Assembly (NCBI RefSeq): GCF_032818155.1
Contig: NZ_CP102590.1
Location: 310,001 to 374,000 of the forward strand
Source of the DNA: Niallia taxi
GTDB lineage: Bacteria > Bacillota > Bacilli > Bacillales > Cytobacillaceae
DNA: 64,000 nt
Reading direction: 5' to 3'
Each line of letters starts with the position of its first letter. Position 1 is the stretch's first letter. The position numbers and the translations under genes are program-made. This document shows, piece by piece, positions 1-64,000 of this stretch. The notes beneath the pieces are model-generated. The model ran no database searches, was not told the DNA's origin, and was given only the letters and a program-made list of their open reading frames with translations.

Positions 1-301
1 AACTAATAAACTATTCGAACAAGTACATTATGAGCCAGATATTATTTTCGAAAGTGATGATCCAGCTACAGTACGAGGACTGATTCAAGAAGGACTTGGA
101 ATATCCTTCATCCCATCTATTCTTTGGAAAAATGTCAGGCAGGATCCCCTTAAGCTGCTGCATATTAGCGAACCAGAATGCAAACGGACGATTTATTTAT
201 GCTATCCAAGCGGGCATTCGTTTACAAATGTAGAGAAATCATTGTTCGATTTTCTCGTTGGTTTTTTTGAAGAACAGATTAGTGAATCACAAGGTCATTG
301 A
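1..301 (+). CDS. LysR-type transcriptional regulator, C-terminal part
   Basis: The frame is open from base 2 to a TGA at 299-301, giving 99 visible codons; the start lies before the window. The peptide looks like the C-terminal half of a LysR substrate-binding domain: a segment reading ESDDPATVRGLIQEGLGISF followed by a proline, then a short strand-rich end. LysR proteins are DNA-binding regulators that respond to small ligands. Its target cannot be told from this fragment. The next gene on the same strand, an aldehyde dehydrogenase, is separated by a terminator, so it is probably a separate unit. The family call rests on pattern only. Confidence 0.6.
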   Translation, partial: TNKLFEQVHYEPDIIFESDDPATVRGLIQEGLGISFIPSILWKNVRQDPLKLLHISEPECKRTIYLCYPSGHSFTNVEKSLFDFLVGFFEEQISESQGH

Positions 302-326
302 AGCTTTTAATCTTCAATGGCTTTTA
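296..326 (+). terminator. Rho-independent terminator of the LysR-type gene
   Basis: A perfect 8-bp stem (CATTGAAG at 296-303 and CTTCAATG at 312-319) encloses an 8-nt loop and is followed by GCTTTTATT. The left arm includes the stop codon of the gene. Confidence 0.75.
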
Positions 327-452
327 TTATGTTGAAATATGTTGATATTTATCTGTTAACTTACAAGGAAATGCTTAATCTTGTCAAATATTATCAGAAT
401 TTTTATACAAGTAATTGTTGTTTCCTTATTTTCACAGTGTTAACATTATTTT

Positions 453-466
453 TGTAAGCGATTACA
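453..466 (+). promoter_or_regulatory. CcpA cre box upstream of the aldehyde dehydrogenase
   Basis: TGTAAGCGATTACA matches the catabolite-responsive element consensus TGWAANCGNTNWCA at every defined position. It lies 19 bp before the start codon and directly before the ribosome binding site. CcpA binding here would be expected to block transcription when glucose is plentiful. The repression itself is inferred from position. Confidence 0.85.
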
Positions 467-485
467 AACAATGAGGAGGAGTTAC

Positions 486-1970
486 ATGACTCAATTATCT
501 GGATTGCTAAAAGAAAAGGTAGAAAGATTCCTTAACGGCCAGAAAAAACTATTTATTAACGGTGAATTTGTTGAAAGCACCTCACAAAAAACCTTCGATA
601 CATACAACCCGGCAACAGGAGAGGTGTTAGCAACTGTTTTCGAAGCAGGCCCAGAAGACATTGACCGTGCTGTCAAAGCAGCCCGCAAAGCATTCGATGA
701 AGGCCCATGGTCCAAAATAAGCGCATCTGAAAGAAGCCGCCTCATGTATAAACTCGCAGATTTAATGGAAGAAAACAGTGCCGAGCTAGCACAGCTCGAA
801 ACATTAGATAACGGCAAACCAATCCGCGAAACAACAAATGCCGATATCCCACTGGCAGTCGAGCATATGCGCTACTACGCAGGCTGGTCCACAAAAATCG
901 TCGGCCAAACAATCCCAGTCAGCGGACCATTCCTAAACTACACACGCCATGAGGCAGTCGGAGTCGTCGGCCAAATCATTCCATGGAACTTCCCGCTTCT
1001 AATGGCAATGTGGAAGCTCGGCGCTGCACTAGCAACAGGCTGTACCGTCGTCCTAAAGCCAGCCGAACAAACACCACTGTCAGCCCTTTACCTCGCAGAA
1101 TTATTCCAACAAGCAGGTTTCCCAGAAGGAGTCGTCAACATCGTCCCAGGCTTTGGCGAAACAGCTGGCCAGCCGCTAGTAGATCACCCATTAGTAGATA
1201 AAATCGCCTTCACCGGATCGACTGAAATCGGTAAATTAATTATGGCAAATGCCTCAAAAACATTGAAACGAGTTACATTGGAGCTTGGAGGAAAATCACC
1301 GAACATCATCCTGCCAGATGCAGATTTATCAAAGGCAATACCAGGTGCACTTAACGGCGTGATGTTTAACCAAGGACAGGTTTGCTGTGCCGGCTCCCGT
1401 GTGTTTATCCAGAAGAAGCATTTTGATAATGTCGTTGCTGATATGGCATCACATGCAAAAAATATTCAACAAGGTGCAGGTATTCATGCAGATACAGAAA
1501 TTGGCCCGTTAGTTTCTGTTGAACAGCAGAATCGAGTACTTGGCTATATTGAAAAAGGCCTAAACGAAGGTGCACAGCTTGTAGTCGGCGGTACTAAGCC
1601 ACAAGAACAGGGCTACTTCGTTTCCCCTACGATATTCGCTGATGTACGCGATGAAATGACAATTGCGAAGGAAGAAATCTTCGGCCCAGTTATTTCAGCA
1701 ATGCCTTATGATGATTTAGATGAATTGATTAGCCGTGCTAACAGCAGTGAGTATGGCTTAGCAGCAGGAGTATGGACGCAGAATGTTGGCAAAGCCCATT
1801 ATATTGCGAGCAAGCTCCGTGCCGGAACTGTTTGGGTGAATTGTTATAATACGTTTGATGCTGCTTCACCGTTTGGTGGATATAAGCAATCTGGAATTGG
1901 GCGTGAGATGGGCTCTTATGCGTTGGAGAATTATACGGAGGTTAAGAGTGTTTGGGTTGGTTTGGAGTAG
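486..1970 (+). CDS. dhaS: NAD(P)-dependent aldehyde dehydrogenase, DhaS-like
   Basis: A 494-residue cytoplasmic aldehyde dehydrogenase that oxidises aldehydes to carboxylic acids. Visible family marks are the coenzyme-binding segment around residue 165 (IIPWNFPLLMAMWK), the glycine motif FTGSTEIG, the general-base Glu at about 266 in LELGGKSPN, and the catalytic Cys near 300 in GQVCCAGS. Length and sequence match Bacillus DhaS as I recall it. The ATG at 486 is chosen because AGGAGG at 474-479 sits correctly before it; the in-frame ATG at 471 overlaps that site. A cre box just upstream suggests carbon catabolite repression. The physiological substrate is unknown. Confidence 0.9.
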   Translation: MTQLSGLLKEKVERFLNGQKKLFINGEFVESTSQKTFDTYNPATGEVLATVFEAGPEDIDRAVKAARKAFDEGPWSKISASERSRLMYKLADLMEENSAELAQLETLDNGKPIRETTNADIPLAVEHMRYYAGWSTKIVGQTIPVSGPFLNYTRHEAVGVVGQIIPWNFPLLMAMWKLGAALATGCTVVLKPAEQTPLSALYLAELFQQAGFPEGVVNIVPGFGETAGQPLVDHPLVDKIAFTGSTEIGKLIMANASKTLKRVTLELGGKSPNIILPDADLSKAIPGALNGVMFNQGQVCCAGSRVFIQKKHFDNVVADMASHAKNIQQGAGIHADTEIGPLVSVEQQNRVLGYIEKGLNEGAQLVVGGTKPQEQGYFVSPTIFADVRDEMTIAKEEIFGPVISAMPYDDLDELISRANSSEYGLAAGVWTQNVGKAHYIASKLRAGTVWVNCYNTFDAASPFGGYKQSGIGREMGSYALENYTEVKSVWVGLE

Positions 1971-1991
1971 GGTGTAATAATTTAAATGATT

Positions 1992-2024
1992 AGAAGGTGC
2001 TGGGTTCTAGTACCTTCTTCTTGT
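1992..2024 (+). terminator. Terminator after the aldehyde dehydrogenase
   Basis: The stem AGAAGGTGCT / AGTACCTTCT (one G-T pair) has a 7-nt loop and is followed by a T-rich stretch (TCTTCTTGTATT), 21 bp after the stop codon. Confidence 0.65.
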
Positions 2025-2137
2025 ATTCTCAAATAATAATGAAAGTGTGATGGATATTTCTAACAGTATTAAGAAAAAGAAGTAGCTTTTGACTAGGAAC
2101 TCTCCCTTTAATTAAGCTATTTCCAGAAATCTAAATA

Positions 2138-2344
2138 CTATCTTGCTTTGGTTTCTTCCTCTTCCTCATTGTTAATTTTATTCAACATGAAACAAGCTGA
2201 TGCAGTTATAGCAAGTGGAATGAAGGCTTGATAAACCTTTGATACATCATCTTTAATAGCGTAGACTACTAATGCTAGGATTGAGACTATGGTATATAGA
2301 ACTATTATAATTGTATTCATGACAAATCTATGGTTATTTTTCAT
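2138..2344 (-). CDS. Small two-helix membrane protein of unknown function
   Basis: A 68-residue protein with two hydrophobic segments, about residues 9-28 (IIIVLYTIVSILALVVYA) and 40-54, then an acidic tail of five consecutive Glu. The gene has a good ribosome binding site (GAGGTGA, 6 nt before ATG). I do not recognise the family. It stands alone between the aldehyde dehydrogenase, which is on the other strand, and a decayed stretch. The acidic tail is expected to lie in the cytoplasm. Confidence 0.65.
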   Translation of the reverse strand: MKNNHRFVMNTIIIVLYTIVSILALVVYAIKDDVSKVYQAFIPLAITASACFMLNKINNEEEEETKAR

Positions 2345-3463
2345 AGAAATTCACCTCATCATTTTCGTTAACCACTATAATATCTTCATCTTATTGAAGG
2401 GTTTTGTCCAAGCCTCTTTCAATTTAGTGTTAAATACTTTTATAAATCGCTAATAACTCTATTAAAATAAAGAATACCAACCCTAAAAAAACAAAACATT
2501 TAAATTAGGAGATATTATTTCAATCCTACAGTAAAGTCATAAACATGTATTTATATAAAAAACAACTCTATTATATGTATAATTATACCTACAGTTCTTT
2601 AAAATGTCAGATATATAACAAAAATATTCTAATTATTATTTATTTAGTTTTTTAAATATGATAATAGATATTATTGTAAATACAATCATTGTAATAACAA
2701 TCATCCAAATACTATATGTTGTACTGGCCAGCTTACTGTTCATTTCATATACAATTCCATAGTGTTTTTTGTAATCTAAGATTTGTTCTGGTGTCGCATG
2801 TTCAAACACCGTTTAAAATACAATATACTGTATTTTCACTAAATTTAACTAGTTGTATTATAACATAGAAAGTCAATATTTGAGTGCTTCTATATATTTT
2901 TTTGAAAATTTTGTATAAGATTGTATTATTTTGTTTTACATAGATTATAGATATACATAAAAACTAGTACAATTTATGGGTAAATTCACTAAGAGTGTCA
3001 AAAATAAAGCGGTTAATTGTGATGATTATTGCTTACATTTATTTAAAAGATTGAGAATTATAATTCTTTATTTATTACCATTGCAAGCGTTAATGGAACA
3101 AAGGGAATTCCGGCAAGTTAGCCCTGTGATACATTCTCATGTCTTTGTGCATCAGTGAATTCGTTGCGAAACATGTCTTTGCTCGTAAGTTATTTAGATA
3201 AACTATTAGGAATAACACGTTAAGATATTTTCGATTTAATTTATAATGAGAATACGGTAAAGCAAACGTTTTTTAAACCTGGTATACCTATTAAGAAAGT
3301 TAAGCTGTTATATCAAATAGTACTTCAAAAATTTGCATCTAGGAATATAAGGAAGAGGTCTTGTTACTAATGTTAGCGAACTAAGTTCAAGTTAATAAGC
3401 TTTTGTATCTAGATATAAAAAAGCAGTGACAAAATATCACTGCTGAACTTTAAAAAAACAATC
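2345..3463. other. AT-rich stretch with decayed fragments and no intact gene
   Basis: About 1.1 kb with no convincing complete gene. It holds the minus-strand membrane-protein fragment at 2636-2809 and a perfect 8-bp palindrome pair (AAAATACA / TGTATTTT at 2815-2836). A plus-strand frame at 2976-3158 and the frame fragments at 3235-3370 have no ribosome binding site and resemble nothing I know. The stretch looks like a remnant of older insertions. Confidence 0.45.
2636..2809 (-). pseudogene. Possible C-terminal fragment of a small membrane protein
   Basis: A 57-codon frame from GTG at 2809 to TAA at 2636. The product has a charged N-terminal part (PEQILDYKKHYG) and one clear membrane helix (about residues 33-52, IWMIVITMIVFTIISIII), ending in FKKLNK. 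No ribosome binding site precedes the GTG and an in-frame stop lies two codons upstream. I therefore read it as the tail of a lost gene, although a very small membrane protein is possible. Confidence 0.3.
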
Positions 3464-3994
3464 TTAAATTTTTGAACTCGACTCCAATATATTTTTATAC
3501 TCCGATTCTTCATTAAATACTAATCCACTATTACAAAAATCTACAAAGTCTTTAAAAGAGGTTTTTATTACTTCAATCAATTCATTTGAAGGGATAGATA
3601 CCTTTGAAGTACCATCATGCTCTCCTGAATGAATGGAATCCAAAATAAGAATATCATTTGTTCCATCTTTAATGATTTTGAATGTTGATGAATTATCTAA
3701 TAAAATAATTTCAAACTCATCTACTTTTTCATGATTAATAACTAGCCAAGCAAGATCATCCCATGTAGAGAGTAAATCCCCAGTTTCCTCTATATCATTT
3801 AGGAACGTTAAATCGTTATATTTAATTTCTATATAACCATTAAGGTAAATTTGATTCTCATATTCAAGATACTTTTCAGCAGCTTTTTTTGCATCAGGAT
3901 GATGAATTGGTATGAATTTTTTAGATTCTTTAGATAAGTAACCAAACTCTGGGATATAGTTGCTAATATATGTGTTTATTTTAAGTGTTGTCAA
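3464..3994 (-). CDS. Putative immunity protein of the protease-toxin cassette
   Basis: A 176-residue soluble acidic protein without signal peptide, starting at TTG with a strong GGAGGT site 7 nt before it. It lies 22 bp after the SAR2788-type toxin gene and is the last of three genes on one strand. This position, its size and its predicted cytoplasmic location fit an immunity protein for the secreted toxin. The sequence (W80-D-D-L-A-W motif region, alternating strands and helices) is not a family I can name. The role is inferred from context only. Confidence 0.6.
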   Translation of the reverse strand: MTTLKINTYISNYIPEFGYLSKESKKFIPIHHPDAKKAAEKYLEYENQIYLNGYIEIKYNDLTFLNDIEETGDLLSTWDDLAWLVINHEKVDEFEIILLDNSSTFKIIKDGTNDILILDSIHSGEHDGTSKVSIPSNELIEVIKTSFKDFVDFCNSGLVFNEESEYKNILESSSKI

Positions 3995-4016
3995 TTTAGT
4001 AACCTCCGATTAACTA

Positions 4017-4994
4017 CTATTCTTCTACTGGAAATGCAGTACTAATGCGTTTATCCTTGGTAACTATTACTCTATATTTTACACCATTAACTTTTGATTC
4101 AATTGTTGTTTTTTGCCCATTCTTTATTCCTTTCTCAACTTTAGAAGAATTTTTTCGTATAACTGTATTAATAATATTTTTAACATCATTAATAGATAAA
4201 TCTGGGTTATACATATTTTTCTTTTGCTTGCCAGTCCAATACCTCGGATGATGAGTTTCAAGAACATGTGACATTTTACTCTTAGTTACAGTTATTTTGT
4301 ATTTTCCTGCTGTAACAGTATAATCTTTAAAGTTTTTTAAAGCACTTTTTGCCGTTTTATTTGAAACTTGTTTGAAAGTTCTTTTTCCAATTGTGATTAC
4401 TGCCTTTTTTCCAACATAATTAATAGCTATCTTTACGGCTGTAGCTCCTATAATATAAAAGACGTATGGTGCTATTGATGCACTTAATTCTGTATTATCA
4501 TACTCAATTGTTTCTCCGGTAATAGAATCTGTAAAGGTTACTTTAAACTTTTCTCCATCTACTTCATTTACCTCAACATCATAATCATATGCTGTTGTTT
4601 GCCCCTCCGAATCAGTAACTTCTCCTGTCAATTTTATATTCTCAGATTCAGCATCCATGTCTACTTCAACTTTTGCAGACAAATCTTCATTTTCAATATT
4701 ACTTTCAAGTGTGATATTATCTTCAGTTGCTTCAGTTATTTCTGCATTGAGTTCTTCTACATTCTCTATACCTACTTCATCAGCAATTTCACCTATTTGA
4801 TTTTGAAAATCTTCATTTACTTCTTGGATATCCTCATCAATATTATCTACATCCATTTCATTCTCAGTATCCATTTTAGAATTTATGTAGCTAGTGTTAT
4901 CTATTCCTTCAGCCGAGGCTATTCCTAAGACTTTTGGGTGAATCAATGAAACGATTAAAGTACAAGCTATTAATAATGATGTGACTTTTTTCAT
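4017..4994 (-). CDS. SAR2788-family putative secreted toxin
   Basis: A 325-residue protein. Residues 1-29 form a signal peptide ending at an AxA-type site (ASA before EG). Residues 30-140 are highly acidic and repetitive in Asp/Glu/Asn. A hydrophobic segment lies at about 178-200. The C-terminal ~85 residues (from MSHVLETHHPRYWTGKQKKN) carry His, Lys and Arg residues and an end of the type RVIVTKDKRISTAFPVEE, reminiscent of small RNase toxins of the BECR fold. The overall plan matches the SAR2788 family known from Staphylococcus and Bacillus, named after S. aureus SAR2788. It starts 1 bp after the protease gene and precedes the putative immunity gene. The nuclease fold is inferred. Confidence 0.7.
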   Translation of the reverse strand: MKKVTSLLIACTLIVSLIHPKVLGIASAEGIDNTSYINSKMDTENEMDVDNIDEDIQEVNEDFQNQIGEIADEVGIENVEELNAEITEATEDNITLESNIENEDLSAKVEVDMDAESENIKLTGEVTDSEGQTTAYDYDVEVNEVDGEKFKVTFTDSITGETIEYDNTELSASIAPYVFYIIGATAVKIAINYVGKKAVITIGKRTFKQVSNKTAKSALKNFKDYTVTAGKYKITVTKSKMSHVLETHHPRYWTGKQKKNMYNPDLSINDVKNIINTVIRKNSSKVEKGIKNGQKTTIESKVNGVKYRVIVTKDKRISTAFPVEE

Positions 4995-4995
4995 T

Positions 4996-5922
4996 TTATT
5001 CCTCCTCTTCTACTATTAAAATACCGTAACCATAATCTTTAATAGGCTCTTTTTGTATTACAGACTGTCTTATTATTTGCATAAATTCGATATATGAAGA
5101 GTGGGATTTAATAGGTCCAAACTTTACTAGTTTTCTAGCGATAATGCCAGTTGCAAAGGCGGTAGAGAATGAGGTTCCACTAAAATACTCATATTTTCCG
5201 TCATTCGAGGTTGAGAAGATTTTATCACCTGGTGCCGAAAAGTCAATTTTACCTTTGGCAGCAGAACTAGTCCTTTTTAATTTTGTATTTACTGAATTTA
5301 TCGACAGAACATTCTCATATTTAGCTGGAAAATCCACACCAAAACCATAGGTATTGCCTGCTGCTGCAACAATTATTATTCCTTTATTTATTGCATCATC
5401 TATTGTTTTCTTGAGTTGTCTGTCGTCTATTTGTACACCAAAACTAATATTGATAATATCCACTCTTTCGGCAATACACCATTCTATACCTTTTATTAAA
5501 TTTTCGATTTTACCTTTTCCATTTTTGTCTAGCACTTTAACATTATATAATTCAATATTTTGGGAAACGCCTGTTATACCATTATTATTATCATTGGCAG
5601 TAATTATGCCGGCAACGGCCGTTCCATGTCCATACTCATCTTCTAAGGGCTGATTATTAAATGTATTAAGTGCTTTAGTTATTTTTCCACTTAAATCATC
5701 ATGAGGAAATATACCACTATCTAAAACTGCAACTTTTATTTTAGACTCGCTTGGTTTTTCTTTGTAATATTTAATAGCATCAAATCCCCAATTGTAACTT
5801 TCTTCTTGATTTACTTTTGTTTTTCTCTTGTCTAAAGGATTACTATCGCCTTTTGAGCCGTAGATAATGAGAAAAATAAAAGTAATTAATAAACAGGCTG
5901 TGAATACATAATATTTCTTCAT
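4996..5922 (-). CDS. Membrane-anchored S8 (subtilisin-like) serine protease
   Basis: A 308-residue subtilase. A hydrophobic N-terminal segment (residues 7-21) should anchor it or act as a signal. The catalytic triad is visible: Asp68 in VAVLDSG, His99 in YGHGTAVAG, and Ser251 in SGTSFSTAFATG, with the oxyanion Asn190 in AAAGN. Only about 40 residues separate the membrane segment from the catalytic core, so there is no room for a usual I9 propeptide. It is the first gene of a tight three-gene unit with the toxin and the putative immunity protein. A role in maturing or releasing the toxin is an inference; nutrient proteolysis is the alternative. Confidence 0.88.
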   Translation of the reverse strand: MKKYYVFTACLLITFIFLIIYGSKGDSNPLDKRKTKVNQEESYNWGFDAIKYYKEKPSESKIKVAVLDSGIFPHDDLSGKITKALNTFNNQPLEDEYGHGTAVAGIITANDNNNGITGVSQNIELYNVKVLDKNGKGKIENLIKGIEWCIAERVDIINISFGVQIDDRQLKKTIDDAINKGIIIVAAAGNTYGFGVDFPAKYENVLSINSVNTKLKRTSSAAKGKIDFSAPGDKIFSTSNDGKYEYFSGTSFSTAFATGIIARKLVKFGPIKSHSSYIEFMQIIRQSVIQKEPIKDYGYGILIVEEEE

Positions 5923-6198
5923 AAATCTCCTTTCATTATATTATTATATTATTCATAAATTTCCTTGTAAACTATAATTTGGTAAAAAAACAGTAAATTG
6001 GTAATTAGAGACTGAGTATACTAGTAAAAAGGGTCTAGACATATTCAAGTTTAATATAAATGAAGTAAGCAGAAAAACATTCAGTATGGGTAAAAAAAGA
6101 GCAAGAATTATTAAATGGGAATTATAGCTTTACATAAGTAACGAGTTAAAGCGCATTGAATTCAACTCTCCTTGCATGCAGATATCTTAAATATGCAA

Positions 6199-6231
6199 TT
6201 AAAAAATGCCGACATCCATTGATATCGGCAT
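6199..6231 (-). terminator. Terminator downstream of the first Imm6 gene
   Basis: Read on the minus strand: ATGCCGATAT, a 6-nt loop, ATGTCGGCAT, then TTTTTT. The stem has one G-T pair in ten. Confidence 0.85.
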
Positions 6232-6262
6232 CCCTAAAACAAATAAATTAATAGAATTTAAC

Positions 6263-6724
6263 TTATTTATCTAAGTTTGATAAAAGTTGCTCGTATTTCT
6301 TCTTTATTAGGAGAATAGAATCACCTTTAACTTGCTCAATAGAACTAATAAAATTCTCCACTATTGTATCATCCACTACTAGGGCAATTGGTTCTGGAAA
6401 GTATTCTACCCCCTCCTTTTCCATAGCTTTTCGACTTGTATAAGCAACTGTGTTAATAATGCAGTTCCATGCAGCGCTATCTTTCTCATTTTCGGACAGC
6501 TCTTGAATAATTGTGATTCCATTCTCTTCATCATCTAATAGATTATAAAGTTCATAACCAATTACTTCCTTGTTTTTTACCCATTTCAAGCATTTTGAAA
6601 GTGCGTTTTGTGCGAGCTGTCTATCTTCATCTTGTGAAAAGTCGCTTAAAATTTCTTTTGAGAGCAGAATAAAAAAGAGTACTTTTCCTTCATCTGATAA
6701 AATGCTGAATTTATTTTTGTTCAT
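6263..6724 (-). CDS. Imm6-family immunity protein
   Basis: A 153-residue all-helical cytoplasmic protein resembling Imm6, a family that protects cells from polymorphic toxins. The marker segment YNLLDDEENG at about 60-69 is shared with the second copy at 8747-9268 (YNLLDDGTEE), as is the later pattern NTVAYTSRKAMEKEGVEYFP matching DAVSYTNWIVFQNEGLGYLP. No intact toxin gene precedes it; only a 25-codon tail of a lost coding region ends 10 bp upstream. It is therefore an orphan immunity gene. Confidence 0.75.
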   Translation of the reverse strand: MNKNKFSILSDEGKVLFFILLSKEILSDFSQDEDRQLAQNALSKCLKWVKNKEVIGYELYNLLDDEENGITIIQELSENEKDSAAWNCIINTVAYTSRKAMEKEGVEYFPEPIALVVDDTIVENFISSIEQVKGDSILLIKKKYEQLLSNLDK

Positions 6725-6733
6725 AATATCCCC

Positions 6734-6811
6734 CTAACAATCACTCAACTTCACTAAAACATAGTCTTCAGTAAATTCATATAAATAGAGTCTTAAAAGC
6801 CGTTCTTTCAC
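6734..6811 (-). pseudogene. Short C-terminal remnant preceding the Imm6 gene
   Basis: An open frame ending at TAG 10 bp before the Imm6 start, reading KERLLRLYLYEFTEDYVLVK and a few more residues. It has no start of its own. Its position directly before an immunity gene suggests the last residues of a lost toxin. Too short for a family call. Confidence 0.3.
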
Positions 6812-6825
6812 TATTCAGTATTATC

Positions 6826-7107
6826 TTATCTCCAACGCCAATTTATAGCTCCATCTGGATAAACAGCAGGAATCTCAATTCCTCCTTTATTCCCCTTGTC
6901 ATCTGTAATAAACCAGTTGCTTTCATCTAACCATCTTGCATCAAATTGATTTTCTTCAAACTCATGGTCTTCATTCGTAAGAGCCTCAAAGAATGCTTTA
7001 TACTTATCGATGTTTCCTGTCAATTTCAATGTTCCATATACCCATGCACCTTCTCCAGTTGGATCCTGAATGTCACCTAGGTATTCGTCTTTAAAGTATA
7101 ACTTCAT
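6826..7107 (-). CDS. Small immunity-like protein, family not recognised
   Basis: A 93-residue soluble protein with many aromatic and acidic residues (WVYGTLKLTG, ARWLDESNWFITDD, INWRWR at the end). It has a good ribosome binding site (AAGGTGG). Its ATG overlaps the TGA of the preceding toxin-like fragment by ATGA, the usual toxin-to-immunity coupling. The overlap and size suggest an immunity protein; I do not recognise the family. Confidence 0.6.
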   Translation of the reverse strand: MKLYFKDEYLGDIQDPTGEGAWVYGTLKLTGNIDKYKAFFEALTNEDHEFEENQFDARWLDESNWFITDDKGNKGGIEIPAVYPDGAINWRWR

Positions 7108-7310
7108 TCTGTATCCACCTTATTGAATATTTCATCAAATTGATTCGGAACTTTTCCTGCATTTTTATACTCTGTATCAGAATTCCCTAGTAGCTCCTTC
7201 ACTCTATCAATAATTTGTATTTCTGCTACTGAATTACTTTGTCTTGTAGAATATACTTTACACGTCTTTTTAACAACACCCTCACTACTATGCCCAGAAC
7301 AAATGGAAGA
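7104..7310 (-). pseudogene. C-terminal remnant of a polymorphic toxin
   Basis: An open frame of 68 codons from a stop at 7311 to TGA at 7104, without start codon or ribosome binding site. It contains TCKVYSTRQSNSVAEIQIID and ends FDEIFNKVDTE, overlapping the start of the small immunity-like gene. The segment NSDTEYK is encoded by a 24-bp stretch identical to part of the deaminase toxin remnant near 27,470. It looks like a toxin tail left after the rest was deleted by the insertion of the lipoprotein gene 15 bp upstream. Confidence 0.5.
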
Positions 7311-7325
7311 CTAAGGATGTTGCAT

Positions 7326-8000
7326 TTATTTGCCATATGGCTTCTGAAGATTTATTAATTTTATAATTTCTTCCCCCTCTGCTGCTTTGATATTAACCTT
7401 TTTAGTGTTGTTGAGTATCTCTTCTGTATCTTCTTGAAGTGTTATTTCATCTACATCAGGAGGAGGTGCTTCCCAACGCATTGGAGTGTTATAAACATTT
7501 ATTGTCCCATCTCCATTCCCTTTATAAGTTATGGAGCCATCAATCAGACGAGAGCCTGATAACTGTATAACCCCTTCCGGGAAGGTAGCACTGTTATTGA
7601 TATTAGGGTTAATGGGTTCCCCAACTGGTATATGTCGAATATTTAATTCATCTATATCTTGATTTGCTCCAAGTTGCAACCAAACTCGTGCATATTCTAT
7701 TTGTTCACTGGAATATGGTGCTAAAGGATCTTTACTGTTTTTATCATCTGTGGTTGAATCATTACTTTCACCCGATTTGTCATCAGAAGCAGTATTGGCT
7801 GATTCATTCAGGTTGGAGTCAGTTGATTGGTTCGTGTCTGTTTTTTCACCATGGTTGGTTAATGTCTTGTTGTCTGTCTCAGGGGATTCTTCTGTTTGCT
7901 TTGGCGCAGTGTTATTGGTTTCTTCGTTTGCTTTGCCGAAGCATCCTCCCAACAATATTAACGCAGCAAGTAAAACAACTAGCCTTGTAATCTTCTTCAT
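7326..8000 (-). CDS. Lipoprotein with a low-complexity acidic linker, unknown function
   Basis: A 224-residue lipoprotein: signal helix at residues 6-18 and lipobox LGGC with Cys20. Residues 22-95 are a Ser/Thr/Asn/Asp-rich disordered linker. A folded part from about 97 (PLAPYSSEQIEYARVWLQLG) to 224 follows, with many strands. It should sit on the outer face of the membrane. I do not recognise the domain. Three more lipoproteins occur within the next 5 kb, which suggests an exposed, fast-changing gene set. Confidence 0.7.
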   Translation of the reverse strand: MKKITRLVVLLAALILLGGCFGKANEETNNTAPKQTEESPETDNKTLTNHGEKTDTNQSTDSNLNESANTASDDKSGESNDSTTDDKNSKDPLAPYSSEQIEYARVWLQLGANQDIDELNIRHIPVGEPINPNINNSATFPEGVIQLSGSRLIDGSITYKGNGDGTINVYNTPMRWEAPPPDVDEITLQEDTEEILNNTKKVNIKAAEGEEIIKLINLQKPYGK

Positions 8001-8137
8001 TCGTTAAGTCAACCCTTTCGTTTGAAATACCAATCTGTGGGAATAATTTAAATTCTATATAAATTATTTTACCATAATAATCCATTTTGTGGGTTGGCAC
8101 TTTCAATAAATAGCAAATATTTATCTAACAATGTCAG

Positions 8138-8449
8138 TTCAATCTCTTGTTTTAACCTAGGTCCTACTTTTGAGTGGCAGCCAGCTCTTTAGAAGCGAGA
8201 GATTATATTCCTCCCCTTTTCCAATAGGAGTAAATCCTTTATCCATTTATAAATAGTCACTTCAGAAACGCCATATTCGTTGCTTAATTCTTTAACAACA
8301 TAGGTAACTGAATGATATAAATCCACTACTGTTTTTTGACATCTTCAATACATTTTTGTTTGTATTATTACGTCCCATATGACACATCCCTCCATGAATT
8401 ACATTGTATGGACTTACTAAGTTGTGTCCAAAAAACTATACTAACTCCA
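8138..8449 (-). mobile_element. Truncated IS3-family element, 5' end only
   Basis: About 312 bp closely similar to the orfA end of the IS3-like element at 44265-45516. It includes the terminal bases CTATACTAACTCCA and the segment for the HTH part of orfA (around KWIKDF), but carries several indels and lacks all of orfB. The rest of the 8001-8746 gap holds nothing else I can support apart from the region upstream of the lipoprotein gene. Confidence 0.8.
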
Positions 8450-8746
8450 CTTTTTAATTTACCCTTTATAATGGACTATCTTCAAGATTTCAGGTTAGTC
8501 CTCTGGATTAACGCCATCAGGTAAAAAAAATGGCTTCACATTAATATTTGGTCGTATTTAATACAGAATTATTGTATTGTTCAGTAAGCCTATATTATGA
8601 AAGACTCTTCTTTTATCCATTTTTTCATTGTGCATATACAGCAGGATTACATGTTTTTCAATCATTAGCTTTCTCTCCTTTTTTAAACTAGTTCAAACAG
8701 CCTCTTAAAATAAAAATCACCCTAACATAGAGTTAGAGTGTTATCT

Positions 8747-9268
8747 TCAGTTATGAAAGAATCCAGGTACCCTATTTTCCTTAATTTGAGCACGGTTACG
8801 AATTATTTCATTTACATTATTTTGTTCTAAGAGTGTCATAAATCTTTCCGCTAGGATCTTATTGGCTTCTGTTATATGATAAAAACCATCTAAAAATTGT
8901 TCTACAAGGCTCAAATCAACGTTCTCAATAGGGGCAGGTAAATATCCTAGACCTTCATTCTGAAACACAATCCAATTTGTATAAGAGACAGCATCTACAA
9001 TACAGCCAAATGCTAATTCGTTCACCTCTTCGGTTTCATCCTGCATTAGCATAAAAAGACTAGTTTCCTCTGTTCCATCATCTAACAAATTGTAAATATC
9101 ATCAGCTGAATGTTCTTTAGTTTCAGCCCACTCCCAGCATGTTTCCAATGCATTCTTTGCAGCATTAAAATTTGGAGAGGTCGATAATCGTTTGATTATT
9201 GCCTCACTTAACCCTAATAAATAAACAACCTGTTTATTCGAATTTAATCTCTCAAATCTATTTAACAT
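8747..9268 (-). CDS. Imm6-family immunity protein, second copy
   Basis: A 173-residue helical protein paralogous to the product of 6263-6724 through the segments DDIYNLLDDGTEE and DAVSYTNWIVFQNEGLGYLP. The ATG at 9268 is preferred because GGAGG lies 7 nt before it; a GTG four codons upstream overlaps that site. A short toxin-like tail ends 12 bp upstream, but no intact toxin remains. It has a longer C-terminus (about 20 extra residues, IIRNRAQIKENRVPGFFHN) than the first copy. Orphan immunity is inferred. Confidence 0.72.
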   Translation of the reverse strand: MLNRFERLNSNKQVVYLLGLSEAIIKRLSTSPNFNAAKNALETCWEWAETKEHSADDIYNLLDDGTEETSLFMLMQDETEEVNELAFGCIVDAVSYTNWIVFQNEGLGYLPAPIENVDLSLVEQFLDGFYHITEANKILAERFMTLLEQNNVNEIIRNRAQIKENRVPGFFHN

Positions 9269-9280
9269 GTTATCCTCCAC

Positions 9281-9403
9281 CTATTCAGCAAGCTTGCCAT
9301 GTTGCAGCACGAATTCTTGTTTAACCGACACACGTACACCGTCTTTTACCTGAGTTGTTACTACTATTGACAAGTTCGGATACTTGTACGTAAATAAACA
9401 TTA
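9281..9403 (-). pseudogene. C-terminal remnant of a toxin before the second Imm6 gene
   Basis: A frame of about 40 codons without start, reading KYPNLSIVVTTQVKDGVRVS and ending KQEFVLQHGKLAE. The stop lies 12 bp before the Imm6 start. By position it is the tail of the lost partner toxin. The remaining bases to 9537 carry nothing I recognise. Confidence 0.4.
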
Positions 9404-9537
9404 TCATTCTCTCCCTTTCATGTTAGACCAATAGAATCATTGGCTCTGTCTTCAAAAGAACAATTTAGAAGAATAAGTGAATTAATTAATAATACAATTT
9501 TGATATGGAAATAAAGTTTAAACAATACTATCATAAT

Positions 9538-9579
9538 AAAAAGTAACTCTAACTATTTATGTTGGAGTTACTTTTTTTT
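9538..9579 (-). terminator. Terminator after the 116-residue protein gene
   Basis: Minus strand: AAAAGTAACTC, a 14-nt loop, AGAGTTACTTTTT. The 11-bp stem is perfect, with T-runs on both strands. Confidence 0.75.
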
Positions 9580-9581
9580 AA

Positions 9582-9932
9582 TTAGTCATCATCACCATAC
9601 ATAAGGTCATCCAGTTCTTGATTTTGTTTTTGAATTTCTTTAAAACGATTTATTCTATTAACTAAATACTCAGAAGACACTTCTTTATTAGGATTTAAAA
9701 CACCATCATAGAATTTTAATTCTGCTCCTAAGTCTGTAAGAGACTTAATTAATGATTCTGCTTTTTCATCTTGTTCTTCATCTTTAAATAGCACCCATTC
9801 TAATACCGGTTCTCTATTTTCTATTTTACTCTTTATATCGGATAAGCCTAAAAAAGTATTCTTTCTTACTGTTGGTATATACTTTGTAACATTATCATCT
9901 TTCTCTACAATCACAAATATTATTGATTTCAT
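9582..9932 (-). CDS. Small immunity-like protein, family not recognised
   Basis: A 116-residue acidic soluble protein (MKSIIFVIVEKDDNVTKYIP at the start, ending LDDLMYGDDD). It has a ribosome binding site (AAGGGGGAAAC). The bases before it carry the broken reading frame of another protein tail, as at the neighbouring immunity genes. The arrangement suggests an immunity protein whose toxin has decayed. No family can be named. Confidence 0.5.
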   Translation of the reverse strand: MKSIIFVIVEKDDNVTKYIPTVRKNTFLGLSDIKSKIENREPVLEWVLFKDEEQDEKAESLIKSLTDLGAELKFYDGVLNPNKEVSSEYLVNRINRFKEIQKQNQELDDLMYGDDD

Positions 9933-9945
9933 TTTGTTTCCCCCT

Positions 9946-10222
9946 TAAAAATCATTTTCAATAGACTCATTTAATGGCTTACCTGGTAAGCTCTTTTTAT
10001 AACTACCGCCATGCCATTTTTTGGAGAGTCAAGGCCAGTTGAATCGTCCTAATGGGTATCAATAACTGTATAATCAGTATCATTAACTTGCATACCGATT
10101 CAAGTATTGGATAGTTATATGCCATGTAAGCCAGCAAGTTCAACTAAATCTTTATCATTATTTGCAGCTATACTGGTATTAATTTTTGGTGAACCTTTAA
10201 GTGTCTCTATATATTCACCTGC
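9946..10222 (-). pseudogene. Decayed toxin-like coding remnant
   Basis: One minus-strand frame can be followed through four in-frame stops. It reads NKAGEYIETLKGSPKINTSI, then VNDTDYTVIDTH and DDSTGLDSPKNGMAVVIK, and ends close to the start of the 116-residue protein. There is no start codon. The order remnant then small gene matches the neighbouring immunity loci. The family is not recognised. Confidence 0.35.
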
Positions 10223-10223
10223 T

Positions 10224-11138
10224 TTATTCCTTAATAATGTAATCCGGGAAACCACGTTTTATTGAATTTTCTTTAGCCCCTTCAGCACTTTGTTTATCAA
10301 TGAAGTTATCATTGAGCGAGAAGCTATAGGTACCAGTTGGTATTGAATCCATCTCCTCTAACTCTTTTGTAACTTGGTTGAATATTTCTTCACTTGGTTT
10401 TGCCTGCTTGTCAGCCATAAATAACTGAATATTAATTTTGAAATTTTCAGCCTTAAACAAGTTCTCATCATAGGCATTCCGCAAATTTTCTGCACTTTCA
10501 TCAGGATTGCTTATATAAAGGTCATAAACAGGTTTAATCGCCTCTTCTTTACTTGTTAGCGCTAAAAAATAATACGGAGTCATATATCCATGTCCACCAA
10601 CATTTTGGAGAGCTTCTTTTGTTTTACCAGTAACTTGCCCTTTTGCTGCAAGCGACTCAAGGTAACTATCAAGCTTTTTGAATTCTTCATTAAAAATCAT
10701 GTGATATAATCCGCCTTTAATGGCATTTTCCACCTGGTATTCTTCTGCCCAAATTTTATCTGTCAACACTTGCTTTCCTTGTTCATCAATTGGTACAACG
10801 GCATAAGTATAGAAATGTACTTTCCCTTTGGATTCTACAAAAATCGTTGCCCCATCACTGCTACCGACTACATTATGTACATAAACATCCGTTTTATAGT
10901 TATCCTTAAAAAACTTTAAAGCTGCTTCTTCTATCTGGTTTTTGTTCTTTTCAGCAAGTTTATCGGTATCTTTTCCATATGACAGAGCATAACCTTCGCC
11001 TATATAATCCTGAACGCTCACCAAGCTGTCGTTAAAAGGTTCAGCTTGTGTTTCTTTAGTATTATTCATACCAGAACAGCCTCCAAGCATTATTGATAAC
11101 CCAATACTGCAGAGCAAAATTTTTGTATTCTTGACCAT
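10224..11138 (-). CDS. DUF1672-family lipoprotein
   Basis: A 304-residue lipoprotein with signal helix and lipobox LGGCSG near residue 20. The segments PFNDSLVSVQDYIGEGYAL, AALKFFKDNYKTDVYVHNVV and FVESKGKVHFYTYAVVPID match the DUF1672 lipoproteins of Staphylococcus and Bacillus as I recall them. The function of that family is unknown. ATG at 11138 is chosen because GGAGGAG lies upstream at the right distance; an earlier in-frame start would precede that site. It is likely exposed at the outer membrane face. Confidence 0.8.
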   Translation of the reverse strand: MVKNTKILLCSIGLSIMLGGCSGMNNTKETQAEPFNDSLVSVQDYIGEGYALSYGKDTDKLAEKNKNQIEEAALKFFKDNYKTDVYVHNVVGSSDGATIFVESKGKVHFYTYAVVPIDEQGKQVLTDKIWAEEYQVENAIKGGLYHMIFNEEFKKLDSYLESLAAKGQVTGKTKEALQNVGGHGYMTPYYFLALTSKEEAIKPVYDLYISNPDESAENLRNAYDENLFKAENFKINIQLFMADKQAKPSEEIFNQVTKELEEMDSIPTGTYSFSLNDNFIDKQSAEGAKENSIKRGFPDYIIKE

Positions 11139-11216
11139 AGTTAGTATCTCCTCCCTAAAGGACTGTTCCATATCTATAATTGATTGTAGCGAATAAAGTT
11201 ATATATACAATTCAAA

Positions 11217-11240
11217 AGGTGAAAAGTCACCCTTTTTAAG
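11217..11240. terminator. Terminator-like hairpin upstream of the DUF1672 gene
   Basis: AAAGGTGA AAAG TCACC CTTTTT: a short stem with T-runs on both strands. It lies between two divergent lipoprotein genes and may separate their transcription. The rest of 11139-11541 shows only AT-rich upstream sequence. Confidence 0.4.
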
Positions 11241-11541
11241 CAGAAAAGAGGAAAGTCAGGAATAGGCTCCTCATTAGCTTACTTAAAAAGATAAGAAGGT
11301 AATCAAACGTAGTATAAAAATGGAAGATTACTTGATAGATATGGTTCACTTGTTAATGCTGACAGTATATTTTTGAACTTTAATTATAAAGCCCTGAACC
11401 AATTGAAAGGGTATAAACTCCCATGACAAAAAGGAAATAATTGTTTATACTCACTTTTGGAAACTTCTTCCTTGTTTTAAAGAATGGGAGAACAAATAAT
11501 AGCTAATCATTATATGGCTAATAACATCGGGGGAAACAGAT

Positions 11542-12228
11542 ATGAAAGAATTAGTAATAAAAAAAAGAATAGTGCTTCGGTGCTTCGCTGTATTGGCTTT
11601 AATGCTGATTATTGGCGGATGTGGAGAGAAAAAAGAAGCTGGCGGGAACAAACAAGAAGATGAAAAAGCGACTGAATCATCACATGATGCGGACTCCGTT
11701 AAATCGAATACTAGTGATTCCGAAAAAGTATATGATGGAAGTACAAATGAGCCAAACGTCTTCGAGTTGGATTGGGATGAATTTAAAAGTCGCTGGGAAC
11801 AAAATTTAAACAGCCTTGGTCGCCCGGAACTTGGTACCATAGAAAATGAGCAAGAAAAGGAAAGTGCTTATGGTTTATTAAAATCTGGAACATTGGATGA
11901 AACCGAGTTATTTGGTTTGTCTGCTAATACGGATCGAGATACAGGCAAAATAATAACTGTAGTAGCTTCTGGTTTTGAAAGCGAGGAAGGTATAGAGAGT
12001 GGTAATAGCGTATTCTTTGCTGCATCCGCATTAATAGACGTTGCTGATCCTACACTCTCAACTAATAAGGTTCTGGAACTAACCGAAAAATTAGATCTAT
12101 ACGGTACGATTACAGATGAAGGGCAAATTGTCATAGAGGAAAATGGTTTGATATATACTTCTATGGCTCAAGAGACAGCTGATATGGGACCACTTGTTTC
12201 GTTAACTATTCAGAAGGCAGCAGAATGA
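11542..12228 (+). CDS. Lipoprotein of unknown function
   Basis: A 228-residue lipoprotein on the plus strand: signal helix (residues 11-25), lipobox IGGC with Cys27, then a charged disordered linker to about residue 70. The folded part begins near FELDWDEFKSRWEQNLNSLG. A GGGGGA ribosome binding site precedes ATG. I do not recognise the domain. It is transcribed opposite to its neighbours and closed by its own terminator, so it forms a single-gene unit. Confidence 0.7.
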   Translation: MKELVIKKRIVLRCFAVLALMLIIGGCGEKKEAGGNKQEDEKATESSHDADSVKSNTSDSEKVYDGSTNEPNVFELDWDEFKSRWEQNLNSLGRPELGTIENEQEKESAYGLLKSGTLDETELFGLSANTDRDTGKIITVVASGFESEEGIESGNSVFFAASALIDVADPTLSTNKVLELTEKLDLYGTITDEGQIVIEENGLIYTSMAQETADMGPLVSLTIQKAAE

Positions 12229-12264
12229 TTTTTTGCTAATAAAAAGATAATATTTAAAAAGAGT

Positions 12265-12301
12265 GGGTGATTAGTTAAAAGAGCTAGTCATCCTTGTGTT
12301 T
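12265..12301 (+). terminator. Terminator after the plus-strand lipoprotein gene
   Basis: GGGTGATTAG / CTAGTCATCC forms a 10-bp stem with two wobble pairs, followed by TTGTGTTT. Confidence 0.55.
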
Positions 12302-12484
12302 CCTATGAACAAGACAAATGAGATGCACATACAACTATATATTGTTCGATTAATTGGATTTCTGTCCAACACACAATTGAACTGCAAAATCATTATTGTG
12401 TGAGACCTCTTTCCACTTGCATTCTAGTTTTTGCTGATAATCCTTAGTAATCAGCTATAAAAAAAGAGTGAAAAAAACTACAAC

Positions 12485-12515
12485 AAAAGAGCAGGAAACA
12501 ATACCCGCCCTTTTG
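12485..12515 (-). terminator. Terminator after the minus-strand lipoprotein gene
   Basis: Minus strand: GGGCGGG, an 8-nt loop, CCTGCTC, then TTTTGTTGTAGTTTTTTT. It lies just beyond the stop at 12524. Confidence 0.6.
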
Positions 12516-12523
12516 TAAATCTA

Positions 12524-13189
12524 CTATTCGAATGAATATTCTACTTCTTGTATTGAAGTTATGTCTTCATACGTCTCTCCATCCATAGAAGGAGCAAAAA
12601 CAAACTTAATTTTTGAGATATCCTCCGCTTCCTCTAGTTTGAAAATGAATCCATCATCAAACTCCTTTGTTACTTTACCTGCGAATGGCGCCAAGCTATC
12701 AGCTTCCGTGTAGATAATGTCATTTCCTAATCTATCAACCTGCTGTCCTTTATCTGTTACCACATGCTTTAAACCGTCCCAAGCAATGTTCTTATCTTCC
12801 TTGTTTTCCACCTCATAGCGTACCTGCACATAGACATATTCATCTTTAATGTCATCTGCAGCCTGCGAAGCAATCTTTAGCACATCTATATGCTCTTGTG
12901 TAACATTCGTCATTTTAAATAGTCTCATATCTTTAATTGTTACTGCTAATGGTGAAACATCAATCGTTTTATTTATTTCCTTCATTTTCAACAACTCAAG
13001 CATGCCATCCTTCGTTTCTGCCTTTTGACCAGCTTTAGTAAGCTCCGATCGGGCAGCTTCTGTAGATGTCATATTTTGCTCATCAGCCTTTTTTTCTACT
13101 TCTGCTGAAGATATTTCTGCATCATTGCCACATGCAGCAAGAAATAAGCAAGTTGCTAATACTAGTGATGTTACTAACTTCTTTTTCAC
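12524..13189 (-). CDS. Lipoprotein, possibly with a DUF4352-like domain
   Basis: A 221-residue lipoprotein: signal helix, lipobox LAAC with Cys20, charged linker. From about residue 75 comes a beta-rich domain (ISPLAVTI-type strand, DEYVYVQVRYEVENKEDKNI, ending KFVFAPSMDG and VEYSFE), which resembles the extracellular DUF4352/immunoglobulin-like domains of Bacillus lipoproteins. The start is GTG with GGGGGA upstream. It is likely anchored on the outer membrane face. The domain call is by pattern; the function is unknown. Confidence 0.7.
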   Translation of the reverse strand: MKKKLVTSLVLATCLFLAACGNDAEISSAEVEKKADEQNMTSTEAARSELTKAGQKAETKDGMLELLKMKEINKTIDVSPLAVTIKDMRLFKMTNVTQEHIDVLKIASQAADDIKDEYVYVQVRYEVENKEDKNIAWDGLKHVVTDKGQQVDRLGNDIIYTEADSLAPFAGKVTKEFDDGFIFKLEEAEDISKIKFVFAPSMDGETYEDITSIQEVEYSFE

Positions 13190-13426
13190 TTATAGTCCCC
13201 CAATATATGTAATTCGTCCATATTATACCAAATAAAATATAATAATTGGGGTTTATTTCCTTTTTCAGTTCTTTAATCCTAGTACTGTTATGTGTAAATA
13301 AGCCTATGACTAGATTGGGAGTATCGAGGTCAATGTTCTTAAAAAAACATCAAAATTAAATTATCCGAACTAAGCAATTAAAAAAACAGTAAAAAATTCT
13401 TATACCCTTTGTATTATCACTTTGTT

Positions 13427-14191
13427 CTACTTATTACGTAGAAACTGTTCGAAGGTAACTTCCCCCTTCTGAATATTTATATTTGTGTTCTTTCCTTCAA
13501 CGAAAGCCTTAGATATCCTACCCGGCAAAGAAACATCAAATACTAAATTCTCTTCTTTCTTCGTGTTAATTTTTACTTCAGCCATCTCTCTAATTGTCAT
13601 TATCTCAGGTCCACCATAGTCCTCCACCCTTTCTTGGGGACCTATATCCACCAAATCAATTAGATGCATAGCAAATTCATGCACGTCTACACTCTGCACC
13701 TTCCATCTCCCTGGAATGACATATCTGTTAAAGAAAGGTTTGGATAAAAGTAAATTTTCTACAAATCCATGAAATTGCGTGGCACGTGCAATTGTGTAAG
13801 GAACAGTACTTTTACTTAACAGTTCTTCGGCTTCTAACTTCAGTTGATAGTATTTCCAAGGTATTTCTTCGATGCCCACGATGGAAGGATAAATAAAGTG
13901 CTGTATATGTTGTAACTTACTCAACAGATTTCCTAAACCTTCTATTTCTACCTTTTTGATGTTTTTCATTGGGCTTGTTGCTGCATGAATGACGACATCT
14001 ACATCCTTTACAGCATCTTCCAATCCCTCTCCTGATACCAAATCGCTATAAACCCAATCCAACTGTTGCCAATCTCGAGGTCTTTTTCTAGAGGTTATCT
14101 TAACCTTGTATTCAGTATCTTTTAGACGAAACAGCAAGGCGGAACCTAAATAACCTGTTGAACCTGTCACCAACACTCTCACGTCGAACAC
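13427..14191 (-). CDS. NAD(P)-binding atypical SDR (NmrA-like)
   Basis: A 254-residue cytoplasmic protein with the Rossmann motif VLVTGSTGYLGSAL (TGxxGxxG) at the N-terminus. A DVVIHAATSP strand follows, then the sequence YYQLKLEAEELL, typical of atypical short-chain dehydrogenases of the NmrA / SDR-a5 type. Such proteins bind NAD(P) and act as sensors or isomerases. A start at the GTG of codon 4 (14182) is equally possible. It lies directly after the FAD monooxygenase pseudogene, with which it may once have formed an operon. The substrate is unknown. Confidence 0.8.
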   Translation of the reverse strand: MFDVRVLVTGSTGYLGSALLFRLKDTEYKVKITSRKRPRDWQQLDWVYSDLVSGEGLEDAVKDVDVVIHAATSPMKNIKKVEIEGLGNLLSKLQHIQHFIYPSIVGIEEIPWKYYQLKLEAEELLSKSTVPYTIARATQFHGFVENLLLSKPFFNRYVIPGRWKVQSVDVHEFAMHLIDLVDIGPQERVEDYGGPEIMTIREMAEVKINTKKEENLVFDVSLPGRISKAFVEGKNTNINIQKGEVTFEQFLRNK

Positions 14192-14254
14192 GACCCTTCT
14201 GAGACTATTTCTTTATATTGTATTATTCGTTTGTCTTCTGCTTTATACGTCTTA

Positions 14255-15128
14255 TTATAAGAATAACGTGATATAAAATAAGCCACCGAGCAAAACAATG
14301 TTCCCAAACACAAAGCGGTTAATTGGTGGCAGAACATAAATATCATGCTGGAGCAATTGATTATCAGAGGTTTGCGCCAGTATCTCAGGTATCGGGTCAT
14401 GGTAGCCTTCAAATATTTTAATCAAGTTCTGTACAGTAAAGTTTCTTAATGGAGAATTCTTAAATTTGGCATTAACGCAAGCGAACCAATAGATTCGATT
14501 GTCCTGTAAAGGAACCAAACCAAAGCTTCCCTTCCGGCCCCAAGTTTCTATAAATACTTTCGGATTGTATCCTCTCAAGATTGGTTCAGTCTGTACAACA
14601 GCCCTCCAACAGGTGTATCCCGCATACCTGGGTTTAACATTTGGCATTAGAGTATCACGAATGGTAGAATGAATACCATCAGTAAATCTCCTTCCTCTGT
14701 TGTACCGTCTTCAAACAATACTTTCACACCGGAGTCATTTTGTTCAAAGCGACTTCAAGTCTTTCCAGTATGAACAATTTGCTGCAGACCTAAGGAGTTT
14801 ATTAGCAACTCTAAGAGTTTTCCTCGCTCAATGGCAACATTGTCAAGTCCATACTTGCGACTAATTAAAGCTGTGTCCGTCTGTTGTAGGATTTTCCCCT
14901 CAGATGTAAGGATGCGAAGTTCATCCAATACTTTCCCTTCCCGAGCAACTTGATCATCTACACCTAGCTGCTGCAATGCCCGAAAAGCATTCGAGCTAAT
15001 TCTTAGTCCGGACCTGCGTAACGCACTTCAGGCTTACTCTCAAAAACTTCTACTTCCATCCCAATTTTACGAAGGGCAATGGCTGTGCTAAGTCCTCCAA
15101 TTCCTGAGCCTATGATGATTACTTTCAT
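14255..15128 (-). pseudogene. FAD-dependent monooxygenase, frameshifted and truncated
   Basis: The N-terminus shows the FAD dinucleotide motif MKVIIIGSGIGGLSTAIALR, starting at ATG 15128. A one-base shift near 15,017 separates this from GLRISSNAFRALQQLGVDDQ, which continues to 14755. A further shift leads to the frame ending at 14255 (GRKGSFGLVPLQDNRIYWFA). The match ends at the glycine before the expected GDAAHAM-type FAD motif, so the C-terminal third is missing. Several frame changes and the missing end make it non-functional. The parent family (UbiH / salicylate hydroxylase type) oxidises aromatic compounds. Confidence 0.8.
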
Positions 15129-15687
15129 CGTATCACCGCTTTCACGTAATTATAATCCAACCTTTTAGAATTAATTACTAGCCAAGTCTTTATAATGTTT
15201 AAAAATAGAGTAAAAGAAACAAAGTGTTTACGGCTTCAAATAAGCCAACTATCCAGTATAATGAACCGATAACACTTCATGAAATAAATTAACAAGGTAA
15301 ACGAAAACTCACCAATTTACCTCTATATAACTCAAATGCAACATATCTTAAAACAACTAATGCTCGTAGTGAAATACTTCTTCTCTACTTAGATATGTTT
15401 TTTATTCATTTTCAATAATCCCTACTAACCATAAACAATATGTTATTTTATAAAAAAATGCTCCATTTACTCTTATTTTGGAAATGAAGTTACTGGAGCG
15501 GCTACACTTAGCGCCTATTTGTTCCTCCACAATATTAATTCTATATTTCTATTGGTTTTAATTGATGAATTTATCTTTTATCTCACATGCACCACTTATT
15601 TAGCCGATTACCCCCAGCTATTTGGTCTGGTTAACTTTGCTAAAAATCCGCTATTTGTTCAAAGTAAGATAACTAACTAAATCTCAC
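15129..15687. other. Intergenic stretch with one minus-strand terminator
   Basis: About 560 bp without a coding region I can support. The only structured site seen is a terminator-like hairpin at 15452-15499 (minus strand GCTCCA ... TGGAGC then ATTTTTTT), which would end the DUF2247 transcript. Confidence 0.5.
15452..15499 (-). terminator. Terminator downstream of the DUF2247 gene
   Basis: Minus strand: outer stem GCTCCA / TGGAGC extended by weaker pairs, followed by ATTTTTTT. Confidence 0.55.
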
Positions 15688-16152
15688 TCACTCTAATTTT
15701 AAAAATTTTTCAAACCTATTTACCATATCGTCTTTCGTACTTGGGACTTCTTGAGGCAGATAATTAACAAAACTCACCATATCTTTTGGATAGTGATGAT
15801 TTCCATAAAACTCTGCAATTTTATTTAATAATTCATTATCTTCTTTACATCTTTCTTTTATTTGAGATAAACAAACAAATCTGAGTTTTCTATTCTCCTC
15901 TACTAATATTGCGCTTTCTTCATCTAATTCAGGAAAGAAATTAGTTTTTATTTCTAGCATAACTTTATCTAAATCTTCACTAGATACTCCCCATGCAAGT
16001 TCACTAACAAACTCACTTTCATCACCAATCTCCATTAATTCAACCGCATAGTCAGAGATAACGTCTTTACTAAAATAATTTTCTTGGACACCTACAAAAA
16101 TAGTTTTCCAGTCATACTTAATATTTTTATTTTTTAAGTCTTTTAAGTTCAT
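15688..16152 (-). CDS. DUF2247-family immunity protein
   Basis: A 154-residue cytoplasmic protein. The segments LKDLKNKNIKYDWKTIFVGV, YAVELMEIGDESEFVSELAW and AEFYGNHHYPKDMVSFVNYLP match DUF2247, a family found next to polymorphic toxins and thought to give immunity. ATG at 16152 is chosen for its AGGTGA site; a GTG three codons earlier overlaps it. The stop of the orphan toxin module lies 12 bp upstream, so the two form a toxin-immunity pair although the toxin is broken. Confidence 0.78.
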   Translation of the reverse strand: MNLKDLKNKNIKYDWKTIFVGVQENYFSKDVISDYAVELMEIGDESEFVSELAWGVSSEDLDKVMLEIKTNFFPELDEESAILVEENRKLRFVCLSQIKERCKEDNELLNKIAEFYGNHHYPKDMVSFVNYLPQEVPSTKDDMVNRFEKFLKLE

Positions 16153-16164
16153 ATAATTCACCTA

Positions 16165-17356
16165 CTATTTTTTTTGAACTGGATTTGGCTTACCTGTTAT
16201 AACACCATTTTCAATAAATCTCCAGTGACTCAACAATCCATTTGGCTCAACAAATCCTTTCAAAAACACCCTTTTTACCATTATTACTCCCCATAACTTG
16301 ATAAAATTCCCTTTCAATCTCATCACCACCTACCAGTGGAAACTTCTTCGAAAATCTTGAATAATTATCAATAACATCCGAAAAACCATGTTCCTATGGT
16401 ACATGTGGGAACTCTTTTTCTATAAAAGGTCTCCCTTTTTCGTCTCTTCCCCAAACTGGTTTAACTTCATCAACCTTTTCCCTACTTCCAACTCGTTTTC
16501 CATCTATAATAGGACCTTCAAGTTCCTCAATCACTTTAGATTTAGAACCACTGACTTGCTGACCAGCTATTTCCGAGCCCTTTCTAACTTCAGTATTAAC
16601 CTTATTTCCCTTTACCTTCTCTTTTATCCTCGCCAAATCACCTTTAGAAACCTTAATCGGCCTACCAGAAATCTTCCTACCTCTAAAACCATAAACACTC
16701 CCAATTAAACTGCTAAAGATAATGGAATTAGATTCTAGCTTCGATAACTCTTCTCCAGTCCAAAGATTATATCCTTCTTTGGCTGCTTGGATTTGTTCGA
16801 GGTAAATATCTGAATCAGGCTCGTTGTCTAACTTGATTTCTCCATTTTTTAAAGCCTCATTATATGCTAGGCTGGTTTTGGCTGCATCTTGATCTGTGCG
16901 GCCATTTTTACTGAGAACCCATGTATTGCCTACGAGCTTTTTCTCGTATTGGCTGAAGTCGTACTTCACTTCTGTTTTGCCAGCGATTTTCTTAATGGTG
17001 TTTTCTTTGCTGGTGCTTTTAACGGAGTGATTGGAAACTCCTTTGACGTTTTTGTTTACATCGTCTGATTTAAACATAGCCATACTTGGACCAAGTGGGG
17101 AGAGCTGATTGTTTGGTTGTAAAACACTTGTCAGGAAGCCTTTAAAGGTTAATTTGCTATTGCTTAATCCTGTTTTAATTAGCTGGTATGTTTTATTGAC
17201 TGGTATTTCACTCATTCGAACGGCTTCTTTTATCATGCTAGGGGCATATGGGACAAATGGTATTGCTCCAATCATGCTTTGGGTGATGCTTGCTTGGCGC
17301 TGTTTTCGGAAAGGTCGTCGGCAGATAAGGGGCTGTAGGGAATTTGACTCCTTCAT
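16165..17356 (-). pseudogene. Orphan LXG-toxin C-terminal module, frameshifted
   Basis: From QRQASITQSMIGAIPFVP to ...NTEV, about 235 residues closely match the middle of the LXG-HNH toxin at 19420-21732. After that the sequence is entirely different (SEIAGQQVSGSKSKVIEELE and on), so it carries another toxin tip. The N-terminal LXG domain is absent, replaced by about 18 unrelated residues. The open frame ends at 16394. Beyond it the coding sense continues with frameshifts through GFSDVIDNYSRFSKKFPLVG and FVEPNGLLSHWRFIENG to TAG at 16165, next to the DUF2247 gene. It resembles a silent tip cassette that could be swapped into a full toxin by recombination. Confidence 0.75.
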
Positions 17357-17373
17357 CTAGTTTGACACTGCAA

Positions 17374-17408
17374 ACAAAAAAACACTTGATCCTTAATACA
17401 ATCAAGTA
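17374..17408 (-). terminator. Terminator bordering the orphan toxin module
   Basis: Minus strand: ACTTGAT, a 10-nt loop, ATCAAGT, then GTTTTTTTG. A related hairpin (CACTTGAT...CAGGTGTTTTTG) lies at 56750-56791, downstream of the intact LXG cassette. Confidence 0.6.
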
Positions 17409-17439
17409 CTTTCTGCATATTAAATAGGGTCATCCATTT

Positions 17440-17532
17440 TACAGTATCCATAAGAAAGACCCGAATGATTTCTTAGTAAACGGCTTGATGGATTTATTAG
17501 ACAATACCAACGGCTTGAAATTGCCCTGAAAA
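17440..17532 (+). pseudogene. Fragment of a serine recombinase
   Basis: Plus strand: YSIHKKDPNDFLVNGLMDLL, then after a one-base shift RQYQRLEIALKN. This matches the recombinase fragment at 18032-18484 (YSIYKKDPSDFLINGLMELL, QYQRLEISLK) but lies in the opposite direction. Only about 30 codons remain. Confidence 0.65.
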
Positions 17533-17745
17533 ATCCATGTCATAACTACCGCTGACATGTAAAATGTCATCTCGCCTAATTATCGTACTTTTCTTACTAT
17601 CCAAGTATTGAAACGATACTCAATGATGATACAACCATCATGAGCTTTCGATTCTCAAACAAATCACATTCTTATTGTCTCACTCAAAAATCTTCACTTT
17701 TTATTATTCACTATCTTTATGTATCCGTATCGATACCACCTTTAG
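17533..17745. repeat. Dispersed repeat, copy 1
   Basis: The core at about 17561-17645 (AATGTCATCTCGCCTAATTA, then TCGTACTTTTCTTACTATCC) ends in a hairpin CTCAATGATGAT...ATCATGAGC. It is repeated about 250 bp further on in direct orientation and again at 56555-56706. The homology with copy 2 extends beyond the hairpin to about 17740. Possible frames on either strand are broken and not conserved between copies, so I read it as non-coding. Confidence 0.65.
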
Positions 17746-17990
17746 CATTACGAGCTTTGTCATTGTCTTTAGTTTGTGGGTTTTGCAGTATCAAAAGTCC
17801 CCACACCATGAAAATGTCAAATCACCCAATTATCGTACTTTTCTTATTATTCCAATATAAAATAAAACTCCATGATGGCAGTACCTTCATGGAGTCTCTA
17901 TTTTCAAACGTATCATTGCTCTTTTTGTCCAACTCAAATATTTTAATTGTATTTTAGTTCACTTGCTTTATGTGCCTATACGTAAAACCC
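17746..17990. repeat. Dispersed repeat, copy 2
   Basis: Shares TACGAGCTTTGTCATT with copy 3, and with both other copies the segment AATTATCGTACTT plus a 3' hairpin, here perfect: ACTCCATGA, 11-nt loop, TCATGGAGT (17866-17895). The sequence after it (TTTTCAAACGTATCATTGCT) parallels that of copy 1. Confidence 0.65.
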
Positions 17991-18031
17991 TTTCATATAA
18001 CTAGTTTAGGCACTAGAGTGCTCTAAACACG

Positions 18032-18484
18032 TTACCTTTCCTCTTTTCCATTAGCGATAATGCCACCATATTGATACTTACCTGAATAGAAATTCCTTCT
18101 ATCCAATATTCGCTTTACTTGGACTTTCGTAAACAACTTTCCTTGTTTCGTTCGATGTCCTTCTTCATTCAATCGTTCTGCCAGTTGTGTTAATGTCCAT
18201 AAAGGATACTGTTCCTTTAGGTCAAACACTCTTTGAACGGTTTTCGCTTGTCTATCATCTATGACAAGACTTTTCTTACCTTTTTCCACTTTGTAGCCTA
18301 ATGCAACATTTCCTCCTGCATAGCCACCCTGTTGGGCTTTCTTGTTTCTCCCTCTCCCTAGCTTTAAAGAAATTTCTAATCGTTGATATTGGACTAATAA
18401 CTCCATTAAGCCATTGATTAAAAAGTCGCTAGGGTCTTTCTTGTAAATGCTATATTGAGGTTGCTCAATACTCCGAATGTCCAC
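18032..18484 (-). pseudogene. Serine recombinase fragment, C-terminal recombinase domain
   Basis: A 150-residue frame carrying the recombinase (PF07508-type) domain: GRNKKAQQGGYAGGNVALGY, then AERLNEEGHRTKQGK and VKRILDRRNFYSGKYQYGG. The catalytic resolvase domain with its Ser nucleophile is missing, so it cannot recombine DNA. It is a leftover of a resolvase or large serine integrase. A shorter fragment of the same gene lies in opposite orientation at 17440-17532, with the two repeat copies between them, suggesting an old inversion or a nested insertion. Confidence 0.75.
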
Positions 18485-18548
18485 TTAATTTTTCTGTCCA
18501 GATAAGTGTAGACGCTCCAGAATTGTTCGACACTGGGTAGCCCCACAT

Positions 18549-18588
18549 AAAAAAAAGAAACCTTGAAGTGAATAGCCCTTCAAGGTTC
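18549..18588 (-). terminator. Terminator after the colicin-immunity-like gene
   Basis: Minus strand: AACCTTGAAG, a 9-nt loop, CTTCAAGGTT, then TCTTTTTTTT. The 10-bp stem is perfect. Confidence 0.88.
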
Positions 18589-18611
18589 TACAAAGAGTAT
18601 TCTATATACAA

Positions 18612-18824
18612 TTATTTTTCTTCTTTATATGCTAATGCAATCTCCACTACTTCCTCTGGTGATAAATCCTCATCGTTCCAAAAAATTAAGTCACTGGGAG
18701 CAGGGTGAGGAACATTTTCTTCTAAGATTTCTATATATTCACTTACCTCTTCATCAGATAGCATAGGATTATATATTTTATTTACTAGTTCAACTAGTTC
18801 TTTAACGGTTAGTTTCTGATACAT
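18612..18824 (-). CDS. Colicin/pyocin-type DNase immunity protein
   Basis: A 70-residue acidic helical protein. It shows the family pattern of the colicin E2/E7/E9 and S-type pyocin immunity proteins: LTVKELVELVNKIYNPMLSD, then HPAPSDLIFW and SPEEVVEIALAYKEE. These bind and block HNH-type DNase domains. It is the last gene of the unit headed by the broken LXG-HNH toxin, 46 bp after the Syd-like gene. Whether it protects against that toxin or a lost one cannot be told. Confidence 0.82.
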   Translation of the reverse strand: MYQKLTVKELVELVNKIYNPMLSDEEVSEYIEILEENVPHPAPSDLIFWNDEDLSPEEVVEIALAYKEEK

Positions 18825-18870
18825 AATTGTGTACTTATCCTTGTTGAGATATTCGACACTAAATAAAATG

Positions 18871-19407
18871 CTATCTTTTCAGTCTCAAATTCCCTATTAA
18901 TTCTTGGATATTCTCAGCAATATGCTCAAATGTCCCTCTTTCAAAATCTTCTAATTGTATTATTCCATTATTGTTCTCAATAACCACCAACAAACCATTC
19001 CCTTCAATCCCAATAGGTATCTTCTTTAAACTATCCCCATGATTTTCTTTATATCCTTTCAGTGACTCTCGGAATGAACTTATCTCGCTATTCGGTAGCA
19101 CAGGCTCTAATGCAATATAGTGTTCCTGATAAAATCCATCTAAATCTGCAAACCAATATGAGTTAAAATATTCCACTATTGATTTATGCAATTTTATATC
19201 AAATTCATCTTCTAAACTTGTAAAGTCCTGTAAAACAGTCCTTTCTACAGGTTTCCATGAGATATATTCTTCCTCATCAACTTCTCCATCATAAATTATT
19301 AGGTTATCTTCACTACTAATTGGTGTTTTAAATAAAAAATCTAAACCTTCATTAGCTATCTCTTTTCTCATTTGAAAGTATATCTGCATTGCTTCTTTTA
19401 TTGACAA
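18871..19407 (-). CDS. Syd-like (SUKH superfamily) immunity protein
   Basis: A protein of about 178 residues. The pattern EYFNSYWFADLDGFYQEHYI, a SLKGYKENHG stretch, IPIGIEGNGLLVVIENNNG and VQLEDFERGT-like end recall the Syd family of the SUKH superfamily, many of whose members are immunity proteins. It follows the HNH toxin stop by about 12 bp. The start is uncertain: AAAGGGTG serves best for TTG at 19407, while a GTG at 19416 lies within that site. It is probably the cognate immunity gene. Confidence 0.65.
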   Translation of the reverse strand: MSIKEAMQIYFQMRKEIANEGLDFLFKTPISSEDNLIIYDGEVDEEEYISWKPVERTVLQDFTSLEDEFDIKLHKSIVEYFNSYWFADLDGFYQEHYIALEPVLPNSEISSFRESLKGYKENHGDSLKKIPIGIEGNGLLVVIENNNGIIQLEDFERGTFEHIAENIQELIGNLRLKR

Positions 19408-19419
19408 AGTTATCACCCT

Positions 19420-21732
19420 TTACTTATTTAAAAATTTTTCAAGTAATTCAGCATACTCACTGTCATTTCCCCAAACACCTGCAGCTTTTTCCGCATTATG
19501 TATACCACCTGTTCCTGGGTGTAGCTTGGAAGGCACTGCAACTGCTTGACCACCCCCACCTACATGATGATGGATTAATTTATCATTATATAATTCCTTT
19601 ATATCATATTGAGGGAAGTGTTCTCTATATGTTTTATCATTTATCGGAGAGAAACCCAATTGAATTTTTTGTTTATTTGCTTTACTTAAACTTTCTGGAT
19701 GTTTATTCATTATTTCTTTCCAATAAAAGTCTTTATCACGTAACCAGCCTTCTGAATTGGTTCCTGCTTTACTCTTACCCACATAAGGCATTTCTACTGT
19801 AATTCTTGGGTCTGCAGTATATTTTTCTTCTAATTTTTTTAAATCAGCATTCCTATAAGTTCTTATAGGATGATTAACCTTATCTATACCCTTAGTAACT
19901 TCAGTATTACCCCTATTTCCCTTAACCTTCTCTTTAACCTTCGCCAAATCACCCTTAGAAACCTTTATCGACCTACCAGAAATCTTCCCACCTCTAAAAC
20001 CATAAACACTCCCAATTAAACTGCTAAAGATAATGGAATTAGATTCTAGCCTCGATAACTCTTCTCCAGTCCAAAGATTATATCCTTCTTTTGCTGCTTG
20101 GATTTGTTCAAGATAGATATCTGATTCTGGTTCGTTATCTAATTTGATTTCGCCCTTTTTTATAGCTTCATTATATGCCATACTGGCTTTGGTAGCATCC
20201 TGATCAGTACGGCCGTTTTTACTAAGGACCCATGTATTGCCAACGAGCTTTTTCTCATATTGGCTGAAGTCATACTTCATTTCTGTTTTACCAGCGTTTT
20301 TTATAGGTGTACTTTCTTTGCTGGTACTCTTAACAGAATGATTGGAAACTTTCTTTACGTTATTGTTTACATCGTCTGACTTAAACATAGCCATACTTGG
20401 ACCAAGTGGAGAGAGTTGGCTGTTAGGTTGATAAATATTTGTCAGAAAGCCTTTATATTTTAATTGGCTTTTGCTTAATCCAGTTTGCACTAGCTGGTAT
20501 GTTTTATTGACTGGTAGTTCGCTGATTCGAGCTGCTTCTTTTACCATGCCAGGGGCAAATGGGACAAATGGTATTGCTCCAATCATGCTTTGGGTAATAC
20601 TTGCTTGGCGCTGTTCATTAGTGAGCTTGTTGCCGAACATATCTTTTCCTGTTATATATTCCGATAGTCCATTTGCTGAAATAAGGCCATATATGCCCAT
20701 TTCTGTTTGTTCTAGTTTAGTAAAGGTGTGGACATTTTTATAAGCGTCAAGCGCATGATCAGCTGTATTAATCGCTTTCGTTGCTGAATAGATGCCTTTG
20801 CCGCCTTTAAGGGCTCTTCCTGCCCAGCCGACAATTGGGATGAAGCCTGCTGCTGCCATTGCGCCAGCCGCTACTCGTTGTCCTTCCGTTAACTTTGCAC
20901 CTGTAACGGGATCAACTCCGTCTTTAGCTCGTATGTAGTCATAATAACCGGTTAACTCGCCGGCGAAGGTTTTCGTGCCCTCCCATAGGTCTTCATACCA
21001 TGGGCGGTTTGCTATTTCCCTCGCTTCTTTCTCTTCCTTTTTAAAGGAGAGGTAGCTGTTAGTTTGTGTCTTTGCTTCTACCATGGACTGATATGCATCA
21101 CTCGATTGATAGGCTTCTGCATCAAAATGGATGGGTGAAATACTGCTTCCTTGTCTTGTTGCTTCCATTAAAGATTGGAAAAGAGCTTGAACATAGTGCT
21201 CTTCTCCTTCTGAAGAAAGGTATTCATCTTTTAACTCTTAATCGACTTCCCCAACTGCATCGATCGTTTTGGTCCGTTTTTTGTTTGCAACCATCATCAA
21301 ATCGTCAAAGCGGGAGCGGGAAAAAGGCGTTAAAGACACTAGATCATCAATGTCCCTAAAAATTTGCTCCATGGCCCTTCGTTGTTCACTAATCATTTCG
21401 TCTGCCTGACGTTCTTTATATGCAAGCTCCTCTTTTAAAAAAGCTGTTTCCACACGAGTATGGCCACCTAATTCTTTATCTTCTAGCCTTGCGCTTACTC
21501 CTTCAAAGAAGGCAATCTGTCTGTCAATCAGTCGCTGCCAGGCATTCACCACTTCCAATTGTCCTAGGTAGAAACCTTTAATAGCTTCCGCACCCTTGCC
21601 TTCAAAATCATCTAAATCAACAATTCCCTGTAATGCTTTATGAAGTAGTGTAAACTGTGTGCGCAGCTCTTTATAATGCTTTACCCTTGCCTTCATTGTA
21701 TCACGTAAACTAGATGCATCTAAAACTTTCAT
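19420..21732 (-). pseudogene. LXG-domain polymorphic toxin with HNH-type tip, one nonsense codon
   Basis: One continuous frame of 770 codons apart from a single TAA at 21238-21240 (codon 165). The equivalent residue in the paralogue at 57366-59327 is Lys within DKELK, so AAA to TAA would explain it. Order: LXG secretion domain (about 1-200, start MKVLDASSLRDTM), PT-TG pretoxin region (ELTGYYDYIRAKDGVDPVTG), spacer shared with the orphan module, and a C-terminal nuclease-like tip with LIHHHVGGGGQAVAVPSKLH and GGIHNAE, a His-rich HNH/Endo VII pattern. Such toxins leave through type VII secretion. Unless the stop is read through, or the 582-residue downstream frame is made separately, it is inactive. 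Confidence 0.85.
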
Positions 21733-22620
21733 TCTCTCGCCTCTCTTTATAGAGATATTAGCCTTTTAACAAGCTGCCAACATATCCCATATATTGCTAT
21801 TTTAAAAAAGAGAGATAGTACTTTATATAGGAAAAAAGATACAAATTCAAAAAGCATATGGAGAAAAGCTAAATTATCAATTATGAATTGCTTACGAGAG
21901 AAATTGATGTAAGAGCATTTATATTAATACAAGTTCCCAGTGAGTAATTTAAATGATCAATTATTCGTAGATTAAATAGACAGAAAAGAGTATATACAAA
22001 TGACTTAATACCTATCGGCTAATCTTGTTTAAAGTAGACATATTCAATCAGATTTTCAATACATGACCGGATTATCTTTTTCTAGGTTTTCAAATTGCAA
22101 ATAAGTATCATCTTTTTAAGCATATGTTTTCTTATTTCCCTGATATCGAATTATATCTTGCTTATGCTTCGATTTGTTTTTTGTTACTAATTATTGAATT
22201 AGGTTAACCTGGAACGCCATGCAGTGTAAACTCTTGTGTGGGAGTTAACAGTCTGTAGAAAAAGCTAATAAAAGGTTCTTTTAATGTTGGTCTGTTTTTA
22301 ATAAATCTTTTTGAAGAAACAAAAACAACCACAGAAACCAGCTAAACTGCCACTTCTAAGCAATAAAACTACATGAGCTATGAAAATGCGCGATTTGACT
22401 TTATTGTTCAGTAGCCTTGACCTTGATAAAAACCTTTTATGGCTTCACGCCTTTTCCTTAGATATTTTCATTTTTTAAATCCCAACTATATAGATAAATT
22501 AATATGTAAAGAAAGGAATATCTAATTAAAAATGTAACCTCCGTGTTATCATAGTTATTTATTACACACTCTCCACTGTTAGTTTCTCACCAATAACCCA
22601 AATACCCTTGTCAACCTTTC
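21733..22620. other. Upstream region of the LXG gene with a decayed LXG fragment
   Basis: About 890 bp. The first 100 bp precede the LXG gene, whose ribosome binding site is AGAGAGGCGAGAGA. At 22416-22458 (minus strand) 43 bp encode GKG...EAIKGFYQGQ with one frameshift, the conserved LXG signature also found in both toxins here. No other gene, RNA or repeat was seen. Confidence 0.5.
22416..22458 (-). pseudogene. Remnant of another LXG domain
   Basis: GGAAAAGGCGTGAAGCCATA and the following bases match the toxin sequence for GKGAEAIKGFYLGQ, with one base missing. Sequence on either side no longer aligns. Confidence 0.55.
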
Positions 22621-23756
22621 TCATTCCTCACCCGAAACTTCAACTAATCCATTGAAAAATGCTGTATATTGTTCGTAGTGAATCCAGGACATAGATTTTG
22701 TATGTTTTTTAAGATTTTCACCTTTGTTCCAATTGTAGGTACGCCAAACCTTAACGTGTAGAGTTGGGAATTCAGATGACTTCCATATATGAGTATAGAA
22801 GGCAGGTAATACAGTTGAGGTGCCTGTAATAGAGCTTATTTCACTTTTAAACTTATTAAAGGTCATTTTGTTATCCCGAAACTTTAATCCAGCATTTATA
22901 TGCCCTTGTTCCGTTGCTTTTGCTTTAGCCTGTTTATTTTGTGGTGTTGCTTGTGCTACATAATACTTTTTTCCATCTATGTTAACCTTCGAACTACTTC
23001 TCGACCGATACTTTCCCTAACTTCCAATCATCAAATAATTAACCGCATCCACCAGCTCTTGGGTAACCTCTGTTTCACTCTTAACAACAACTAATAAATG
23101 ATGATAGAAGGCATGAGAATATTTTAGTTAATTAAATTGAGTTACAGCCGTAGATAGTTCTTCCCCCGTAAAACGGTATTCCCATTTATAATTCTCGTTC
23201 ATGCCATAATGGGATAGTACCTTCTATTGCATTTTCCCATTAATATAATGCCCTGATAACTCTGACAATCTACCATTTGCCCACTTTTGTTGGGATGTAG
23301 TTAACCAAGAATCATCCTCAATATTTTCATATTCAATTTCATGTACGAAAGCAAGATAGTATTGGGTTACATCTTGAGGAGATTTATCTATGTAACCCTT
23401 AATTTTCCTAACATCAGCTGTAAAAGGCTTTCCGCCAAACAAGCCTTGTATTTGATTTCAACAATAGCAAGAACTGACTCTACCTCATCCTTTAAATAAT
23501 CATTGATCCTGGATAAACATAAAGCTTTACAATTGCAAGATCTGCTACAAAGCCTTTATAAAAAGTATTCAGTGTAAATCCTTACGGTGTTCTGTTCAAA
23601 AAAATGCTGAAGCCTTGTCCAGAGGTGGTAATAAAGAGCATTCTTGAGTGTATCCTCTTTAAGCAAATAGAATGATTTATAATCCTTTGATATATTTAAT
23701 ATCCACACTTCTTTTATAACTCTATCTATTACCTCTTGCAGCCCTCTTAAATCCAT
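22621..23756 (-). pseudogene. Decayed gene with a PD-(D/E)XK-like signature
   Basis: Starts at MDLRGLQEVIDRVIKEVWIL. Through frame changes it gives ADLAIV and, later, VLAIVEIKYK, a spacing of Asp and E-x-K like a PD-(D/E)XK nuclease core. The frame then runs from FTADVRKIKGYIDKS through three in-frame stops (at 23224, near 23,120 and near 23,013) to GLVEVSGEE at 22621. The last 130 codons (KVNIDGKKYYVAQATPQNKQ and on) may belong to a second gene. I do not recognise a named family. At least three stops and two shifts make it inactive. Confidence 0.6.
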
Positions 23757-23862
23757 AAGTACACGTCTTCTATCCTCGCTACATTGATACAGTCATTATC
23801 ATAACAAACTGCTAAAATATGGAAAAGCGTAGATACTAAAAGAGAGCATGTCACTTGTCTAA

Positions 23863-24669
23863 TTAGATAAGTAACATGCTCCCTTTTAGCAGTACTATAA
23901 ATTGGAATTCAATATATCTTTCTAGAGTTAGCACATAGTGTTTTTTTGAATTTGGAAATTCCTTTTCAATAGCTGCTTTCAAAGTAGGAGTCATCAGACT
24001 ACCTCCATTATAGGTCCCTCTGTTGATAATCCCCTTGTAACGACCCACATAATCCTTAGCTGAGCTTTCACTTAAATGATATTCCTGTATTAAAAAGTCT
24101 TTATATCTCCGCATAAGAACTTCAAAATCTTGACCTTGATGCTCAATAGCTGGAACAGTTCTGTCCAATTTCGGTACTCTCTTTATCGATCTTTTATACG
24201 GAAGAAGTTCTACATCATTTGAAAGGTATAATGGATGTCTAGGATATCCGTCTCTAGTTAGTGGTCCCAAACTATCAATGTCATAACCATCTAAAAGTTG
24301 GTCAATCTCTATATCTCTTTGGTGAATTGTGCAGTTTTCTCCCCAGGCTGCAATTATCTTATCAGCACTATTTAATGCTCGAATTAAATACTTATAATTT
24401 TCTCTCCCAATTGCTTCACTTTTTTCTAAATCTTTAAGTTCTTTATATTTAGGGGTAATGTAAGCAAATAGATTCACTACATCCAACGAGCCATATCCAA
24501 ACTTTTTTGCGAAATTTATTATTCTTTTAGTTGTCCTATCATCTTCTTTATCGTTTGCCAAGCTAGGATTAAGCATAATAAAAACAACTTTAGGACCTTT
24601 TTCATTCCAGTCACGCGTTAAAGAATATCTATATTTCCTATATTCATCAAAGATAGCTGACCTTTTCAT
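23863..24669 (-). CDS. DUF1643-domain protein with a C-terminal extension
   Basis: A 268-residue cytoplasmic protein. Residues 1-160 match DUF1643: RYSLTRDWNEKGPKVVFIML followed by NPSLAND, DDRTTKRIINFAKKFGYGSL, the NLFAY motif, and AWGENC. From about 178 there is an extra part (YKDFLIQEYHLSESSAKDYV, then RYKGIINRGTYNGGSLMTPT and LERYIEFQ), which looks like a helical domain of the kind seen at the N-terminus of tyrosine recombinases or in restriction-linked proteins. DUF1643 proteins have no firm function. It is followed on the same strand by mobile-region genes. Confidence 0.75.
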   Translation of the reverse strand: MKRSAIFDEYRKYRYSLTRDWNEKGPKVVFIMLNPSLANDKEDDRTTKRIINFAKKFGYGSLDVVNLFAYITPKYKELKDLEKSEAIGRENYKYLIRALNSADKIIAAWGENCTIHQRDIEIDQLLDGYDIDSLGPLTRDGYPRHPLYLSNDVELLPYKRSIKRVPKLDRTVPAIEHQGQDFEVLMRRYKDFLIQEYHLSESSAKDYVGRYKGIINRGTYNGGSLMTPTLKAAIEKEFPNSKKHYVLTLERYIEFQFIVLLKGSMLLI

Positions 24670-24768
24670 TGAAACCTCTCCTTTTCAATTACCAATAAGG
24701 CTAACAATCTTACGATCTTAGGCACGATCTAACCGATCACTTTCTGAAATTAACTACCAGAACTCCCC

Positions 24769-25425
24769 CTAGTAATCGTTTCTCGAACGTTGATTATAAT
24801 CTCGTTCAATTCTTTCTTTCCAACTTCGGTCGATTTTTTTTCCGTGTCGTAGCTTTATTACTGCCTCACTTACCATTTCATAGTTTAATTTTGTTCCTAC
24901 ATTGGCCGCATGATAGTCAACTGCAAAGTCCTCATTGATTCCAAATTGTGCAGCAGTTGAAACAGCATCAATATTGGCCCCTAGAAACATGAAATCCCAT
25001 CCGTGTTTCTCTTTTTGGTGTTCTATCATTTTCTTTATTTTGCTAAGGGAGAATTCACGACTGGCATTTTCCATACCATCCGTTGTGATGATGAAAAGTA
25101 CCTGACCCGCTCGTTCTTCTACACTGGTGCGCTTCTGTATATTTACAACTTTTTGGATGGTAAAGCCGATTGCATCCAATAATGCTGTCGTCCCACCTAC
25201 TTCATAATCCTTATCAGTAATAGGTGAAATACCTCTTACATTGATGTGATCGTGCAATAACTCATAACCATGATCAAATAATACAGTAGTGACAAAAGCT
25301 TCTCCTTCGGCTTTTTTTTGTTTATTCAGCATTGAATTAAAGCCACCTATTGTATCCGTTTCCAGCCCCGACATTGAACCACTCTTGTCTAAAATAAACA
25401 CTATCTCGGTAATACTCTTTTTCAT
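24769..25425 (-). CDS. von Willebrand factor A domain protein
   Basis: A protein of about 218 residues that is one vWA domain. The metal-ion site DxSxS is seen in VFILDKSGSMS near residue 13, the Thr of GGTTALLDAI and the Asp of ITTDGMENAS complete it. No signal or membrane segment, so cytoplasmic. It lies about 95 bp after the macro-domain gene on the same strand; ATG at 25425 or GTG at 25428 is the start, both behind GGAGGATG. vWA proteins of this type usually act as scaffolds. The pairing with a macro-domain protein hints at ADP-ribose-linked signalling, which is an inference. Confidence 0.85.
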   Translation of the reverse strand: MKKSITEIVFILDKSGSMSGLETDTIGGFNSMLNKQKKAEGEAFVTTVLFDHGYELLHDHINVRGISPITDKDYEVGGTTALLDAIGFTIQKVVNIQKRTSVEERAGQVLFIITTDGMENASREFSLSKIKKMIEHQKEKHGWDFMFLGANIDAVSTAAQFGINEDFAVDYHAANVGTKLNYEMVSEAVIKLRHGKKIDRSWKERIERDYNQRSRNDY

Positions 25426-25520
25426 CACTTTTCATCCTCCACTCTTCATTTCTTCATTTTACTTATAAATGAAGGATACCAAGAATTCAGTTCGAGTTGG
25501 TCGCATGAAAAGCGACATTT

Positions 25521-26534
25521 TTAAGCACCTAGTAAAGTTTGATCAAAAGCAAACAATGCTTCATTTATTTGGTGAATATTATAATTGCCCTGCTTGATAA
25601 AATATTTGATAATTACATCAAATATACTACTATGTGACAATGTATATCCTGCAGCAGACAGTAAGTCGTTTGTTTCATCTACATTTAGATGTAAAGCGAT
25701 GGCAAAGGCAATAGCTGTTTTCTTTTTAGGCGAGTAACCCAATTCATTCCGAATTTTCGAAAATAAGCGACGATCAATATTTGCTCTTTTATAAGTCTCA
25801 ACATCTGTCATTTCTCTTTCATCAATCATCCTAAGTAAACGTTCTGAAAAAGACTCATCAAGTTCCTCTACTAGATGCAGTAAGCTACTTTCGATTATGA
25901 TTTCACTCTGTTTTACCTGGATTTCGTCCGATATTATCTCAGATTCTAGCAATGGTTCATTAGTAAAATGTTCGATACGACGACTGAAATTAGCCTCTAC
26001 TTCCTCTACATAATTCTCATCTATATATTCATTAATTGATTGGAATAAATGTTGACTTAACCCAAATGACGTTTTATCAAAAACGACTAGGTAAACATGC
26101 ATCTCATGATTCACTAAAAATTCACTAATCGTAGATACAGCAATTTGTAATGCCTCTTCTTTTGGATATCCTGAGAAGCCTGCTGAAATGAGTGGGAAGG
26201 CAACTGACTCACATTGATATTTTTCAGCTAGTTCCAGAGAATGAGCATATGAATTCTTCAAGAGTTCTGCTTCCCTATAAGAACCACCCTTCCACACTGG
26301 TCCTGCTGTGTGAATGATATATTTGGAAGGCAACCGAAATCCATTCGTTATAATGGCTTGGCCAACTGGACAACCACCTACATCATCAAATGCTTGTTTC
26401 AGCTCAACCACACCGGCAGCTTGAAAAATAGCTCCACTAACGCCTCCGCCTATTTTCAATTCTGTATTTGTGGGATTCACAATCGCGTCTACCTTCATCT
26501 TCGTAAGATCCTGACGAACAATTTCCAATGGCAT
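25521..26534 (-). CDS. Macro-domain protein with a C-terminal helical domain
   Basis: A 337-residue protein. Residues 1-165 are a macro domain, which binds or hydrolyses ADP-ribose groups: VDAIVNPTNTELKIGGGVSG, HTAGPVWKGG and FPLISAGFSGYP mark the ligand loops. A linker leads to a helical domain at about 225-335 (RLLRMIDEREMTDVETYKRA, then FSKIRNELGYSPKKKTAIAF) found in other Firmicutes macro proteins, perhaps an HTH fold. It forms a likely two-gene unit with the vWA protein downstream. It may reverse or read ADP-ribosylation; no ADP-ribosyltransferase was seen nearby. Confidence 0.85.
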   Translation of the reverse strand: MPLEIVRQDLTKMKVDAIVNPTNTELKIGGGVSGAIFQAAGVVELKQAFDDVGGCPVGQAIITNGFRLPSKYIIHTAGPVWKGGSYREAELLKNSYAHSLELAEKYQCESVAFPLISAGFSGYPKEEALQIAVSTISEFLVNHEMHVYLVVFDKTSFGLSQHLFQSINEYIDENYVEEVEANFSRRIEHFTNEPLLESEIISDEIQVKQSEIIIESSLLHLVEELDESFSERLLRMIDEREMTDVETYKRANIDRRLFSKIRNELGYSPKKKTAIAFAIALHLNVDETNDLLSAAGYTLSHSSIFDVIIKYFIKQGNYNIHQINEALFAFDQTLLGA

Positions 26535-26837
26535 TTATTTTGTTTCCTTTCTTTGAGTATTATATGGACATTTCAGTCGTTTTACATTACTTTAACAAAA
26601 TACGCACTTACCTTTCCGTCATGTGTATTTTTACATACACTAGGGAAAATTTGTTTTGAGTTTCACACTTAACTAACTATATAATGAACTTCAAAAAAGT
26701 TTCTCAGATGATGTAAATAAGTACTAGGATAAATTTGTCTATGTTATTCAAAAAGTAAACGGTATAGACAATCTGCTTGATTGTTTGGCCGATCACTGCA
26801 ACTTGCTATCAATTGAGATTCATTATAGATCTCCCTC

Positions 26838-27265
26838 TTACACCCAAAGCCCTGGAAGGTAGACCATACAAACATTTGAAAGCATTTTAGAATCATGTTT
26901 AAAGTCCAACGTTTCGAAAACATGTTGATAATGAGAAAGCCACTCTTCCTTAGACGTCTTGATGTAAGTTTCATCTCCTTTAAAGTTAACAAGCTTCGAA
27001 TCCATGGAACACTAGGTTATGTAAGCCCGATTGACTACAAACAATCGTCCCTTAAAAAAGCTGTTTGATATAATATTGACAATCCAACCAACGAAAACTT
27101 CATCATAGGTGATTAAAATCTCTGCTATAGCAACATCTACAATAATAACCTCTATTTTTCCTAAGTTATTAAAATCATCTGCTAACCTTGCTATTGCATG
27201 TCTATGTCTTGAATTGTTTCAAACAACTCGTTATATGTCCAGTCTTCCATTAAAAATCTCTCCAT
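26838..27265 (-). pseudogene. Decayed gene next to the deaminase toxin remnant, probably immunity
   Basis: Starts at ATG 27265 or 27250 (MEDWTYNELFETIQDI), shifts frame, continues RLADDFNNLGKIEVIIVDVA and VFVGWIVNIISNSFFKGRLF, passes an in-frame TAG at 27012, and ends KMLSNVCMVYLPGLWV at 26838. The total would be about 140 residues. It begins just after the deaminase remnant ends, the normal place for the immunity gene. No family is recognised. Confidence 0.5.
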
Positions 27266-27275
27266 TACTTACATA

Positions 27276-27557
27276 CTAGTTTGGTTTTAGTCTATTTCCG
27301 TTATTATGGATTACCTCTAATTCAATGTTTATATATTTTTTGGCAAAATCAGCTATTACCTGGCTACAACTATCACATGTACCATGTATCTAGTTCTGTA
27401 AATAACTTAATTTTACCTGTCGCTTTTGTATTATTCCCAAGCTGAAAAGCGATATCATTTAATATTTTATACTCTGTATCAGAATTCCTTGTAACTGCAG
27501 TTAACTTTTTATTTAAAGTTATACTGATACACCAAACATACCCATTAGAAAGTTATA
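27276..27557 (-). pseudogene. Deaminase-type polymorphic toxin, C-terminal remnant
   Basis: Frames join to SITLNKKLTAVTRNSDTEYK, ILNDIAFQLGNN, GKIKLFTELDT, then after a shift TCDSCSQVIADFAKKYINIE and LEVIHNNGNRLKPN. The E in DTEYK, the GKI-LFTE strand and the CxxC in TCDSCSQVI fit the zinc-binding core of toxin deaminases of the BURPS668_1122 type. At least two frameshifts are present and the N-terminus is missing, so it is inactive. Confidence 0.6.
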
Positions 27558-27571
27558 TATATAAGCCATAC

Positions 27572-29491
27572 TCACGAATAAATCATTCTAGCTTTCAAAG
27601 TAAATTCATTAAAATTTCTCGCAGTACTTAGTTCAGTCGCTTGTTTCTCGCGGATAATATCGACAAGAAAATCATAAATACCCATTGCTTCTTCGTAGTC
27701 TTCTTTACTGATGGCGAGGAGAAAGATCAGCTGTGCTTTCTGCCCGTTTCCCCAATCAATTGGTTCTTCTGTTAGAGCGATACCAATCTGTGTTCGCTTG
27801 GAAAGAAGATTTAAAGGATGCGGGACGGCTACTCCTTCTCCCATTACTGTTGAGCCCATTTCCTCCCTTTTTAAAATAGCAGCTAAAAATTCCTCTTCAT
27901 TATCGATTACTTCTTCTAACGCCATAGCGTGAGTTAGTGCTTTGATTGCCTCGTCTTTATGTTTAAAAGAATTCTTTATAAATAACTTTGGCGAGAAATA
28001 ATTCAGTAAAAGATCTGTTGTATGACTTAGCTCTTTCGTGATTTTTTTATCTAAATCAATAATCTGCCTCCTTGATGGCAAATTCTCTATTTTGAAAATT
28101 GGTTTATTCTTTTCCTCTATATCAATGGTCGTAATTACAACGTCTTCTTCCACATAAGGTAATGTGCTGTACCTCTGTGCTGAAATTGTTTTTGTTATAA
28201 ATAAATCTGGAATAGTCTGTTTAATTGCTGTTTCAATAATTCTGGCAGTTCCTATTCCAGAGCCGCAAACTATTAAACAGGAATTATGCCGTTCATATTT
28301 AACCTGATAATTCCTCTCCAATGAAGCACCAATATGTAAGGATAAATAGGCAATTTCTCCATGGTTAACCTCATAATCCAACTCATTTTTAATTGATTTC
28401 ACAGCATATAAAGTAATTTCATATGCAAGTGGAAAATACTTTTTTATATGTTCTTCCATTGGGTTTCTTACTCTAATGTTATTTTTCACTCGAAATAGCA
28501 TGGAGTTAATATGGCTCTGTAAATCACTTCTTAACTGTTCATCATTGTTGAGGTCATAATAATAATTTTCATTAATTTTATCTAAAAATAACTGGATATA
28601 ATCCGTAACAATATTATTTAAATGCTGACTTTGCTCCACAACAGAAATAATTTTACTTCTGACTTGAATAAATAGGTAATCTTGCTCCGACAGTGGAATG
28701 TCTATTAAGAAGACATCAGACAATAATTCGATTAAACCTTCCATTAATTCGGTGTATTGTCCCCACTTATCGCGCCCATACTCAAGCTCAAGTACAAATT
28801 GATTCTGTATTCGATCCGCCATTATAACAAGGTGAAAGATAAGGTTCTTTAGGTTTTCATCACTAAAATACAGATGAAAAGTACTAAATAAGTGTGGCAA
28901 CCGCTTTTGTAATGTTTCCAAAAAATGCTGTTGATTCTTCCAGCCAAAATACCGTTCTATTTGAGAATTGTCAAAGGATTCATCAATAAGTGATAGCAAT
29001 GCACACCGTTTATTACGCTCTGAGCCCTCGATAAATATTCCTTTTCCAACCTTGGAGTGTAAGGAGAGATCGAAGCTAGTAAGAAGATTTCTTATTTCTT
29101 TTATCTCATGGCTTAAAGTAGTTCTTCCAACATACATTTTTTCAGCCAATTCCTCCAAGGTCATGAATTGCTGTGCGTTTAACAGAATGATAATACATTG
29201 TTTTATTCTCTCTTCTTTTGAATTGATATCGAAATAAATAGGGGAAGTTACATTACTTTTTTTAAATTGATGGAAATTTTGATGGTCCAATACATCTATG
29301 TATAAACCTTTCCCACGCATATTTTTGATACTAAACCCATGATTCTTACCAACTTCATTCATCACCTTAATTTCCTTACGGACAGTTCGGTCTGATATCG
29401 ATAATAATTCGCCAATTTTTTCTCCATTAAATTCGCACATATTTTCTTCTAAAAGGGTAAAAATTTTATTTTTCCGGTTGTCTGCAAACAT
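27572..29491 (-). CDS. PRD-domain transcriptional activator of the mannosylglycerate operon
   Basis: A 639-residue regulator of the BglG/MtlR activator type. Order: HTH (about 5-60), second Mga-like HTH (92-150), PRD1 (about 195-300, His220), PRD2 (300-400, His386), an EIIB-like domain with LIVCGSGIGTA (405-490) and an EIIA domain with His558 in GEGVAVPHPLNLL. Phosphorylation of these sites by HPr and by the PTS normally sets activity. It is the last gene behind the mannosidase, separated by a terminator, so it may be made by readthrough or from its own promoter. The target operon is inferred from position. Confidence 0.88.
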   Translation of the reverse strand: MFADNRKNKIFTLLEENMCEFNGEKIGELLSISDRTVRKEIKVMNEVGKNHGFSIKNMRGKGLYIDVLDHQNFHQFKKSNVTSPIYFDINSKEERIKQCIIILLNAQQFMTLEELAEKMYVGRTTLSHEIKEIRNLLTSFDLSLHSKVGKGIFIEGSERNKRCALLSLIDESFDNSQIERYFGWKNQQHFLETLQKRLPHLFSTFHLYFSDENLKNLIFHLVIMADRIQNQFVLELEYGRDKWGQYTELMEGLIELLSDVFLIDIPLSEQDYLFIQVRSKIISVVEQSQHLNNIVTDYIQLFLDKINENYYYDLNNDEQLRSDLQSHINSMLFRVKNNIRVRNPMEEHIKKYFPLAYEITLYAVKSIKNELDYEVNHGEIAYLSLHIGASLERNYQVKYERHNSCLIVCGSGIGTARIIETAIKQTIPDLFITKTISAQRYSTLPYVEEDVVITTIDIEEKNKPIFKIENLPSRRQIIDLDKKITKELSHTTDLLLNYFSPKLFIKNSFKHKDEAIKALTHAMALEEVIDNEEEFLAAILKREEMGSTVMGEGVAVPHPLNLLSKRTQIGIALTEEPIDWGNGQKAQLIFLLAISKEDYEEAMGIYDFLVDIIREKQATELSTARNFNEFTLKARMIYS

Positions 29492-29574
29492 GTTGAACTT
29501 CTCCTTTCCATGAAGGATTGGTCATCTCAGCAAATGAACATAAAACAATGCCCCACTCAAATTTTTATGTAAAT

Positions 29575-29608
29575 GAAAACTTCCACCCACTTATTGCAGT
29601 AGGTGGAA
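29575..29608 (-). terminator. Terminator after the mannosidase gene
   Basis: Minus strand: TTCCACCTACT, a 6-nt loop, AGTGGGTGGAA, then GTTTTC. The 11-bp stem has one G-T pair. It lies between the mannosidase and its regulator. Confidence 0.7.
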
Positions 29609-29613
29609 TGCTT

Positions 29614-32268
29614 CTATAATGGGATAGAGATGGTACAGAATTTATATGGGGCTAATTCTTCTGTAAAATCTGCTTTCGTTAATTCATCTAACATCACAAA
29701 GCTCCCTTTTTCTATTAGTTCTTTTTCAATCGTTGATACCTTTTCTATATAAGGATTAAAGAGACGGACAATTAGATTATTACTTTCTTCTGCTTTCTTA
29801 ATTGTGCTAATAACAGAAGTCATCTTTTCAACAGTAAACAGGCTGTAAGATAACGGATTGGTTTTTTCTTCATCGCGATAAGCATAAATCATTCTTCCAT
29901 TTAGAAAATCAGAGAATTGGTAGGACGGAATTGGTGATAAATATTCCTTTGCCATTCTTGCAATATTCACTTCATCAAATGATTGGTTATTCTTCCTATA
30001 ATAAGCAAAAGTTGCCTTTAATTTTCCAAGTAACTGGGCATCTGGGGTCTCAACAATGCTTTCTCCAGATGCACGCCCTGGTCTGTAGAGTAGGTCCGTT
30101 TTTCCCATATGACTAAAGGTTCTAAATAAAGTTAATTGAATGGTGTCATATGAGTTTCCAACAATCTCATATTCTCTTACCCCTTCTGTGAAAATAGCAG
30201 CAACAGAATTCTCATCATGTAAGGAAACAAAGCTTTGCATTGGTTCGATTGATATCGGAGCCTCCTCCCACTTCTCCTCTTTCCAAACCTCCATTTCTGG
30301 TAAATAAACTGGTCTAGTAATTGTTCCAAATAACTGATCTGCAGTAGAGAATTTGCTGATAATTTCTGTATTAAATTGAACACAAAGGCGATGACTCAGT
30401 ACTTGATTGTCGATATCAATTTCAAAACGGATCAATTCTTCATTTTTCCGAAGGCCAACTTTTGCGGTAATGATAAAGTCCTTGTTGGCAATCCCGTTTG
30501 CCCTATCCTCGAGATTATATGGCACCTGCATTTTTAGTGCTATTTCAAGATGTTCCTCTACCTCAGAGGTAAAATAATTTACATCTATTAATTCAGAATC
30601 TGTTGAATAGCTTACTAGGTCCTCTCTAGGTGGAGAGTAATTATATGAGTCACCATCATCCCCATTTTCAACGAAAATCATCTGGTTTTTATATTCTTTT
30701 CCGGATGCTTTGTCTAAAATAGTTAGTGTATTATTTACAGCTGCTGAAATAGCATAATAGTCATTTTCTATTAGGGATTTAGACGATTCTTTAAAGGTAT
30801 TACTTGAATTTTCAAGGCTCTTATTCGATTCACTATCCAGCTCCAAATAAAAGCTATCATAGCCAAGGCCATTTAGATTTGTCACATATATTAAAATCTC
30901 AGCTAAAAAGACCTTTTCTGGTATATAGATCTCTTTGCTTGGATTCAAACGAATTGTTTGTTTTAACACATAATCGGTTAATTCAACTTTGTTTAAAATG
31001 GCAAATGGCATGGCATTTCCATGATAATCTTTAATAACAAAGTTCTCTTCTGGAATATACAGCCCCACTTTAACGACTCCTGACCGTTGATATGGAAGCG
31101 GATTAAATAAAGTGAAATTCAAATGATGCTGATACGGTATTCTTTCCGTCACTAACCGCATATGTATATCCAAAAGGTTTTCCGCTTTTTCTTTCGCTAG
31201 CTTATAACGATACTTCACATCCTGATTCGTTGTATCACTATTACAGCCGCCAATACTATCATGAGCAGCATTTTCAAACATCAGCTTCCAGATCTCTTCA
31301 AGCTCTCTATGCGGGTACACATTCCCTAACGAAAAACTAATTGAAAGTACTGGCTCTAGGACATTTACCAAAAAGTTTTCAATCTCATTGTTTGCTTGTT
31401 TTAAATCTGCTCTTGTCGAGAAAATAGACTTGTGCAGCCTACTATGCTTACCCTCCGTTAATTCACCTTTAATCACAGGAAGGTTTTCTACCTCTTGCTC
31501 AAGAGCATCAAAGAATTTCTCCGGTGATTGGAGAATATATTCTCGACTAGGATCCATCTCATTAAATTTATTAATAATTTCAGGAAGATTCGTTCTAATA
31601 GGTGCCTGATCAAAGCCATTAGGAAAATACACGTTATTTGTTGAGGCTTTTTCTTCTAGCTTACCAACAAACTCCTCTAGATAAGGGATGATATCTGCCT
31701 CTTCTTCTGGGATATTGCCACCATGGTAATATCCAAAGGGGATTTGCTCAGCCAGCATCTGGCTTCCGTCATCACCCTCCCAAATAAACTCAGTTTGTTT
31801 TAAACGGTTGTCCGCCACACCACGCCAAAATAAAAACCGATTAATACCAAAGTTTTTGTAAATTTGCGGCATGTTTCCACCTTGACCGAATGCATCAGGC
31901 ACATAACCAATTTCAAAGGAGTGTCCTAATTGCTTTGCATATTTAGTACCATAGAGTAGATTTCGTGCGACAGATTCCTGTGAAATGACTAATTGGTCTG
32001 TTTGAGTATACCAAGGCCCTGTTAAAAGCCGCTTCTCCGCAACTAATTTTTCAAGTCTGTTTCTGTCCTCTGGTTGATATTTTAAATAGTCTTCGATAAG
32101 AGATGTCTGAGCATCCATCAAGTAATATTCAAAATCCGTATTGTTTTCCAATGTATCGAGAACCTCTCGAAGATGCTTTACTAAATAAACAGTTGATCTA
32201 GACGATGTAAAGTACCATTCTCTATCCCAATGAGTATGTGGAACTACATGGACTTTTGTTTTTTTCAT
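29614..32268 (-). CDS. mngB: GH38 alpha-mannosidase, mannosylglycerate hydrolase type
   Basis: An 884-residue cytoplasmic glycoside hydrolase of family 38. The N-terminus carries the metal-binding motif VVPHTHWDREWY (His11, His13, Asp15), and GYVPDAFGQGGNMP contains the likely nucleophile Asp125. The length fits MngB of E. coli, which cleaves 6-phospho-mannosylglycerate to mannose 6-phosphate and glycerate. Three fructose-family PTS genes directly upstream would import and phosphorylate the sugar, exactly the MngA-MngB arrangement. The gene starts 113 bp after the EIIC stop, with a strong hairpin between them. The exact mannoside is inferred. Confidence 0.88.
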   Translation of the reverse strand: MKKTKVHVVPHTHWDREWYFTSSRSTVYLVKHLREVLDTLENNTDFEYYLMDAQTSLIEDYLKYQPEDRNRLEKLVAEKRLLTGPWYTQTDQLVISQESVARNLLYGTKYAKQLGHSFEIGYVPDAFGQGGNMPQIYKNFGINRFLFWRGVADNRLKQTEFIWEGDDGSQMLAEQIPFGYYHGGNIPEEEADIIPYLEEFVGKLEEKASTNNVYFPNGFDQAPIRTNLPEIINKFNEMDPSREYILQSPEKFFDALEQEVENLPVIKGELTEGKHSRLHKSIFSTRADLKQANNEIENFLVNVLEPVLSISFSLGNVYPHRELEEIWKLMFENAAHDSIGGCNSDTTNQDVKYRYKLAKEKAENLLDIHMRLVTERIPYQHHLNFTLFNPLPYQRSGVVKVGLYIPEENFVIKDYHGNAMPFAILNKVELTDYVLKQTIRLNPSKEIYIPEKVFLAEILIYVTNLNGLGYDSFYLELDSESNKSLENSSNTFKESSKSLIENDYYAISAAVNNTLTILDKASGKEYKNQMIFVENGDDGDSYNYSPPREDLVSYSTDSELIDVNYFTSEVEEHLEIALKMQVPYNLEDRANGIANKDFIITAKVGLRKNEELIRFEIDIDNQVLSHRLCVQFNTEIISKFSTADQLFGTITRPVYLPEMEVWKEEKWEEAPISIEPMQSFVSLHDENSVAAIFTEGVREYEIVGNSYDTIQLTLFRTFSHMGKTDLLYRPGRASGESIVETPDAQLLGKLKATFAYYRKNNQSFDEVNIARMAKEYLSPIPSYQFSDFLNGRMIYAYRDEEKTNPLSYSLFTVEKMTSVISTIKKAEESNNLIVRLFNPYIEKVSTIEKELIEKGSFVMLDELTKADFTEELAPYKFCTISIPL

Positions 32269-32325
32269 TAGTACAAAACTCCTTATCTTTAATTAGTGGA
32301 TACATACACTTCATAATTTTAAATA

Positions 32326-32364
32326 GTAGATTCCTGACTTGATAGATTATAAGCAGGAATCTAC
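32326..32364 (-). promoter_or_regulatory. Intercistronic hairpin between EIIC and the mannosidase
   Basis: Minus strand: GTAGATTCCTG, 17-nt loop, CAGGAATCTAC, a perfect 11-bp stem with no T-run after it (TATTTAAAATT). It could stabilise or process the mRNA or act as a weak attenuator. Confidence 0.55.
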
Positions 32365-32381
32365 CCAATGAAAATTAATAT

Positions 32382-33497
32382 TTAGTCAAAACTAATATCA
32401 AGCTCATCCAATTCTTCCTTTTGTTTATCAGCCTGTTTGGTTTCCAGTTCCTTGTCATCCCGGAAATTAACTAACAAATTTGATCCAATGCCAATAATAA
32501 ATGCACCAACTAAAATACCAGCTAAATATGCCCAGCTACTGCCGACAGTGAAGAAGCCATAAACTCCACCTACCGGAGGCATAATCTCATGCGCACCAAG
32601 CAGTACAGCAGTGGCAGCTCCTACAGCACCAGCGACAACGTTTAACGGTATCAGCTTTAACGGACTTTTTAAGGTAAATGGAATCGCTCCCTCTGTAATA
32701 CCAATGATCCCCATAACTAAGGACCCTTTACCTGACTCTAAAAGCTCTGGAGAGAAGTTTTTCCTTTTAAGCAATGTAGCAATCCCATAACCTAATGGCG
32801 GTATACAAATTGCAATATTCACTAAAATCGCAGGCAGGTATATCCCACTCATCATCAGTGCATTACCAGCCATCCATGCCGCCTTGTTAACTGGTCCTCC
32901 CATGTCAAAGGCAATCATGGCACCAAGCACCAATGCTAAAACAACATTATTAACATTACTTTGCGTCATTTCCGTAATCCAGTTTAATAAGGATGTATTA
33001 ATCCAGCCTAACGGTCCACCTAAGACCAATGCCATTAAAATTCCTATCGCGCCCACCGTAATTAATGGGAGAATAATTAATGGTACTGCACTTGCGAGTG
33101 AGCCACTAATAACAATCCGCTTTTTCACCCAATTTGTCAGCCAACCAGCAAAGAAACCAGCCACAACAGCCCCAATAAAACCAGCATTTGTTGAGCTTGC
33201 TAAGGCGCCACCGACAAGACCTGCTGCCAGCGCCGGCCTACCTCCAATGGAAAAGGCTATATAACCTCCTAGCACCAGGTTCAATAACCCGATTGCAGTC
33301 CAGCCAACTTGTTCAAATAAATATATATAATGAAGGAAACCACTTGTTTCAGCAAATTGACTTAAATCTGTATAACCAGCTGCAAAGCTTATGATTTTCG
33401 CAAGTGCCACAACTAAAGAACCAGCGATAATAACCGGAAGAACATACGAAATACCTGTCATTAAATGGGTTTTAAATGCATTGGCTTGTGATTTCAT
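32382..33497 (-). CDS. PTS fructose-family EIIC permease (mannosylglycerate type)
   Basis: A 371-residue membrane protein with about ten hydrophobic segments, including GISYVLPVIIAGSLVVALAK near the start and repeated Gly-rich loops (AFDMGGPVNKAAWMAGNALM). This matches fructose-family EIIC domains, which carry the sugar across the membrane while it is phosphorylated. The EIIA and EIIB domains that are fused to it in E. coli MngA are separate genes upstream here. It ends in a charged cytoplasmic tail (DDKELETKQADKQKEELDE). It lies 18 bp after the EIIB gene. Confidence 0.87.
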   Translation of the reverse strand: MKSQANAFKTHLMTGISYVLPVIIAGSLVVALAKIISFAAGYTDLSQFAETSGFLHYIYLFEQVGWTAIGLLNLVLGGYIAFSIGGRPALAAGLVGGALASSTNAGFIGAVVAGFFAGWLTNWVKKRIVISGSLASAVPLIILPLITVGAIGILMALVLGGPLGWINTSLLNWITEMTQSNVNNVVLALVLGAMIAFDMGGPVNKAAWMAGNALMMSGIYLPAILVNIAICIPPLGYGIATLLKRKNFSPELLESGKGSLVMGIIGITEGAIPFTLKSPLKLIPLNVVAGAVGAATAVLLGAHEIMPPVGGVYGFFTVGSSWAYLAGILVGAFIIGIGSNLLVNFRDDKELETKQADKQKEELDELDISFD

Positions 33498-33515
33498 TTT
33501 CTTTCCTCCATAGCA

Positions 33516-33839
33516 TTAGGATTGGTTTCTTTTTTCTAAAGCCTGAACAATTTTTTCAATAACAGCTTCACCATGGGAAACCGCCTGCCCCAGCTTCACC
33601 CGGACAACTGGCTTCCCCTTAAACCGTTCCTCCCCTTCAATAGCCTTATCTGCAGCTATAATTACTGCATCAGCCTCACGAATATCTGTCTCTGTTAAAT
33701 CATTTATAAAGCCCATAGCCCCTTGCTGTTCCATTTTTACCGAATGCCCTAGCTTAGCCCCGGCCTTTTCTAAAGCTTTAGCCGCCATTGGCGTATGAGC
33801 TAACCCTGCAATACAAGCTGTTACTCCTACAAACTTCAT
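33516..33839 (-). CDS. PTS fructose-family EIIB component
   Basis: A 107-residue cytoplasmic protein. The start KFVGVTACIAGLAHTPMAAK has the phospho-Cys at residue 9 in the usual fructose-EIIB loop, and DAVIIAADKAIEGEERFKGK fits the family. It receives phosphate from EIIA and passes it to the sugar held by EIIC. It is spaced 2 bp after the EIIA stop and 18 bp before EIIC. Confidence 0.88.
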   Translation of the reverse strand: MKFVGVTACIAGLAHTPMAAKALEKAGAKLGHSVKMEQQGAMGFINDLTETDIREADAVIIAADKAIEGEERFKGKPVVRVKLGQAVSHGEAVIEKIVQALEKRNQS

Positions 33840-33841
33840 CT

Positions 33842-34297
33842 TTACACAACCTCCATTTCAACACTCTTAAATAAATTCAAAATATCATCTTTCGTGTTCA
33901 CTTTAAAAAGCCGTTCTTGAAATTGCTCCTCTATTAGATTCCCAGCAAGTGCTGACAAAATTTTTATATGCTTCGTACCTGCCTCCATTTCCGGAACAAG
34001 AATAGCAAAAATAAATTTCACCTTAAAGTGATCAGGAGAGTTCCAATCAATGTTTTCTGTCGTTTTAATAAAAAAGAGCGTAGCCTTCTTAACCGTCGCA
34101 CTTTTAGCATGAGGAATAGCAATCCCCTCCTGAAAAGCTGTAGGATACTGCTCTTCCCTGCTAATAAAATCCTTTAACAGAATTTCCTGATTTTCAATTA
34201 ATCCTAATTGCTGTGCTTGAACAGAAATAAACTCTAATACCTCATCTCGATTACTTAACTCTAAATCTAAAAATATTTGGCTATCATTTAAAAGCAA
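33842..34297 (-). CDS. PTS fructose-family EIIA component
   Basis: A 151-residue cytoplasmic protein. The phospho-accepting His63 lies in FQEGIAIPHAKSATVKKATL, the standard EIIA(Fru) motif. It is the first gene of the operon. The start is TTG at 34297, chosen because AGGAGGG lies at proper distance and the next ATG has no such site. The promoter and cre box are directly upstream, so the whole operon should be under catabolite control. Confidence 0.88.
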   Translation of the reverse strand: MLLNDSQIFLDLELSNRDEVLEFISVQAQQLGLIENQEILLKDFISREEQYPTAFQEGIAIPHAKSATVKKATLFFIKTTENIDWNSPDHFKVKFIFAILVPEMEAGTKHIKILSALAGNLIEEQFQERLFKVNTKDDILNLFKSVEMEVV

Positions 34298-34312
34298 CCC
34301 TAACCCTCCTTT

Positions 34313-34326
34313 TGTTATCGCTTACA
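34313..34326 (-). promoter_or_regulatory. CcpA cre box of the mannosylglycerate operon
   Basis: Minus strand TGTAAGCGATAACA matches TGWAANCGNTNWCA at every defined position. It lies about 5 bp downstream of the -10 box, where bound CcpA would block transcription. Confidence 0.85.
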
Positions 34327-34331
34327 AATTG

Positions 34332-34360
34332 ATTATAAGGTAATTGTGTGGAATGTTTAA
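34332..34360 (-). promoter_or_regulatory. Sigma-A promoter of the mannosylglycerate operon
   Basis: Minus strand: -35 TTAAAC (34360-34355), 17-bp spacer, -10 TATAAT (34337-34332). The -10 is perfect and the -35 matches TTGACA in four of six positions, as expected for an activator-dependent promoter. Confidence 0.7.
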
Positions 34361-34495
34361 TGCGGAATTTGGCCAGTGGAGTTGGAATTATTTGTACTAG
34401 GTTTTTTGGAGTTTGGGGTTTTATTTTATGGGGTAATTTGATAGTTTTGATTTTACATTTTTTTCGTATAACTTATATAATTACCTGCCAAGCAC

Positions 34496-34531
34496 AGAAA
34501 AAGAGCCTTTCCTTATTGAAGGAAAGGACTC
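34496..34531 (-). terminator. Terminator of the type I restriction operon
   Basis: Minus strand: GAGTCCTTTCCTT, a 4-nt loop, AAGGAAAGGCTC, then TTTTTC. It lies about 400 bp after the last gene of the operon. The sequence between 34532 and 34927 holds no gene I can support. Confidence 0.75.
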
Positions 34532-34927
34532 GTAATTATAAAGCCATATATTTAAGTTCTTCTTACATTTTTAATTTATAATGGAAATGTCTAATTAAAG
34601 GGGTCAGTGACGACTAAGTTGTAACTTACTGGAATAGGAGCAAATATTAAATTTTAAAGCACTTCCATTCCGCTTAAAAGGAATATGTTTAATTAGCATC
34701 CACTCTTTTAAAATGCTATTAATTCTATTTGTTAAAGCGATAATTAATGTGGACCTTACACCAAGGCTTGTATCAAGTTTCTTCGGTAATAGTACAATCT
34801 TGAAAGTTATTTAAGCTTGTAAGAATCCTTATCTATTGAAGGCTCTTCTAGGTCCTAAAATACACACTAGTATTTGTTGTATATTTCTGAAGTGCTTTTT
34901 AGCTTTAACACAATAGTTCTAAGTCAT

Positions 34928-37789
34928 TTAGTAACTAGATACAATTTGACTTTCAAGTTTTTTATCTTCTGAAAATATTTGTTTTTCAACTCTTCTCAAT
35001 TCATCATTCAACCAGACTACTTTTTCGTCCAACTCATTCTGCCAATCCCGTTTCATTGCTTGGGGATACTTAATTGGATTAGCTTCCGGATTTTTAAGTT
35101 TATATCTTTCAAATTTTTTGCTATTAATCACACTCCCAATATTAGGAGTTTCCTTAATGCCTACATCGTACTGTATAGCCGATAGTTTTAGTTCTTCTTC
35201 CGAAACAAACCACTTTTCAGAAAATTCTTTAATAACTTTATCCAGAGCATGTTTAAAAAACTCACGCTTAAGGTCTAGTATATCTTCTTTTGATTTTAAT
35301 TTTGTATGTTTAATCTCTTTCACTATTTCATGATAAGTTTCAATTACAATTTTAGCTTTATTTTGTTGCTCCAAATACTCAAAAAGTTCTTGAGGCTCAG
35401 ATATAGTTGCAGTTGAGTATTCAAATAACAAATTATCACTAGTTGAGTATATATTATCATTTTTATATGTAGTAGATTTTCTCTGCGAATCATATTCATC
35501 ATTTTGTTCTAAACTATCTACATCATGTTCTATAATAAAACCTTTCTGCTTAAAATTTCGAATTTCCACTTCTATTTTAGTACTTATTTCTTCTAGAAAT
35601 TCTTCAACAATTGATTGATTTGTTAAATTCGATAATTCTAGAAACAAATTTTGATACTTAAACAATATTTTTTTATCTATTAATCCTTCTAAATGACTAT
35701 AGAATTGAATTTTTGGTTCCCTATTCTCTATATAATATTCTTTTATTGATTTAACATCTTTATCCACAATAAATTTTGTATCATTTGAAAAAACATCTAA
35801 AATAACATCAACAATAAGCTTACGGCATGAAGTCATTTGATCTGGAGTTTTCAAATGAAAGAGTCTAAGTCTAGGGAAACCAACTGCCACTTCATTACTT
35901 CTCATAATTGATGAGAGATTAAAAAACTCATCAGAATAACCTATTACAATTATTTCTTCGATTTTGTTTCCTACTGTAATTTTAGGAACAATACCAGATG
36001 AATGATCAACTTGTAACTTTTCCAAATCTTTTAAGTGAATCTCTTCTTGTTCAATATTTATATCTGTTATTAAGATATTGAGCTCTATTAAATTTGTTGA
36101 TTTTTCAAAAACATTTTTCTCAATTACTAGATTAGTATTTCTTTTTACTGTTAATTTTTCAATATGATTCTTTGTATCTGATTTAATATTGAAAAATCCA
36201 TTTCTTTCTTCTATGGTATTAGTTGTAAATGAGCAATCAATTATTTCAAGCCTATTCAATGACTCACATGAAGATATATCTACAGTTACATTATTCTCAC
36301 TCACTAATGTGCAATTTTCCATACTAATATATGACAAACTGCTACCATTAGCCAAAAGTTGAATGAAAAATTCACTATCTATTTCTGTATTAGAAAAGAT
36401 AACCTTTTCAACCCATTTTAGTAACATTAAAAAATCTTCAGAGTTAGTAAGTTTTTTAAATTCAGTTGAATCTATTGTTTTTTCAAAATAAATACGATTT
36501 ATCCTAGAAGCACTTTTATTGAACATTATACTTTTTGATATATAGAGAACTTTTTCTATGTTGCTCTCGTTTATTCTCAATTCCTTAATATTTTTAAAAG
36601 TAAAGTGGTTTATAGTTAACGACAAGTCAGAAAATATATCTTCATCTGGAAATTTATTTGGTAAAAAAGAATTTATTGTCTCATATTCTTCATAACTAGA
36701 TACGATTTGTTTATCCTGTAATAATATTTCTAAGAAAGGAACCAACACAATTTTCTCAGCAACTGAAGATCCAAATTTCTTCAAAATTTCTTCCATCTTA
36801 AAAATGTAATCATCTTCATAATAAAACAAAAATACTTTGTCTGCTCTTTGAATTAATTTTGACAAAAATAGAAAATCACTACCTTGAAGAGAATGTCCTA
36901 TAATAAATAAATCTTTTCTTACATCTTCATTGTTCAAATCAATGGTAGACATTATCCTTGTTCTTGTTGCATTTAATAAATCATTTTCCTTAATTCTAAA
37001 CAACTTATCATTTATTAAAGACTGAGAATAATGAATCCTATTAATATCCTCGCTATCAGTAAAACCACCGCCAAATAAAATGTTTTCTTCTTCTAAACTT
37101 CCGTGTATATGAAAAATTCTTCCTTCTTTCGCTTTCTTCACTTCTGTACTAGATTGCGCTAGTTCAGAATGATAAAGTACACTTTCACATAGATCCCCAA
37201 TTGTGTTCGTATAATTAAAATTTATAAAAAATGTATTTTCATCTTTAATCATTTTTTTAAAAAAAGGGTTCACTTCTTCTGTAAATCTTTTGTAACCAGA
37301 ATTCCCAATAGAAATCGTCTTCTGTTCTATCCACTTAGGATATTCATTTAAAAGATATTCCTGAAAATCTTCTTCTAAACTTTTAATAGAATTATTTATG
37401 GACGTTATATCAAATAAATCTTGCGGTTCTTCATTTTTCTCAGATCTGTTATTTATTTTTCTTACAGTTTCTTCATATAAACTTTCGAAATCAGACCAAT
37501 TCAAATGGAATTTTTCATACTTTCTTAAGAAAAGCCTATTATAATTATATAATTCATAATCTTTAACAAACCTTTTACTACCCTTAATGTATTCAATGAA
37601 ATTCTGGTATGAACTTTTTAGACCAAGACTCATATCAAATCCGTTTCCAACAATAACTATATTCTTGTATTTATACTTAAGATTCCCTTTGTCCATTAAA
37701 CTGTTTCCGATAATTTCTATATTATTCAAACTATTTTTATCTATCTTTTCTTGACCTTCTTTGTTCATAATACAGCTCCCAATAACCAT
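34928..37789 (-). CDS. AbiH-like protein with repeat region fused to an HsdR C-terminal domain
   Basis: A 953-residue protein with three parts. (1) Residues about 40-370 resemble phage abortive-infection protein AbiH: NIVIVGNGFDMSLGLKSSYQ near residue 43, INFNYTN, HIHGS, ILFGGG and IIGHSLQGSDFLFLSKLI. (2) Residues about 380-700 are leucine/isoleucine-rich with irregular repeats such as LEIIDCSFTTN and LKDLEKLQVDHS, like leucine-rich repeats. (3) Residues 811-932 align without gaps to residues 931-1052 of the HsdR encoded just upstream (58 of 122 identical by hand), including KEDIL, ELxLSAIQY and MKRxW. It starts 37 bp after hsdR and is the last gene of the operon. An alternative start 7 codons in (GGGAG site) is likely. 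AbiH causes phage abortive infection; here the tail suggests docking on the HsdM/HsdS complex. Confidence 0.8.
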   Translation of the reverse strand: MVIGSCIMNKEGQEKIDKNSLNNIEIIGNSLMDKGNLKYKYKNIVIVGNGFDMSLGLKSSYQNFIEYIKGSKRFVKDYELYNYNRLFLRKYEKFHLNWSDFESLYEETVRKINNRSEKNEEPQDLFDITSINNSIKSLEEDFQEYLLNEYPKWIEQKTISIGNSGYKRFTEEVNPFFKKMIKDENTFFINFNYTNTIGDLCESVLYHSELAQSSTEVKKAKEGRIFHIHGSLEEENILFGGGFTDSEDINRIHYSQSLINDKLFRIKENDLLNATRTRIMSTIDLNNEDVRKDLFIIGHSLQGSDFLFLSKLIQRADKVFLFYYEDDYIFKMEEILKKFGSSVAEKIVLVPFLEILLQDKQIVSSYEEYETINSFLPNKFPDEDIFSDLSLTINHFTFKNIKELRINESNIEKVLYISKSIMFNKSASRINRIYFEKTIDSTEFKKLTNSEDFLMLLKWVEKVIFSNTEIDSEFFIQLLANGSSLSYISMENCTLVSENNVTVDISSCESLNRLEIIDCSFTTNTIEERNGFFNIKSDTKNHIEKLTVKRNTNLVIEKNVFEKSTNLIELNILITDINIEQEEIHLKDLEKLQVDHSSGIVPKITVGNKIEEIIVIGYSDEFFNLSSIMRSNEVAVGFPRLRLFHLKTPDQMTSCRKLIVDVILDVFSNDTKFIVDKDVKSIKEYYIENREPKIQFYSHLEGLIDKKILFKYQNLFLELSNLTNQSIVEEFLEEISTKIEVEIRNFKQKGFIIEHDVDSLEQNDEYDSQRKSTTYKNDNIYSTSDNLLFEYSTATISEPQELFEYLEQQNKAKIVIETYHEIVKEIKHTKLKSKEDILDLKREFFKHALDKVIKEFSEKWFVSEEELKLSAIQYDVGIKETPNIGSVINSKKFERYKLKNPEANPIKYPQAMKRDWQNELDEKVVWLNDELRRVEKQIFSEDKKLESQIVSSY

Positions 37790-37826
37790 CTAATGTTCTT
37801 TCATCAATTTGTCTAAAATAGATCAT

Positions 37827-40800
37827 CTAACGTAATTCTTTATCCAAAGGTACAATTACTTCATCTAAAGTTTTTCTCCACTGGCGCTTCATTTCCGGCC
37901 CGTATTTCAATGATTTTGCTTCAGGATGTACAGCCTTATACTTATCAAATTGCTTGCTATCGATGATTCCCCCCATATTCGGAATAGGGTCTGTTCCTAT
38001 CACATATTGAATCGCGGATAAATGTAGCTCATTTTCTTGAACAAACCAAGTATTCGCAAACTCTTCAATCGCTTTATTATAGGATTCAGTAAAGAAGCGT
38101 CGTTTGACTACAAGAATATCTTCCTTAGTATCTATTTCTTTGCCATCAATAGCATTTAAAATTGCACGGTATACACTTTTAACAATTTCTGATTTCTTCA
38201 ATTTTTGAAGTGCTTTTTCAATTTCGTCACGGATATTCTGATTATTGGCTGAGTACGTTCCTAATAGTTGATCAATATAGGTGGAGTCAATATCATAAAT
38301 CTTTATTGTATTTTCTCCATAGAATTCAATGTCTGATAAATCTGGAGTAGGTCCATCTTGGCCCCTTTCCTCTACTAGTGAACCCTTGATCGTGTTATAT
38401 ACACCAATATATTCCTCTAAGGTTTTCACCTGTTCTTGAAGTGCCTTTGATTTTTCCATATCATCGTTGTAATCATCATACGTAACTAAAGCTTCGTAGG
38501 CATTGTTTAACTTTTGGAATGCCTTCACAAATTCAACCCGAGTTTCAAGAGTTGAATGCTCATTAATATCGGTTGGATATGGAACTAATGTTGTTAACGC
38601 TTTGTGAGCCTTTTTAAAGCGTTTCTTCGATTCGTCATATGTTGGATACACAAGATTAGTTTCCTCTTGTGCTTCAGAGTATAACTTCGTGGCATCCTTT
38701 ACATTTTGTTCCATCGTTGAAGGTTTTCGGAATGTCACAATCAATCCTTTTGTTTTTCCTGGATAGGTACGATTGGTTCGTGAAAAGGCTTGAATCAAAT
38801 TAGCATAACTCAAACTACGGTCCACAAATAATGTTTGAATGGTAGGTGCATCGAATCCAGTCAATAAGCGATCTACAACAATGACAAGGTCAACATGTTT
38901 CCCAAATTCTTTGAATTCTGCTTTCTTACGAGCTAAACGATTATTGATATCTCCATTGTATCGTTCAATATCTTCTATCGACCAAGCAGTGTGATAATAA
39001 TCGTTATAGTCCTTGATAATTTCTTTCATTTCATCTTGAATTTGTTTGGAATTTTCTTCGTTTTCTTGAATCGAATAGGTGATGGAAACCCGTGGGAAAT
39101 CTGGATCTTCAATCGTACGCCCCGTTCGAATCGGATGTCCTGCAAATTCTTTCGTTAACCAGTCAGGATCTTTAGTCATTTTCTTAATTGCATGATAGTA
39201 GCGTTTCGCCATATCAATAGAACTTGTTGTTAATATGGCAGACTTTTGTGGGCGACCGTTTTGGAAATCAAATTTGATATAGGCATTATCCGGTCGAAAA
39301 ATCTTATGAATGACTTTTTGAATATGTTCATCACTTTCAAAAGAAGATGGTTCAAGATATGCTTCCTTTTCTCTTCCATCCATTTTATCAATAATGTCGT
39401 TAATTTCATGGTTAGTAAAGCTGGCATATTTCTCTATTTGACGAAGTTGATTAAAAATATAATTATTTAATGATGTTGGTTCAATCGTATCTTCGTGCTC
39501 TACTTGAAACCCTAAAACAGCATTATCATCCAAAGCATTCTTAATGGTATAGGTGTGCAAGACTTCTCCATATTGATCATGAGTGGTCCGAGCTAATTGG
39601 CCTTTAGCTTGTTTCTTGTTTTCCTCAAATATCGGTGTGCCTGTAAATCCAAACCATGTAGAATTTGGAAAAAACCCCTTGATCGCTGCCATTCCTTCTG
39701 CACTCAGCGCTCGATGGCATTCATCCACTACAAATACTATATGTTGTCCCACTAGTTTCTTAAAGCGCTGAGTACCTTGTTGTTCTTCTAGTCTTTGAGC
39801 ATAGCGTAAGGCAGATTCTAATTTTTGACGAGTGGTAATAATCACTGTATTTGAATTAGCATCCGATAAAAGAGTTTCACTTAATTTTTTCGCACTTCCG
39901 GTTCCGACAACCAAGCTATTAGATTTGGCAGCCCCTGAAGAAATACCAGTATTAAACTCGGAAGCAAATTTTGTGAATTCTGATGTCGTTTGATTATCTA
40001 AGTCTTTACGGTCAATAAGCATAATGGTACGATCTACACCGGGTTTGCGAGCTAATAACTTTGTAGAAACAAAACTGGTCAACGTTTTACCTGAGCCAGT
40101 CGCATGCCATACAAACCCTGATTGATGTTTCATGGCAGATGTAAATAAAGCTTCAATGGCATGAATTTGATAAGGGTGTAAAACCATTAATGCTTTGTTA
40201 TCTTGGTCCTCACTCACAATCGTATAGTGAGCAATCAATCGATGCGCATCTGGAATATTTAAAACTTGTTTCACAAATTCATAGAGATTTTCTACCTTTC
40301 GGTTGTCTGTAGTCCGCCAACTAAAAACAAATTTCTTATGCATATCTTTTGGAAGCGCATTAGCAAAATAGCGGGTAGTTTGTTCATTGGAAATAACAAA
40401 TAACTGTAGAGTAGAAAAGATATTATTTCTAAACATCCCTTCTTCTGCATATTTCTTGATTTGATTAAAGGCTTGGAATACACCATCTTTGGCACTGACC
40501 TGTTTCAATTCAATTTGAACAATTGGCAACCCATTGATTAAAAGTGTCACGTCAAATCGACGATCACGACCATCTACGCTTGTCTTTTGTTTCGCAATCT
40601 GATGAACAACTTCGTACGTAGAAATTCCACCACCAATATCCTGGTTGGAGTACAACACCAACGACATGGAACCTAGAGATATATCTTCACGTTCAATCGT
40701 AATTCGAGAGATTCCATTTTCCCCTTTGAGCCATCTAGCAGCATCAAAAGGTGTTTGTGTTTTTAAAAGGATTTCTGTTTTAATAGTTTCAAATTCTTTA

Positions 40801-40985
40801 TCAGAAATGGGATATTCTCCAATTTCTGATAAGTTATTTTGCGTAATCTTTTGACGCAAATTATTCCACAGGTCTTCTTCTGATTTTAAATCCGGACGGT
40901 AATTCCACTGATTATGCCCTTCCCCTAATACTTCAATCAGTTGACGTTCCACTTTAGCTTCATCATTATGTGGTATCTTTGTCAT
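37827..40985 (-). CDS. hsdR: Type I restriction enzyme, R subunit
   Basis: A 1052-residue motor and nuclease subunit of a type I restriction-modification complex. The nuclease core shows Asp145 in RRFDVTLLING and E159-L-K in VQIELKQ, followed by a QxxxY-type motif near 171-179. The translocase has Walker A ATGSGKT (295-301), the DECH box (421-424) and FTGTPIF. The C-terminal helical domain (about 800-1052) is where R subunits contact the methyltransferase; its last 122 residues recur in the next gene. It cuts unmethylated foreign DNA after translocation. It lies 23 bp after hsdS. Confidence 0.95.
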   Translation of the reverse strand: MTKIPHNDEAKVERQLIEVLGEGHNQWNYRPDLKSEEDLWNNLRQKITQNNLSEIGEYPISDKEFETIKTEILLKTQTPFDAARWLKGENGISRITIEREDISLGSMSLVLYSNQDIGGGISTYEVVHQIAKQKTSVDGRDRRFDVTLLINGLPIVQIELKQVSAKDGVFQAFNQIKKYAEEGMFRNNIFSTLQLFVISNEQTTRYFANALPKDMHKKFVFSWRTTDNRKVENLYEFVKQVLNIPDAHRLIAHYTIVSEDQDNKALMVLHPYQIHAIEALFTSAMKHQSGFVWHATGSGKTLTSFVSTKLLARKPGVDRTIMLIDRKDLDNQTTSEFTKFASEFNTGISSGAAKSNSLVVGTGSAKKLSETLLSDANSNTVIITTRQKLESALRYAQRLEEQQGTQRFKKLVGQHIVFVVDECHRALSAEGMAAIKGFFPNSTWFGFTGTPIFEENKKQAKGQLARTTHDQYGEVLHTYTIKNALDDNAVLGFQVEHEDTIEPTSLNNYIFNQLRQIEKYASFTNHEINDIIDKMDGREKEAYLEPSSFESDEHIQKVIHKIFRPDNAYIKFDFQNGRPQKSAILTTSSIDMAKRYYHAIKKMTKDPDWLTKEFAGHPIRTGRTIEDPDFPRVSITYSIQENEENSKQIQDEMKEIIKDYNDYYHTAWSIEDIERYNGDINNRLARKKAEFKEFGKHVDLVIVVDRLLTGFDAPTIQTLFVDRSLSYANLIQAFSRTNRTYPGKTKGLIVTFRKPSTMEQNVKDATKLYSEAQEETNLVYPTYDESKKRFKKAHKALTTLVPYPTDINEHSTLETRVEFVKAFQKLNNAYEALVTYDDYNDDMEKSKALQEQVKTLEEYIGVYNTIKGSLVEERGQDGPTPDLSDIEFYGENTIKIYDIDSTYIDQLLGTYSANNQNIRDEIEKALQKLKKSEIVKSVYRAILNAIDGKEIDTKEDILVVKRRFFTESYNKAIEEFANTWFVQENELHLSAIQYVIGTDPIPNMGGIIDSKQFDKYKAVHPEAKSLKYGPEMKRQWRKTLDEVIVPLDKELR

Positions 40986-41008
40986 GTTTCTCCCTCGCTT
41001 TTACTTTC

Positions 41009-42187
41009 TTATACAAACATTTTTTGTTGAAATGCTTTTTTAGTTTCTTTTAAGGCATTTAATTCACGTTGATGAAGAGCGATCGTGTCGTCTATTTGTT
41101 TGAAAAAGTTGCCGATTTTGGTTTGTTCTTCAAAAGATGGGGATTTCATTCTAAGATTTTTTAGTTCACTCGCTTTTACAAGCGGTTGCCCAGTGCCAAA
41201 TGATAGCTTTTTTAAATCAAAATTATTAAGTAGTGGATACAAGAAAGATAAGTTATTACCCTTGATAAATACAGTATTATCAGTGATTTTCACTTTTCCA
41301 TAAGATCGATAAAGATTACCAGCATTTGCACCTACACGTGCAGTGAGAATAAAATCTCCCTCATAATCAAACTCACTATCATATCCAATGATAGAAGTAG
41401 ATCCTAATATTGCATAAGGATTATCAGCAGATTTTTTATGTTTTATAAACGAGCTTTTCCCAGTACCAATACTATCAGTTATATCTGATAACTTACGTTG
41501 TTCCCAATCTCCGGTAAATTCAGGAAAGCGAATCTCTGGCACGGACTCCCCTTCTTTTGGGAACATTTTTTGCATGAATCCCTGTTTTATTTGTTTGAGG
41601 ATGATTAGTTCTTGCTGATAAAGAGCGATCGTGTCGTCTAGTTGTTTTAAAAAGATACCGATTTTGATTTGTTCTTCTAATAACGGGACCATTCCTTCAA
41701 ATTTTAGAAGGTTCGTTACGCTAATTCCAAATACCTTCATTCCTGTACCTATCTTGTAACCATACTTCCTGAAATTTGGTGAATTAATCAAATAGTAAAG
41801 AAACAAAGGATCTACTTGTTTTGGTCTCAAAGCTATTGTATGGAGGCCAGAAACTAACTTGTAGGGAATATCTATCGTAATCACAGCAGGTGTGGCTATT
41901 CCTTGATAATCTTCAGAAGCATCAGCTACTACTATATCCCCCTTTTCCAGCAGTTCGTAATTTCCAGCTTTTATATTCGGCAAATCGCTAGACTCATCTA
42001 TTAGATCTGCAACTTTTGTATGGATATCACCATAATGAATGTACTTGTATCCTGTATATTCACTCGTCTCGACATCACGAGATAAAGAGAATGATTTCAC
42101 CCTATCCACTATTGATTCCAATTTCCGCTGATCCCAATCTTTAGTAAACCCAGTAAATCGAATTTCTGGTGTAAGGTTATTTTTCAC
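41009..42187 (-). CDS. hsdS: Type I restriction-modification system, S subunit
   Basis: A 392-residue specificity subunit with two target-recognition domains, each led by a conserved start (EIRFTGFTKDWDQRKL at residue 9 and EIRFPEFTGDWEQRKL near 218). The two spacer repeats are KIGIFLKQLDDTIALYQQEL and KIGNFFKQIDDTIALHQREL. The two halves give the two parts of a split recognition site. The N-terminus overlaps the end of hsdM by 11 bp. The recognition sequence cannot be read from the sequence. No inverted copy of either half was seen nearby, so phase variation by inversion is not suggested. Confidence 0.93.
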   Translation of the reverse strand: MKNNLTPEIRFTGFTKDWDQRKLESIVDRVKSFSLSRDVETSEYTGYKYIHYGDIHTKVADLIDESSDLPNIKAGNYELLEKGDIVVADASEDYQGIATPAVITIDIPYKLVSGLHTIALRPKQVDPLFLYYLINSPNFRKYGYKIGTGMKVFGISVTNLLKFEGMVPLLEEQIKIGIFLKQLDDTIALYQQELIILKQIKQGFMQKMFPKEGESVPEIRFPEFTGDWEQRKLSDITDSIGTGKSSFIKHKKSADNPYAILGSTSIIGYDSEFDYEGDFILTARVGANAGNLYRSYGKVKITDNTVFIKGNNLSFLYPLLNNFDLKKLSFGTGQPLVKASELKNLRMKSPSFEEQTKIGNFFKQIDDTIALHQRELNALKETKKAFQQKMFV

Positions 42188-43769
42188 GCTTAAACACCTC
42201 TAACGCACCCTTAATCCATTCTGCGTTTTCTTCATCAAATTGTAGCGAAGAAATCATGTCATATAGGTTAGATTCTAGTTCTGCTTTTTCTTTTCGAATG
42301 TCTTGAATGGTTGAGCCGATTGTAGCCATATCAACAGGCGCTTCTTCTTCAAAGGTATCTACATACCTGGGAATATTCAAATTGAAATCATTCTCTTTAA
42401 TTTCATCAAAGCTAGCAATGTGGGCATATTTATCCACATCTTCTCGCTTCTTATAGGTTTCGACAATCTTTTCAATGTTTTCTTTGGAGAGTTTATTTTG
42501 ATTCTTTCCTTTCGTAAACGCCTTACTTGCATCAATAAATAAAACATCCCGAGTGGTACGATTTTTCTTCAAAATGATAACTGTTGTTGGAATCGATGTC
42601 CCAAAGAATAAGTTTGCTGGCATGCCAATAACGGAATCAATACTGCCATCTTCTAATAATTTCTTACGAATTACACCTTCTGCAGCTCCACGGAACAGTA
42701 CTCCATGTGGTAAGACAATTGCCATTGTTCCCGAATCTTTCAAATGATAGAACCCATGTAAAAGAAAAGCAAAGTCTGCTTTTGATTTTGGCGCTAATTT
42801 CCCATATCGGTTGAAACGAGAATCATCTAAGAAAGTATAATCTGAAGACCAATTTGCAGAGTATGGCGGATTCATTAGGACGGAATCAAAGGTATAAGGC
42901 TGATCTGTCGGCCAATCTTTATTCAATGTATCCCCATTGCGTAAACGCATATCTTCTTTATCAACACCATGCAAAATCAAGTTCATCTTAGCTAGATTAT
43001 AGGTCGTTGTATTTAATTCTTGTCCATGATACTTTACATTATCTGGATAGTTAATGTAGTTTCGAATATTTAACATCAAGGAACCTGATCCCATCGTTGG
43101 GTCAAATACACTAAACAATTTTTTGTCCTCTTGACCAATTGCAGCAATACGAGCCATCATGTCAGATACTTCATGCGGTGTATAGAATTCACCAGCTTTC
43201 TTACCGGCTTCTGAGGCAAATTGACCTATCAAAAACTCATAGGCGTCCCCAATGATATCGCCATTATGTCCTAGCACATCAACATCATTTAGTTTCTTCA
43301 GAACTTCCGTAAGGGTAATGTTTCGTTGTTGGTCATCTGATCCCAATTTTTTTGATTTCAAGTCTACATCATCAAATAATCCATTAAATTGTTCATATTT
43401 CGTAGACAAATCGATAAAGGCTTTATTCAAGTCATTCAACTGAAACGTGTTTTGCTTAGCTTCGTCGGTTAATACATTAAATAAATACTTTGGTTCTATA
43501 TCATAGCCCAATGTATCCACTAACGTTTCAATCAAGTCATTTTTCAGCTCTCCATCTGCTAATAAATCTCGATACAACCCGGTTTGTTTTTCTGGTTTGT
43601 TATATTCTTCTAGCGATTCATCTGCTATTTCGACTACTTTTTCTAACAACCTATCAGATAAGTACTTATAAAAGATTAATCCTAATAAGTAGTTTTTATA
43701 TTCTGATGCATCCATTTTGCTACGCAAGTTGTCTGCGGCACTAAATAATTTTAAGTTTAATTCAGCCAT
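42177..43769 (-). CDS. hsdM: Type I restriction-modification system, M subunit
   Basis: A 530-residue N6-adenine DNA methyltransferase. The SAM-binding motif FDPTMGSGSLML is at 222-233 and the catalytic motif IV NPPY at 300-303. The N-terminal helical HsdM_N domain (NLRSKMDASEYKNYLLGLIF) and GEFYTPHEV before motif I are typical. With two copies bound to one HsdS it modifies host DNA and forms the core to which HsdR binds. It is the first gene of the operon hsdM-hsdS-hsdR-AbiH fusion. Confidence 0.95.
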   Translation of the reverse strand: MAELNLKLFSAADNLRSKMDASEYKNYLLGLIFYKYLSDRLLEKVVEIADESLEEYNKPEKQTGLYRDLLADGELKNDLIETLVDTLGYDIEPKYLFNVLTDEAKQNTFQLNDLNKAFIDLSTKYEQFNGLFDDVDLKSKKLGSDDQQRNITLTEVLKKLNDVDVLGHNGDIIGDAYEFLIGQFASEAGKKAGEFYTPHEVSDMMARIAAIGQEDKKLFSVFDPTMGSGSLMLNIRNYINYPDNVKYHGQELNTTTYNLAKMNLILHGVDKEDMRLRNGDTLNKDWPTDQPYTFDSVLMNPPYSANWSSDYTFLDDSRFNRYGKLAPKSKADFAFLLHGFYHLKDSGTMAIVLPHGVLFRGAAEGVIRKKLLEDGSIDSVIGMPANLFFGTSIPTTVIILKKNRTTRDVLFIDASKAFTKGKNQNKLSKENIEKIVETYKKREDVDKYAHIASFDEIKENDFNLNIPRYVDTFEEEAPVDMATIGSTIQDIRKEKAELESNLYDMISSLQFDEENAEWIKGALEVFKREK

Positions 43770-44264
43770 GTTGCTTTCCTCACTTTTCCAATCTTTTTCT
43801 GATCTTTAATAAAGTAATAAAAATTTTAATCTTACTTAAATTTCACAATTATGGAGTAATTTAGTAATATTTATACCTTCTATTATTGATATATACATTA
43901 CTTATTTCCTATATTATATCATAATATTTCATCGCTCTTAGTGAATCAATTTATTCAAAATGTTTATTGTAGAATATCTATTTTAGTAAAAAGATAAAAA
44001 GGAGAAGAATAAATCATGTATGACTTATTTTCTCCACCTATATTTGTTGGTAACATCATAGAAAAAAGTGCTTAGTATTAGTCAGTTCTAATATACAATT
44101 ACTTAATTATTTTAGTTTTTAAAAATTGTAAGGGTTACTAATAAGAAAATCTTTTAACATTTTACCATCTTAAAAACATTTATTTTAGATAAAAATATTA
44201 AACATTTCCCCCATCGCTTATAATACAATTTTTATCTGTATTATCGATGCACTTGTTTCAAAGT
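43770..44264. other. Upstream region of hsdM with a tiny open frame
   Basis: About 500 bp of very AT-rich sequence between hsdM and the IS3-like element. It must hold the hsdM promoter, but no clear pair of boxes can be singled out. On the plus strand a 19-codon frame at 44016-44075 has a good site (AAGGAGAAG), described separately. Confidence 0.4.
44016..44075 (+). other. 19-codon open frame with a good ribosome binding site
   Basis: AAGGAGAAGAATAAATC precedes ATG, and the frame reads MYDLFSPPIFVGNIIEKSA then TAG. It may be the start of a gene cut off by an older rearrangement near the IS element, or a very small peptide gene. No family is recognised. Confidence 0.25.
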
Positions 44265-44322
44265 TGGATTTGAGTCAATATTTTAGACACAAAAAAGTTA
44301 AGTACTACGCTGATTGTTTCAT

Positions 44323-45170
44323 TTAATTTTCCACTGTCTGTGGAGTATTGTAATCCAAACTACTATGTATTCTTTTTCTGTTGTACCAACCTTCAATAAA
44401 TTGAAACATCGCTAGTTTGGCTGTGTGGTAGTCTTAATATTGTTCATGATTTACTTCTTCTTTTTTTTAAATAGCGTGAAAGGACTCGATACAGGCATTA
44501 TCATAAGGACAACCTTTTTGGCTAAATGATTGAATAACACCACAAGATTGAACGTATTGCATAAATGCTGAGCTAGTGTATTGTGAACCTAAATCTGTGT
44601 GTAGAAGTAAACCTTAGCTGGCTTTTGAGTAGAGTAAGCGTTTCCTAAAGCGGTCATTACTAAGTCTGTTGTCATGGAACGTGAAAACGAAAAACCTACA
44701 ATTTTCTTGAAATGTAAATCCATTACGGAAGCCAGTTAACACCATCCGTCTCTTATCGTGTGAATGTAGGTGATATCTGCGACCCATTTCTCATGGATAG
44801 TGGTGGTCGAAAAGTCTCTATTTAATAGGTTCTTACGTTCCATCACTTTTTCTCGGCTGGAGTACGGTCGGTATTTTTTCTTGGTGATCAAACGGATTTT
44901 CGCTCTTATCATGAGTCGCTGTACACGTTTTAAACTCACAGAGAGCCCACTTTTTAGAAGTGTTCGATTTATTTTATCGTTCTCTACTCTCTTAATGGAT
45001 TTGTATTATTTTCTTGGTTATCGCATGATTTTCATGTTCACGGGTGGACTCTGTTTTCTGTAAAGAATGGTAGTATGTACTTCTCGGAACAGCTAGTACC
45101 TCACACATCATTTGAACCGAGTAATGTTTTTTGTGTACCTCCATAAAATTGGTAAGCTCTGTATCGGTTA
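44323..45170 (-). pseudogene. IS3-family transposase orfB, inactivated
   Basis: Recognisable pieces of the DDE integrase: HEKWVADITYIHT with the first catalytic Asp, then the sense of HTDLGSQYTSSAF, CPYDNACIESFHAI and, near the end, EGWYNRKRIHSSLDYNTPQ followed by TVEN and TAA at 44323. At least two in-frame stops (in the KKEEVNHEQY segment) and several frameshifts interrupt it. It cannot make an active transposase. Confidence 0.8.
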
Positions 45171-45443
45171 TTTTTCCGCGAATATGTCCATAGCCTTTTT
45201 TAGGATTTCAATCTCTTGTTTTAACCGAAGGTTCTCCTTTTGAATGGCAGCCAACTCTTTAGGAGTGAGGGATTCTTCCCCCGTTCCAATAGGAGTAAAA
45301 TCCTTAATCCATTTATAAATAGTCACTTCAGAAACGCCATATTCGTTGCTTAATTCTTTCACAGAGGTACCGGAATGATATAAATCCACAACTGTTCTTT
45401 TCAAATCTTCATTATATTTGTTGCTTGTGTTATTACGTTCCAT
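45168..45443 (-). CDS. IS3-family transposase orfA (HTH protein)
   Basis: A 91-residue protein: an HTH region (SVKELSNEYGVSEVTIYKWI) followed by a leucine-zipper-like coiled coil (KENLRLKQEIEILKKAMDIF). It normally joins orfB by programmed frameshift to form the transposase. ATG at 45443 is preferred over one six codons earlier. It is intact, but its partner orfB is broken, so the element should be unable to move by itself. Confidence 0.85.
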   Translation of the reverse strand: MERNNTSNKYNEDLKRTVVDLYHSGTSVKELSNEYGVSEVTIYKWIKDFTPIGTGEESLTPKELAAIQKENLRLKQEIEILKKAMDIFAEK

Positions 45444-45524
45444 ACGGACACATCCTTCCATGAATTACATTGTAAGGACTTAACTAAGTGGTGTCCATAA
45501 AACTATACTAACTCCATTACCTTC

Positions 45525-45571
45525 CCAAAAATAAATACAAGATGCACTCAAAATTATAGTACATCTTGTAT
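45525..45571 (-). terminator. Terminator after the PH-like protein gene
   Basis: Minus strand: TACAAGATG, a 17-nt loop, CATCTTGTA, then TTTATTTTT. Confidence 0.6.
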
Positions 45572-45575
45572 AAAC

Positions 45576-46025
45576 TTAATTAATATGCAATTTCACAAAA
45601 TTATATATATCAATAAATTGTGGTGAGGAAATATGAGAAACTCTATCTTTTTTACCACCAAACAATCCAGACTTATTAAGATAAATCATATTATTAGTTA
45701 TTCCAAGAGCTTTAGTCATATCATAATCAACTTCGTTGTAGTTTTTGTATTCATATACATGAATTTTCAACTTACCGAAGGGGGGTTTAACTTCAATAAG
45801 AACAACTTTATTTTCAGTAAAAAATAAGTATCCAAATGTTGTTCCTTTGAAAGCTCCTGTTGTAAGAAAGTAGAATTTTTCATCCTTCGCTTCTTTCTTT
45901 AATAGTCCCAATACCTTTTTGTAATGCTCTCTTTGAGTTTTAGGAAGTTTCTCTGCTTCACTTACTAAACCATCAAATGTAGAGTATTCTCCTAAAATTG
46001 TAATCTCAATATTAATCTTATTCAT
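45576..46025 (-). CDS. Small protein, possibly with a YokE-like PH domain
   Basis: A 149-residue soluble protein. The middle part (FYFLTTGAFKGTTFGYLFFT, ENKVVLIEVKPPFGKLKIHV) and the end (KKDRVSHISSPQFIDIYNFV) look like the strand-rich core and closing helix of bacterial PH domains. The first 50 residues are helical. The function of such proteins is unknown. It lies between the IS element and the helicase gene on the same strand, with its own terminator. The domain call is by pattern. Confidence 0.5.
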   Translation of the reverse strand: MNKINIEITILGEYSTFDGLVSEAEKLPKTQREHYKKVLGLLKKEAKDEKFYFLTTGAFKGTTFGYLFFTENKVVLIEVKPPFGKLKIHVYEYKNYNEVDYDMTKALGITNNMIYLNKSGLFGGKKDRVSHISSPQFIDIYNFVKLHIN

Positions 46026-46200
46026 TTTTCTCCCACCCTAATCCTTAAATAACAAAAATTAGTATACTACTTTTTTCCCATATTGTAATCAATTTTTAAT
46101 ATGGAAAAGTTATCCACAATAACCGAATTACCTATTTTTTTAAAATCAATATAATTCCTAACTTCCGGCAATAATTTAGAGTGAAATAAGTTTTATTTTC

Positions 46201-47961
46201 TTATAAGTTCCGACAAATAATAACCCCATCTCTCCCCCTAGTAAGCAACACTCTATAAACATTAAGCTTAAGCTGTTCAGGATTTTCAGCACCCTTTCTT
46301 AAATATTCAGCCTTCCACTTTCCGTTTTCCCAGCTTAAATCATTTCCCCAACACACTATGGCCATATCCAGCTCAAGTCCTTGAACTTGAAACTCTGTTG
46401 CTGCATAATCTAACCTTTTGCAATAATATTCAGACTCTGGGTAATTAAAATATTCTACATGCGCTTTTGGTATCACATATCGAGCAGAAGTTGGTACTAG
46501 TTTTACACCTTTTGGATATTTAATGCTTGAAGAGGCTACAATGCCATATGTTTTATCTGTTCCTTTATATACTTTTTGCACATATTCTTTTGCCTCTTGT
46601 AAATTATCTACAATCTTTAACGTGAATCGTTCTTTTCTTAGTTTTTCTTCTAGTATTTTGCACTTTTCTCGATCATTATTAATAAATGCCTCTACCCATT
46701 CGAAATACATTAATGCATTGTGTGTTCTAAGGGAAGTATTCAAGTGTAATTGTTGATTTTCATGATATGAATAAGCGTTTGAAAAGACCTGTTGATGGTG
46801 CTTTGCGTGTACATGAAAGCTTTTATCTTTGATTGCTTCATTCCATAGGCCAATGCCACCTTCCTCTCCAATGTGGATCTCTTGACCTTCGCCTATTAAA
46901 CCTACAACAACTGACCATGTCTTTTGTTTAGCAATTTCTATCATTACATCTGGTTCGCTTTTATTGATCTTCATCCGCTTTGCATCCCAGGCTCGTTGTG
47001 CCTCATCAAAGATGAGGACATGTTCTTCTGGTACACGGTTATACTTGAGATAATCTGTTTTATATCCATATAGAGCTTGTACAAATGTCTTATTTTTTAG
47101 ACTGTCTTGTAGGACATCAACAAGTGGGCCGTTTCCAGATAAATATACTGCTTTGTCTATTTCATGAGCTAAGGTTAAGCCGACAAAGGTTTTACCTGCA
47201 CCTGGGACACCTGAAACTAGCACTAGGTGATGCGTTTGATTTTGTTTAGCCATTTCTATAATTGATTTCACTTCTGCAACTACTGTATTAAAATTACTAC
47301 TTTTCAATGTTTTTATTTGTGGGAGAGGCTCATCCCTCATAATTGCTCGGGCAGATTCAATAATCGTCGGTAAAGGCTGATACGTCCCCTCTAAAAATTG
47401 CTCTGCTGAGATCAGGGAGTTAGCTGTAATATGCTTTCCAACTCTATTAGTTAATTCACGTAGCCCTCTTTTTCCCAATTGATACATCTGGTAATCAGGG
47501 ATTTGTTGAAATTCCTTCTCCTCAGTTGTTACAACAAGAGCTCCCCTGACCTTTAATGCAAATTCTTGTACGGCTGAATGGTACTGCTGTATGTCTCGAA
47601 TATAGAATGATGTTTGTGCATATTCTGGGTCATTCACATTAGAATATCTTTTAAATTCAAGCACTAATACTTCTTCAGGTAAAAATAGCAATACATCAGG
47701 ACGGCGTCGACCGCTTCTTAATATTTCATATTCAAAAATTAAAAACCCAGGCATATGCTTAAAATAAGGTATTTCTTCCTTCAAGTAAGCGATACAATCA
47801 TACCAGGATTTTATTTGAGAAATGGTACTCTCCTCATTAGGATTTTGTTTTGCTTCTTTTGAGGTTTGGTTATATATATGCATACAAAGACTATTAACAA
47901 TTTCATCTCTGTCAGCTTCAATAAAATCCACTAAGCTGCCTTTCCATCCGAAGTTATTCAT
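46201..47961 (-). CDS. PD-(D/E)XK nuclease fused to a DUF2075 helicase
   Basis: About 586 residues. Near the N-terminus RRPDVLLFLPEEVLVLEFKR has the Asp and E-F-K of a PD-(D/E)XK nuclease (about 89-104). Then a DUF2075-type helicase: Walker A SGVPGAGKTF (about 250-259), Walker B LIFDEAQRAWD, LNTSLRTHNALMYFEWVEAF, and the final NVYRVLLTRGRDGVIIC motif VI. ATG at 47961 overlaps the stop of the HNH-Nudix gene by 8 bp, a sign of translational coupling; a GTG 18 bp upstream is less likely. Such helicase-nucleases occur in phage defence islands. The joint role with the HNH protein is inferred. Confidence 0.82.
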   Translation of the reverse strand: MNNFGWKGSLVDFIEADRDEIVNSLCMHIYNQTSKEAKQNPNEESTISQIKSWYDCIAYLKEEIPYFKHMPGFLIFEYEILRSGRRRPDVLLFLPEEVLVLEFKRYSNVNDPEYAQTSFYIRDIQQYHSAVQEFALKVRGALVVTTEEKEFQQIPDYQMYQLGKRGLRELTNRVGKHITANSLISAEQFLEGTYQPLPTIIESARAIMRDEPLPQIKTLKSSNFNTVVAEVKSIIEMAKQNQTHHLVLVSGVPGAGKTFVGLTLAHEIDKAVYLSGNGPLVDVLQDSLKNKTFVQALYGYKTDYLKYNRVPEEHVLIFDEAQRAWDAKRMKINKSEPDVMIEIAKQKTWSVVVGLIGEGQEIHIGEEGGIGLWNEAIKDKSFHVHAKHHQQVFSNAYSYHENQQLHLNTSLRTHNALMYFEWVEAFINNDREKCKILEEKLRKERFTLKIVDNLQEAKEYVQKVYKGTDKTYGIVASSSIKYPKGVKLVPTSARYVIPKAHVEYFNYPESEYYCKRLDYAATEFQVQGLELDMAIVCWGNDLSWENGKWKAEYLRKGAENPEQLKLNVYRVLLTRGRDGVIICRNL

Positions 47962-49438
47962 GGTTTCTTCCTTTTCCACCTGTAATTAAGCTGCTAACAG
48001 TGTTTCTATCCAAAAGTTGATTAACGATTGGGCATTGTAATGGCAAAAAATCTTCTATAGTCAATCTACTTAGGTTTATAAATTGTAGCTCTTTGTAGTT
48101 GAAGTCTTCATTTATATTTTTAATATTATAGGCCATAACTCTGTAAATCTCGGAACCTTCCTTATAAATACCTTCACCAAAATATTTACCCAGCTTTAAT
48201 CTCATACCGAAAGCTTCTTTTAATTCACGACGTAATGCTCTTTCAGGTGTATCATTTGTTTTTAATCTCCCGCCTGGAAGCTTCCACTTTTGATCAGCAC
48301 AGCTTTCTAATAATATTTCTCCTTGATTTATTAGTATTCCAACTACTACTGTAGTAACCTTAGCAGCATGGTGAAATTCACGATGACAATTTGGACATAG
48401 CGCAACCGCATTTGCGACTGTATCCTCTCCACCTTCTGCAAGAGGTATATTGTGGTGCACCTCTAAATATGGTGACAGGTCACTTGCTCTGATGAAGGCT
48501 GCTGGCTTGCGGCATTTTTCACAAACACCATTTGCACGAGTTAAGACCTCTGCTATAACATCTGGATTTCGTTTAAACTGTGTTAAAGTAACTACTGATT
48601 TTTCAGGGATTTTCCCAGCATTGCTTAAGCGATTTCTTCTTTGTTCACGCGTCTCTCTCTTTGAATTATCTACTTTCTTTCCTAATTCATTGTTAAATTC
48701 TTCTATAGTCATTAATTTTTTCGTGTCTATAGTATTAACTTTATGAAGTAGAAACCATCTTGACTCATCCTCAGGATTACTGTGGTCACTTTCATATCTA
48801 TAAATCCCTTTTAATGTTAATCTTGTATCATCTTTCTGGAAAACATAAATCGGAGTATTAGTTCTTACTGAATTTATAATCGCTGCATTATACTTATATT
48901 CCTTTTTGAAAACACTCTTCAGACTATACATATAGTATTTTAGGACGTTATTGCTTTCAATCCATTCATTGGGGTATTTACCTTCCGCAAAGGTAGCTTT
49001 AACAAAAATTGCTTGATAATTTGGTTCATCCCCAATAAGATAAATACCTGATTGTGTATCATAGGTTCGTGAAAATATTGAAATATCCCATGACGTATAT
49101 TCACTCCCAATCACAAAGTCATCAAGCACTGTAACATCGTCAATGTAATTCGCAAACTTTTGTACAAACTCTGGGTAAAGGTCTTCATATGTTTTAAGGT
49201 TCAATCCCTTAAGTCGATCATATAGTTCTCTTTTTGGATCTCCAGCAGGTGGAACAATTTCGAACCTCTTCAAGTATCTATTTAAATCACCAATTTTTTT
49301 CATTCTATTCACTAAAATTTTAGTGCGTTTTACTTTGCTCTTAAAAGAATCCTCTAAATCTGGCTGTTCTAGTGCAGGATCCTCTACTTCCTCCACTACA
49401 TATTTTATTGCATCTTCTATATTCACTGGTGGTGCCAC
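47954..49438 (-). CDS. HNH endonuclease fused to a degenerate Nudix domain
   Basis: 494 residues in three parts. Residues about 115-235 (SWDISIFSRTYDTQSGIYLI, then FVKATFAEGKYPNEW and RLTLKGIYRYES) may be an SRA-like DNA-reading domain. Residues 306-357 are an HNH nuclease: CEKC, EVHHNIPLAEGGEDTVANAV and CPNCH. Residues 362-480 form a Nudix domain (VTTVVVGILINQGEILLESC, KWKLPGGRL). The Nudix box 390-412 fits GX5EX7REUXEEXGU except Asp at 396 for Glu and Ala at 409 for the last catalytic Glu. Two such changes make hydrolysis doubtful. It is translationally coupled to the DUF2075 helicase gene. A role as modification-dependent restriction enzyme is inferred. Confidence 0.8.
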   Translation of the reverse strand: MAPPVNIEDAIKYVVEEVEDPALEQPDLEDSFKSKVKRTKILVNRMKKIGDLNRYLKRFEIVPPAGDPKRELYDRLKGLNLKTYEDLYPEFVQKFANYIDDVTVLDDFVIGSEYTSWDISIFSRTYDTQSGIYLIGDEPNYQAIFVKATFAEGKYPNEWIESNNVLKYYMYSLKSVFKKEYKYNAAIINSVRTNTPIYVFQKDDTRLTLKGIYRYESDHSNPEDESRWFLLHKVNTIDTKKLMTIEEFNNELGKKVDNSKRETREQRRNRLSNAGKIPEKSVVTLTQFKRNPDVIAEVLTRANGVCEKCRKPAAFIRASDLSPYLEVHHNIPLAEGGEDTVANAVALCPNCHREFHHAAKVTTVVVGILINQGEILLESCADQKWKLPGGRLKTNDTPERALRRELKEAFGMRLKLGKYFGEGIYKEGSEIYRVMAYNIKNINEDFNYKELQFINLSRLTIEDFLPLQCPIVNQLLDRNTVSSLITGGKGRNHE

Positions 49439-49570
49439 CTCTGTTAAAAAAATTTTGTAATTGAAAACTAATTTATATAAGATTAAGCATAATTATTAGT
49501 TAAGAAAATCCTATCTATTTAAAGAGCCATTTGTAATAGGTAATAACGATCAGTATTATTATTCTAATAC

Positions 49571-49605
49571 AAAAAACTCGACATATTTGTCGGAATATGT
49601 CGAGT
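49571..49605 (-). terminator. Strong hairpin terminator, minus strand
   Basis: Perfect 12-bp stem ACTCGACATATT / AATATGTCGAGT with a 6-nt loop, followed on the minus strand by TTTTT. Confidence 0.8.
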
Positions 49606-49728
49606 CGAGCAGGGTGATTTTAATTGTAAAAATTAATTTAATTTAAAAATGTATTAAATAATGAATACTTAAATATTCTGTATAATAATTAACGAATACT
49701 CATTAAATTCCGTAAAATATTTATTAAG

Positions 49729-49761
49729 AAAAAAACTACGAATTTAAAATCGTAGTTTTTG
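49729..49761. terminator. Bidirectional terminator after mcrC
   Basis: Perfect 11-bp stem AAAAACTACGA / TCGTAGTTTTT with an 8-nt loop, T-runs on both strands, 81 bp after the mcrC stop. Confidence 0.8.
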
Positions 49762-49841
49762 ATATTTTCGATATTTGAAACATTATTTTTGTTTAGTTAA
49801 AGTCACCTTTATTTATAAAAGAAATAAACAGAAATTATTTC

Positions 49842-51110
49842 TTAATACCCGTTTATTTGAAGTATATTTTTAAGTTCTTCTGTAGTTTTCCACTTATTCT
49901 CTAAAGACAACGAATACACTTTTAGCTTTTTCTGTTCATCTACATGTAAATACCAGGATTCATGTTGTATATCCTCATCAAAGCCAATACCTAATTGTTT
50001 TGGATATAATAATATTGCAGTTTGAGCTCGTTCGTACCTTGTTAGATAAGCGTACATTTGAAATAGGTCTTCCCGTTTAACTCCTGAACGATTTCCTTTT
50101 GTTAACGACTTCCATTTTGTATCAATTATAATTTGTGCTTCTCCATTATCAATAACTACGTCCGGCTTTAACTGAAATATATCTCGATTATTATTTTCCT
50201 TTACTAACAGTCGGTATTTGTTATGCTGTTCAAAAACAGTGTACTCCGTTAATTTCTTCACTAAAGATGCGATGTACTTTTCAAATAGATCGTTCATTTC
50301 AAAAAGAAACGAAAAAGAAGTTTCTTTATTTGCACTAAAACTAGATGTTATATTCATTAAAAATTGCTTTGCTAGCAATAAAGGCAATGCAAACCTTTTA
50401 TTTGTTCGATCTAATTTTATCCTCGATAATTCTATTTTGGAAAATAACTTATATCTTACTCCATCCAAAACATGATCAATTTGTTTTAACAACTTTTGAG
50501 TCTCTAAATTATTGATATATTTTAGCAGCACTCTATTAGCTGCAATAAATATTTGATTCAGTTCATGGTCAATTATCTTTTCTTCATATTCACAGTAAGC
50601 CATATATTTTTTATTCCGGCTTAAATTCTCTTTAATATGATCCGAAATAACTAGAGCACCTTTTAAAGTGGTTAGATTTTTTTCTATTTGTAAGTATTTC
50701 GTCGTAACCCCTTTACTTAATTCTGAAGATAAACTAGATGCGTAAATACGACCAAATATCTCAAGTAAAGACCCATTCACTAATTGAAGTTGTGCTAAGC
50801 TCGTTGTAGTAACATTTATGTATCCACTCTCATTTAGCATTTCAATTAATACATTTCGCTGTTGAATAAAATCATTGTGGATTGCCACCTTTGGCAAAAT
50901 TTCAATAGAAAAAGTCGAACACTGAATATAACCAACATAATTTATAAAAGTGATACTCTTATTATCCCAACTTATATATTCTCTTTTTATGTTTTCATTT
51001 CTAATAAAATTTGCTAACTCATCAGCTTCAGATTGTGATAAAGTATTCACCCCACCATTTTCAGTAATATTTAAAACATCGTGACATTCAGTTATAACGA
51101 TTTTCTTCAT
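49842..51110 (-). CDS. mcrC: McrC-like nuclease subunit of a McrBC restriction system
   Basis: A 422-residue protein. The N-terminal part fits McrC (SFSIEILPKVAIHND, then HIKENLSRNKKYMAYCEYEE), followed by a PD-(D/E)XK nuclease: FQLKPDVVIDNGEAQIIIDT and KWK give the Asp and D-x-K residues. McrC stimulates McrB GTP hydrolysis and cuts DNA that carries modified cytosine. The gene overlaps mcrB by ATGA (4 bp). Confidence 0.88.
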   Translation of the reverse strand: MKKIVITECHDVLNITENGGVNTLSQSEADELANFIRNENIKREYISWDNKSITFINYVGYIQCSTFSIEILPKVAIHNDFIQQRNVLIEMLNESGYINVTTTSLAQLQLVNGSLLEIFGRIYASSLSSELSKGVTTKYLQIEKNLTTLKGALVISDHIKENLSRNKKYMAYCEYEEKIIDHELNQIFIAANRVLLKYINNLETQKLLKQIDHVLDGVRYKLFSKIELSRIKLDRTNKRFALPLLLAKQFLMNITSSFSANKETSFSFLFEMNDLFEKYIASLVKKLTEYTVFEQHNKYRLLVKENNNRDIFQLKPDVVIDNGEAQIIIDTKWKSLTKGNRSGVKREDLFQMYAYLTRYERAQTAILLYPKQLGIGFDEDIQHESWYLHVDEQKKLKVYSLSLENKWKTTEELKNILQINGY

Positions 51111-53548
51111 TTTCCATTCTGGCCTTCGTATATATTTATTAATGCTTGTTTAGTTGGCTTTGAAACAAATGAATACTTTACTTGTTCCTCCAAGTAATTA
51201 TTACTTTTTAAATTAATAAAAATTTTAGTTGGAGATAAAATTTCTTTTCTAATAAAGAAATTACTGTAATTATCATTGTTATTAGCTGCCCCACCCAAAA
51301 CTAGCTCGATTTTATCCCATTCATCATAAAAATACTCTTGTAGTAAAGGGATTACTTTCTTTTGCATTATATCAATTAGTTTCTGATCTGATAGGTTATC
51401 TCCTAAGAAGAATGCATGCCCTATTGTATGATCACGATCATATAAATACTCGATACGGTGATTAATTGTTTCCACAAGTTTTTTTACATTAATACCATCT
51501 ACATCCTCAGGTAATAATGAAATTTCGGGTAACATTTCAATAAAATCAAACCTTCTTCTTAGGGCTGTATCCATTAATGTGATAGATCTATCTGCTGTGT
51601 TCATGGTTCCGATAAGATATAAATTTGATGGAACACCGATTGTTTTACGTGAATAAGGTAATTTTACCACTACTTCATTTTCTTCTCCTATTCGCTTATC
51701 TTCCTCAATTAATGTAATAAGTTCGCCAAAGATCCTTGAGATGTTTCCGCGGTTTATTTCATCCATTATTAATACAAATTTTCTCGGATCTATATCAACA
51801 TTGTCTTCATTCTTACTTAATAACTCTTTAATAAATTCTAAATTCAAGTCTGCTTTATCAAACTGGTAAATTGTTTGTTGGGATAAAACTTTTTCATTTA
51901 GGAATTGTCCTACACTTAAAGATATACCGCTATATAGCCATTCTATAGAACGGAAATGGTTATAGTTAATTTCAGCATTTGGATTGTATTCATACTGACC
52001 TGTTACGCGACCTACAGCTCTAATTTTATGATTTCCATCAGAAACCAACACAATGTCATCAACTTTCAACCGAAGTTTAAAGTAATCCATAAATCTCAAG
52101 ACAACATCATGATTATCGTTTCCATCATATTCAGCAACAATTCTTTCTCTAATTCCTGTTCTATCTTTACAATCAGTATAGTCAACATTTCCACCGTAAC
52201 CCAATGCTAATACATTTTTTTCAATACAATATTCATATATATCCGTTCCAACAGTACTATCGCCTAATGACATTTTATAAAATTTAATTTTTTCCGGATC
52301 AAATTCATACTTTGCTACCTGCTTCTTACTTAATGATGCAGATTCACAAATATCGAGGAAAATACCGTTTGTTGGAACGAATTTCCCGTTTTCGTCACTT
52401 CGCAACCCTTCAACAAAGTCTTCATAAGTATATGATTGATGAAATGTACAAAACTGAATTTGTTTATTTTCAGTATAATGCTTATAAGCATCCATCCATT
52501 GATCTCTATAAGAAATTCCTGGATTTTGTTCCTCATTGGAGGCAATTTCATCAAATAATTTTGGTGCAACTATTTCTAATGCTTTACGGACTACCGAATA
52601 TGTTTTCCCTGTACCTGGAGGACCATACAAAATTTGATTTTTAGGCAACTGCATATTTAACACTTCCTCTTGATTACTAGCAAATCTTGTATCTATATCA
52701 ATCTTGCGCATTATGTCAGTAAGTAACCCATCACTATCATCTTCTTTAAGAATTAATCTTGTAGATACACCTTCTTGCAACTTACCTTCTATCTCTGTAA
52801 ATACCTCATCTTCAATAGCAACTTTAACAAATTCTCTCCCACGCCAAGTCCTCAATTTTTTTATAAGGGATTCCCCATCTAAGCCAATCTTGTTACACTC
52901 TTCCACTATTTTTAATAAAGACTGCTTACTAGGCATTTCTCGATATGTAAGCCTATCATTAACTTCTGCTTGTTGATATGTAAAATCTAATAGCTCATGA
53001 TCGAGCTTAAACAAACTGTTTAAAGTATCGTTTTGAATAAAAATAGAATTATTTTTATAATAAGCGCGTTTAAACTCGATCTCGTCATTCTCTAATAATT
53101 TCTTAATGATTTTGCCAAGTTGTATAGCTATTTTTAATTCTTCTTTATTTTCCTGCAAGAATTGTTTACCTAAATAAACATCTAATTTAGTAAATTCCTC
53201 AAGAAAATCAAATGGAAGCATAAACGAACTATCCGGATTACGACCATGAGTATACCGATACCCCAAGACTGGGTAATTAAATATTTCTTTCACTACTCCT
53301 TTATGTGTTACCATAGGAAATCCAGTTATTTTATTTTTTAAATCCTGATCCTTGATATTATTCTTAACCCTTGCCCCCGCAATTATATATACCGTATCGC
53401 CTATGTTTTCCTGAATAGAATCAACGTTATTCTCTCTTTGATACTTTGTTTTAGTAGCAATTGATCTGGGCCAATAAAAAGTTTTCGCTTTAACAAATGG
53501 CTCAAATTCTTCTACTGTATTAGAAAAAAAGGAAAATGCTTTTTTCAC
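51107..53548 (-). CDS. mcrB: McrB-like AAA+ GTPase with an internal insertion
   Basis: An 813-residue AAA+ motor. Walker A ILYGPPGTGKTYS (306-318), Walker B VLIMDEINRGNISRIFGELI (592-611) and the McrB signature GTMNTADRSITL (647-658). Between Walker A and B, residues about 420-575 hold an extra domain (NVLALGYGGNVDYTDC, then DDIVLVSDGNHKIRAVGRVT and GQYEYN) that looks like an EVE/PUA-type modified-base reader. The first 230 residues are another unknown domain, possibly the DNA-binding one. The protein uses GTP to drive McrC-dependent cleavage. It is the first gene of the pair. Confidence 0.88.
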   Translation of the reverse strand: MKKAFSFFSNTVEEFEPFVKAKTFYWPRSIATKTKYQRENNVDSIQENIGDTVYIIAGARVKNNIKDQDLKNKITGFPMVTHKGVVKEIFNYPVLGYRYTHGRNPDSSFMLPFDFLEEFTKLDVYLGKQFLQENKEELKIAIQLGKIIKKLLENDEIEFKRAYYKNNSIFIQNDTLNSLFKLDHELLDFTYQQAEVNDRLTYREMPSKQSLLKIVEECNKIGLDGESLIKKLRTWRGREFVKVAIEDEVFTEIEGKLQEGVSTRLILKEDDSDGLLTDIMRKIDIDTRFASNQEEVLNMQLPKNQILYGPPGTGKTYSVVRKALEIVAPKLFDEIASNEEQNPGISYRDQWMDAYKHYTENKQIQFCTFHQSYTYEDFVEGLRSDENGKFVPTNGIFLDICESASLSKKQVAKYEFDPEKIKFYKMSLGDSTVGTDIYEYCIEKNVLALGYGGNVDYTDCKDRTGIRERIVAEYDGNDNHDVVLRFMDYFKLRLKVDDIVLVSDGNHKIRAVGRVTGQYEYNPNAEINYNHFRSIEWLYSGISLSVGQFLNEKVLSQQTIYQFDKADLNLEFIKELLSKNEDNVDIDPRKFVLIMDEINRGNISRIFGELITLIEEDKRIGEENEVVVKLPYSRKTIGVPSNLYLIGTMNTADRSITLMDTALRRRFDFIEMLPEISLLPEDVDGINVKKLVETINHRIEYLYDRDHTIGHAFFLGDNLSDQKLIDIMQKKVIPLLQEYFYDEWDKIELVLGGAANNNDNYSNFFIRKEILSPTKIFINLKSNNYLEEQVKYSFVSKPTKQALINIYEGQNGK

Positions 53549-53613
53549 TGAATAGTACCCCTTATGTTAATTTGATTGTTACTATTGTAACATTAGAAAT
53601 AATATTTATTATA

Positions 53614-53640
53614 GAAAAAAAACCCAAAATAAGTTTGGGA
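53614..53640 (-). terminator. Terminator upstream of mcrB
   Basis: Minus strand: CCCAAA, a 6-nt loop, TTTGGG, then TTTTTTTT. It ends transcription from the 53783-54040 gene before mcrB. Confidence 0.75.
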
Positions 53641-53782
53641 TTTGACCACAGTTTCACAACAAATTACTATTTGTTCGTGTAGTTAAAAAATCTATAAATA
53701 TTTCAATATTTTCTACTGTTAACTCTGACTAGTTATGACTCCAGTTAAACTATAATAGGATTTCCTATAATTAAGTTACACT

Positions 53783-54040
53783 TTAGTTATTCTGTGTTAA
53801 ATAATTATGCCTACTTAATAACAATTGATAAAAATAGTCAAATGCCTCATGTTCATCAGCTAGTTCTTTTATAATAAAGTGACCACCCCGCTCTTTCGTT
53901 TCGTATATTTTCCAAACCTCACTCTCTTGAGTACATCCCATCACAAGTGGTTCATCCGTTAGGTAATCAACGACAATTATATATTCTCCTGTATTTAATT
54001 TTTCCGCTTTAAGTTTCTTTAGGAACTCATTCTTAGACAC
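53783..54040 (-). CDS. Small immunity-like protein (Imm59-like)
   Basis: About 85 residues, soluble. EYIIVVDYLTDEPLVMGCTQ, then EVWKIYETKERGGHFIIKEL and DEHEAFDYFYQLL resemble Imm59-type immunity proteins, in which a YE-x-ERG element and a final helix are typical. GTG at 54040 is preferred because AAGGTGA lies 6 nt before it; another GTG overlaps this site. No toxin gene adjoins it. The family call is tentative. Confidence 0.5.
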   Translation of the reverse strand: MSKNEFLKKLKAEKLNTGEYIIVVDYLTDEPLVMGCTQESEVWKIYETKERGGHFIIKELADEHEAFDYFYQLLLSRHNYLTQNN

Positions 54041-54213
54041 ATTTATCACCTTACTATCTTGGTATGCTATTACTTCTAATGTCTAGCCATCAATCAGTGC
54101 ACAAATTGTTCAGTTCCTGCGTTCATAACTGTTCATCTGAAGAGTATTATTCCGAGGAACATTTTACCCTTTATAACTAAACAAATAGCTCATTACTTGA
54201 CAATTTTCTATTC

Positions 54214-54921
54214 CTATATATTACTGATGAATTGAACGGAAGATATCATTTTTTTCACCTTATCTCTTGCGTTTTTTTCTTCTAAAGAACAGGATTGATT
54301 ATCGTTCTTACATGTAAAGATAAAGGAATATTCCACTCCCTCAATTTCGCTTTGATTAGGTTTTACAAAGCCGAAATATCTATAGGAGTAATTATATTTT
54401 CTGTCCAAATTATCAAAATCACTTTTTTTATACCCTATATATATTTCTGTATCTTTAGTATTTTCTTTCTGATATTCTTCTAAGTATTTATTTTTGCCAC
54501 TGATGATTTCTAGCATTGTATCGGTTTTCTGTAGAAAACTTTGTCCTTGGTAATAGGTAATTTGTCCATTCATCAAAATATTTGCTTCTTTATCAAATTC
54601 ATCAAAACCAATGTTTTCTTCGTTTTTACTAAAACTTGATAATAAATCTGAATACTTTCCTTCTTCTGGGAACAACATTCTGATTTTCTTAGATTTAGAT
54701 TCTAGTAAATAGTATCCAGGCTCCACTTCTTTGGTTGACACCATATATTCTCTTGTTGCTTCATCTTGGAAGGCTGTTACTTTTGGTAAGTCATTTGCAT
54801 CCATTTCCTTCGGAGCTTTTTGTTCTTCTCCTGCTTGTGTTTGGTTAGCTTCCTCTTTATTCACTCCGCAACCCCCTAATAAAACTGCAATAGTTGATAA
54901 AATAACCAGTGCCTTATACAT
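54214..54921 (-). CDS. Lipoprotein, paralogue of the 55753-56469 product
   Basis: A 235-residue lipoprotein: signal helix, lipobox LGGC with Cys18, acidic linker. The next 50 residues (DLPKVTAFQDEATREYMVST, then VEPGYYLLESKSKKIRMLFP) are nearly identical to the paralogue; the rest is more diverged (FGFVKPNQSEIEGVEYSF). ATG at 54921 follows GGAGG. I do not recognise the family. The pair flanks an immunity-like gene. Confidence 0.72.
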   Translation of the reverse strand: MYKALVILSTIAVLLGGCGVNKEEANQTQAGEEQKAPKEMDANDLPKVTAFQDEATREYMVSTKEVEPGYYLLESKSKKIRMLFPEEGKYSDLLSSFSKNEENIGFDEFDKEANILMNGQITYYQGQSFLQKTDTMLEIISGKNKYLEEYQKENTKDTEIYIGYKKSDFDNLDRKYNYSYRYFGFVKPNQSEIEGVEYSFIFTCKNDNQSCSLEEKNARDKVKKMISSVQFISNI

Positions 54922-54984
54922 CAAATACCTCCAGGTATAAATAACCTCTTTAGAAATTGGTTTACTCCTATAAATCTGTAAACT

Positions 54985-55593
54985 TCAACCTAAAATATAA
55001 AATCCCTTCAAAGTTTCTAGAAAATCAGAATCTGTTTTCACATCAATAACATCAATAAGTTCATAAAATTGGCTTAATTTAATAGAGAAATTATATAGAA
55101 CAACCGCTGCACTATTCAATTTTCTAGATTTATCTATATAAATCTTAGAGTCATTTTTTTCTAAGAATAAAACATTATATCTATCATTTGTACCTTTTTC
55201 TAATATTACTCTATCTGGCTTTAGTTCTAAAAAAGAATAATACTTTTCATCTAAATGGGTTTTAAGAATCCTTTGCACATCATTTAATGAGTCTGCTCCC
55301 TCAATCTCCGCTTGAACGTTTGCATCATATTTTCTTACTTCAAATTTACTTTTCGAAAAGATATATAATGCTAATACAGACTTGTATTCATCTGAAAATG
55401 CATCTACTTTGTATTCCTGCCCTCTAATTTTTTCATATAGATCGTACTGATTACTTACTTTATTAAAGGTTAGTTTAATAGTAGTTTCAGGATAGCTTTC
55501 TCCCCTTTTCGGTGCAACACAAATACTATCTTTTTCCCATTGAATCACTTTAAACTCTGTTTGTATTAGATTATATATATTACTAAACCCCAT
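54985..55593 (-). CDS. Unknown soluble protein between two lipoprotein paralogues
   Basis: A 202-residue cytoplasmic protein with a strong ribosome binding site (AAGGAGT). Features: YNLIQTEFKVIQWEKDSICV at the start, KLTFNKVSNQYDLYEKIRGQ, and a helical end (LYNFSIKLSQFYELIDVIDV). No family is recognised. Its place in an immunity-rich area and its mix of strands and helices suggest an immunity protein, but this is inference. Confidence 0.5.
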   Translation of the reverse strand: MGFSNIYNLIQTEFKVIQWEKDSICVAPKRGESYPETTIKLTFNKVSNQYDLYEKIRGQEYKVDAFSDEYKSVLALYIFSKSKFEVRKYDANVQAEIEGADSLNDVQRILKTHLDEKYYSFLELKPDRVILEKGTNDRYNVLFLEKNDSKIYIDKSRKLNSAAVVLYNFSIKLSQFYELIDVIDVKTDSDFLETLKGFYILG

Positions 55594-55752
55594 ATACTAT
55601 ACTCCTTGTACCGTTTACCCATTTTTATGTGGATAACGTGTTCCTAATGTAAAACTGTTAAAACATACTGTACGATGACTTCAAAAAATATTACAACCAC
55701 TATTTTTTATATCGTTTTATCTCTGGTAGTATCGTACACTGTATTCATAGGA

Positions 55753-56469
55753 TTATTCCTTGCCGTTACTTAAAAATGAAATAGATTCGATGATTTTTTT
55801 GGCTGAATTTTTTGTTTCCCCTTCTTCTAAATTGCATGCTTTATCATCATCTTTACAGCTGTAGTTGAATGAAAACTCAATGCCTTCATCTTTTTCTTCC
55901 TCAAATCTAACAAAACCAAAATAGCCATAGGTAAAGTTGTTTTTTCTATCTATATTGTCAAAGGTATATTTCTTAGATGCTAGATAAATATTGTTGTTAT
56001 TATTCTCTTCATTGTGGTATTCTCCCGTATAGTCATTTTTTCCACTAATGATTTCTAGCATGACCTCAGTATCTTGAACGAAGCTATGTCCTTTATAATA
56101 AGTAACTTTTCCATCAAATAAAATGTTATTGTCCTCATCATAACTGTTAAAACCAATACTTTCTTCATACTCACTAATGTAACTAGACCTACTCAAGATA
56201 ACTTTTCCTTTATCAGGAAATAACATTCTAAATCTTTGGGTCTTGGATTCTAGTAAATAGTATCCAGGCTCTACTTCTTTGGTTGACACCATATATTCAC
56301 TTGTTGCTTCATCTTGAAAGGCCGTTACCTTTGGTAAGTCCTTTGCATCCATTTCCTTCGGAGCTATTTGTTCTTCTCCTGCTTGTGTTTGGTTAGCTTC
56401 CTCTTTATTTCCTCCGCAACCCGATAATAAAACTGCAAAAGTTGATAAAATAACCAGCGCCTTTTTCAT
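55753..56469 (-). CDS. Lipoprotein, paralogue of the 54214-54921 product
   Basis: A 238-residue lipoprotein with signal helix, lipobox LSGC at Cys18, and the same N-terminal 80 residues as its paralogue (KVTAFQDEATSEYMVSTKEV). The C-terminal half is moderately similar (FGFVRFEEEKDEGIEFSFNY) and keeps two Cys (SCKDD, ACNLEE) that could form a disulfide outside the cell. It has a GGAGG site. Function unknown. Recent tandem duplication with divergence is likely. Confidence 0.72.
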   Translation of the reverse strand: MKKALVILSTFAVLLSGCGGNKEEANQTQAGEEQIAPKEMDAKDLPKVTAFQDEATSEYMVSTKEVEPGYYLLESKTQRFRMLFPDKGKVILSRSSYISEYEESIGFNSYDEDNNILFDGKVTYYKGHSFVQDTEVMLEIISGKNDYTGEYHNEENNNNNIYLASKKYTFDNIDRKNNFTYGYFGFVRFEEEKDEGIEFSFNYSCKDDDKACNLEEGETKNSAKKIIESISFLSNGKE

Positions 56470-56554
56470 CCAGAACCTCCTGTTAAAACATATGTATATG
56501 TATTAATATTACTCCATTGAAAAACAACGCTTCAATGCATTATACCCAATATTT

Positions 56555-56706
56555 GTTTATCGCCACGAGTTTTGTCATTCTCGTTAGTTTCTTAGCTTTT
56601 CTCCATGTCATAATGGAAAAAAATCATCTCGCCAAATTATCGTACTTCTCACAATATCCAAGTATTACAACACTACTTCATGATGGTATAATATTCATGA
56701 GCTATG
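56555..56706. repeat. Dispersed repeat, copy 3
   Basis: Contains CACGAGTTTTGTCATTCTCG, CATCTCGCCAAATTATCGTA and the 3' hairpin-like CATGATGG...CATGAGC, in the same order as the copies at 17533-17990, about 39 kb away. It lies downstream of the intact LXG toxin-immunity pair. The other parts of 56470-56877 hold a terminator and no gene. Confidence 0.65.
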
Positions 56707-56749
56707 AATGAATTTCAGTTAAACATCACCCATGTCGTCCAAATTAAAT

Positions 56750-56791
56750 TTCAAAAACAAAAACACCTGTTGCCTAAAAGGCAATCAAGTG
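56750..56791 (-). terminator. Terminator after the YezG-type gene
   Basis: Minus strand: CACTTGATTGCC, a 5-nt loop, GGCAACAGGTG, then TTTTTG. It resembles the hairpin at 17374-17408. Confidence 0.7.
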
Positions 56792-56877
56792 CTTTATAAT
56801 TAGCTATATAATAATTCTTCCTTCATTAAAGATACAAGCATATATATAGCCTTTTCATACTCTATCCTACTGTTTAA

Positions 56878-57363
56878 TTAAATCGGATTATTTGGAAATT
56901 CATTATGATACTTATCAATTAATGCTTTGTAGTTTTCATCAGTTGATATCTCACCTAAATATTTATATTTCCAAATAATCATCTGATCACTAAAACTATA
57001 CTCTGTCTCAAACCAATTTGTATAATCATAATGTAACTTAAATTTCCCACTACTCTCTAACGACATTGTAAAAGAATACCAAAGTTCTTGTTCATTTTCT
57101 TTAAAAACATTTCTTAATTCCTTACTCAATTTATATAAAAGATCTTCTTTTCTCTCAAATTCATCTTCATCAATTTGATATTTCAAGGGAATTTCTAAAC
57201 TGTATTTATATTGTTTATTTTCGAGTGTATTATAAAAAAAGTAAGTTCCTCCCCCATTCTCTGATATTTGGGCATAAAAATAAAATTTATTCCAATCTTC
57301 TGGAATCATTTCATTAACTGTTTCAGCTATCTCTCTATATAATCTATTCATTTCCTTTTCCAT
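56878..57363 (-). CDS. YezG-family (DUF600) immunity protein
   Basis: A 161-residue acidic cytoplasmic protein. RLYREIAETVNEMIPEDWNK, then ENGGGTYFFYN, QELWYSFTMSLESSGKFKLH and DYTNWFETEYSF match DUF600/YezG, the immunity partner of Bacillus YeeF-type toxins. ATG at 57363 is preceded by AGGAGG; the toxin stop is just 2 bp upstream. The pair is the only intact toxin-immunity pair of LXG type in the window. Confidence 0.85.
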   Translation of the reverse strand: MEKEMNRLYREIAETVNEMIPEDWNKFYFYAQISENGGGTYFFYNTLENKQYKYSLEIPLKYQIDEDEFERKEDLLYKLSKELRNVFKENEQELWYSFTMSLESSGKFKLHYDYTNWFETEYSFSDQMIIWKYKYLGEISTDENYKALIDKYHNEFPNNPI

Positions 57364-57365
57364 AC

Positions 57366-59327
57366 TCAACCTCCTGCTCTATTTTCAATGGTTTTCCTAA
57401 ATATTCCTTTACCTTCAATTTCATAAGTTACCTTATAAGAATCTGGTCTTAATGAAGTCTCAACAAAAACTGGCTTAATTTTCACAGAAACTTTTTTGGG
57501 TGGAATCTCTTTCAAAGCGTTTGCCCACTCAGTCTCCATCTTGTACCACTCTCCACCAGAGCGATTAATGTGCTTATTCTGAGCAAGCAAATTATCAATA
57601 TCTCCTGAACCACGAAACTGAGTTCCTATCAAGTGTCCACCATCATCATCAAACAACCTATCTTCTCGACCTACTGCCACTTGCATTGCTGTATTTCTTT
57701 TTCCTTTTCCCAGTATTAATTCTGCTGCGTTTACATCTACTATTCTACCAATTTCATCAGTTGTATATTTATAATTTTCCTCAGTTATATAGCGTACATT
57801 TGGAGCCAGTTCTTTCCTTCCATTCTTTCCTTTAATAATATGCTTTCCAAAGTTTTCCCCTGTTACTTCGGTTATCTGACTATATTTACTCGTACCCTTA
57901 TCATCTGCAGACTTCATACCACTCAAATTGTCTTCCTTATCAGCACTAACCTTCCGAACATCAACCTTACCTTCAGACTTCAAATATGTATTCAGGTTAC
58001 CTATCCCACCTGCGAAGGATACATTAGGACCAATATTAATCTTCTGTCCAAGATCATCTATAACTGATCTAGTAATATCCGCTCCTTGCTTACCAAACTG
58101 AACAGTTGAGTTGACTGCTTGATAACCTAGTTTGCTTGCTTCTCTTGCCATACTCGGCACAAATGGTAGACCAGCAAAAACGCTCTGAGCTAAACTTGCT
58201 TGGCGCTGTTGCTCTGTGAGTTCGTTTCCGATCATATCTTTGCCTGTCACGTATTCGGACAGACCGTTAGCGGAAAGCAGGCCATAAATCCCCATTTCGG
58301 TTTTCTCCAAAGCGGTGAAGGCATGGACATTTTTATAAGTGCTCATGGCCTGTTCGGCAGCGCTGATTCCTTTGGTAGCAGCATAGATGCCTTTTCCGCC
58401 TTTGACTGCTCTGCCCGCCCAGCCGACTATTGGCAGGAATCCGGCAATGGCCCATCCAGCTGATGCTGCTCGCTGGATTGCTGACATCTTTTCTCCTGTG
58501 ACTGGATCGATGCCGTTGACTGCCCGTTTATAGTCATAATAGCCGGTAAATTCGCCGACGAAGCTTTTCACTCCATCCCAGACCTTTTCAACTGCAGGTC
58601 GGTTCTCTAGTTCTCTAGCTTCCTGCTCTTCTTTTTTGTATGTAAGATAGCTTAAAGTGGCAGCTTCTGCTTCACCTATTTGCTTATATATATCACTAGT
58701 GTTGTATGCATCTGCATCAAAATGAATGGGAGAAATGCTTTTGCCCTTGCTTGTTGCTGATAGTAAAGCGCCGAACAACTGGATGACGTAGCTTTCCTCT
58801 CCCTCTGAAGACATATACTCTTCCTTCAGCTCTTTATCTGTTTCCTCAACAGCAGTGATTGTTTTCGTCCGCATGCTGTTCGCATTCATCATTAAGTCGT
58901 CGAATTGACTGCGAGAGTATAACTCGAGTGGAACTAAATCATCAATATCCCGAAAGATATGCTCTAATGAATTCCTCTGCTCTGTAATCATCTCATCAGC
59001 CTGTCGTTCCTTCTGAGCCAAGTCTTCCTCAAGAAAGGCTGATTCAACCCTTGTATCGCCGCCCAAATCTTTATCATCGAGCTTACCGCTAACACCTTCA
59101 AAAAAGCTGATTTGCCTGTCAATAAGCCGCTGCCATGCCTCAACAACCTCAATTTGCCCCTGATAGAAGCCTTTAATTGCTTTAGCACCGTTTCCTTCAA
59201 AATCGTCTAAATCAACGATAGTCTGGAAATCTTGCTTAAGCTGCGAAAATTGTGTGCCTAGCTCTTTGTAGTGCTGCTTTCTTTCTTTCATTGTATCACG
59301 TAGACTAGCTGAATCTAATACTTTCAT
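57366..59327 (-). CDS. LXG-domain toxin with YeeF-type nonspecific nuclease tip
   Basis: A 653-residue type VII-secreted polymorphic toxin. Residues 1-200 are the LXG domain (MKVLDSASLRDTMKERKQHY, then GAKAIKGFYQGQIEVVEAWQ). The PT-TG pretoxin region contains EFTGYYDYKRAVNGIDPVTG and FLPIVGWAGRAVKGGKGIYA. The tip, about 500-653, is a DNA/RNA nonspecific endonuclease with DDDGGHLIGTQFRGSG near residue 560 and QNKHINRSGGEWYKMETEW. It should enter neighbouring cells and degrade DNA. No type VII secretion genes or small LXG partner proteins lie in the window, so export relies on distant genes. Confidence 0.88.
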   Translation of the reverse strand: MKVLDSASLRDTMKERKQHYKELGTQFSQLKQDFQTIVDLDDFEGNGAKAIKGFYQGQIEVVEAWQRLIDRQISFFEGVSGKLDDKDLGGDTRVESAFLEEDLAQKERQADEMITEQRNSLEHIFRDIDDLVPLELYSRSQFDDLMMNANSMRTKTITAVEETDKELKEEYMSSEGEESYVIQLFGALLSATSKGKSISPIHFDADAYNTSDIYKQIGEAEAATLSYLTYKKEEQEARELENRPAVEKVWDGVKSFVGEFTGYYDYKRAVNGIDPVTGEKMSAIQRAASAGWAIAGFLPIVGWAGRAVKGGKGIYAATKGISAAEQAMSTYKNVHAFTALEKTEMGIYGLLSANGLSEYVTGKDMIGNELTEQQRQASLAQSVFAGLPFVPSMAREASKLGYQAVNSTVQFGKQGADITRSVIDDLGQKINIGPNVSFAGGIGNLNTYLKSEGKVDVRKVSADKEDNLSGMKSADDKGTSKYSQITEVTGENFGKHIIKGKNGRKELAPNVRYITEENYKYTTDEIGRIVDVNAAELILGKGKRNTAMQVAVGREDRLFDDDGGHLIGTQFRGSGDIDNLLAQNKHINRSGGEWYKMETEWANALKEIPPKKVSVKIKPVFVETSLRPDSYKVTYEIEGKGIFRKTIENRAGG

Positions 59328-59739
59328 TGTTTCGCCTCTCTTTTACATGGATAATAAATAGTTTAGGCTTAAAACAGAACCACTATATGTCATATCCTTT
59401 TATTGTAAAATAGATATAAAGGCCTTGAAATAGGTAAAAGGTTGGGAATTATCAACTATGAAATTTATCTATATTTAAAGTCCATTATTACAGGAATTCA
59501 ACCTACTGATCAGTTAAAGACCTAACCCTTCTCCATTTACTTTCGCAGACTCATTAAAGAAAAATACAAACTGAGGGAAATATAGAGCAATAAGAAGAAT
59601 GGTTTTGAATCAGAAAATATATTTATAGGCACAAAAAGAATGAATACTTATTACTTATTGTTTTGTCTTTTTATAAGCTCATTCAAATGACCCACAAAAA
59701 AATACAAGGTCCTGCCTAAACAGACAGGACCTCCCATTC
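59328..59739. other. Upstream region of the LXG gene
   Basis: About 410 bp. The first 15 bp hold the ribosome binding site AGAGAGGCGAAACA. AT-rich sequence follows, with a stretch (GGGAATTATCAACTATGAAA) similar to that upstream of the other LXG gene (AAATTATCAATTATGAATTG near 21,870), which may be a shared promoter region. The far end carries the ABC transporter terminator. Confidence 0.45.
59695..59732 (-). terminator. Terminator of the amino-acid ABC transporter operon
   Basis: Minus strand: AGGTCCTG...CAGGACCT stem with a 10-nt loop, then TGTATTTTTTT. Confidence 0.8.
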
Positions 59740-60483
59740 CTATTTCAGCATCGTAGCCTTCAAAAACTCCCGAGTCCTCTCCTCCTTTGGATGATTAAAG
59801 AATTCCTCAGCTGTTCCATGTTCAACAATTTTCCCATCGTGCATATACACGATCTTATCTGCTACTTCTTTGGCGAATCCCATTTCATGTGTTACTACAA
59901 CCATTGTCATTCCTTCTTCTGCTAGGTCTTTCATGGTTGTGAGAACCTCTCCGACAAGCTCTGGGTCGAGGGCGGAGGTTGGTTCATCAAAGAGCATTAT
60001 GTCTGGTTCCATTGCGAGTGCTCTGGCAATCGCCACCCGTTGCTTTTGTCCTCCTGATAGTTTGCTAGGGTAAACATCTGCCTTGTCCTCTAAATCTACT
60101 TTATTGAGTAATTGTTTTGCTTTGAGGATGGCCTGCTTTTTATCAACACCTTTTACCATGACAGGTGCTTCAATAATATTTTCAAGTACAGTTTTATGTG
60201 GGAATAGGTTGAAATTTTGAAACACCATGCCTACCTTTTCCCTTATCTTATTGAGGTTATCTGTATTTGGATTGACCTCTTTTCCTTCTATTATTATACT
60301 GCCGTTATCCTTCTTCTCTAAAAAGTTCAAACAGCGCAGGAGTGTACTTTTTCCTGAACCGCTCGAGCCTATTAAGCAAACCACATCGCTTTCTAGAACT
60401 GTCATATCGATATTTTTTAAGACATGTAAGTCTCCAAATGATTTATTCAATTGAGTTATTCTAATCATTTCCTTCTTGTCCAA
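59740..60483 (-). CDS. Polar amino-acid ABC transporter, ATP-binding protein
   Basis: A 247-residue ATPase: Walker [10 protein letters not shown] (39-47), Q-loop [17 protein letters not shown], signature [16 protein letters not shown], Walker [15 protein letters not shown] and switch His in [10 protein letters not shown]. The sequence is of the GlnQ/ArtR type, which powers uptake of polar amino acids. It is the last gene of the operon binding protein-permease-ATPase, the same order as Bacillus artPQR. The substrate (for example arginine, glutamine or cystine) cannot be told. Confidence 0.9.
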
Positions 60484-60494
60484 TGTCTTCCCTC

Positions 60495-61160
60495 CTATCT
60501 GTCACTTGCTGCTAGCTTTGATTCGATTCTGTTGACTATAAATGTCATCAGCGCTACTAGAATTAAATAATAGACTGCGACAATGAGTAAATAGGTCATT
60601 TCGTCAAAATTATTGGACCCAAGTGTTGTCGCGACATTGAACAGCTCATTCATGGAGATAAATGCAGCTAATGAAGAATCCTTTAAGCTTATAATAAATT
60701 GGTTGCCTAAAGGCGGCAGCGCTCGGCGGAATGCCTGTGGCAGAATAATCCTTCTTAATGTCAGTGTTTTTGTCATTCCTAAAGAGCGTCCTGCTTCCAG
60801 CTGACCCTTGTCAACACCTTGGATTGCTCCCCTTAGAATTTCGGAAATATAGGCTCCGTTATGTAATGCTAGGGCAATAGAAGCGGCCCAAAAATCTGGC
60901 AGCAGGAATATGCCGCTAATTCCGAAGTAAAGAATAAATATTTGAACAATCAGCGGTGTACCACGAACTAAATAGACATATGCATCTGAAATAACTTCTA
61001 ATACTTTTATTTTAGAGATTTTTAATAAAGCAAAGACTAGTCCAATGACGATTCCCAGTAAAATAGAAACAGCCGTCAGCTCTAATGTTAAAAGCATTGC
61101 TTTAATAAATACACCCTTTGTTTCCGTTAGTATGCTAAAAAAATGCGAAAAACTTGGCAA
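60495..61160 (-). CDS. Polar amino-acid ABC transporter, permease
   Basis: A 221-residue membrane protein with about five transmembrane segments, beginning with [20 protein letters not shown]. The EAA-loop [20 protein letters not shown] and the segment [20 protein letters not shown] are typical of HisM/GlnP-type permeases. It lies 11 bp before the ATPase gene and about 28 bp after the binding-protein gene. It forms the translocation channel. Confidence 0.9.
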
Positions 61161-61188
61161 GGTTATACTTCCTTTCTATCATGTTGTT

Positions 61189-61983
61189 TTATTCTGGTTT
61201 TTTGGTAATGTCCTCACCAAAATATTTAAGACTAATCTTCGTTAATGTTCCATCTTTGCGGAGTTCGTCCAAAGCTTCGTTTATTTTCTTCAATAGCTTT
61301 GGATTATCCTGTGGCAGCACAATCGCTTGTTCACTGCGACTAATTAACTCCTGTGCTTTAATCTTAAATCCTTCCTTTGCAGCACTTTTCCCTGTAACGA
61401 AATCGGTGATTACCGCATCATGACGGCCGCTGCTTAATGCTTGTAATGCCGTAATATCGCTGTCATATGTTTTTACTTTGTCCGTATACTTTGAAGCTGT
61501 ATCGGCATATGTCGAGCCTTTTGCGACAGCCACTTCCTTGCCCTCTAAATCCTTGACAGTTTTAATTTTACTATCTGGTCTTGTGAAAATTTGCGGGCCA
61601 GAATAATAGTATGGGGTAGAGAAGGATACATATTTGCTGCGCTGCGGATTTATCGTATGACTAGCAACAGCTGCATCGGCACGGCCTGTTTTTACTCCTT
61701 CTACAATCCCTTTGAATTTGATACGCTTTTGGACCGGCTCAAGCCCCATTTCTTTTGCAAGCGCTTCGCCAACCTCAATATCAAAGCCAGACATGGTGAG
61801 ATCATCATTTATATAACTAAATGGCTTAAACTCACCCGAAGCAGCAAAAACAAATTGATTTTTATGTATCAGTTCAGATCCGTCAGCAAGCTTCTCCTTC
61901 TCGGTACAAGCAGATAAAAAGCAAACCACGATTAAACTGTAAAACAATATTAATTTTTTATTCCATAACATGTTGGCTATCAA
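61189..61983 (-). CDS. Polar amino-acid ABC transporter, substrate-binding lipoprotein
   Basis: A 264-residue lipoprotein: signal helix, lipobox LSAC with Cys near residue 26. A family 3 solute-binding fold follows: FVFAASGEFKPFSYINDDLT, MSGFDIEVGEALAKEMG, and RADAAVASHTINPQRSKYVS with the Arg that holds the amino-acid carboxylate. The start may be TTG at 61983 or ATG four codons later (61971). The first gene of the operon. It captures the ligand outside the membrane. Specificity unknown. Confidence 0.88.
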   Translation of the reverse strand: MIANMLWNKKLILFYSLIVVCFLSACTEKEKLADGSELIHKNQFVFAASGEFKPFSYINDDLTMSGFDIEVGEALAKEMGLEPVQKRIKFKGIVEGVKTGRADAAVASHTINPQRSKYVSFSTPYYYSGPQIFTRPDSKIKTVKDLEGKEVAVAKGSTYADTASKYTDKVKTYDSDITALQALSSGRHDAVITDFVTGKSAAKEGFKIKAQELISRSEQAIVLPQDNPKLLKKINEALDELRKDGTLTKISLKYFGEDITKKPE

Positions 61984-62067
61984 CCCTTTTCCCTCTCATT
62001 TATTTCTTAACAACTAGCTAAATCACTTGCTTATGAAAATATATACCCCAATTATTTTCGATAAAAC

Positions 62068-62105
62068 AAAAGTGTCAGGCACTTTTAATGGTGCCTGACA
62101 CTTTT
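62068..62105. terminator. Perfect 15-bp hairpin, bidirectional terminator
   Basis: AAAAGTGTCAGGCAC, 8-nt loop, GTGCCTGACACTTTT. T-runs on both sides. I recall this palindrome as a common dispersed terminator-like repeat in Bacillus genomes. The rest of 61984-62318 holds no gene. Confidence 0.85.
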
Positions 62106-62318
62106 TGTATATTATATTGGAATCTCCACACTAAACTTGTATTACATTAAAAAGGTCTGTAACTCGCATTCTTCTAGCATTAAGTATCCTAGTGCTTCAT
62201 TAAATTTGAGTTTTAAATAGTTCTAGAGAAGTAACATGCTCTCCCATTCAGAATTAATTTATGTAGATTGCTTTCCACCGTCAATAATTGCATAAATAAA
62301 TTCTTAAAAGCGATTATA

Positions 62319-63251
62319 TTACTTCGTCTTCAAAGTGATTAACCCTATGCTTGGTGTGTTAAATACGCGAAATTTCATAAATAATGGTCCACTTACACCT
62401 AATCCGTTATTTACATATTGAGTGTGGTTTTCAATAGTATGAACACCTGTAACGTTCACTTTACCTGGAAATAAGCCGAAATTAGGGGCATACAGCGGGC
62501 CAAGAATCGGCAGTCTAAATTGGCCTCCAAGTGTATGTCCATTAAGACTAACATCCCAATGTCTCCATTCCTCTCCTGTATCATTTAATGTTGTTGTCCG
62601 ATAATCATGAAGATCTGGATTTTCGCTATCAATTTCAGTTGGGCGGTGGGATATTTCGATTGTAAATGGGTCTTGCTGCTCCTTGTATTGAGCTTCAAAC
62701 TCTTCCTTTTCCTGAATTAATTGACTTGAAATTTCACTTCCCCCTACTTCATTCAAGCCTACATAAGGGTTTGTTTTTAACCAAATAGATTCATTGCCCT
62801 TTTTAATCTCCATCCCTGGATATAATGGCTTAACATTATATTTTGTAAATAAATCATAAAAACGATCGCCTTTTTTCAATGCTGCAGTACTGTTATCTGC
62901 ATCCTTATCACCTAAAATATAATACATTTCTTTATTTTTCGGCATTCCCTTTAATAGATTTTCGAGAGGCTGTAAATCCTTTGGCTCTTCAGATATGTAG
63001 TCTCCTGTAAAAACTACTAAATCATATTGCTGTTTTTTGATTAAGTTTACTAATCTCTTTTGGTTGCTGCCGAATTCTTTTCCCTGTAAATCGGAAATCT
63101 GCAGGATCTTATAGTTATCAAATGCTGCTGGTAAACGATTATGTGTGAGTGTCACTTTATTAACTGTTACATGTGAATTGCTCCAAATTGTCCCGAGAAT
63201 AAATATAATAAGTGCACCAATAATAATCCAAACAAGTTTTAACCTTTTCAT
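62319..63251 (-). CDS. Membrane-anchored metallophosphoesterase with altered metal-site motifs
   Basis: A 310-residue protein: an N-terminal membrane helix (about 8-22), then a calcineurin-like phosphoesterase fold facing outward. Motifs: ISDLQG (Asp54), VFTGDY (Asp84), YILGDKD (113-117), NGHTLGGQFRLP. The usual forms are DLHG and GNHD, so a metal-binding His is replaced by Gln56, and Asn/His of the third motif by Asp/Lys. This may lower or change activity. Relatives such as YkuE/YpbG-type proteins act at the cell surface. It lies 12 bp after the ABC permease gene. Confidence 0.78.
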   Translation of the reverse strand: MKRLKLVWIIIGALIIFILGTIWSNSHVTVNKVTLTHNRLPAAFDNYKILQISDLQGKEFGSNQKRLVNLIKKQQYDLVVFTGDYISEEPKDLQPLENLLKGMPKNKEMYYILGDKDADNSTAALKKGDRFYDLFTKYNVKPLYPGMEIKKGNESIWLKTNPYVGLNEVGGSEISSQLIQEKEEFEAQYKEQQDPFTIEISHRPTEIDSENPDLHDYRTTTLNDTGEEWRHWDVSLNGHTLGGQFRLPILGPLYAPNFGLFPGKVNVTGVHTIENHTQYVNNGLGVSGPLFMKFRVFNTPSIGLITLKTK

Positions 63252-63263
63252 TTACATTCTCCT

Positions 63264-64000
63264 TTAATACTTCACGATTTTTTTATAATTTTTTTCTGTA
63301 AATATATAAGTCACACCGTAAATAACAGTGAAAATGATGGCTGCAAAAATCCCACTGCCAACCACTACAAGCCAATTATCCATCGCAGCTATTCCAATGA
63401 TTTTTGTTACGAGTGGCAAGCCTGCTCCTAAATGCACAATTGCGACTGTGAGTGGAGAAAAAAACATGATCAGCGTTTGTTTTTTTATTGTTTGGAGAAT
63501 TTCTTTATCACTCATTCCAACTTTTTTCATAATGGCAAACCGATTCCGATCATCAAAGCCTTCCGAAATCTGCTTATAAAAAATCATAAGAGCTGTTTCC
63601 ACAAATAAAACGACACTAATAAAAATCCCTAAAAACAGCAGCCCGCCAAAACGCACTAACAAAGATTCCTTGTAAATCGACTTTGCTTCAACATCCACAT
63701 TGCCAATTGCTTGCGCTTTTGTTGCAACTGCATGGGAAAAATCATTGATTGCATCCGTATCACCCTGCACATTAAAATCTTGATACATGGTCAAGGAGTT
63801 CTCTAAATCTACTTTTCGAGCAAATTCACCAGTTAATGGAGCGATGACATACATCCAATTTGCATCAGTATTATCTGCAAGGGAGGTATCAATTGGCAGC
63901 TCATCTACCGTAGCTTTCACTTGGAATGATTTATTGTCTAAGCTGATGCTTTGTAATGTTGCACTTTCTTTATCTTTTAGAAGCATTACTTCATCTGAAG
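63264..64000 (-). CDS. FtsX-family ABC transporter permease, C-terminal part
   Basis: Partial: the frame is open through the window end, and the visible 245 codons end at 63264. An extracellular stretch is followed by three transmembrane segments (FGGLLFLGIFISVVLFVETA, the one at LIMFFSPLTVAIVHL, and VVVGSGIFAAIIFTVIYGVT). The cytoplasmic loop RFAIMKKVGMSDKEILQTIK is the coupling motif of BceB/FtsX permeases. These often work with antimicrobial-peptide sensing or resistance. No ATPase is in view; it should lie beyond the window edge. Confidence 0.8.
   Translation of the reverse strand, partial: SDEVMLLKDKESATLQSISLDNKSFQVKATVDELPIDTSLADNTDANWMYVIAPLTGEFARKVDLENSLTMYQDFNVQGDTDAINDFSHAVATKAQAIGNVDVEAKSIYKESLLVRFGGLLFLGIFISVVLFVETALMIFYKQISEGFDDRNRFAIMKKVGMSDKEILQTIKKQTLIMFFSPLTVAIVHLGAGLPLVTKIIGIAAMDNWLVVVGSGIFAAIIFTVIYGVTYIFTEKNYKKIVKY

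Follow-up and report, generated by a model that had tools for sequence, protein, structure and literature searches.

The analyzed window is a 64,000-nt stretch of Niallia taxi (contig NZ_CP102590.1, positions 310,001 to 374,000 of the forward strand), and the coordinates given here are positions within it. Pfam matches identify in the window a type I restriction-modification (R-M) operon with the gene order hsdM, hsdS, hsdR and, as the fourth gene, one encoding an AbiH-like protein fused to an HsdR-like tail, all on the minus strand (Table 1). The preliminary description had already recognized this arrangement, and its boundaries for the fusion and HsdR reading frames are correct. Translation of the fusion probably begins at the ATG of residue 8 (position 37768), which would give a protein of 946 aa; GGGAG lies seven bases upstream, and the same start is used in many homologues. 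Among solved structures, the nearest relative of the window HsdR is that of EcoR124I. No Rfam match was obtained within the 64-kb window, and searches of Pfam, PADLOC and NCBIfam yielded no model covering the whole fusion.

Table 1. Features of the hsd operon and parts of the fusion protein (window positions)
Feature	Position	Strand	Evidence
hsdM, N6 adenine methyltransferase subunit, 530 aa	42177..43769	-	PF02384 E=2.3e-108, PF12161 E=1.4e-24
hsdS, specificity subunit, 392 aa	41009..42187	-	PF01420 E=2.3e-30, 2 stretches
hsdR, full-length restriction/motor subunit, 1052 aa	37827..40985	-	PF04313, PF18766, PF22679, PF12008 (EcoR124_C 779-1031)
HsdR residues 905-1052, C-terminal part common to the AbiH fusion	37830..38273	-	BLASTP 65/148 vs fusion 785-932
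AbiH - LRR-like - HsdR tail fusion gene, 953 aa	34928..37789	-	ORF, Pfam, BLASTP
AbiH/SIR2-like effector domain (putative), residues 44-340	36770..37660	-	PF14253; SIR2_2 profile match 93.0%; invariant motif residues
LRR-like region, about residues 401-690	35720..36589	-	Profile matches to solved structures; LxxLxL excess over shuffles
Variable linker, residues 691-784	35438..35719	-	Mean identity 35% (21 pairs)
HsdR-like C-terminal tail, residues 785-932	34994..35437	-	BLASTP to window HsdR; profile 100%
Terminator-like hairpin 3' of operon	34506..34527	-	Hairpin scan: 4 found vs 4.3 expected by chance

Domain composition of the fusion protein

AbiH is the only Pfam family found on the fusion, where PF14253 covers residues 44-317 (E=2.7e-26; 93.7 bits against a curated cut-off of 30.9). 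The N terminus had been called AbiH-like from the motifs GNGFD, FNYTN, HIHGS and GHSL, all of which are present, and the profile bears this out. PADLOC yielded no family on the fusion at an E value of 0.1, its AbiH model included; that model does match the tail-less relatives L108 and L078. In hhalign comparisons, the AbiH domain matched SIR2_2 proteins at 93.0 to 94.9%, against at most 2.7% for HsdM, HsdS and HsdR control profiles, and the NYT/NYD and HIHG/KxHG motifs of the two groups fall together in the profile alignment. Residues G48, N49, G50, D52, N192, Y193, T194, H229, G230, G298, H299, S300 and D305 are invariant across 61 aligned members; N192 and H229 are those that we take to be the catalytic Asn and His of the SIR2-type fold. 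By its sequence, the AbiH domain thus appears to be SIR2-like, including the presumed catalytic pair, a relation not given in the preliminary description, and, judging from known families, it probably has SIR2-type activity, i.e., NAD+ breakdown. A 2012 study (PMC3506569) had predicted AbiH to be a Sir2-superfamily enzyme and Sir2 enzymes to be linked to type I R-M. AbiH gave phage protection to S. thermophilus, with its mechanism listed as unknown (PMC12322248); no report of NADase activity of AbiH was found in the literature consulted.

The middle of the fusion (about residues 400-690), between the AbiH domain and the tail, is conserved and LRR-like, a feature absent from the preliminary description. 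LRR proteins account for 6 of its 10 profile matches among solved structures (E=0.005 to 1) and PA26 for the remaining 4; LxxLxL peaks number 18, versus 11.3 in shuffles, of which 46 of 2,000 score as high, and they follow no clear single period. No LRR family was matched by Pfam on the fusion, and the LRR-like label is accordingly a tentative one. The linker that follows has the lowest mean identity among the parts measured.

The tail match to the window HsdR is ungapped (E=8e-33). Its earlier count of 58 identities in 122 positions (fusion 811-932 against HsdR 931-1052) is exact; the match begins 26 residues before the start then given, and 7 of the 65 identities precede residue 811. Across families, Bacillus-type AbiH tails and Bacillus-type HsdR tails match in profile comparison at 100% (score, 369). 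HsdR nuclease and SF2 motor domains are absent from the fusion, and EcoR124_C stayed below reporting on it at E=1. The tail had also been assigned to the helical part of HsdR that contacts the methyltransferase core. Among solved structures, the HsdR-tail profile recovers a different HsdR fragment (3evy, E=3.7e-5) and does not match EcoR124I. Direct sequence comparison of the C-terminal 148 HsdR residues with EcoR124I gives a very weak match of 0.5 bits, and the structure in which the relevant HsdR part is resolved stops at EcoR124I residue 892 (PMC4454674). Because EcoR124_C does not match the fusion and EcoR124I is missed by the HsdR-tail profile, the tail can be equated only tentatively with the assembly domain of EcoR124I.

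Among 124 HsdR proteins, 67 tail positions are conserved at ≥95%, and 32 of these, mostly within 986-1010, are kept in ≥80% of 52 AbiH tails. The AbiH tail diverges faster than HsdR's own (mean identity, 49% versus 70%), and conserved residues are kept less often when polar (mean, 0.55) than when nonpolar (0.70), a pattern that relaxed constraint would also fit.

Tail types and genomic distribution

The architecture is family-wide, which the preliminary description had not noted: as judged by BLASTP, the tail is present in 52 of 71 homologues, including members from Bacillaceae, Paenibacillus and Enterococcus, and one close relative (P0057, a cluster of 70 sequences) lacks it and ends in the linker. 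The family has a representative in Bacillus subtilis (P0019). A separate, streptococcal-type group bears a diverged HsdR tail. In profile comparisons, streptococcal-type AbiH tails match streptococcal-type HsdR at 97.0% (score, 71.5), Bacillus-type HsdR at 39.5% (32.6) and Bacillus-type AbiH tails at 47.5% (35.1). They are thus closest to streptococcal-type HsdR, and the type of a tail goes with the type of HsdR encoded in the operon. Individual matching was not seen within the Bacillus type, where tails are no closer to their own HsdR than to those of others; the tails of L017 and L018 each score slightly higher with the other locus's HsdR. A single origin of all AbiH tails is not rejected (p-AU, 0.125) in a tree with long branches, and two separate captures are likely, if not proven.

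The proximity to hsdMS noted in the window extends to the family, with hsdM, hsdS and hsdR clustered at all 10 tailed loci examined. Replacement of hsdR by the fusion is ruled out by these operons, as every one of them has an hsdR with an uninterrupted, full-length reading frame. Tail-less AbiH loci from the window's order gave no hsd cluster (0 of 11 fetched). Among streptococci, 23 of 46 AbiH genes lie in hsd operons, 18 of the 23 between hsdR and hsdS; 21 of the 23 have no tail, so the tail is not required for the AbiH-hsd link, and of the 44 tail-less streptococcal genes these 21 are the ones in hsd operons. Besides AbiH, streptococcal-type hsd operons contain PARIS-like AriAB at L069 and L187 and, at L086, an Abi-P2 reverse transcriptase.

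When non-HsdR proteins bearing the tail were sought, as the preliminary description had proposed, the tail region returned 18 matches, namely, 14 AbiH fusions and 4 HsdR proteins, and the HsdR tail returned 463, of which the best 120 all have HsdR domains. Neither search revealed a third protein type bearing the tail, within a range of close tails and of proteins 0.55 to 1.75 times the query length. Short tail frames in L086 and L184 to L188 were considered as separate proteins and rejected as pieces of broken hsdR genes. A further frame, in L087, extends to the contig end; in L189, the models used recognized no frame, and a further short frame, of 56 aa, lies in G144. Neither the 72,556 plasmids nor the 50,697 phages searched include a record covering 80% of the fusion, the best-listed matches spanning the tail only, and one such record was found among viral contigs (L020). 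An initial genome scan with a single fusion protein as the query gave no matches.

Comparison with known systems

The locus resembles PrrC-EcoprrI in that a type I hsd operon includes the gene of an abortive effector, a putative one in the fusion; prrC, like most of the streptococcal AbiH genes in such operons, lies between hsdR and hsdS, whereas the window fusion gene is last in its operon, after hsdR. PrrC, an anticodon nuclease embedded in a type IC R-M operon, is reported to be latent while part of the R-M complex (PMC3014915). It combines an ABC-type NTPase with a tRNA nuclease, whereas in the fusion SIR2-like and LRR-like parts are joined to an HsdR-derived tail, and Pfam found neither ABC NTPase nor anticodon nuclease domains on it. 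PARIS is a guard of restriction (PMC12707154), and streptococcal-type hsd operons include AriAB-like proteins; the AriA ATPase and the DUF4435 of AriB had no match in the fusion (Pfam, PADLOC).

The fusion shares its N-terminal domain with Lactococcus and Streptococcus AbiH but differs in size, the models spanning 260 (Pfam) and 343 (PADLOC) positions compared to about 900 to 970 aa for proteins with the LRR-like region and tail. Its link to type IC HsdR is through the C-terminal 148 residues of the window HsdR, and it has no nuclease or motor domain. Its SIR2-like profile and aligned motifs relate it to the SIR2 NADase effectors DSR2, ThsA and SIR2-APAZ, the regulatory parts of which are, to our knowledge, unrelated to those of the fusion. 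The preliminary claim that no such system had been described therefore holds in part: we found no HsdR tail grafted on an effector in print, yet guards such as PrrC-EcoprrI and PARIS are known, and both the AbiH-Sir2 and the Sir2-type I R-M connections had been predicted (PMC3506569).

Possible mode of action and significance

We hypothesize that the fusion is an abortive-infection guard of the PrrC/PARIS kind, with a borrowed HsdR domain tethering a SIR2-type effector to the methyltransferase, and we give this reading an even chance. The SIR2-like AbiH domain would be the effector, probably breaking down NAD+, and the LRR-like middle may be a scaffold for sensing or regulation. The C-terminal copy of the HsdR distal domain would dock on the cognate HsdM2-HsdS core, beside HsdR or competing with it; this docking is predicted from known families and is favored, indirectly, by the tail following the HsdR type of its operon. 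The intact restriction complex would keep the effector silent until a phage anti-restriction factor occupied or disrupted the docking site, whereupon the effector would be released and the cell stopped; latency, trigger and arrest are steps that we only infer.

The same docking logic, including the tail homology and the tracking of HsdR type, would serve an alternative effector bound to DNA, with the methyltransferase on unmodified phage DNA recruiting the fusion through its tail, either alongside HsdR or in its place, and unmodified DNA rather than restriction inhibition activating it. The intact HsdR of these operons is compatible with this, and the role of the conserved LRR-like region could be a structural one alone. 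However, ordinary restriction of unmodified DNA would then often cause a costly arrest, and it is restriction inhibition to which the known guards, PrrC and PARIS, respond (PMC12707154); we consider this alternative unlikely.

Two further readings seem more improbable still. The tail might be a decoy that imitates an HsdR surface attacked by phage anti-restriction proteins, with no docking on the methyltransferase and with the LRR-like region relaying bait binding to the SIR2-like domain. The order of effector, LRR-like region and bait would suit this, as would a tail that evolves faster than its HsdR original and yet follows its type; the phage antirestriction proteins known to us, however, target the methyltransferase or its DNA site and not the HsdR tail. 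Alternatively, the tail might be a mere folding, stability or oligomerization module left by recombination with the adjacent hsdR, on an ordinary AbiH acting alone. Its rapid divergence and the numerous tail-less AbiH proteins, the close relative P0057 among them, would agree with such a remnant, but its retention by most homologues across several groups, the best match of both tail types to their own HsdR type and the confinement of hsd clusters to the tailed loci in the comparison with the window's order argue against it.

A wider comparison, doubtful in our judgment, is with integrated-decoy receptors like those of plant immunity: SIR2-type effector, LRR scaffold and captured HsdR C-terminal domain would make up a single polypeptide, which at least two type I families would have acquired or re-matched independently of each other. 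If this were true, any phage factor attacking or displacing HsdR would be registered directly by the receptor.

Few guards are known that illustrate how cells notice a disabled restriction enzyme. Under the guard reading, the connection seems to be written in the sequence: part of the enzyme is built into the effector, and each of two distantly related tail types fits its own HsdR type best. The surveillance of R-M enzymes by abortive systems in general thus becomes a matter for a direct binding and displacement test. AbiH itself gains a likely SIR2-type chemistry, and type I operons are marked as carriers of exchangeable guards.

Domain content of the fusion gene

The fourth gene of the type I hsd operon encodes an AbiH domain (PF14253 at residues 44 to 317, E = 2.7e-26 in Pfam), a middle region (~401 to 690), a linker (691 to 784), and an HsdR-like tail (785 to 932). 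The Pfam match bears out the AbiH-like N terminus proposed in the preliminary description. The tail aligns with residues 905 to 1052 of the adjoining HsdR with 65 identities in 148 positions and no gaps (E = 8e-33); the 58 identities in 122 positions counted earlier are the part of this alignment from residue 811 on. In its own genome, the HsdR tail is the sole further match to the fusion protein. Translation likely starts at residue 8 (ATG at 37768), which has GGGAG 7 bases upstream and a position common to many homologues. The hsdR stop lies 37 nt from the first ATG of the fusion, and the corresponding gap is 0 nt in locus L015 (Enterococcus crotali) and 1 nt in locus L016; these short gaps suggest coexpression of hsdR and the fusion.

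Features of the window (positions in nucleotides)
Feature	Position	Strand
hsdM	43769-42177	minus
hsdS	42187-41009	minus
hsdR	40985-37827	minus
AbiH-fusion ORF, 953 aa	37789-34928	minus
Degraded, IS3-family-transposase-like stretch (by eye), between operon and next gene	~44300-45440	
Defence island upstream of operon	46201-53548	
Schlafen-type helicase (in island)	46201-47979	
HNH-NUDIX protein (in island)	47954-49438	
McrBC-like pair (in island)	49842-53548	
Macro-domain protein	25521-26534	
Polymorphic toxin-like protein, LXG with DNA/RNA non-specific endonuclease	57366-59327	
Polymorphic toxin-like protein, pre-toxin TG with Tox-HNH	19420-21168	

AbiH was predicted in 2012 to be a Sir2-superfamily enzyme (PMC3506569). 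In our comparison, a profile built from 42 tail-less AbiH proteins, of which the program used 38, matched a SIR2_2 profile (22 of the 24 proteins found, one being too short and one below the cut-off) at 94.9%, and the AbiH-domain profile of the fusion family matched it at 93.0%, versus at most 2.7% for the HsdM, HsdS, and HsdR control profiles. The LRR-region profile is no clean control against the fusion AbiH profile, as their match (89.8% over 34 columns) sits at the seam of both cut-outs; against tail-less AbiH it reached 0.5%. The AbiH/SIR2_2 alignment pairs FNYT with TTNYD, HIHG with KxHG, and GHS with GYS, and G48, N49, G50, D52, N192, Y193, T194, H229, G230, G298, H299, S300, and D305 are invariant in all 61 members aligned, out of 72, those left out being short, partial, or near-duplicate. 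These sequence profiles indicate a SIR2-like AbiH domain, in which we take the Asn and His of the motif to be catalytic, after the SIR2 NADases. About 8 kb from this putative effector lies a macro-domain gene (PF01661, E = 4e-37); macro domains handle ADP-ribose.

The middle region appears LRR-like, short of proof. Residues 341 to 690 hold 18 LxxLxL stretches versus 11.3 in shuffles (s.d. 3.0; 46 of 2000 shuffles reached this count), and no single repeat period stands out; three of the 18 are at 347 to 352, ahead of the region termed LRR-like. Among solved structures, a profile of nine middle regions gave 10 matches at E ≤ 1, comprising six LRR proteins (repebody at E = 0.005; BRI1-like 2, SKP2, and SOBIR1 at 0.34 to 0.99) and four PA26 entries, and the single sequence matched two F-box/LRR entries (E = 4) and no others.

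Distribution and linkage to hsd operons

Among 5.8 billion proteins searched, we identified 71 fusion homologues, most of them of ~890 to 970 aa from Bacillaceae, Paenibacillus, Lysinibacillus, and Enterococcus, with a streptococcal-type group of ~850 to 880 aa at 25 to 27% identity. By BLASTP, 52 of the 71 match the HsdR tail of the window; the remaining 19 are a fragment (P0041), shorter tail-less proteins, or streptococcal-type proteins with a diverged tail. The largest cluster of homologues above 40% identity (P0057, 773 aa, 70 member sequences, Enterococcus faecalis) has the AbiH and LRR-like regions, ends in the linker, and lacks the tail.

Scanning genomes for AbiH motifs rather than hsd genes yielded loci L012 to L019; L020 came from a viral-contig scan and L079 from a streptococcal genome. 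All ten loci with a tail (the window, L012 to L018, L020, and L079), few as they are and drawn from collections with one genome per species, carry hsdM, hsdS, and an open full-length hsdR in the same cluster, in agreement with the link to hsdMS loci suggested by the preliminary description. In L015, hsdM (4464 to 6058) is split into two overlapping frames, with hsdS, hsdR, and the fusion open, and other genes are interspersed in L017 and L079. Genes run M-S-R-fusion in the Bacillus/Enterococcus type and L018; L017 and L079 instead read R-fusion-S-M. The L019 AbiH protein (494 aa) lacks the tail, yet adjoins hsdR, hsdS, and hsdM. Five further fusion/HsdR pairs (P0014/P0099, P0012/P0121, P0013/P0096, P0045/P0079, and P0020/P0093) probably each share a contig, since the listed contigs are equally long within each pair.

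The fusion is optional, as six Bacillus-type operons from relatives of the window (L126 to L131) lack it; three of these (L126, L127, and L128) lie near genes resembling serine recombinases by eye. The closest fetched relative, L020 (73% identity), is on an IMG/VR contig with integrase-like and HNH genes (PHROGs), and a mobile element may therefore carry the operon. As a gene, the fusion is rare: the window's genome alone had it among 201 relatives and in a set of 398 genomes from its class, as did E. crotali alone among 22 genomes of that genus, further matches being HsdR tails or weak AbiH matches.

AbiH exceeded the cut-off in 13 of 299 genomes of the window's order, where the 11 tail-less loci fetched (12 genes; two partial matches left out) had no hsd genes within stretches of 5 to 18 kb. 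In the genus of S. rubneri, it did so in 43 of 197 genomes, and at least 23 of the 46 genes taken (partial matches G274, G245, G236:C19, and G222 left out) are in hsd operons, namely, both tailed genes and 21 of 44 tail-less ones. These linkage counts are lower bounds because the hsd models can miss other types. In streptococci, AbiH thus often occurs as a type I accessory, tail or no tail, which weakens any argument that the AbiH-hsd link depends on the tail. At five streptococcal loci (L107, L109, L111, L113, and L115), the gene order is AbiH-M-S-R, with a tail-less AbiH next to a third HsdM/HsdS/HsdR type that is more distant.

Other candidate guards are present in hsd operons as well. AriAB (PARIS-like) fusions occur in streptococcal-type hsd operons (L069, 2210 to 9520; L187, 9740 to 11647), L069 also having a tail-less AbiH and hence two possible guards. 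An Abi-P2-type reverse transcriptase (L086, 4787 to 6442) lies within an hsd operon in which hsdR is broken into two frames; a KAP NTPase is present in the streptococcal-type operon L071 and DUF6119 in L017, and an AAA_21/AbiL-like gene holds the fourth position in fusion-less, Bacillus-type L130.

The fusion tail follows the HsdR type of its operon

Streptococcal-type HsdR is just 35 to 38% identical to that of the window. We compared tail profiles of 15 streptococcal-type fusions, 30 streptococcal-type HsdR, 20 Bacillus-type HsdR, and 59 Bacillus-type fusions. Streptococcal-type fusion tails matched streptococcal-type HsdR tails at 97.0% (score 71.5), versus 39.5% (32.6) for Bacillus-type HsdR tails and 47.5% (35.1) for Bacillus-type fusion tails; Bacillus-type fusion tails matched Bacillus-type HsdR tails at 100% (369), versus 97.4% (80.8) for the streptococcal type. 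The fusion tail thus follows the HsdR type of its operon. In a tree of 37 tails (from 124), fusion and HsdR tails of the Bacillus type group in one clade (98/99); a common clade for all fusion tails was not rejected (p-AU 0.125, with a long-branch warning). Repeated capture or re-matching of tails is likely, short of proof. Within the Bacillus type, tails are no closer to their own HsdR than to those of others. The L017 and L018 tails scored 32.3 and 31.2 bits against their own HsdR, and 37.4 and 34.3 bits with the two HsdR swapped.

The window HsdR has Pfam EcoR124_C at 779 to 1031, and the part common to fusion and HsdR is the distal half of this domain plus the extreme C-terminal end. A very weak colinear alignment (0.5 bits) equates the tail with EcoR124I from ~892 on, presumably the C-terminal part to which the title of one paper ascribes a docking role; exactly this piece may thus be the one that docks. 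Among solved structures, the HsdR-tail profile matched 3evy, a fragment of a putative type I R protein (E = 3.7e-5), and found no EcoR124I chain. The EcoR124I crystal structure spans 13 to 892 (PMC4454674).

Proposed mechanism and rival readings

A protein of this domain content, linked to hsd operons and carrying a tail that tracks HsdR type, would most likely be an abortive effector of the SIR2 type, anchored to the methyltransferase core via its HsdR-type domain; docking and enzyme chemistry are extrapolated here from known families. As to latency and trigger, we infer that the effector would be silenced on the complex until a phage anti-restriction factor upsets it.

Rival readings are that the tail recruits the fusion to unmodified DNA, that it is an integrated decoy, or that it lacks any R-M function. 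Over 21 pairs of seven operons, mean identities are 71% for AbiH, 56% for the LRR-like region, 35% for the linker, and 49% for the tail, versus 82% for HsdR 1 to 778, 71% for 779 to 904, and 70% for the HsdR tail (HsdM, 86% over 15 pairs of six scorable operons). In 124 HsdR (that of the window and its closest relatives among the matches listed), 67 tail positions are conserved at ≥95%, and 32 of these are kept in ≥80% of 52 fusion tails (polar, 11 of 31; nonpolar, 21 of 36), retention peaking at HsdR 986 to 1010. By these measures, the tail keeps a core motif yet drifts faster than its HsdR original, a pattern that would fit either less constrained docking or a decoy.

Abortive guards linked to R-M are already known, PrrC and PARIS being termed “RM guardian systems” in a review (PMC12707154), so the earlier statement that no such system is described holds in a narrower form: in the literature covered on AbiH and R-M guards, which took in few subscription papers, we found no account of AbiH bearing an HsdR tail. 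The grafting of an HsdR domain onto an abortive protein seems to be new.
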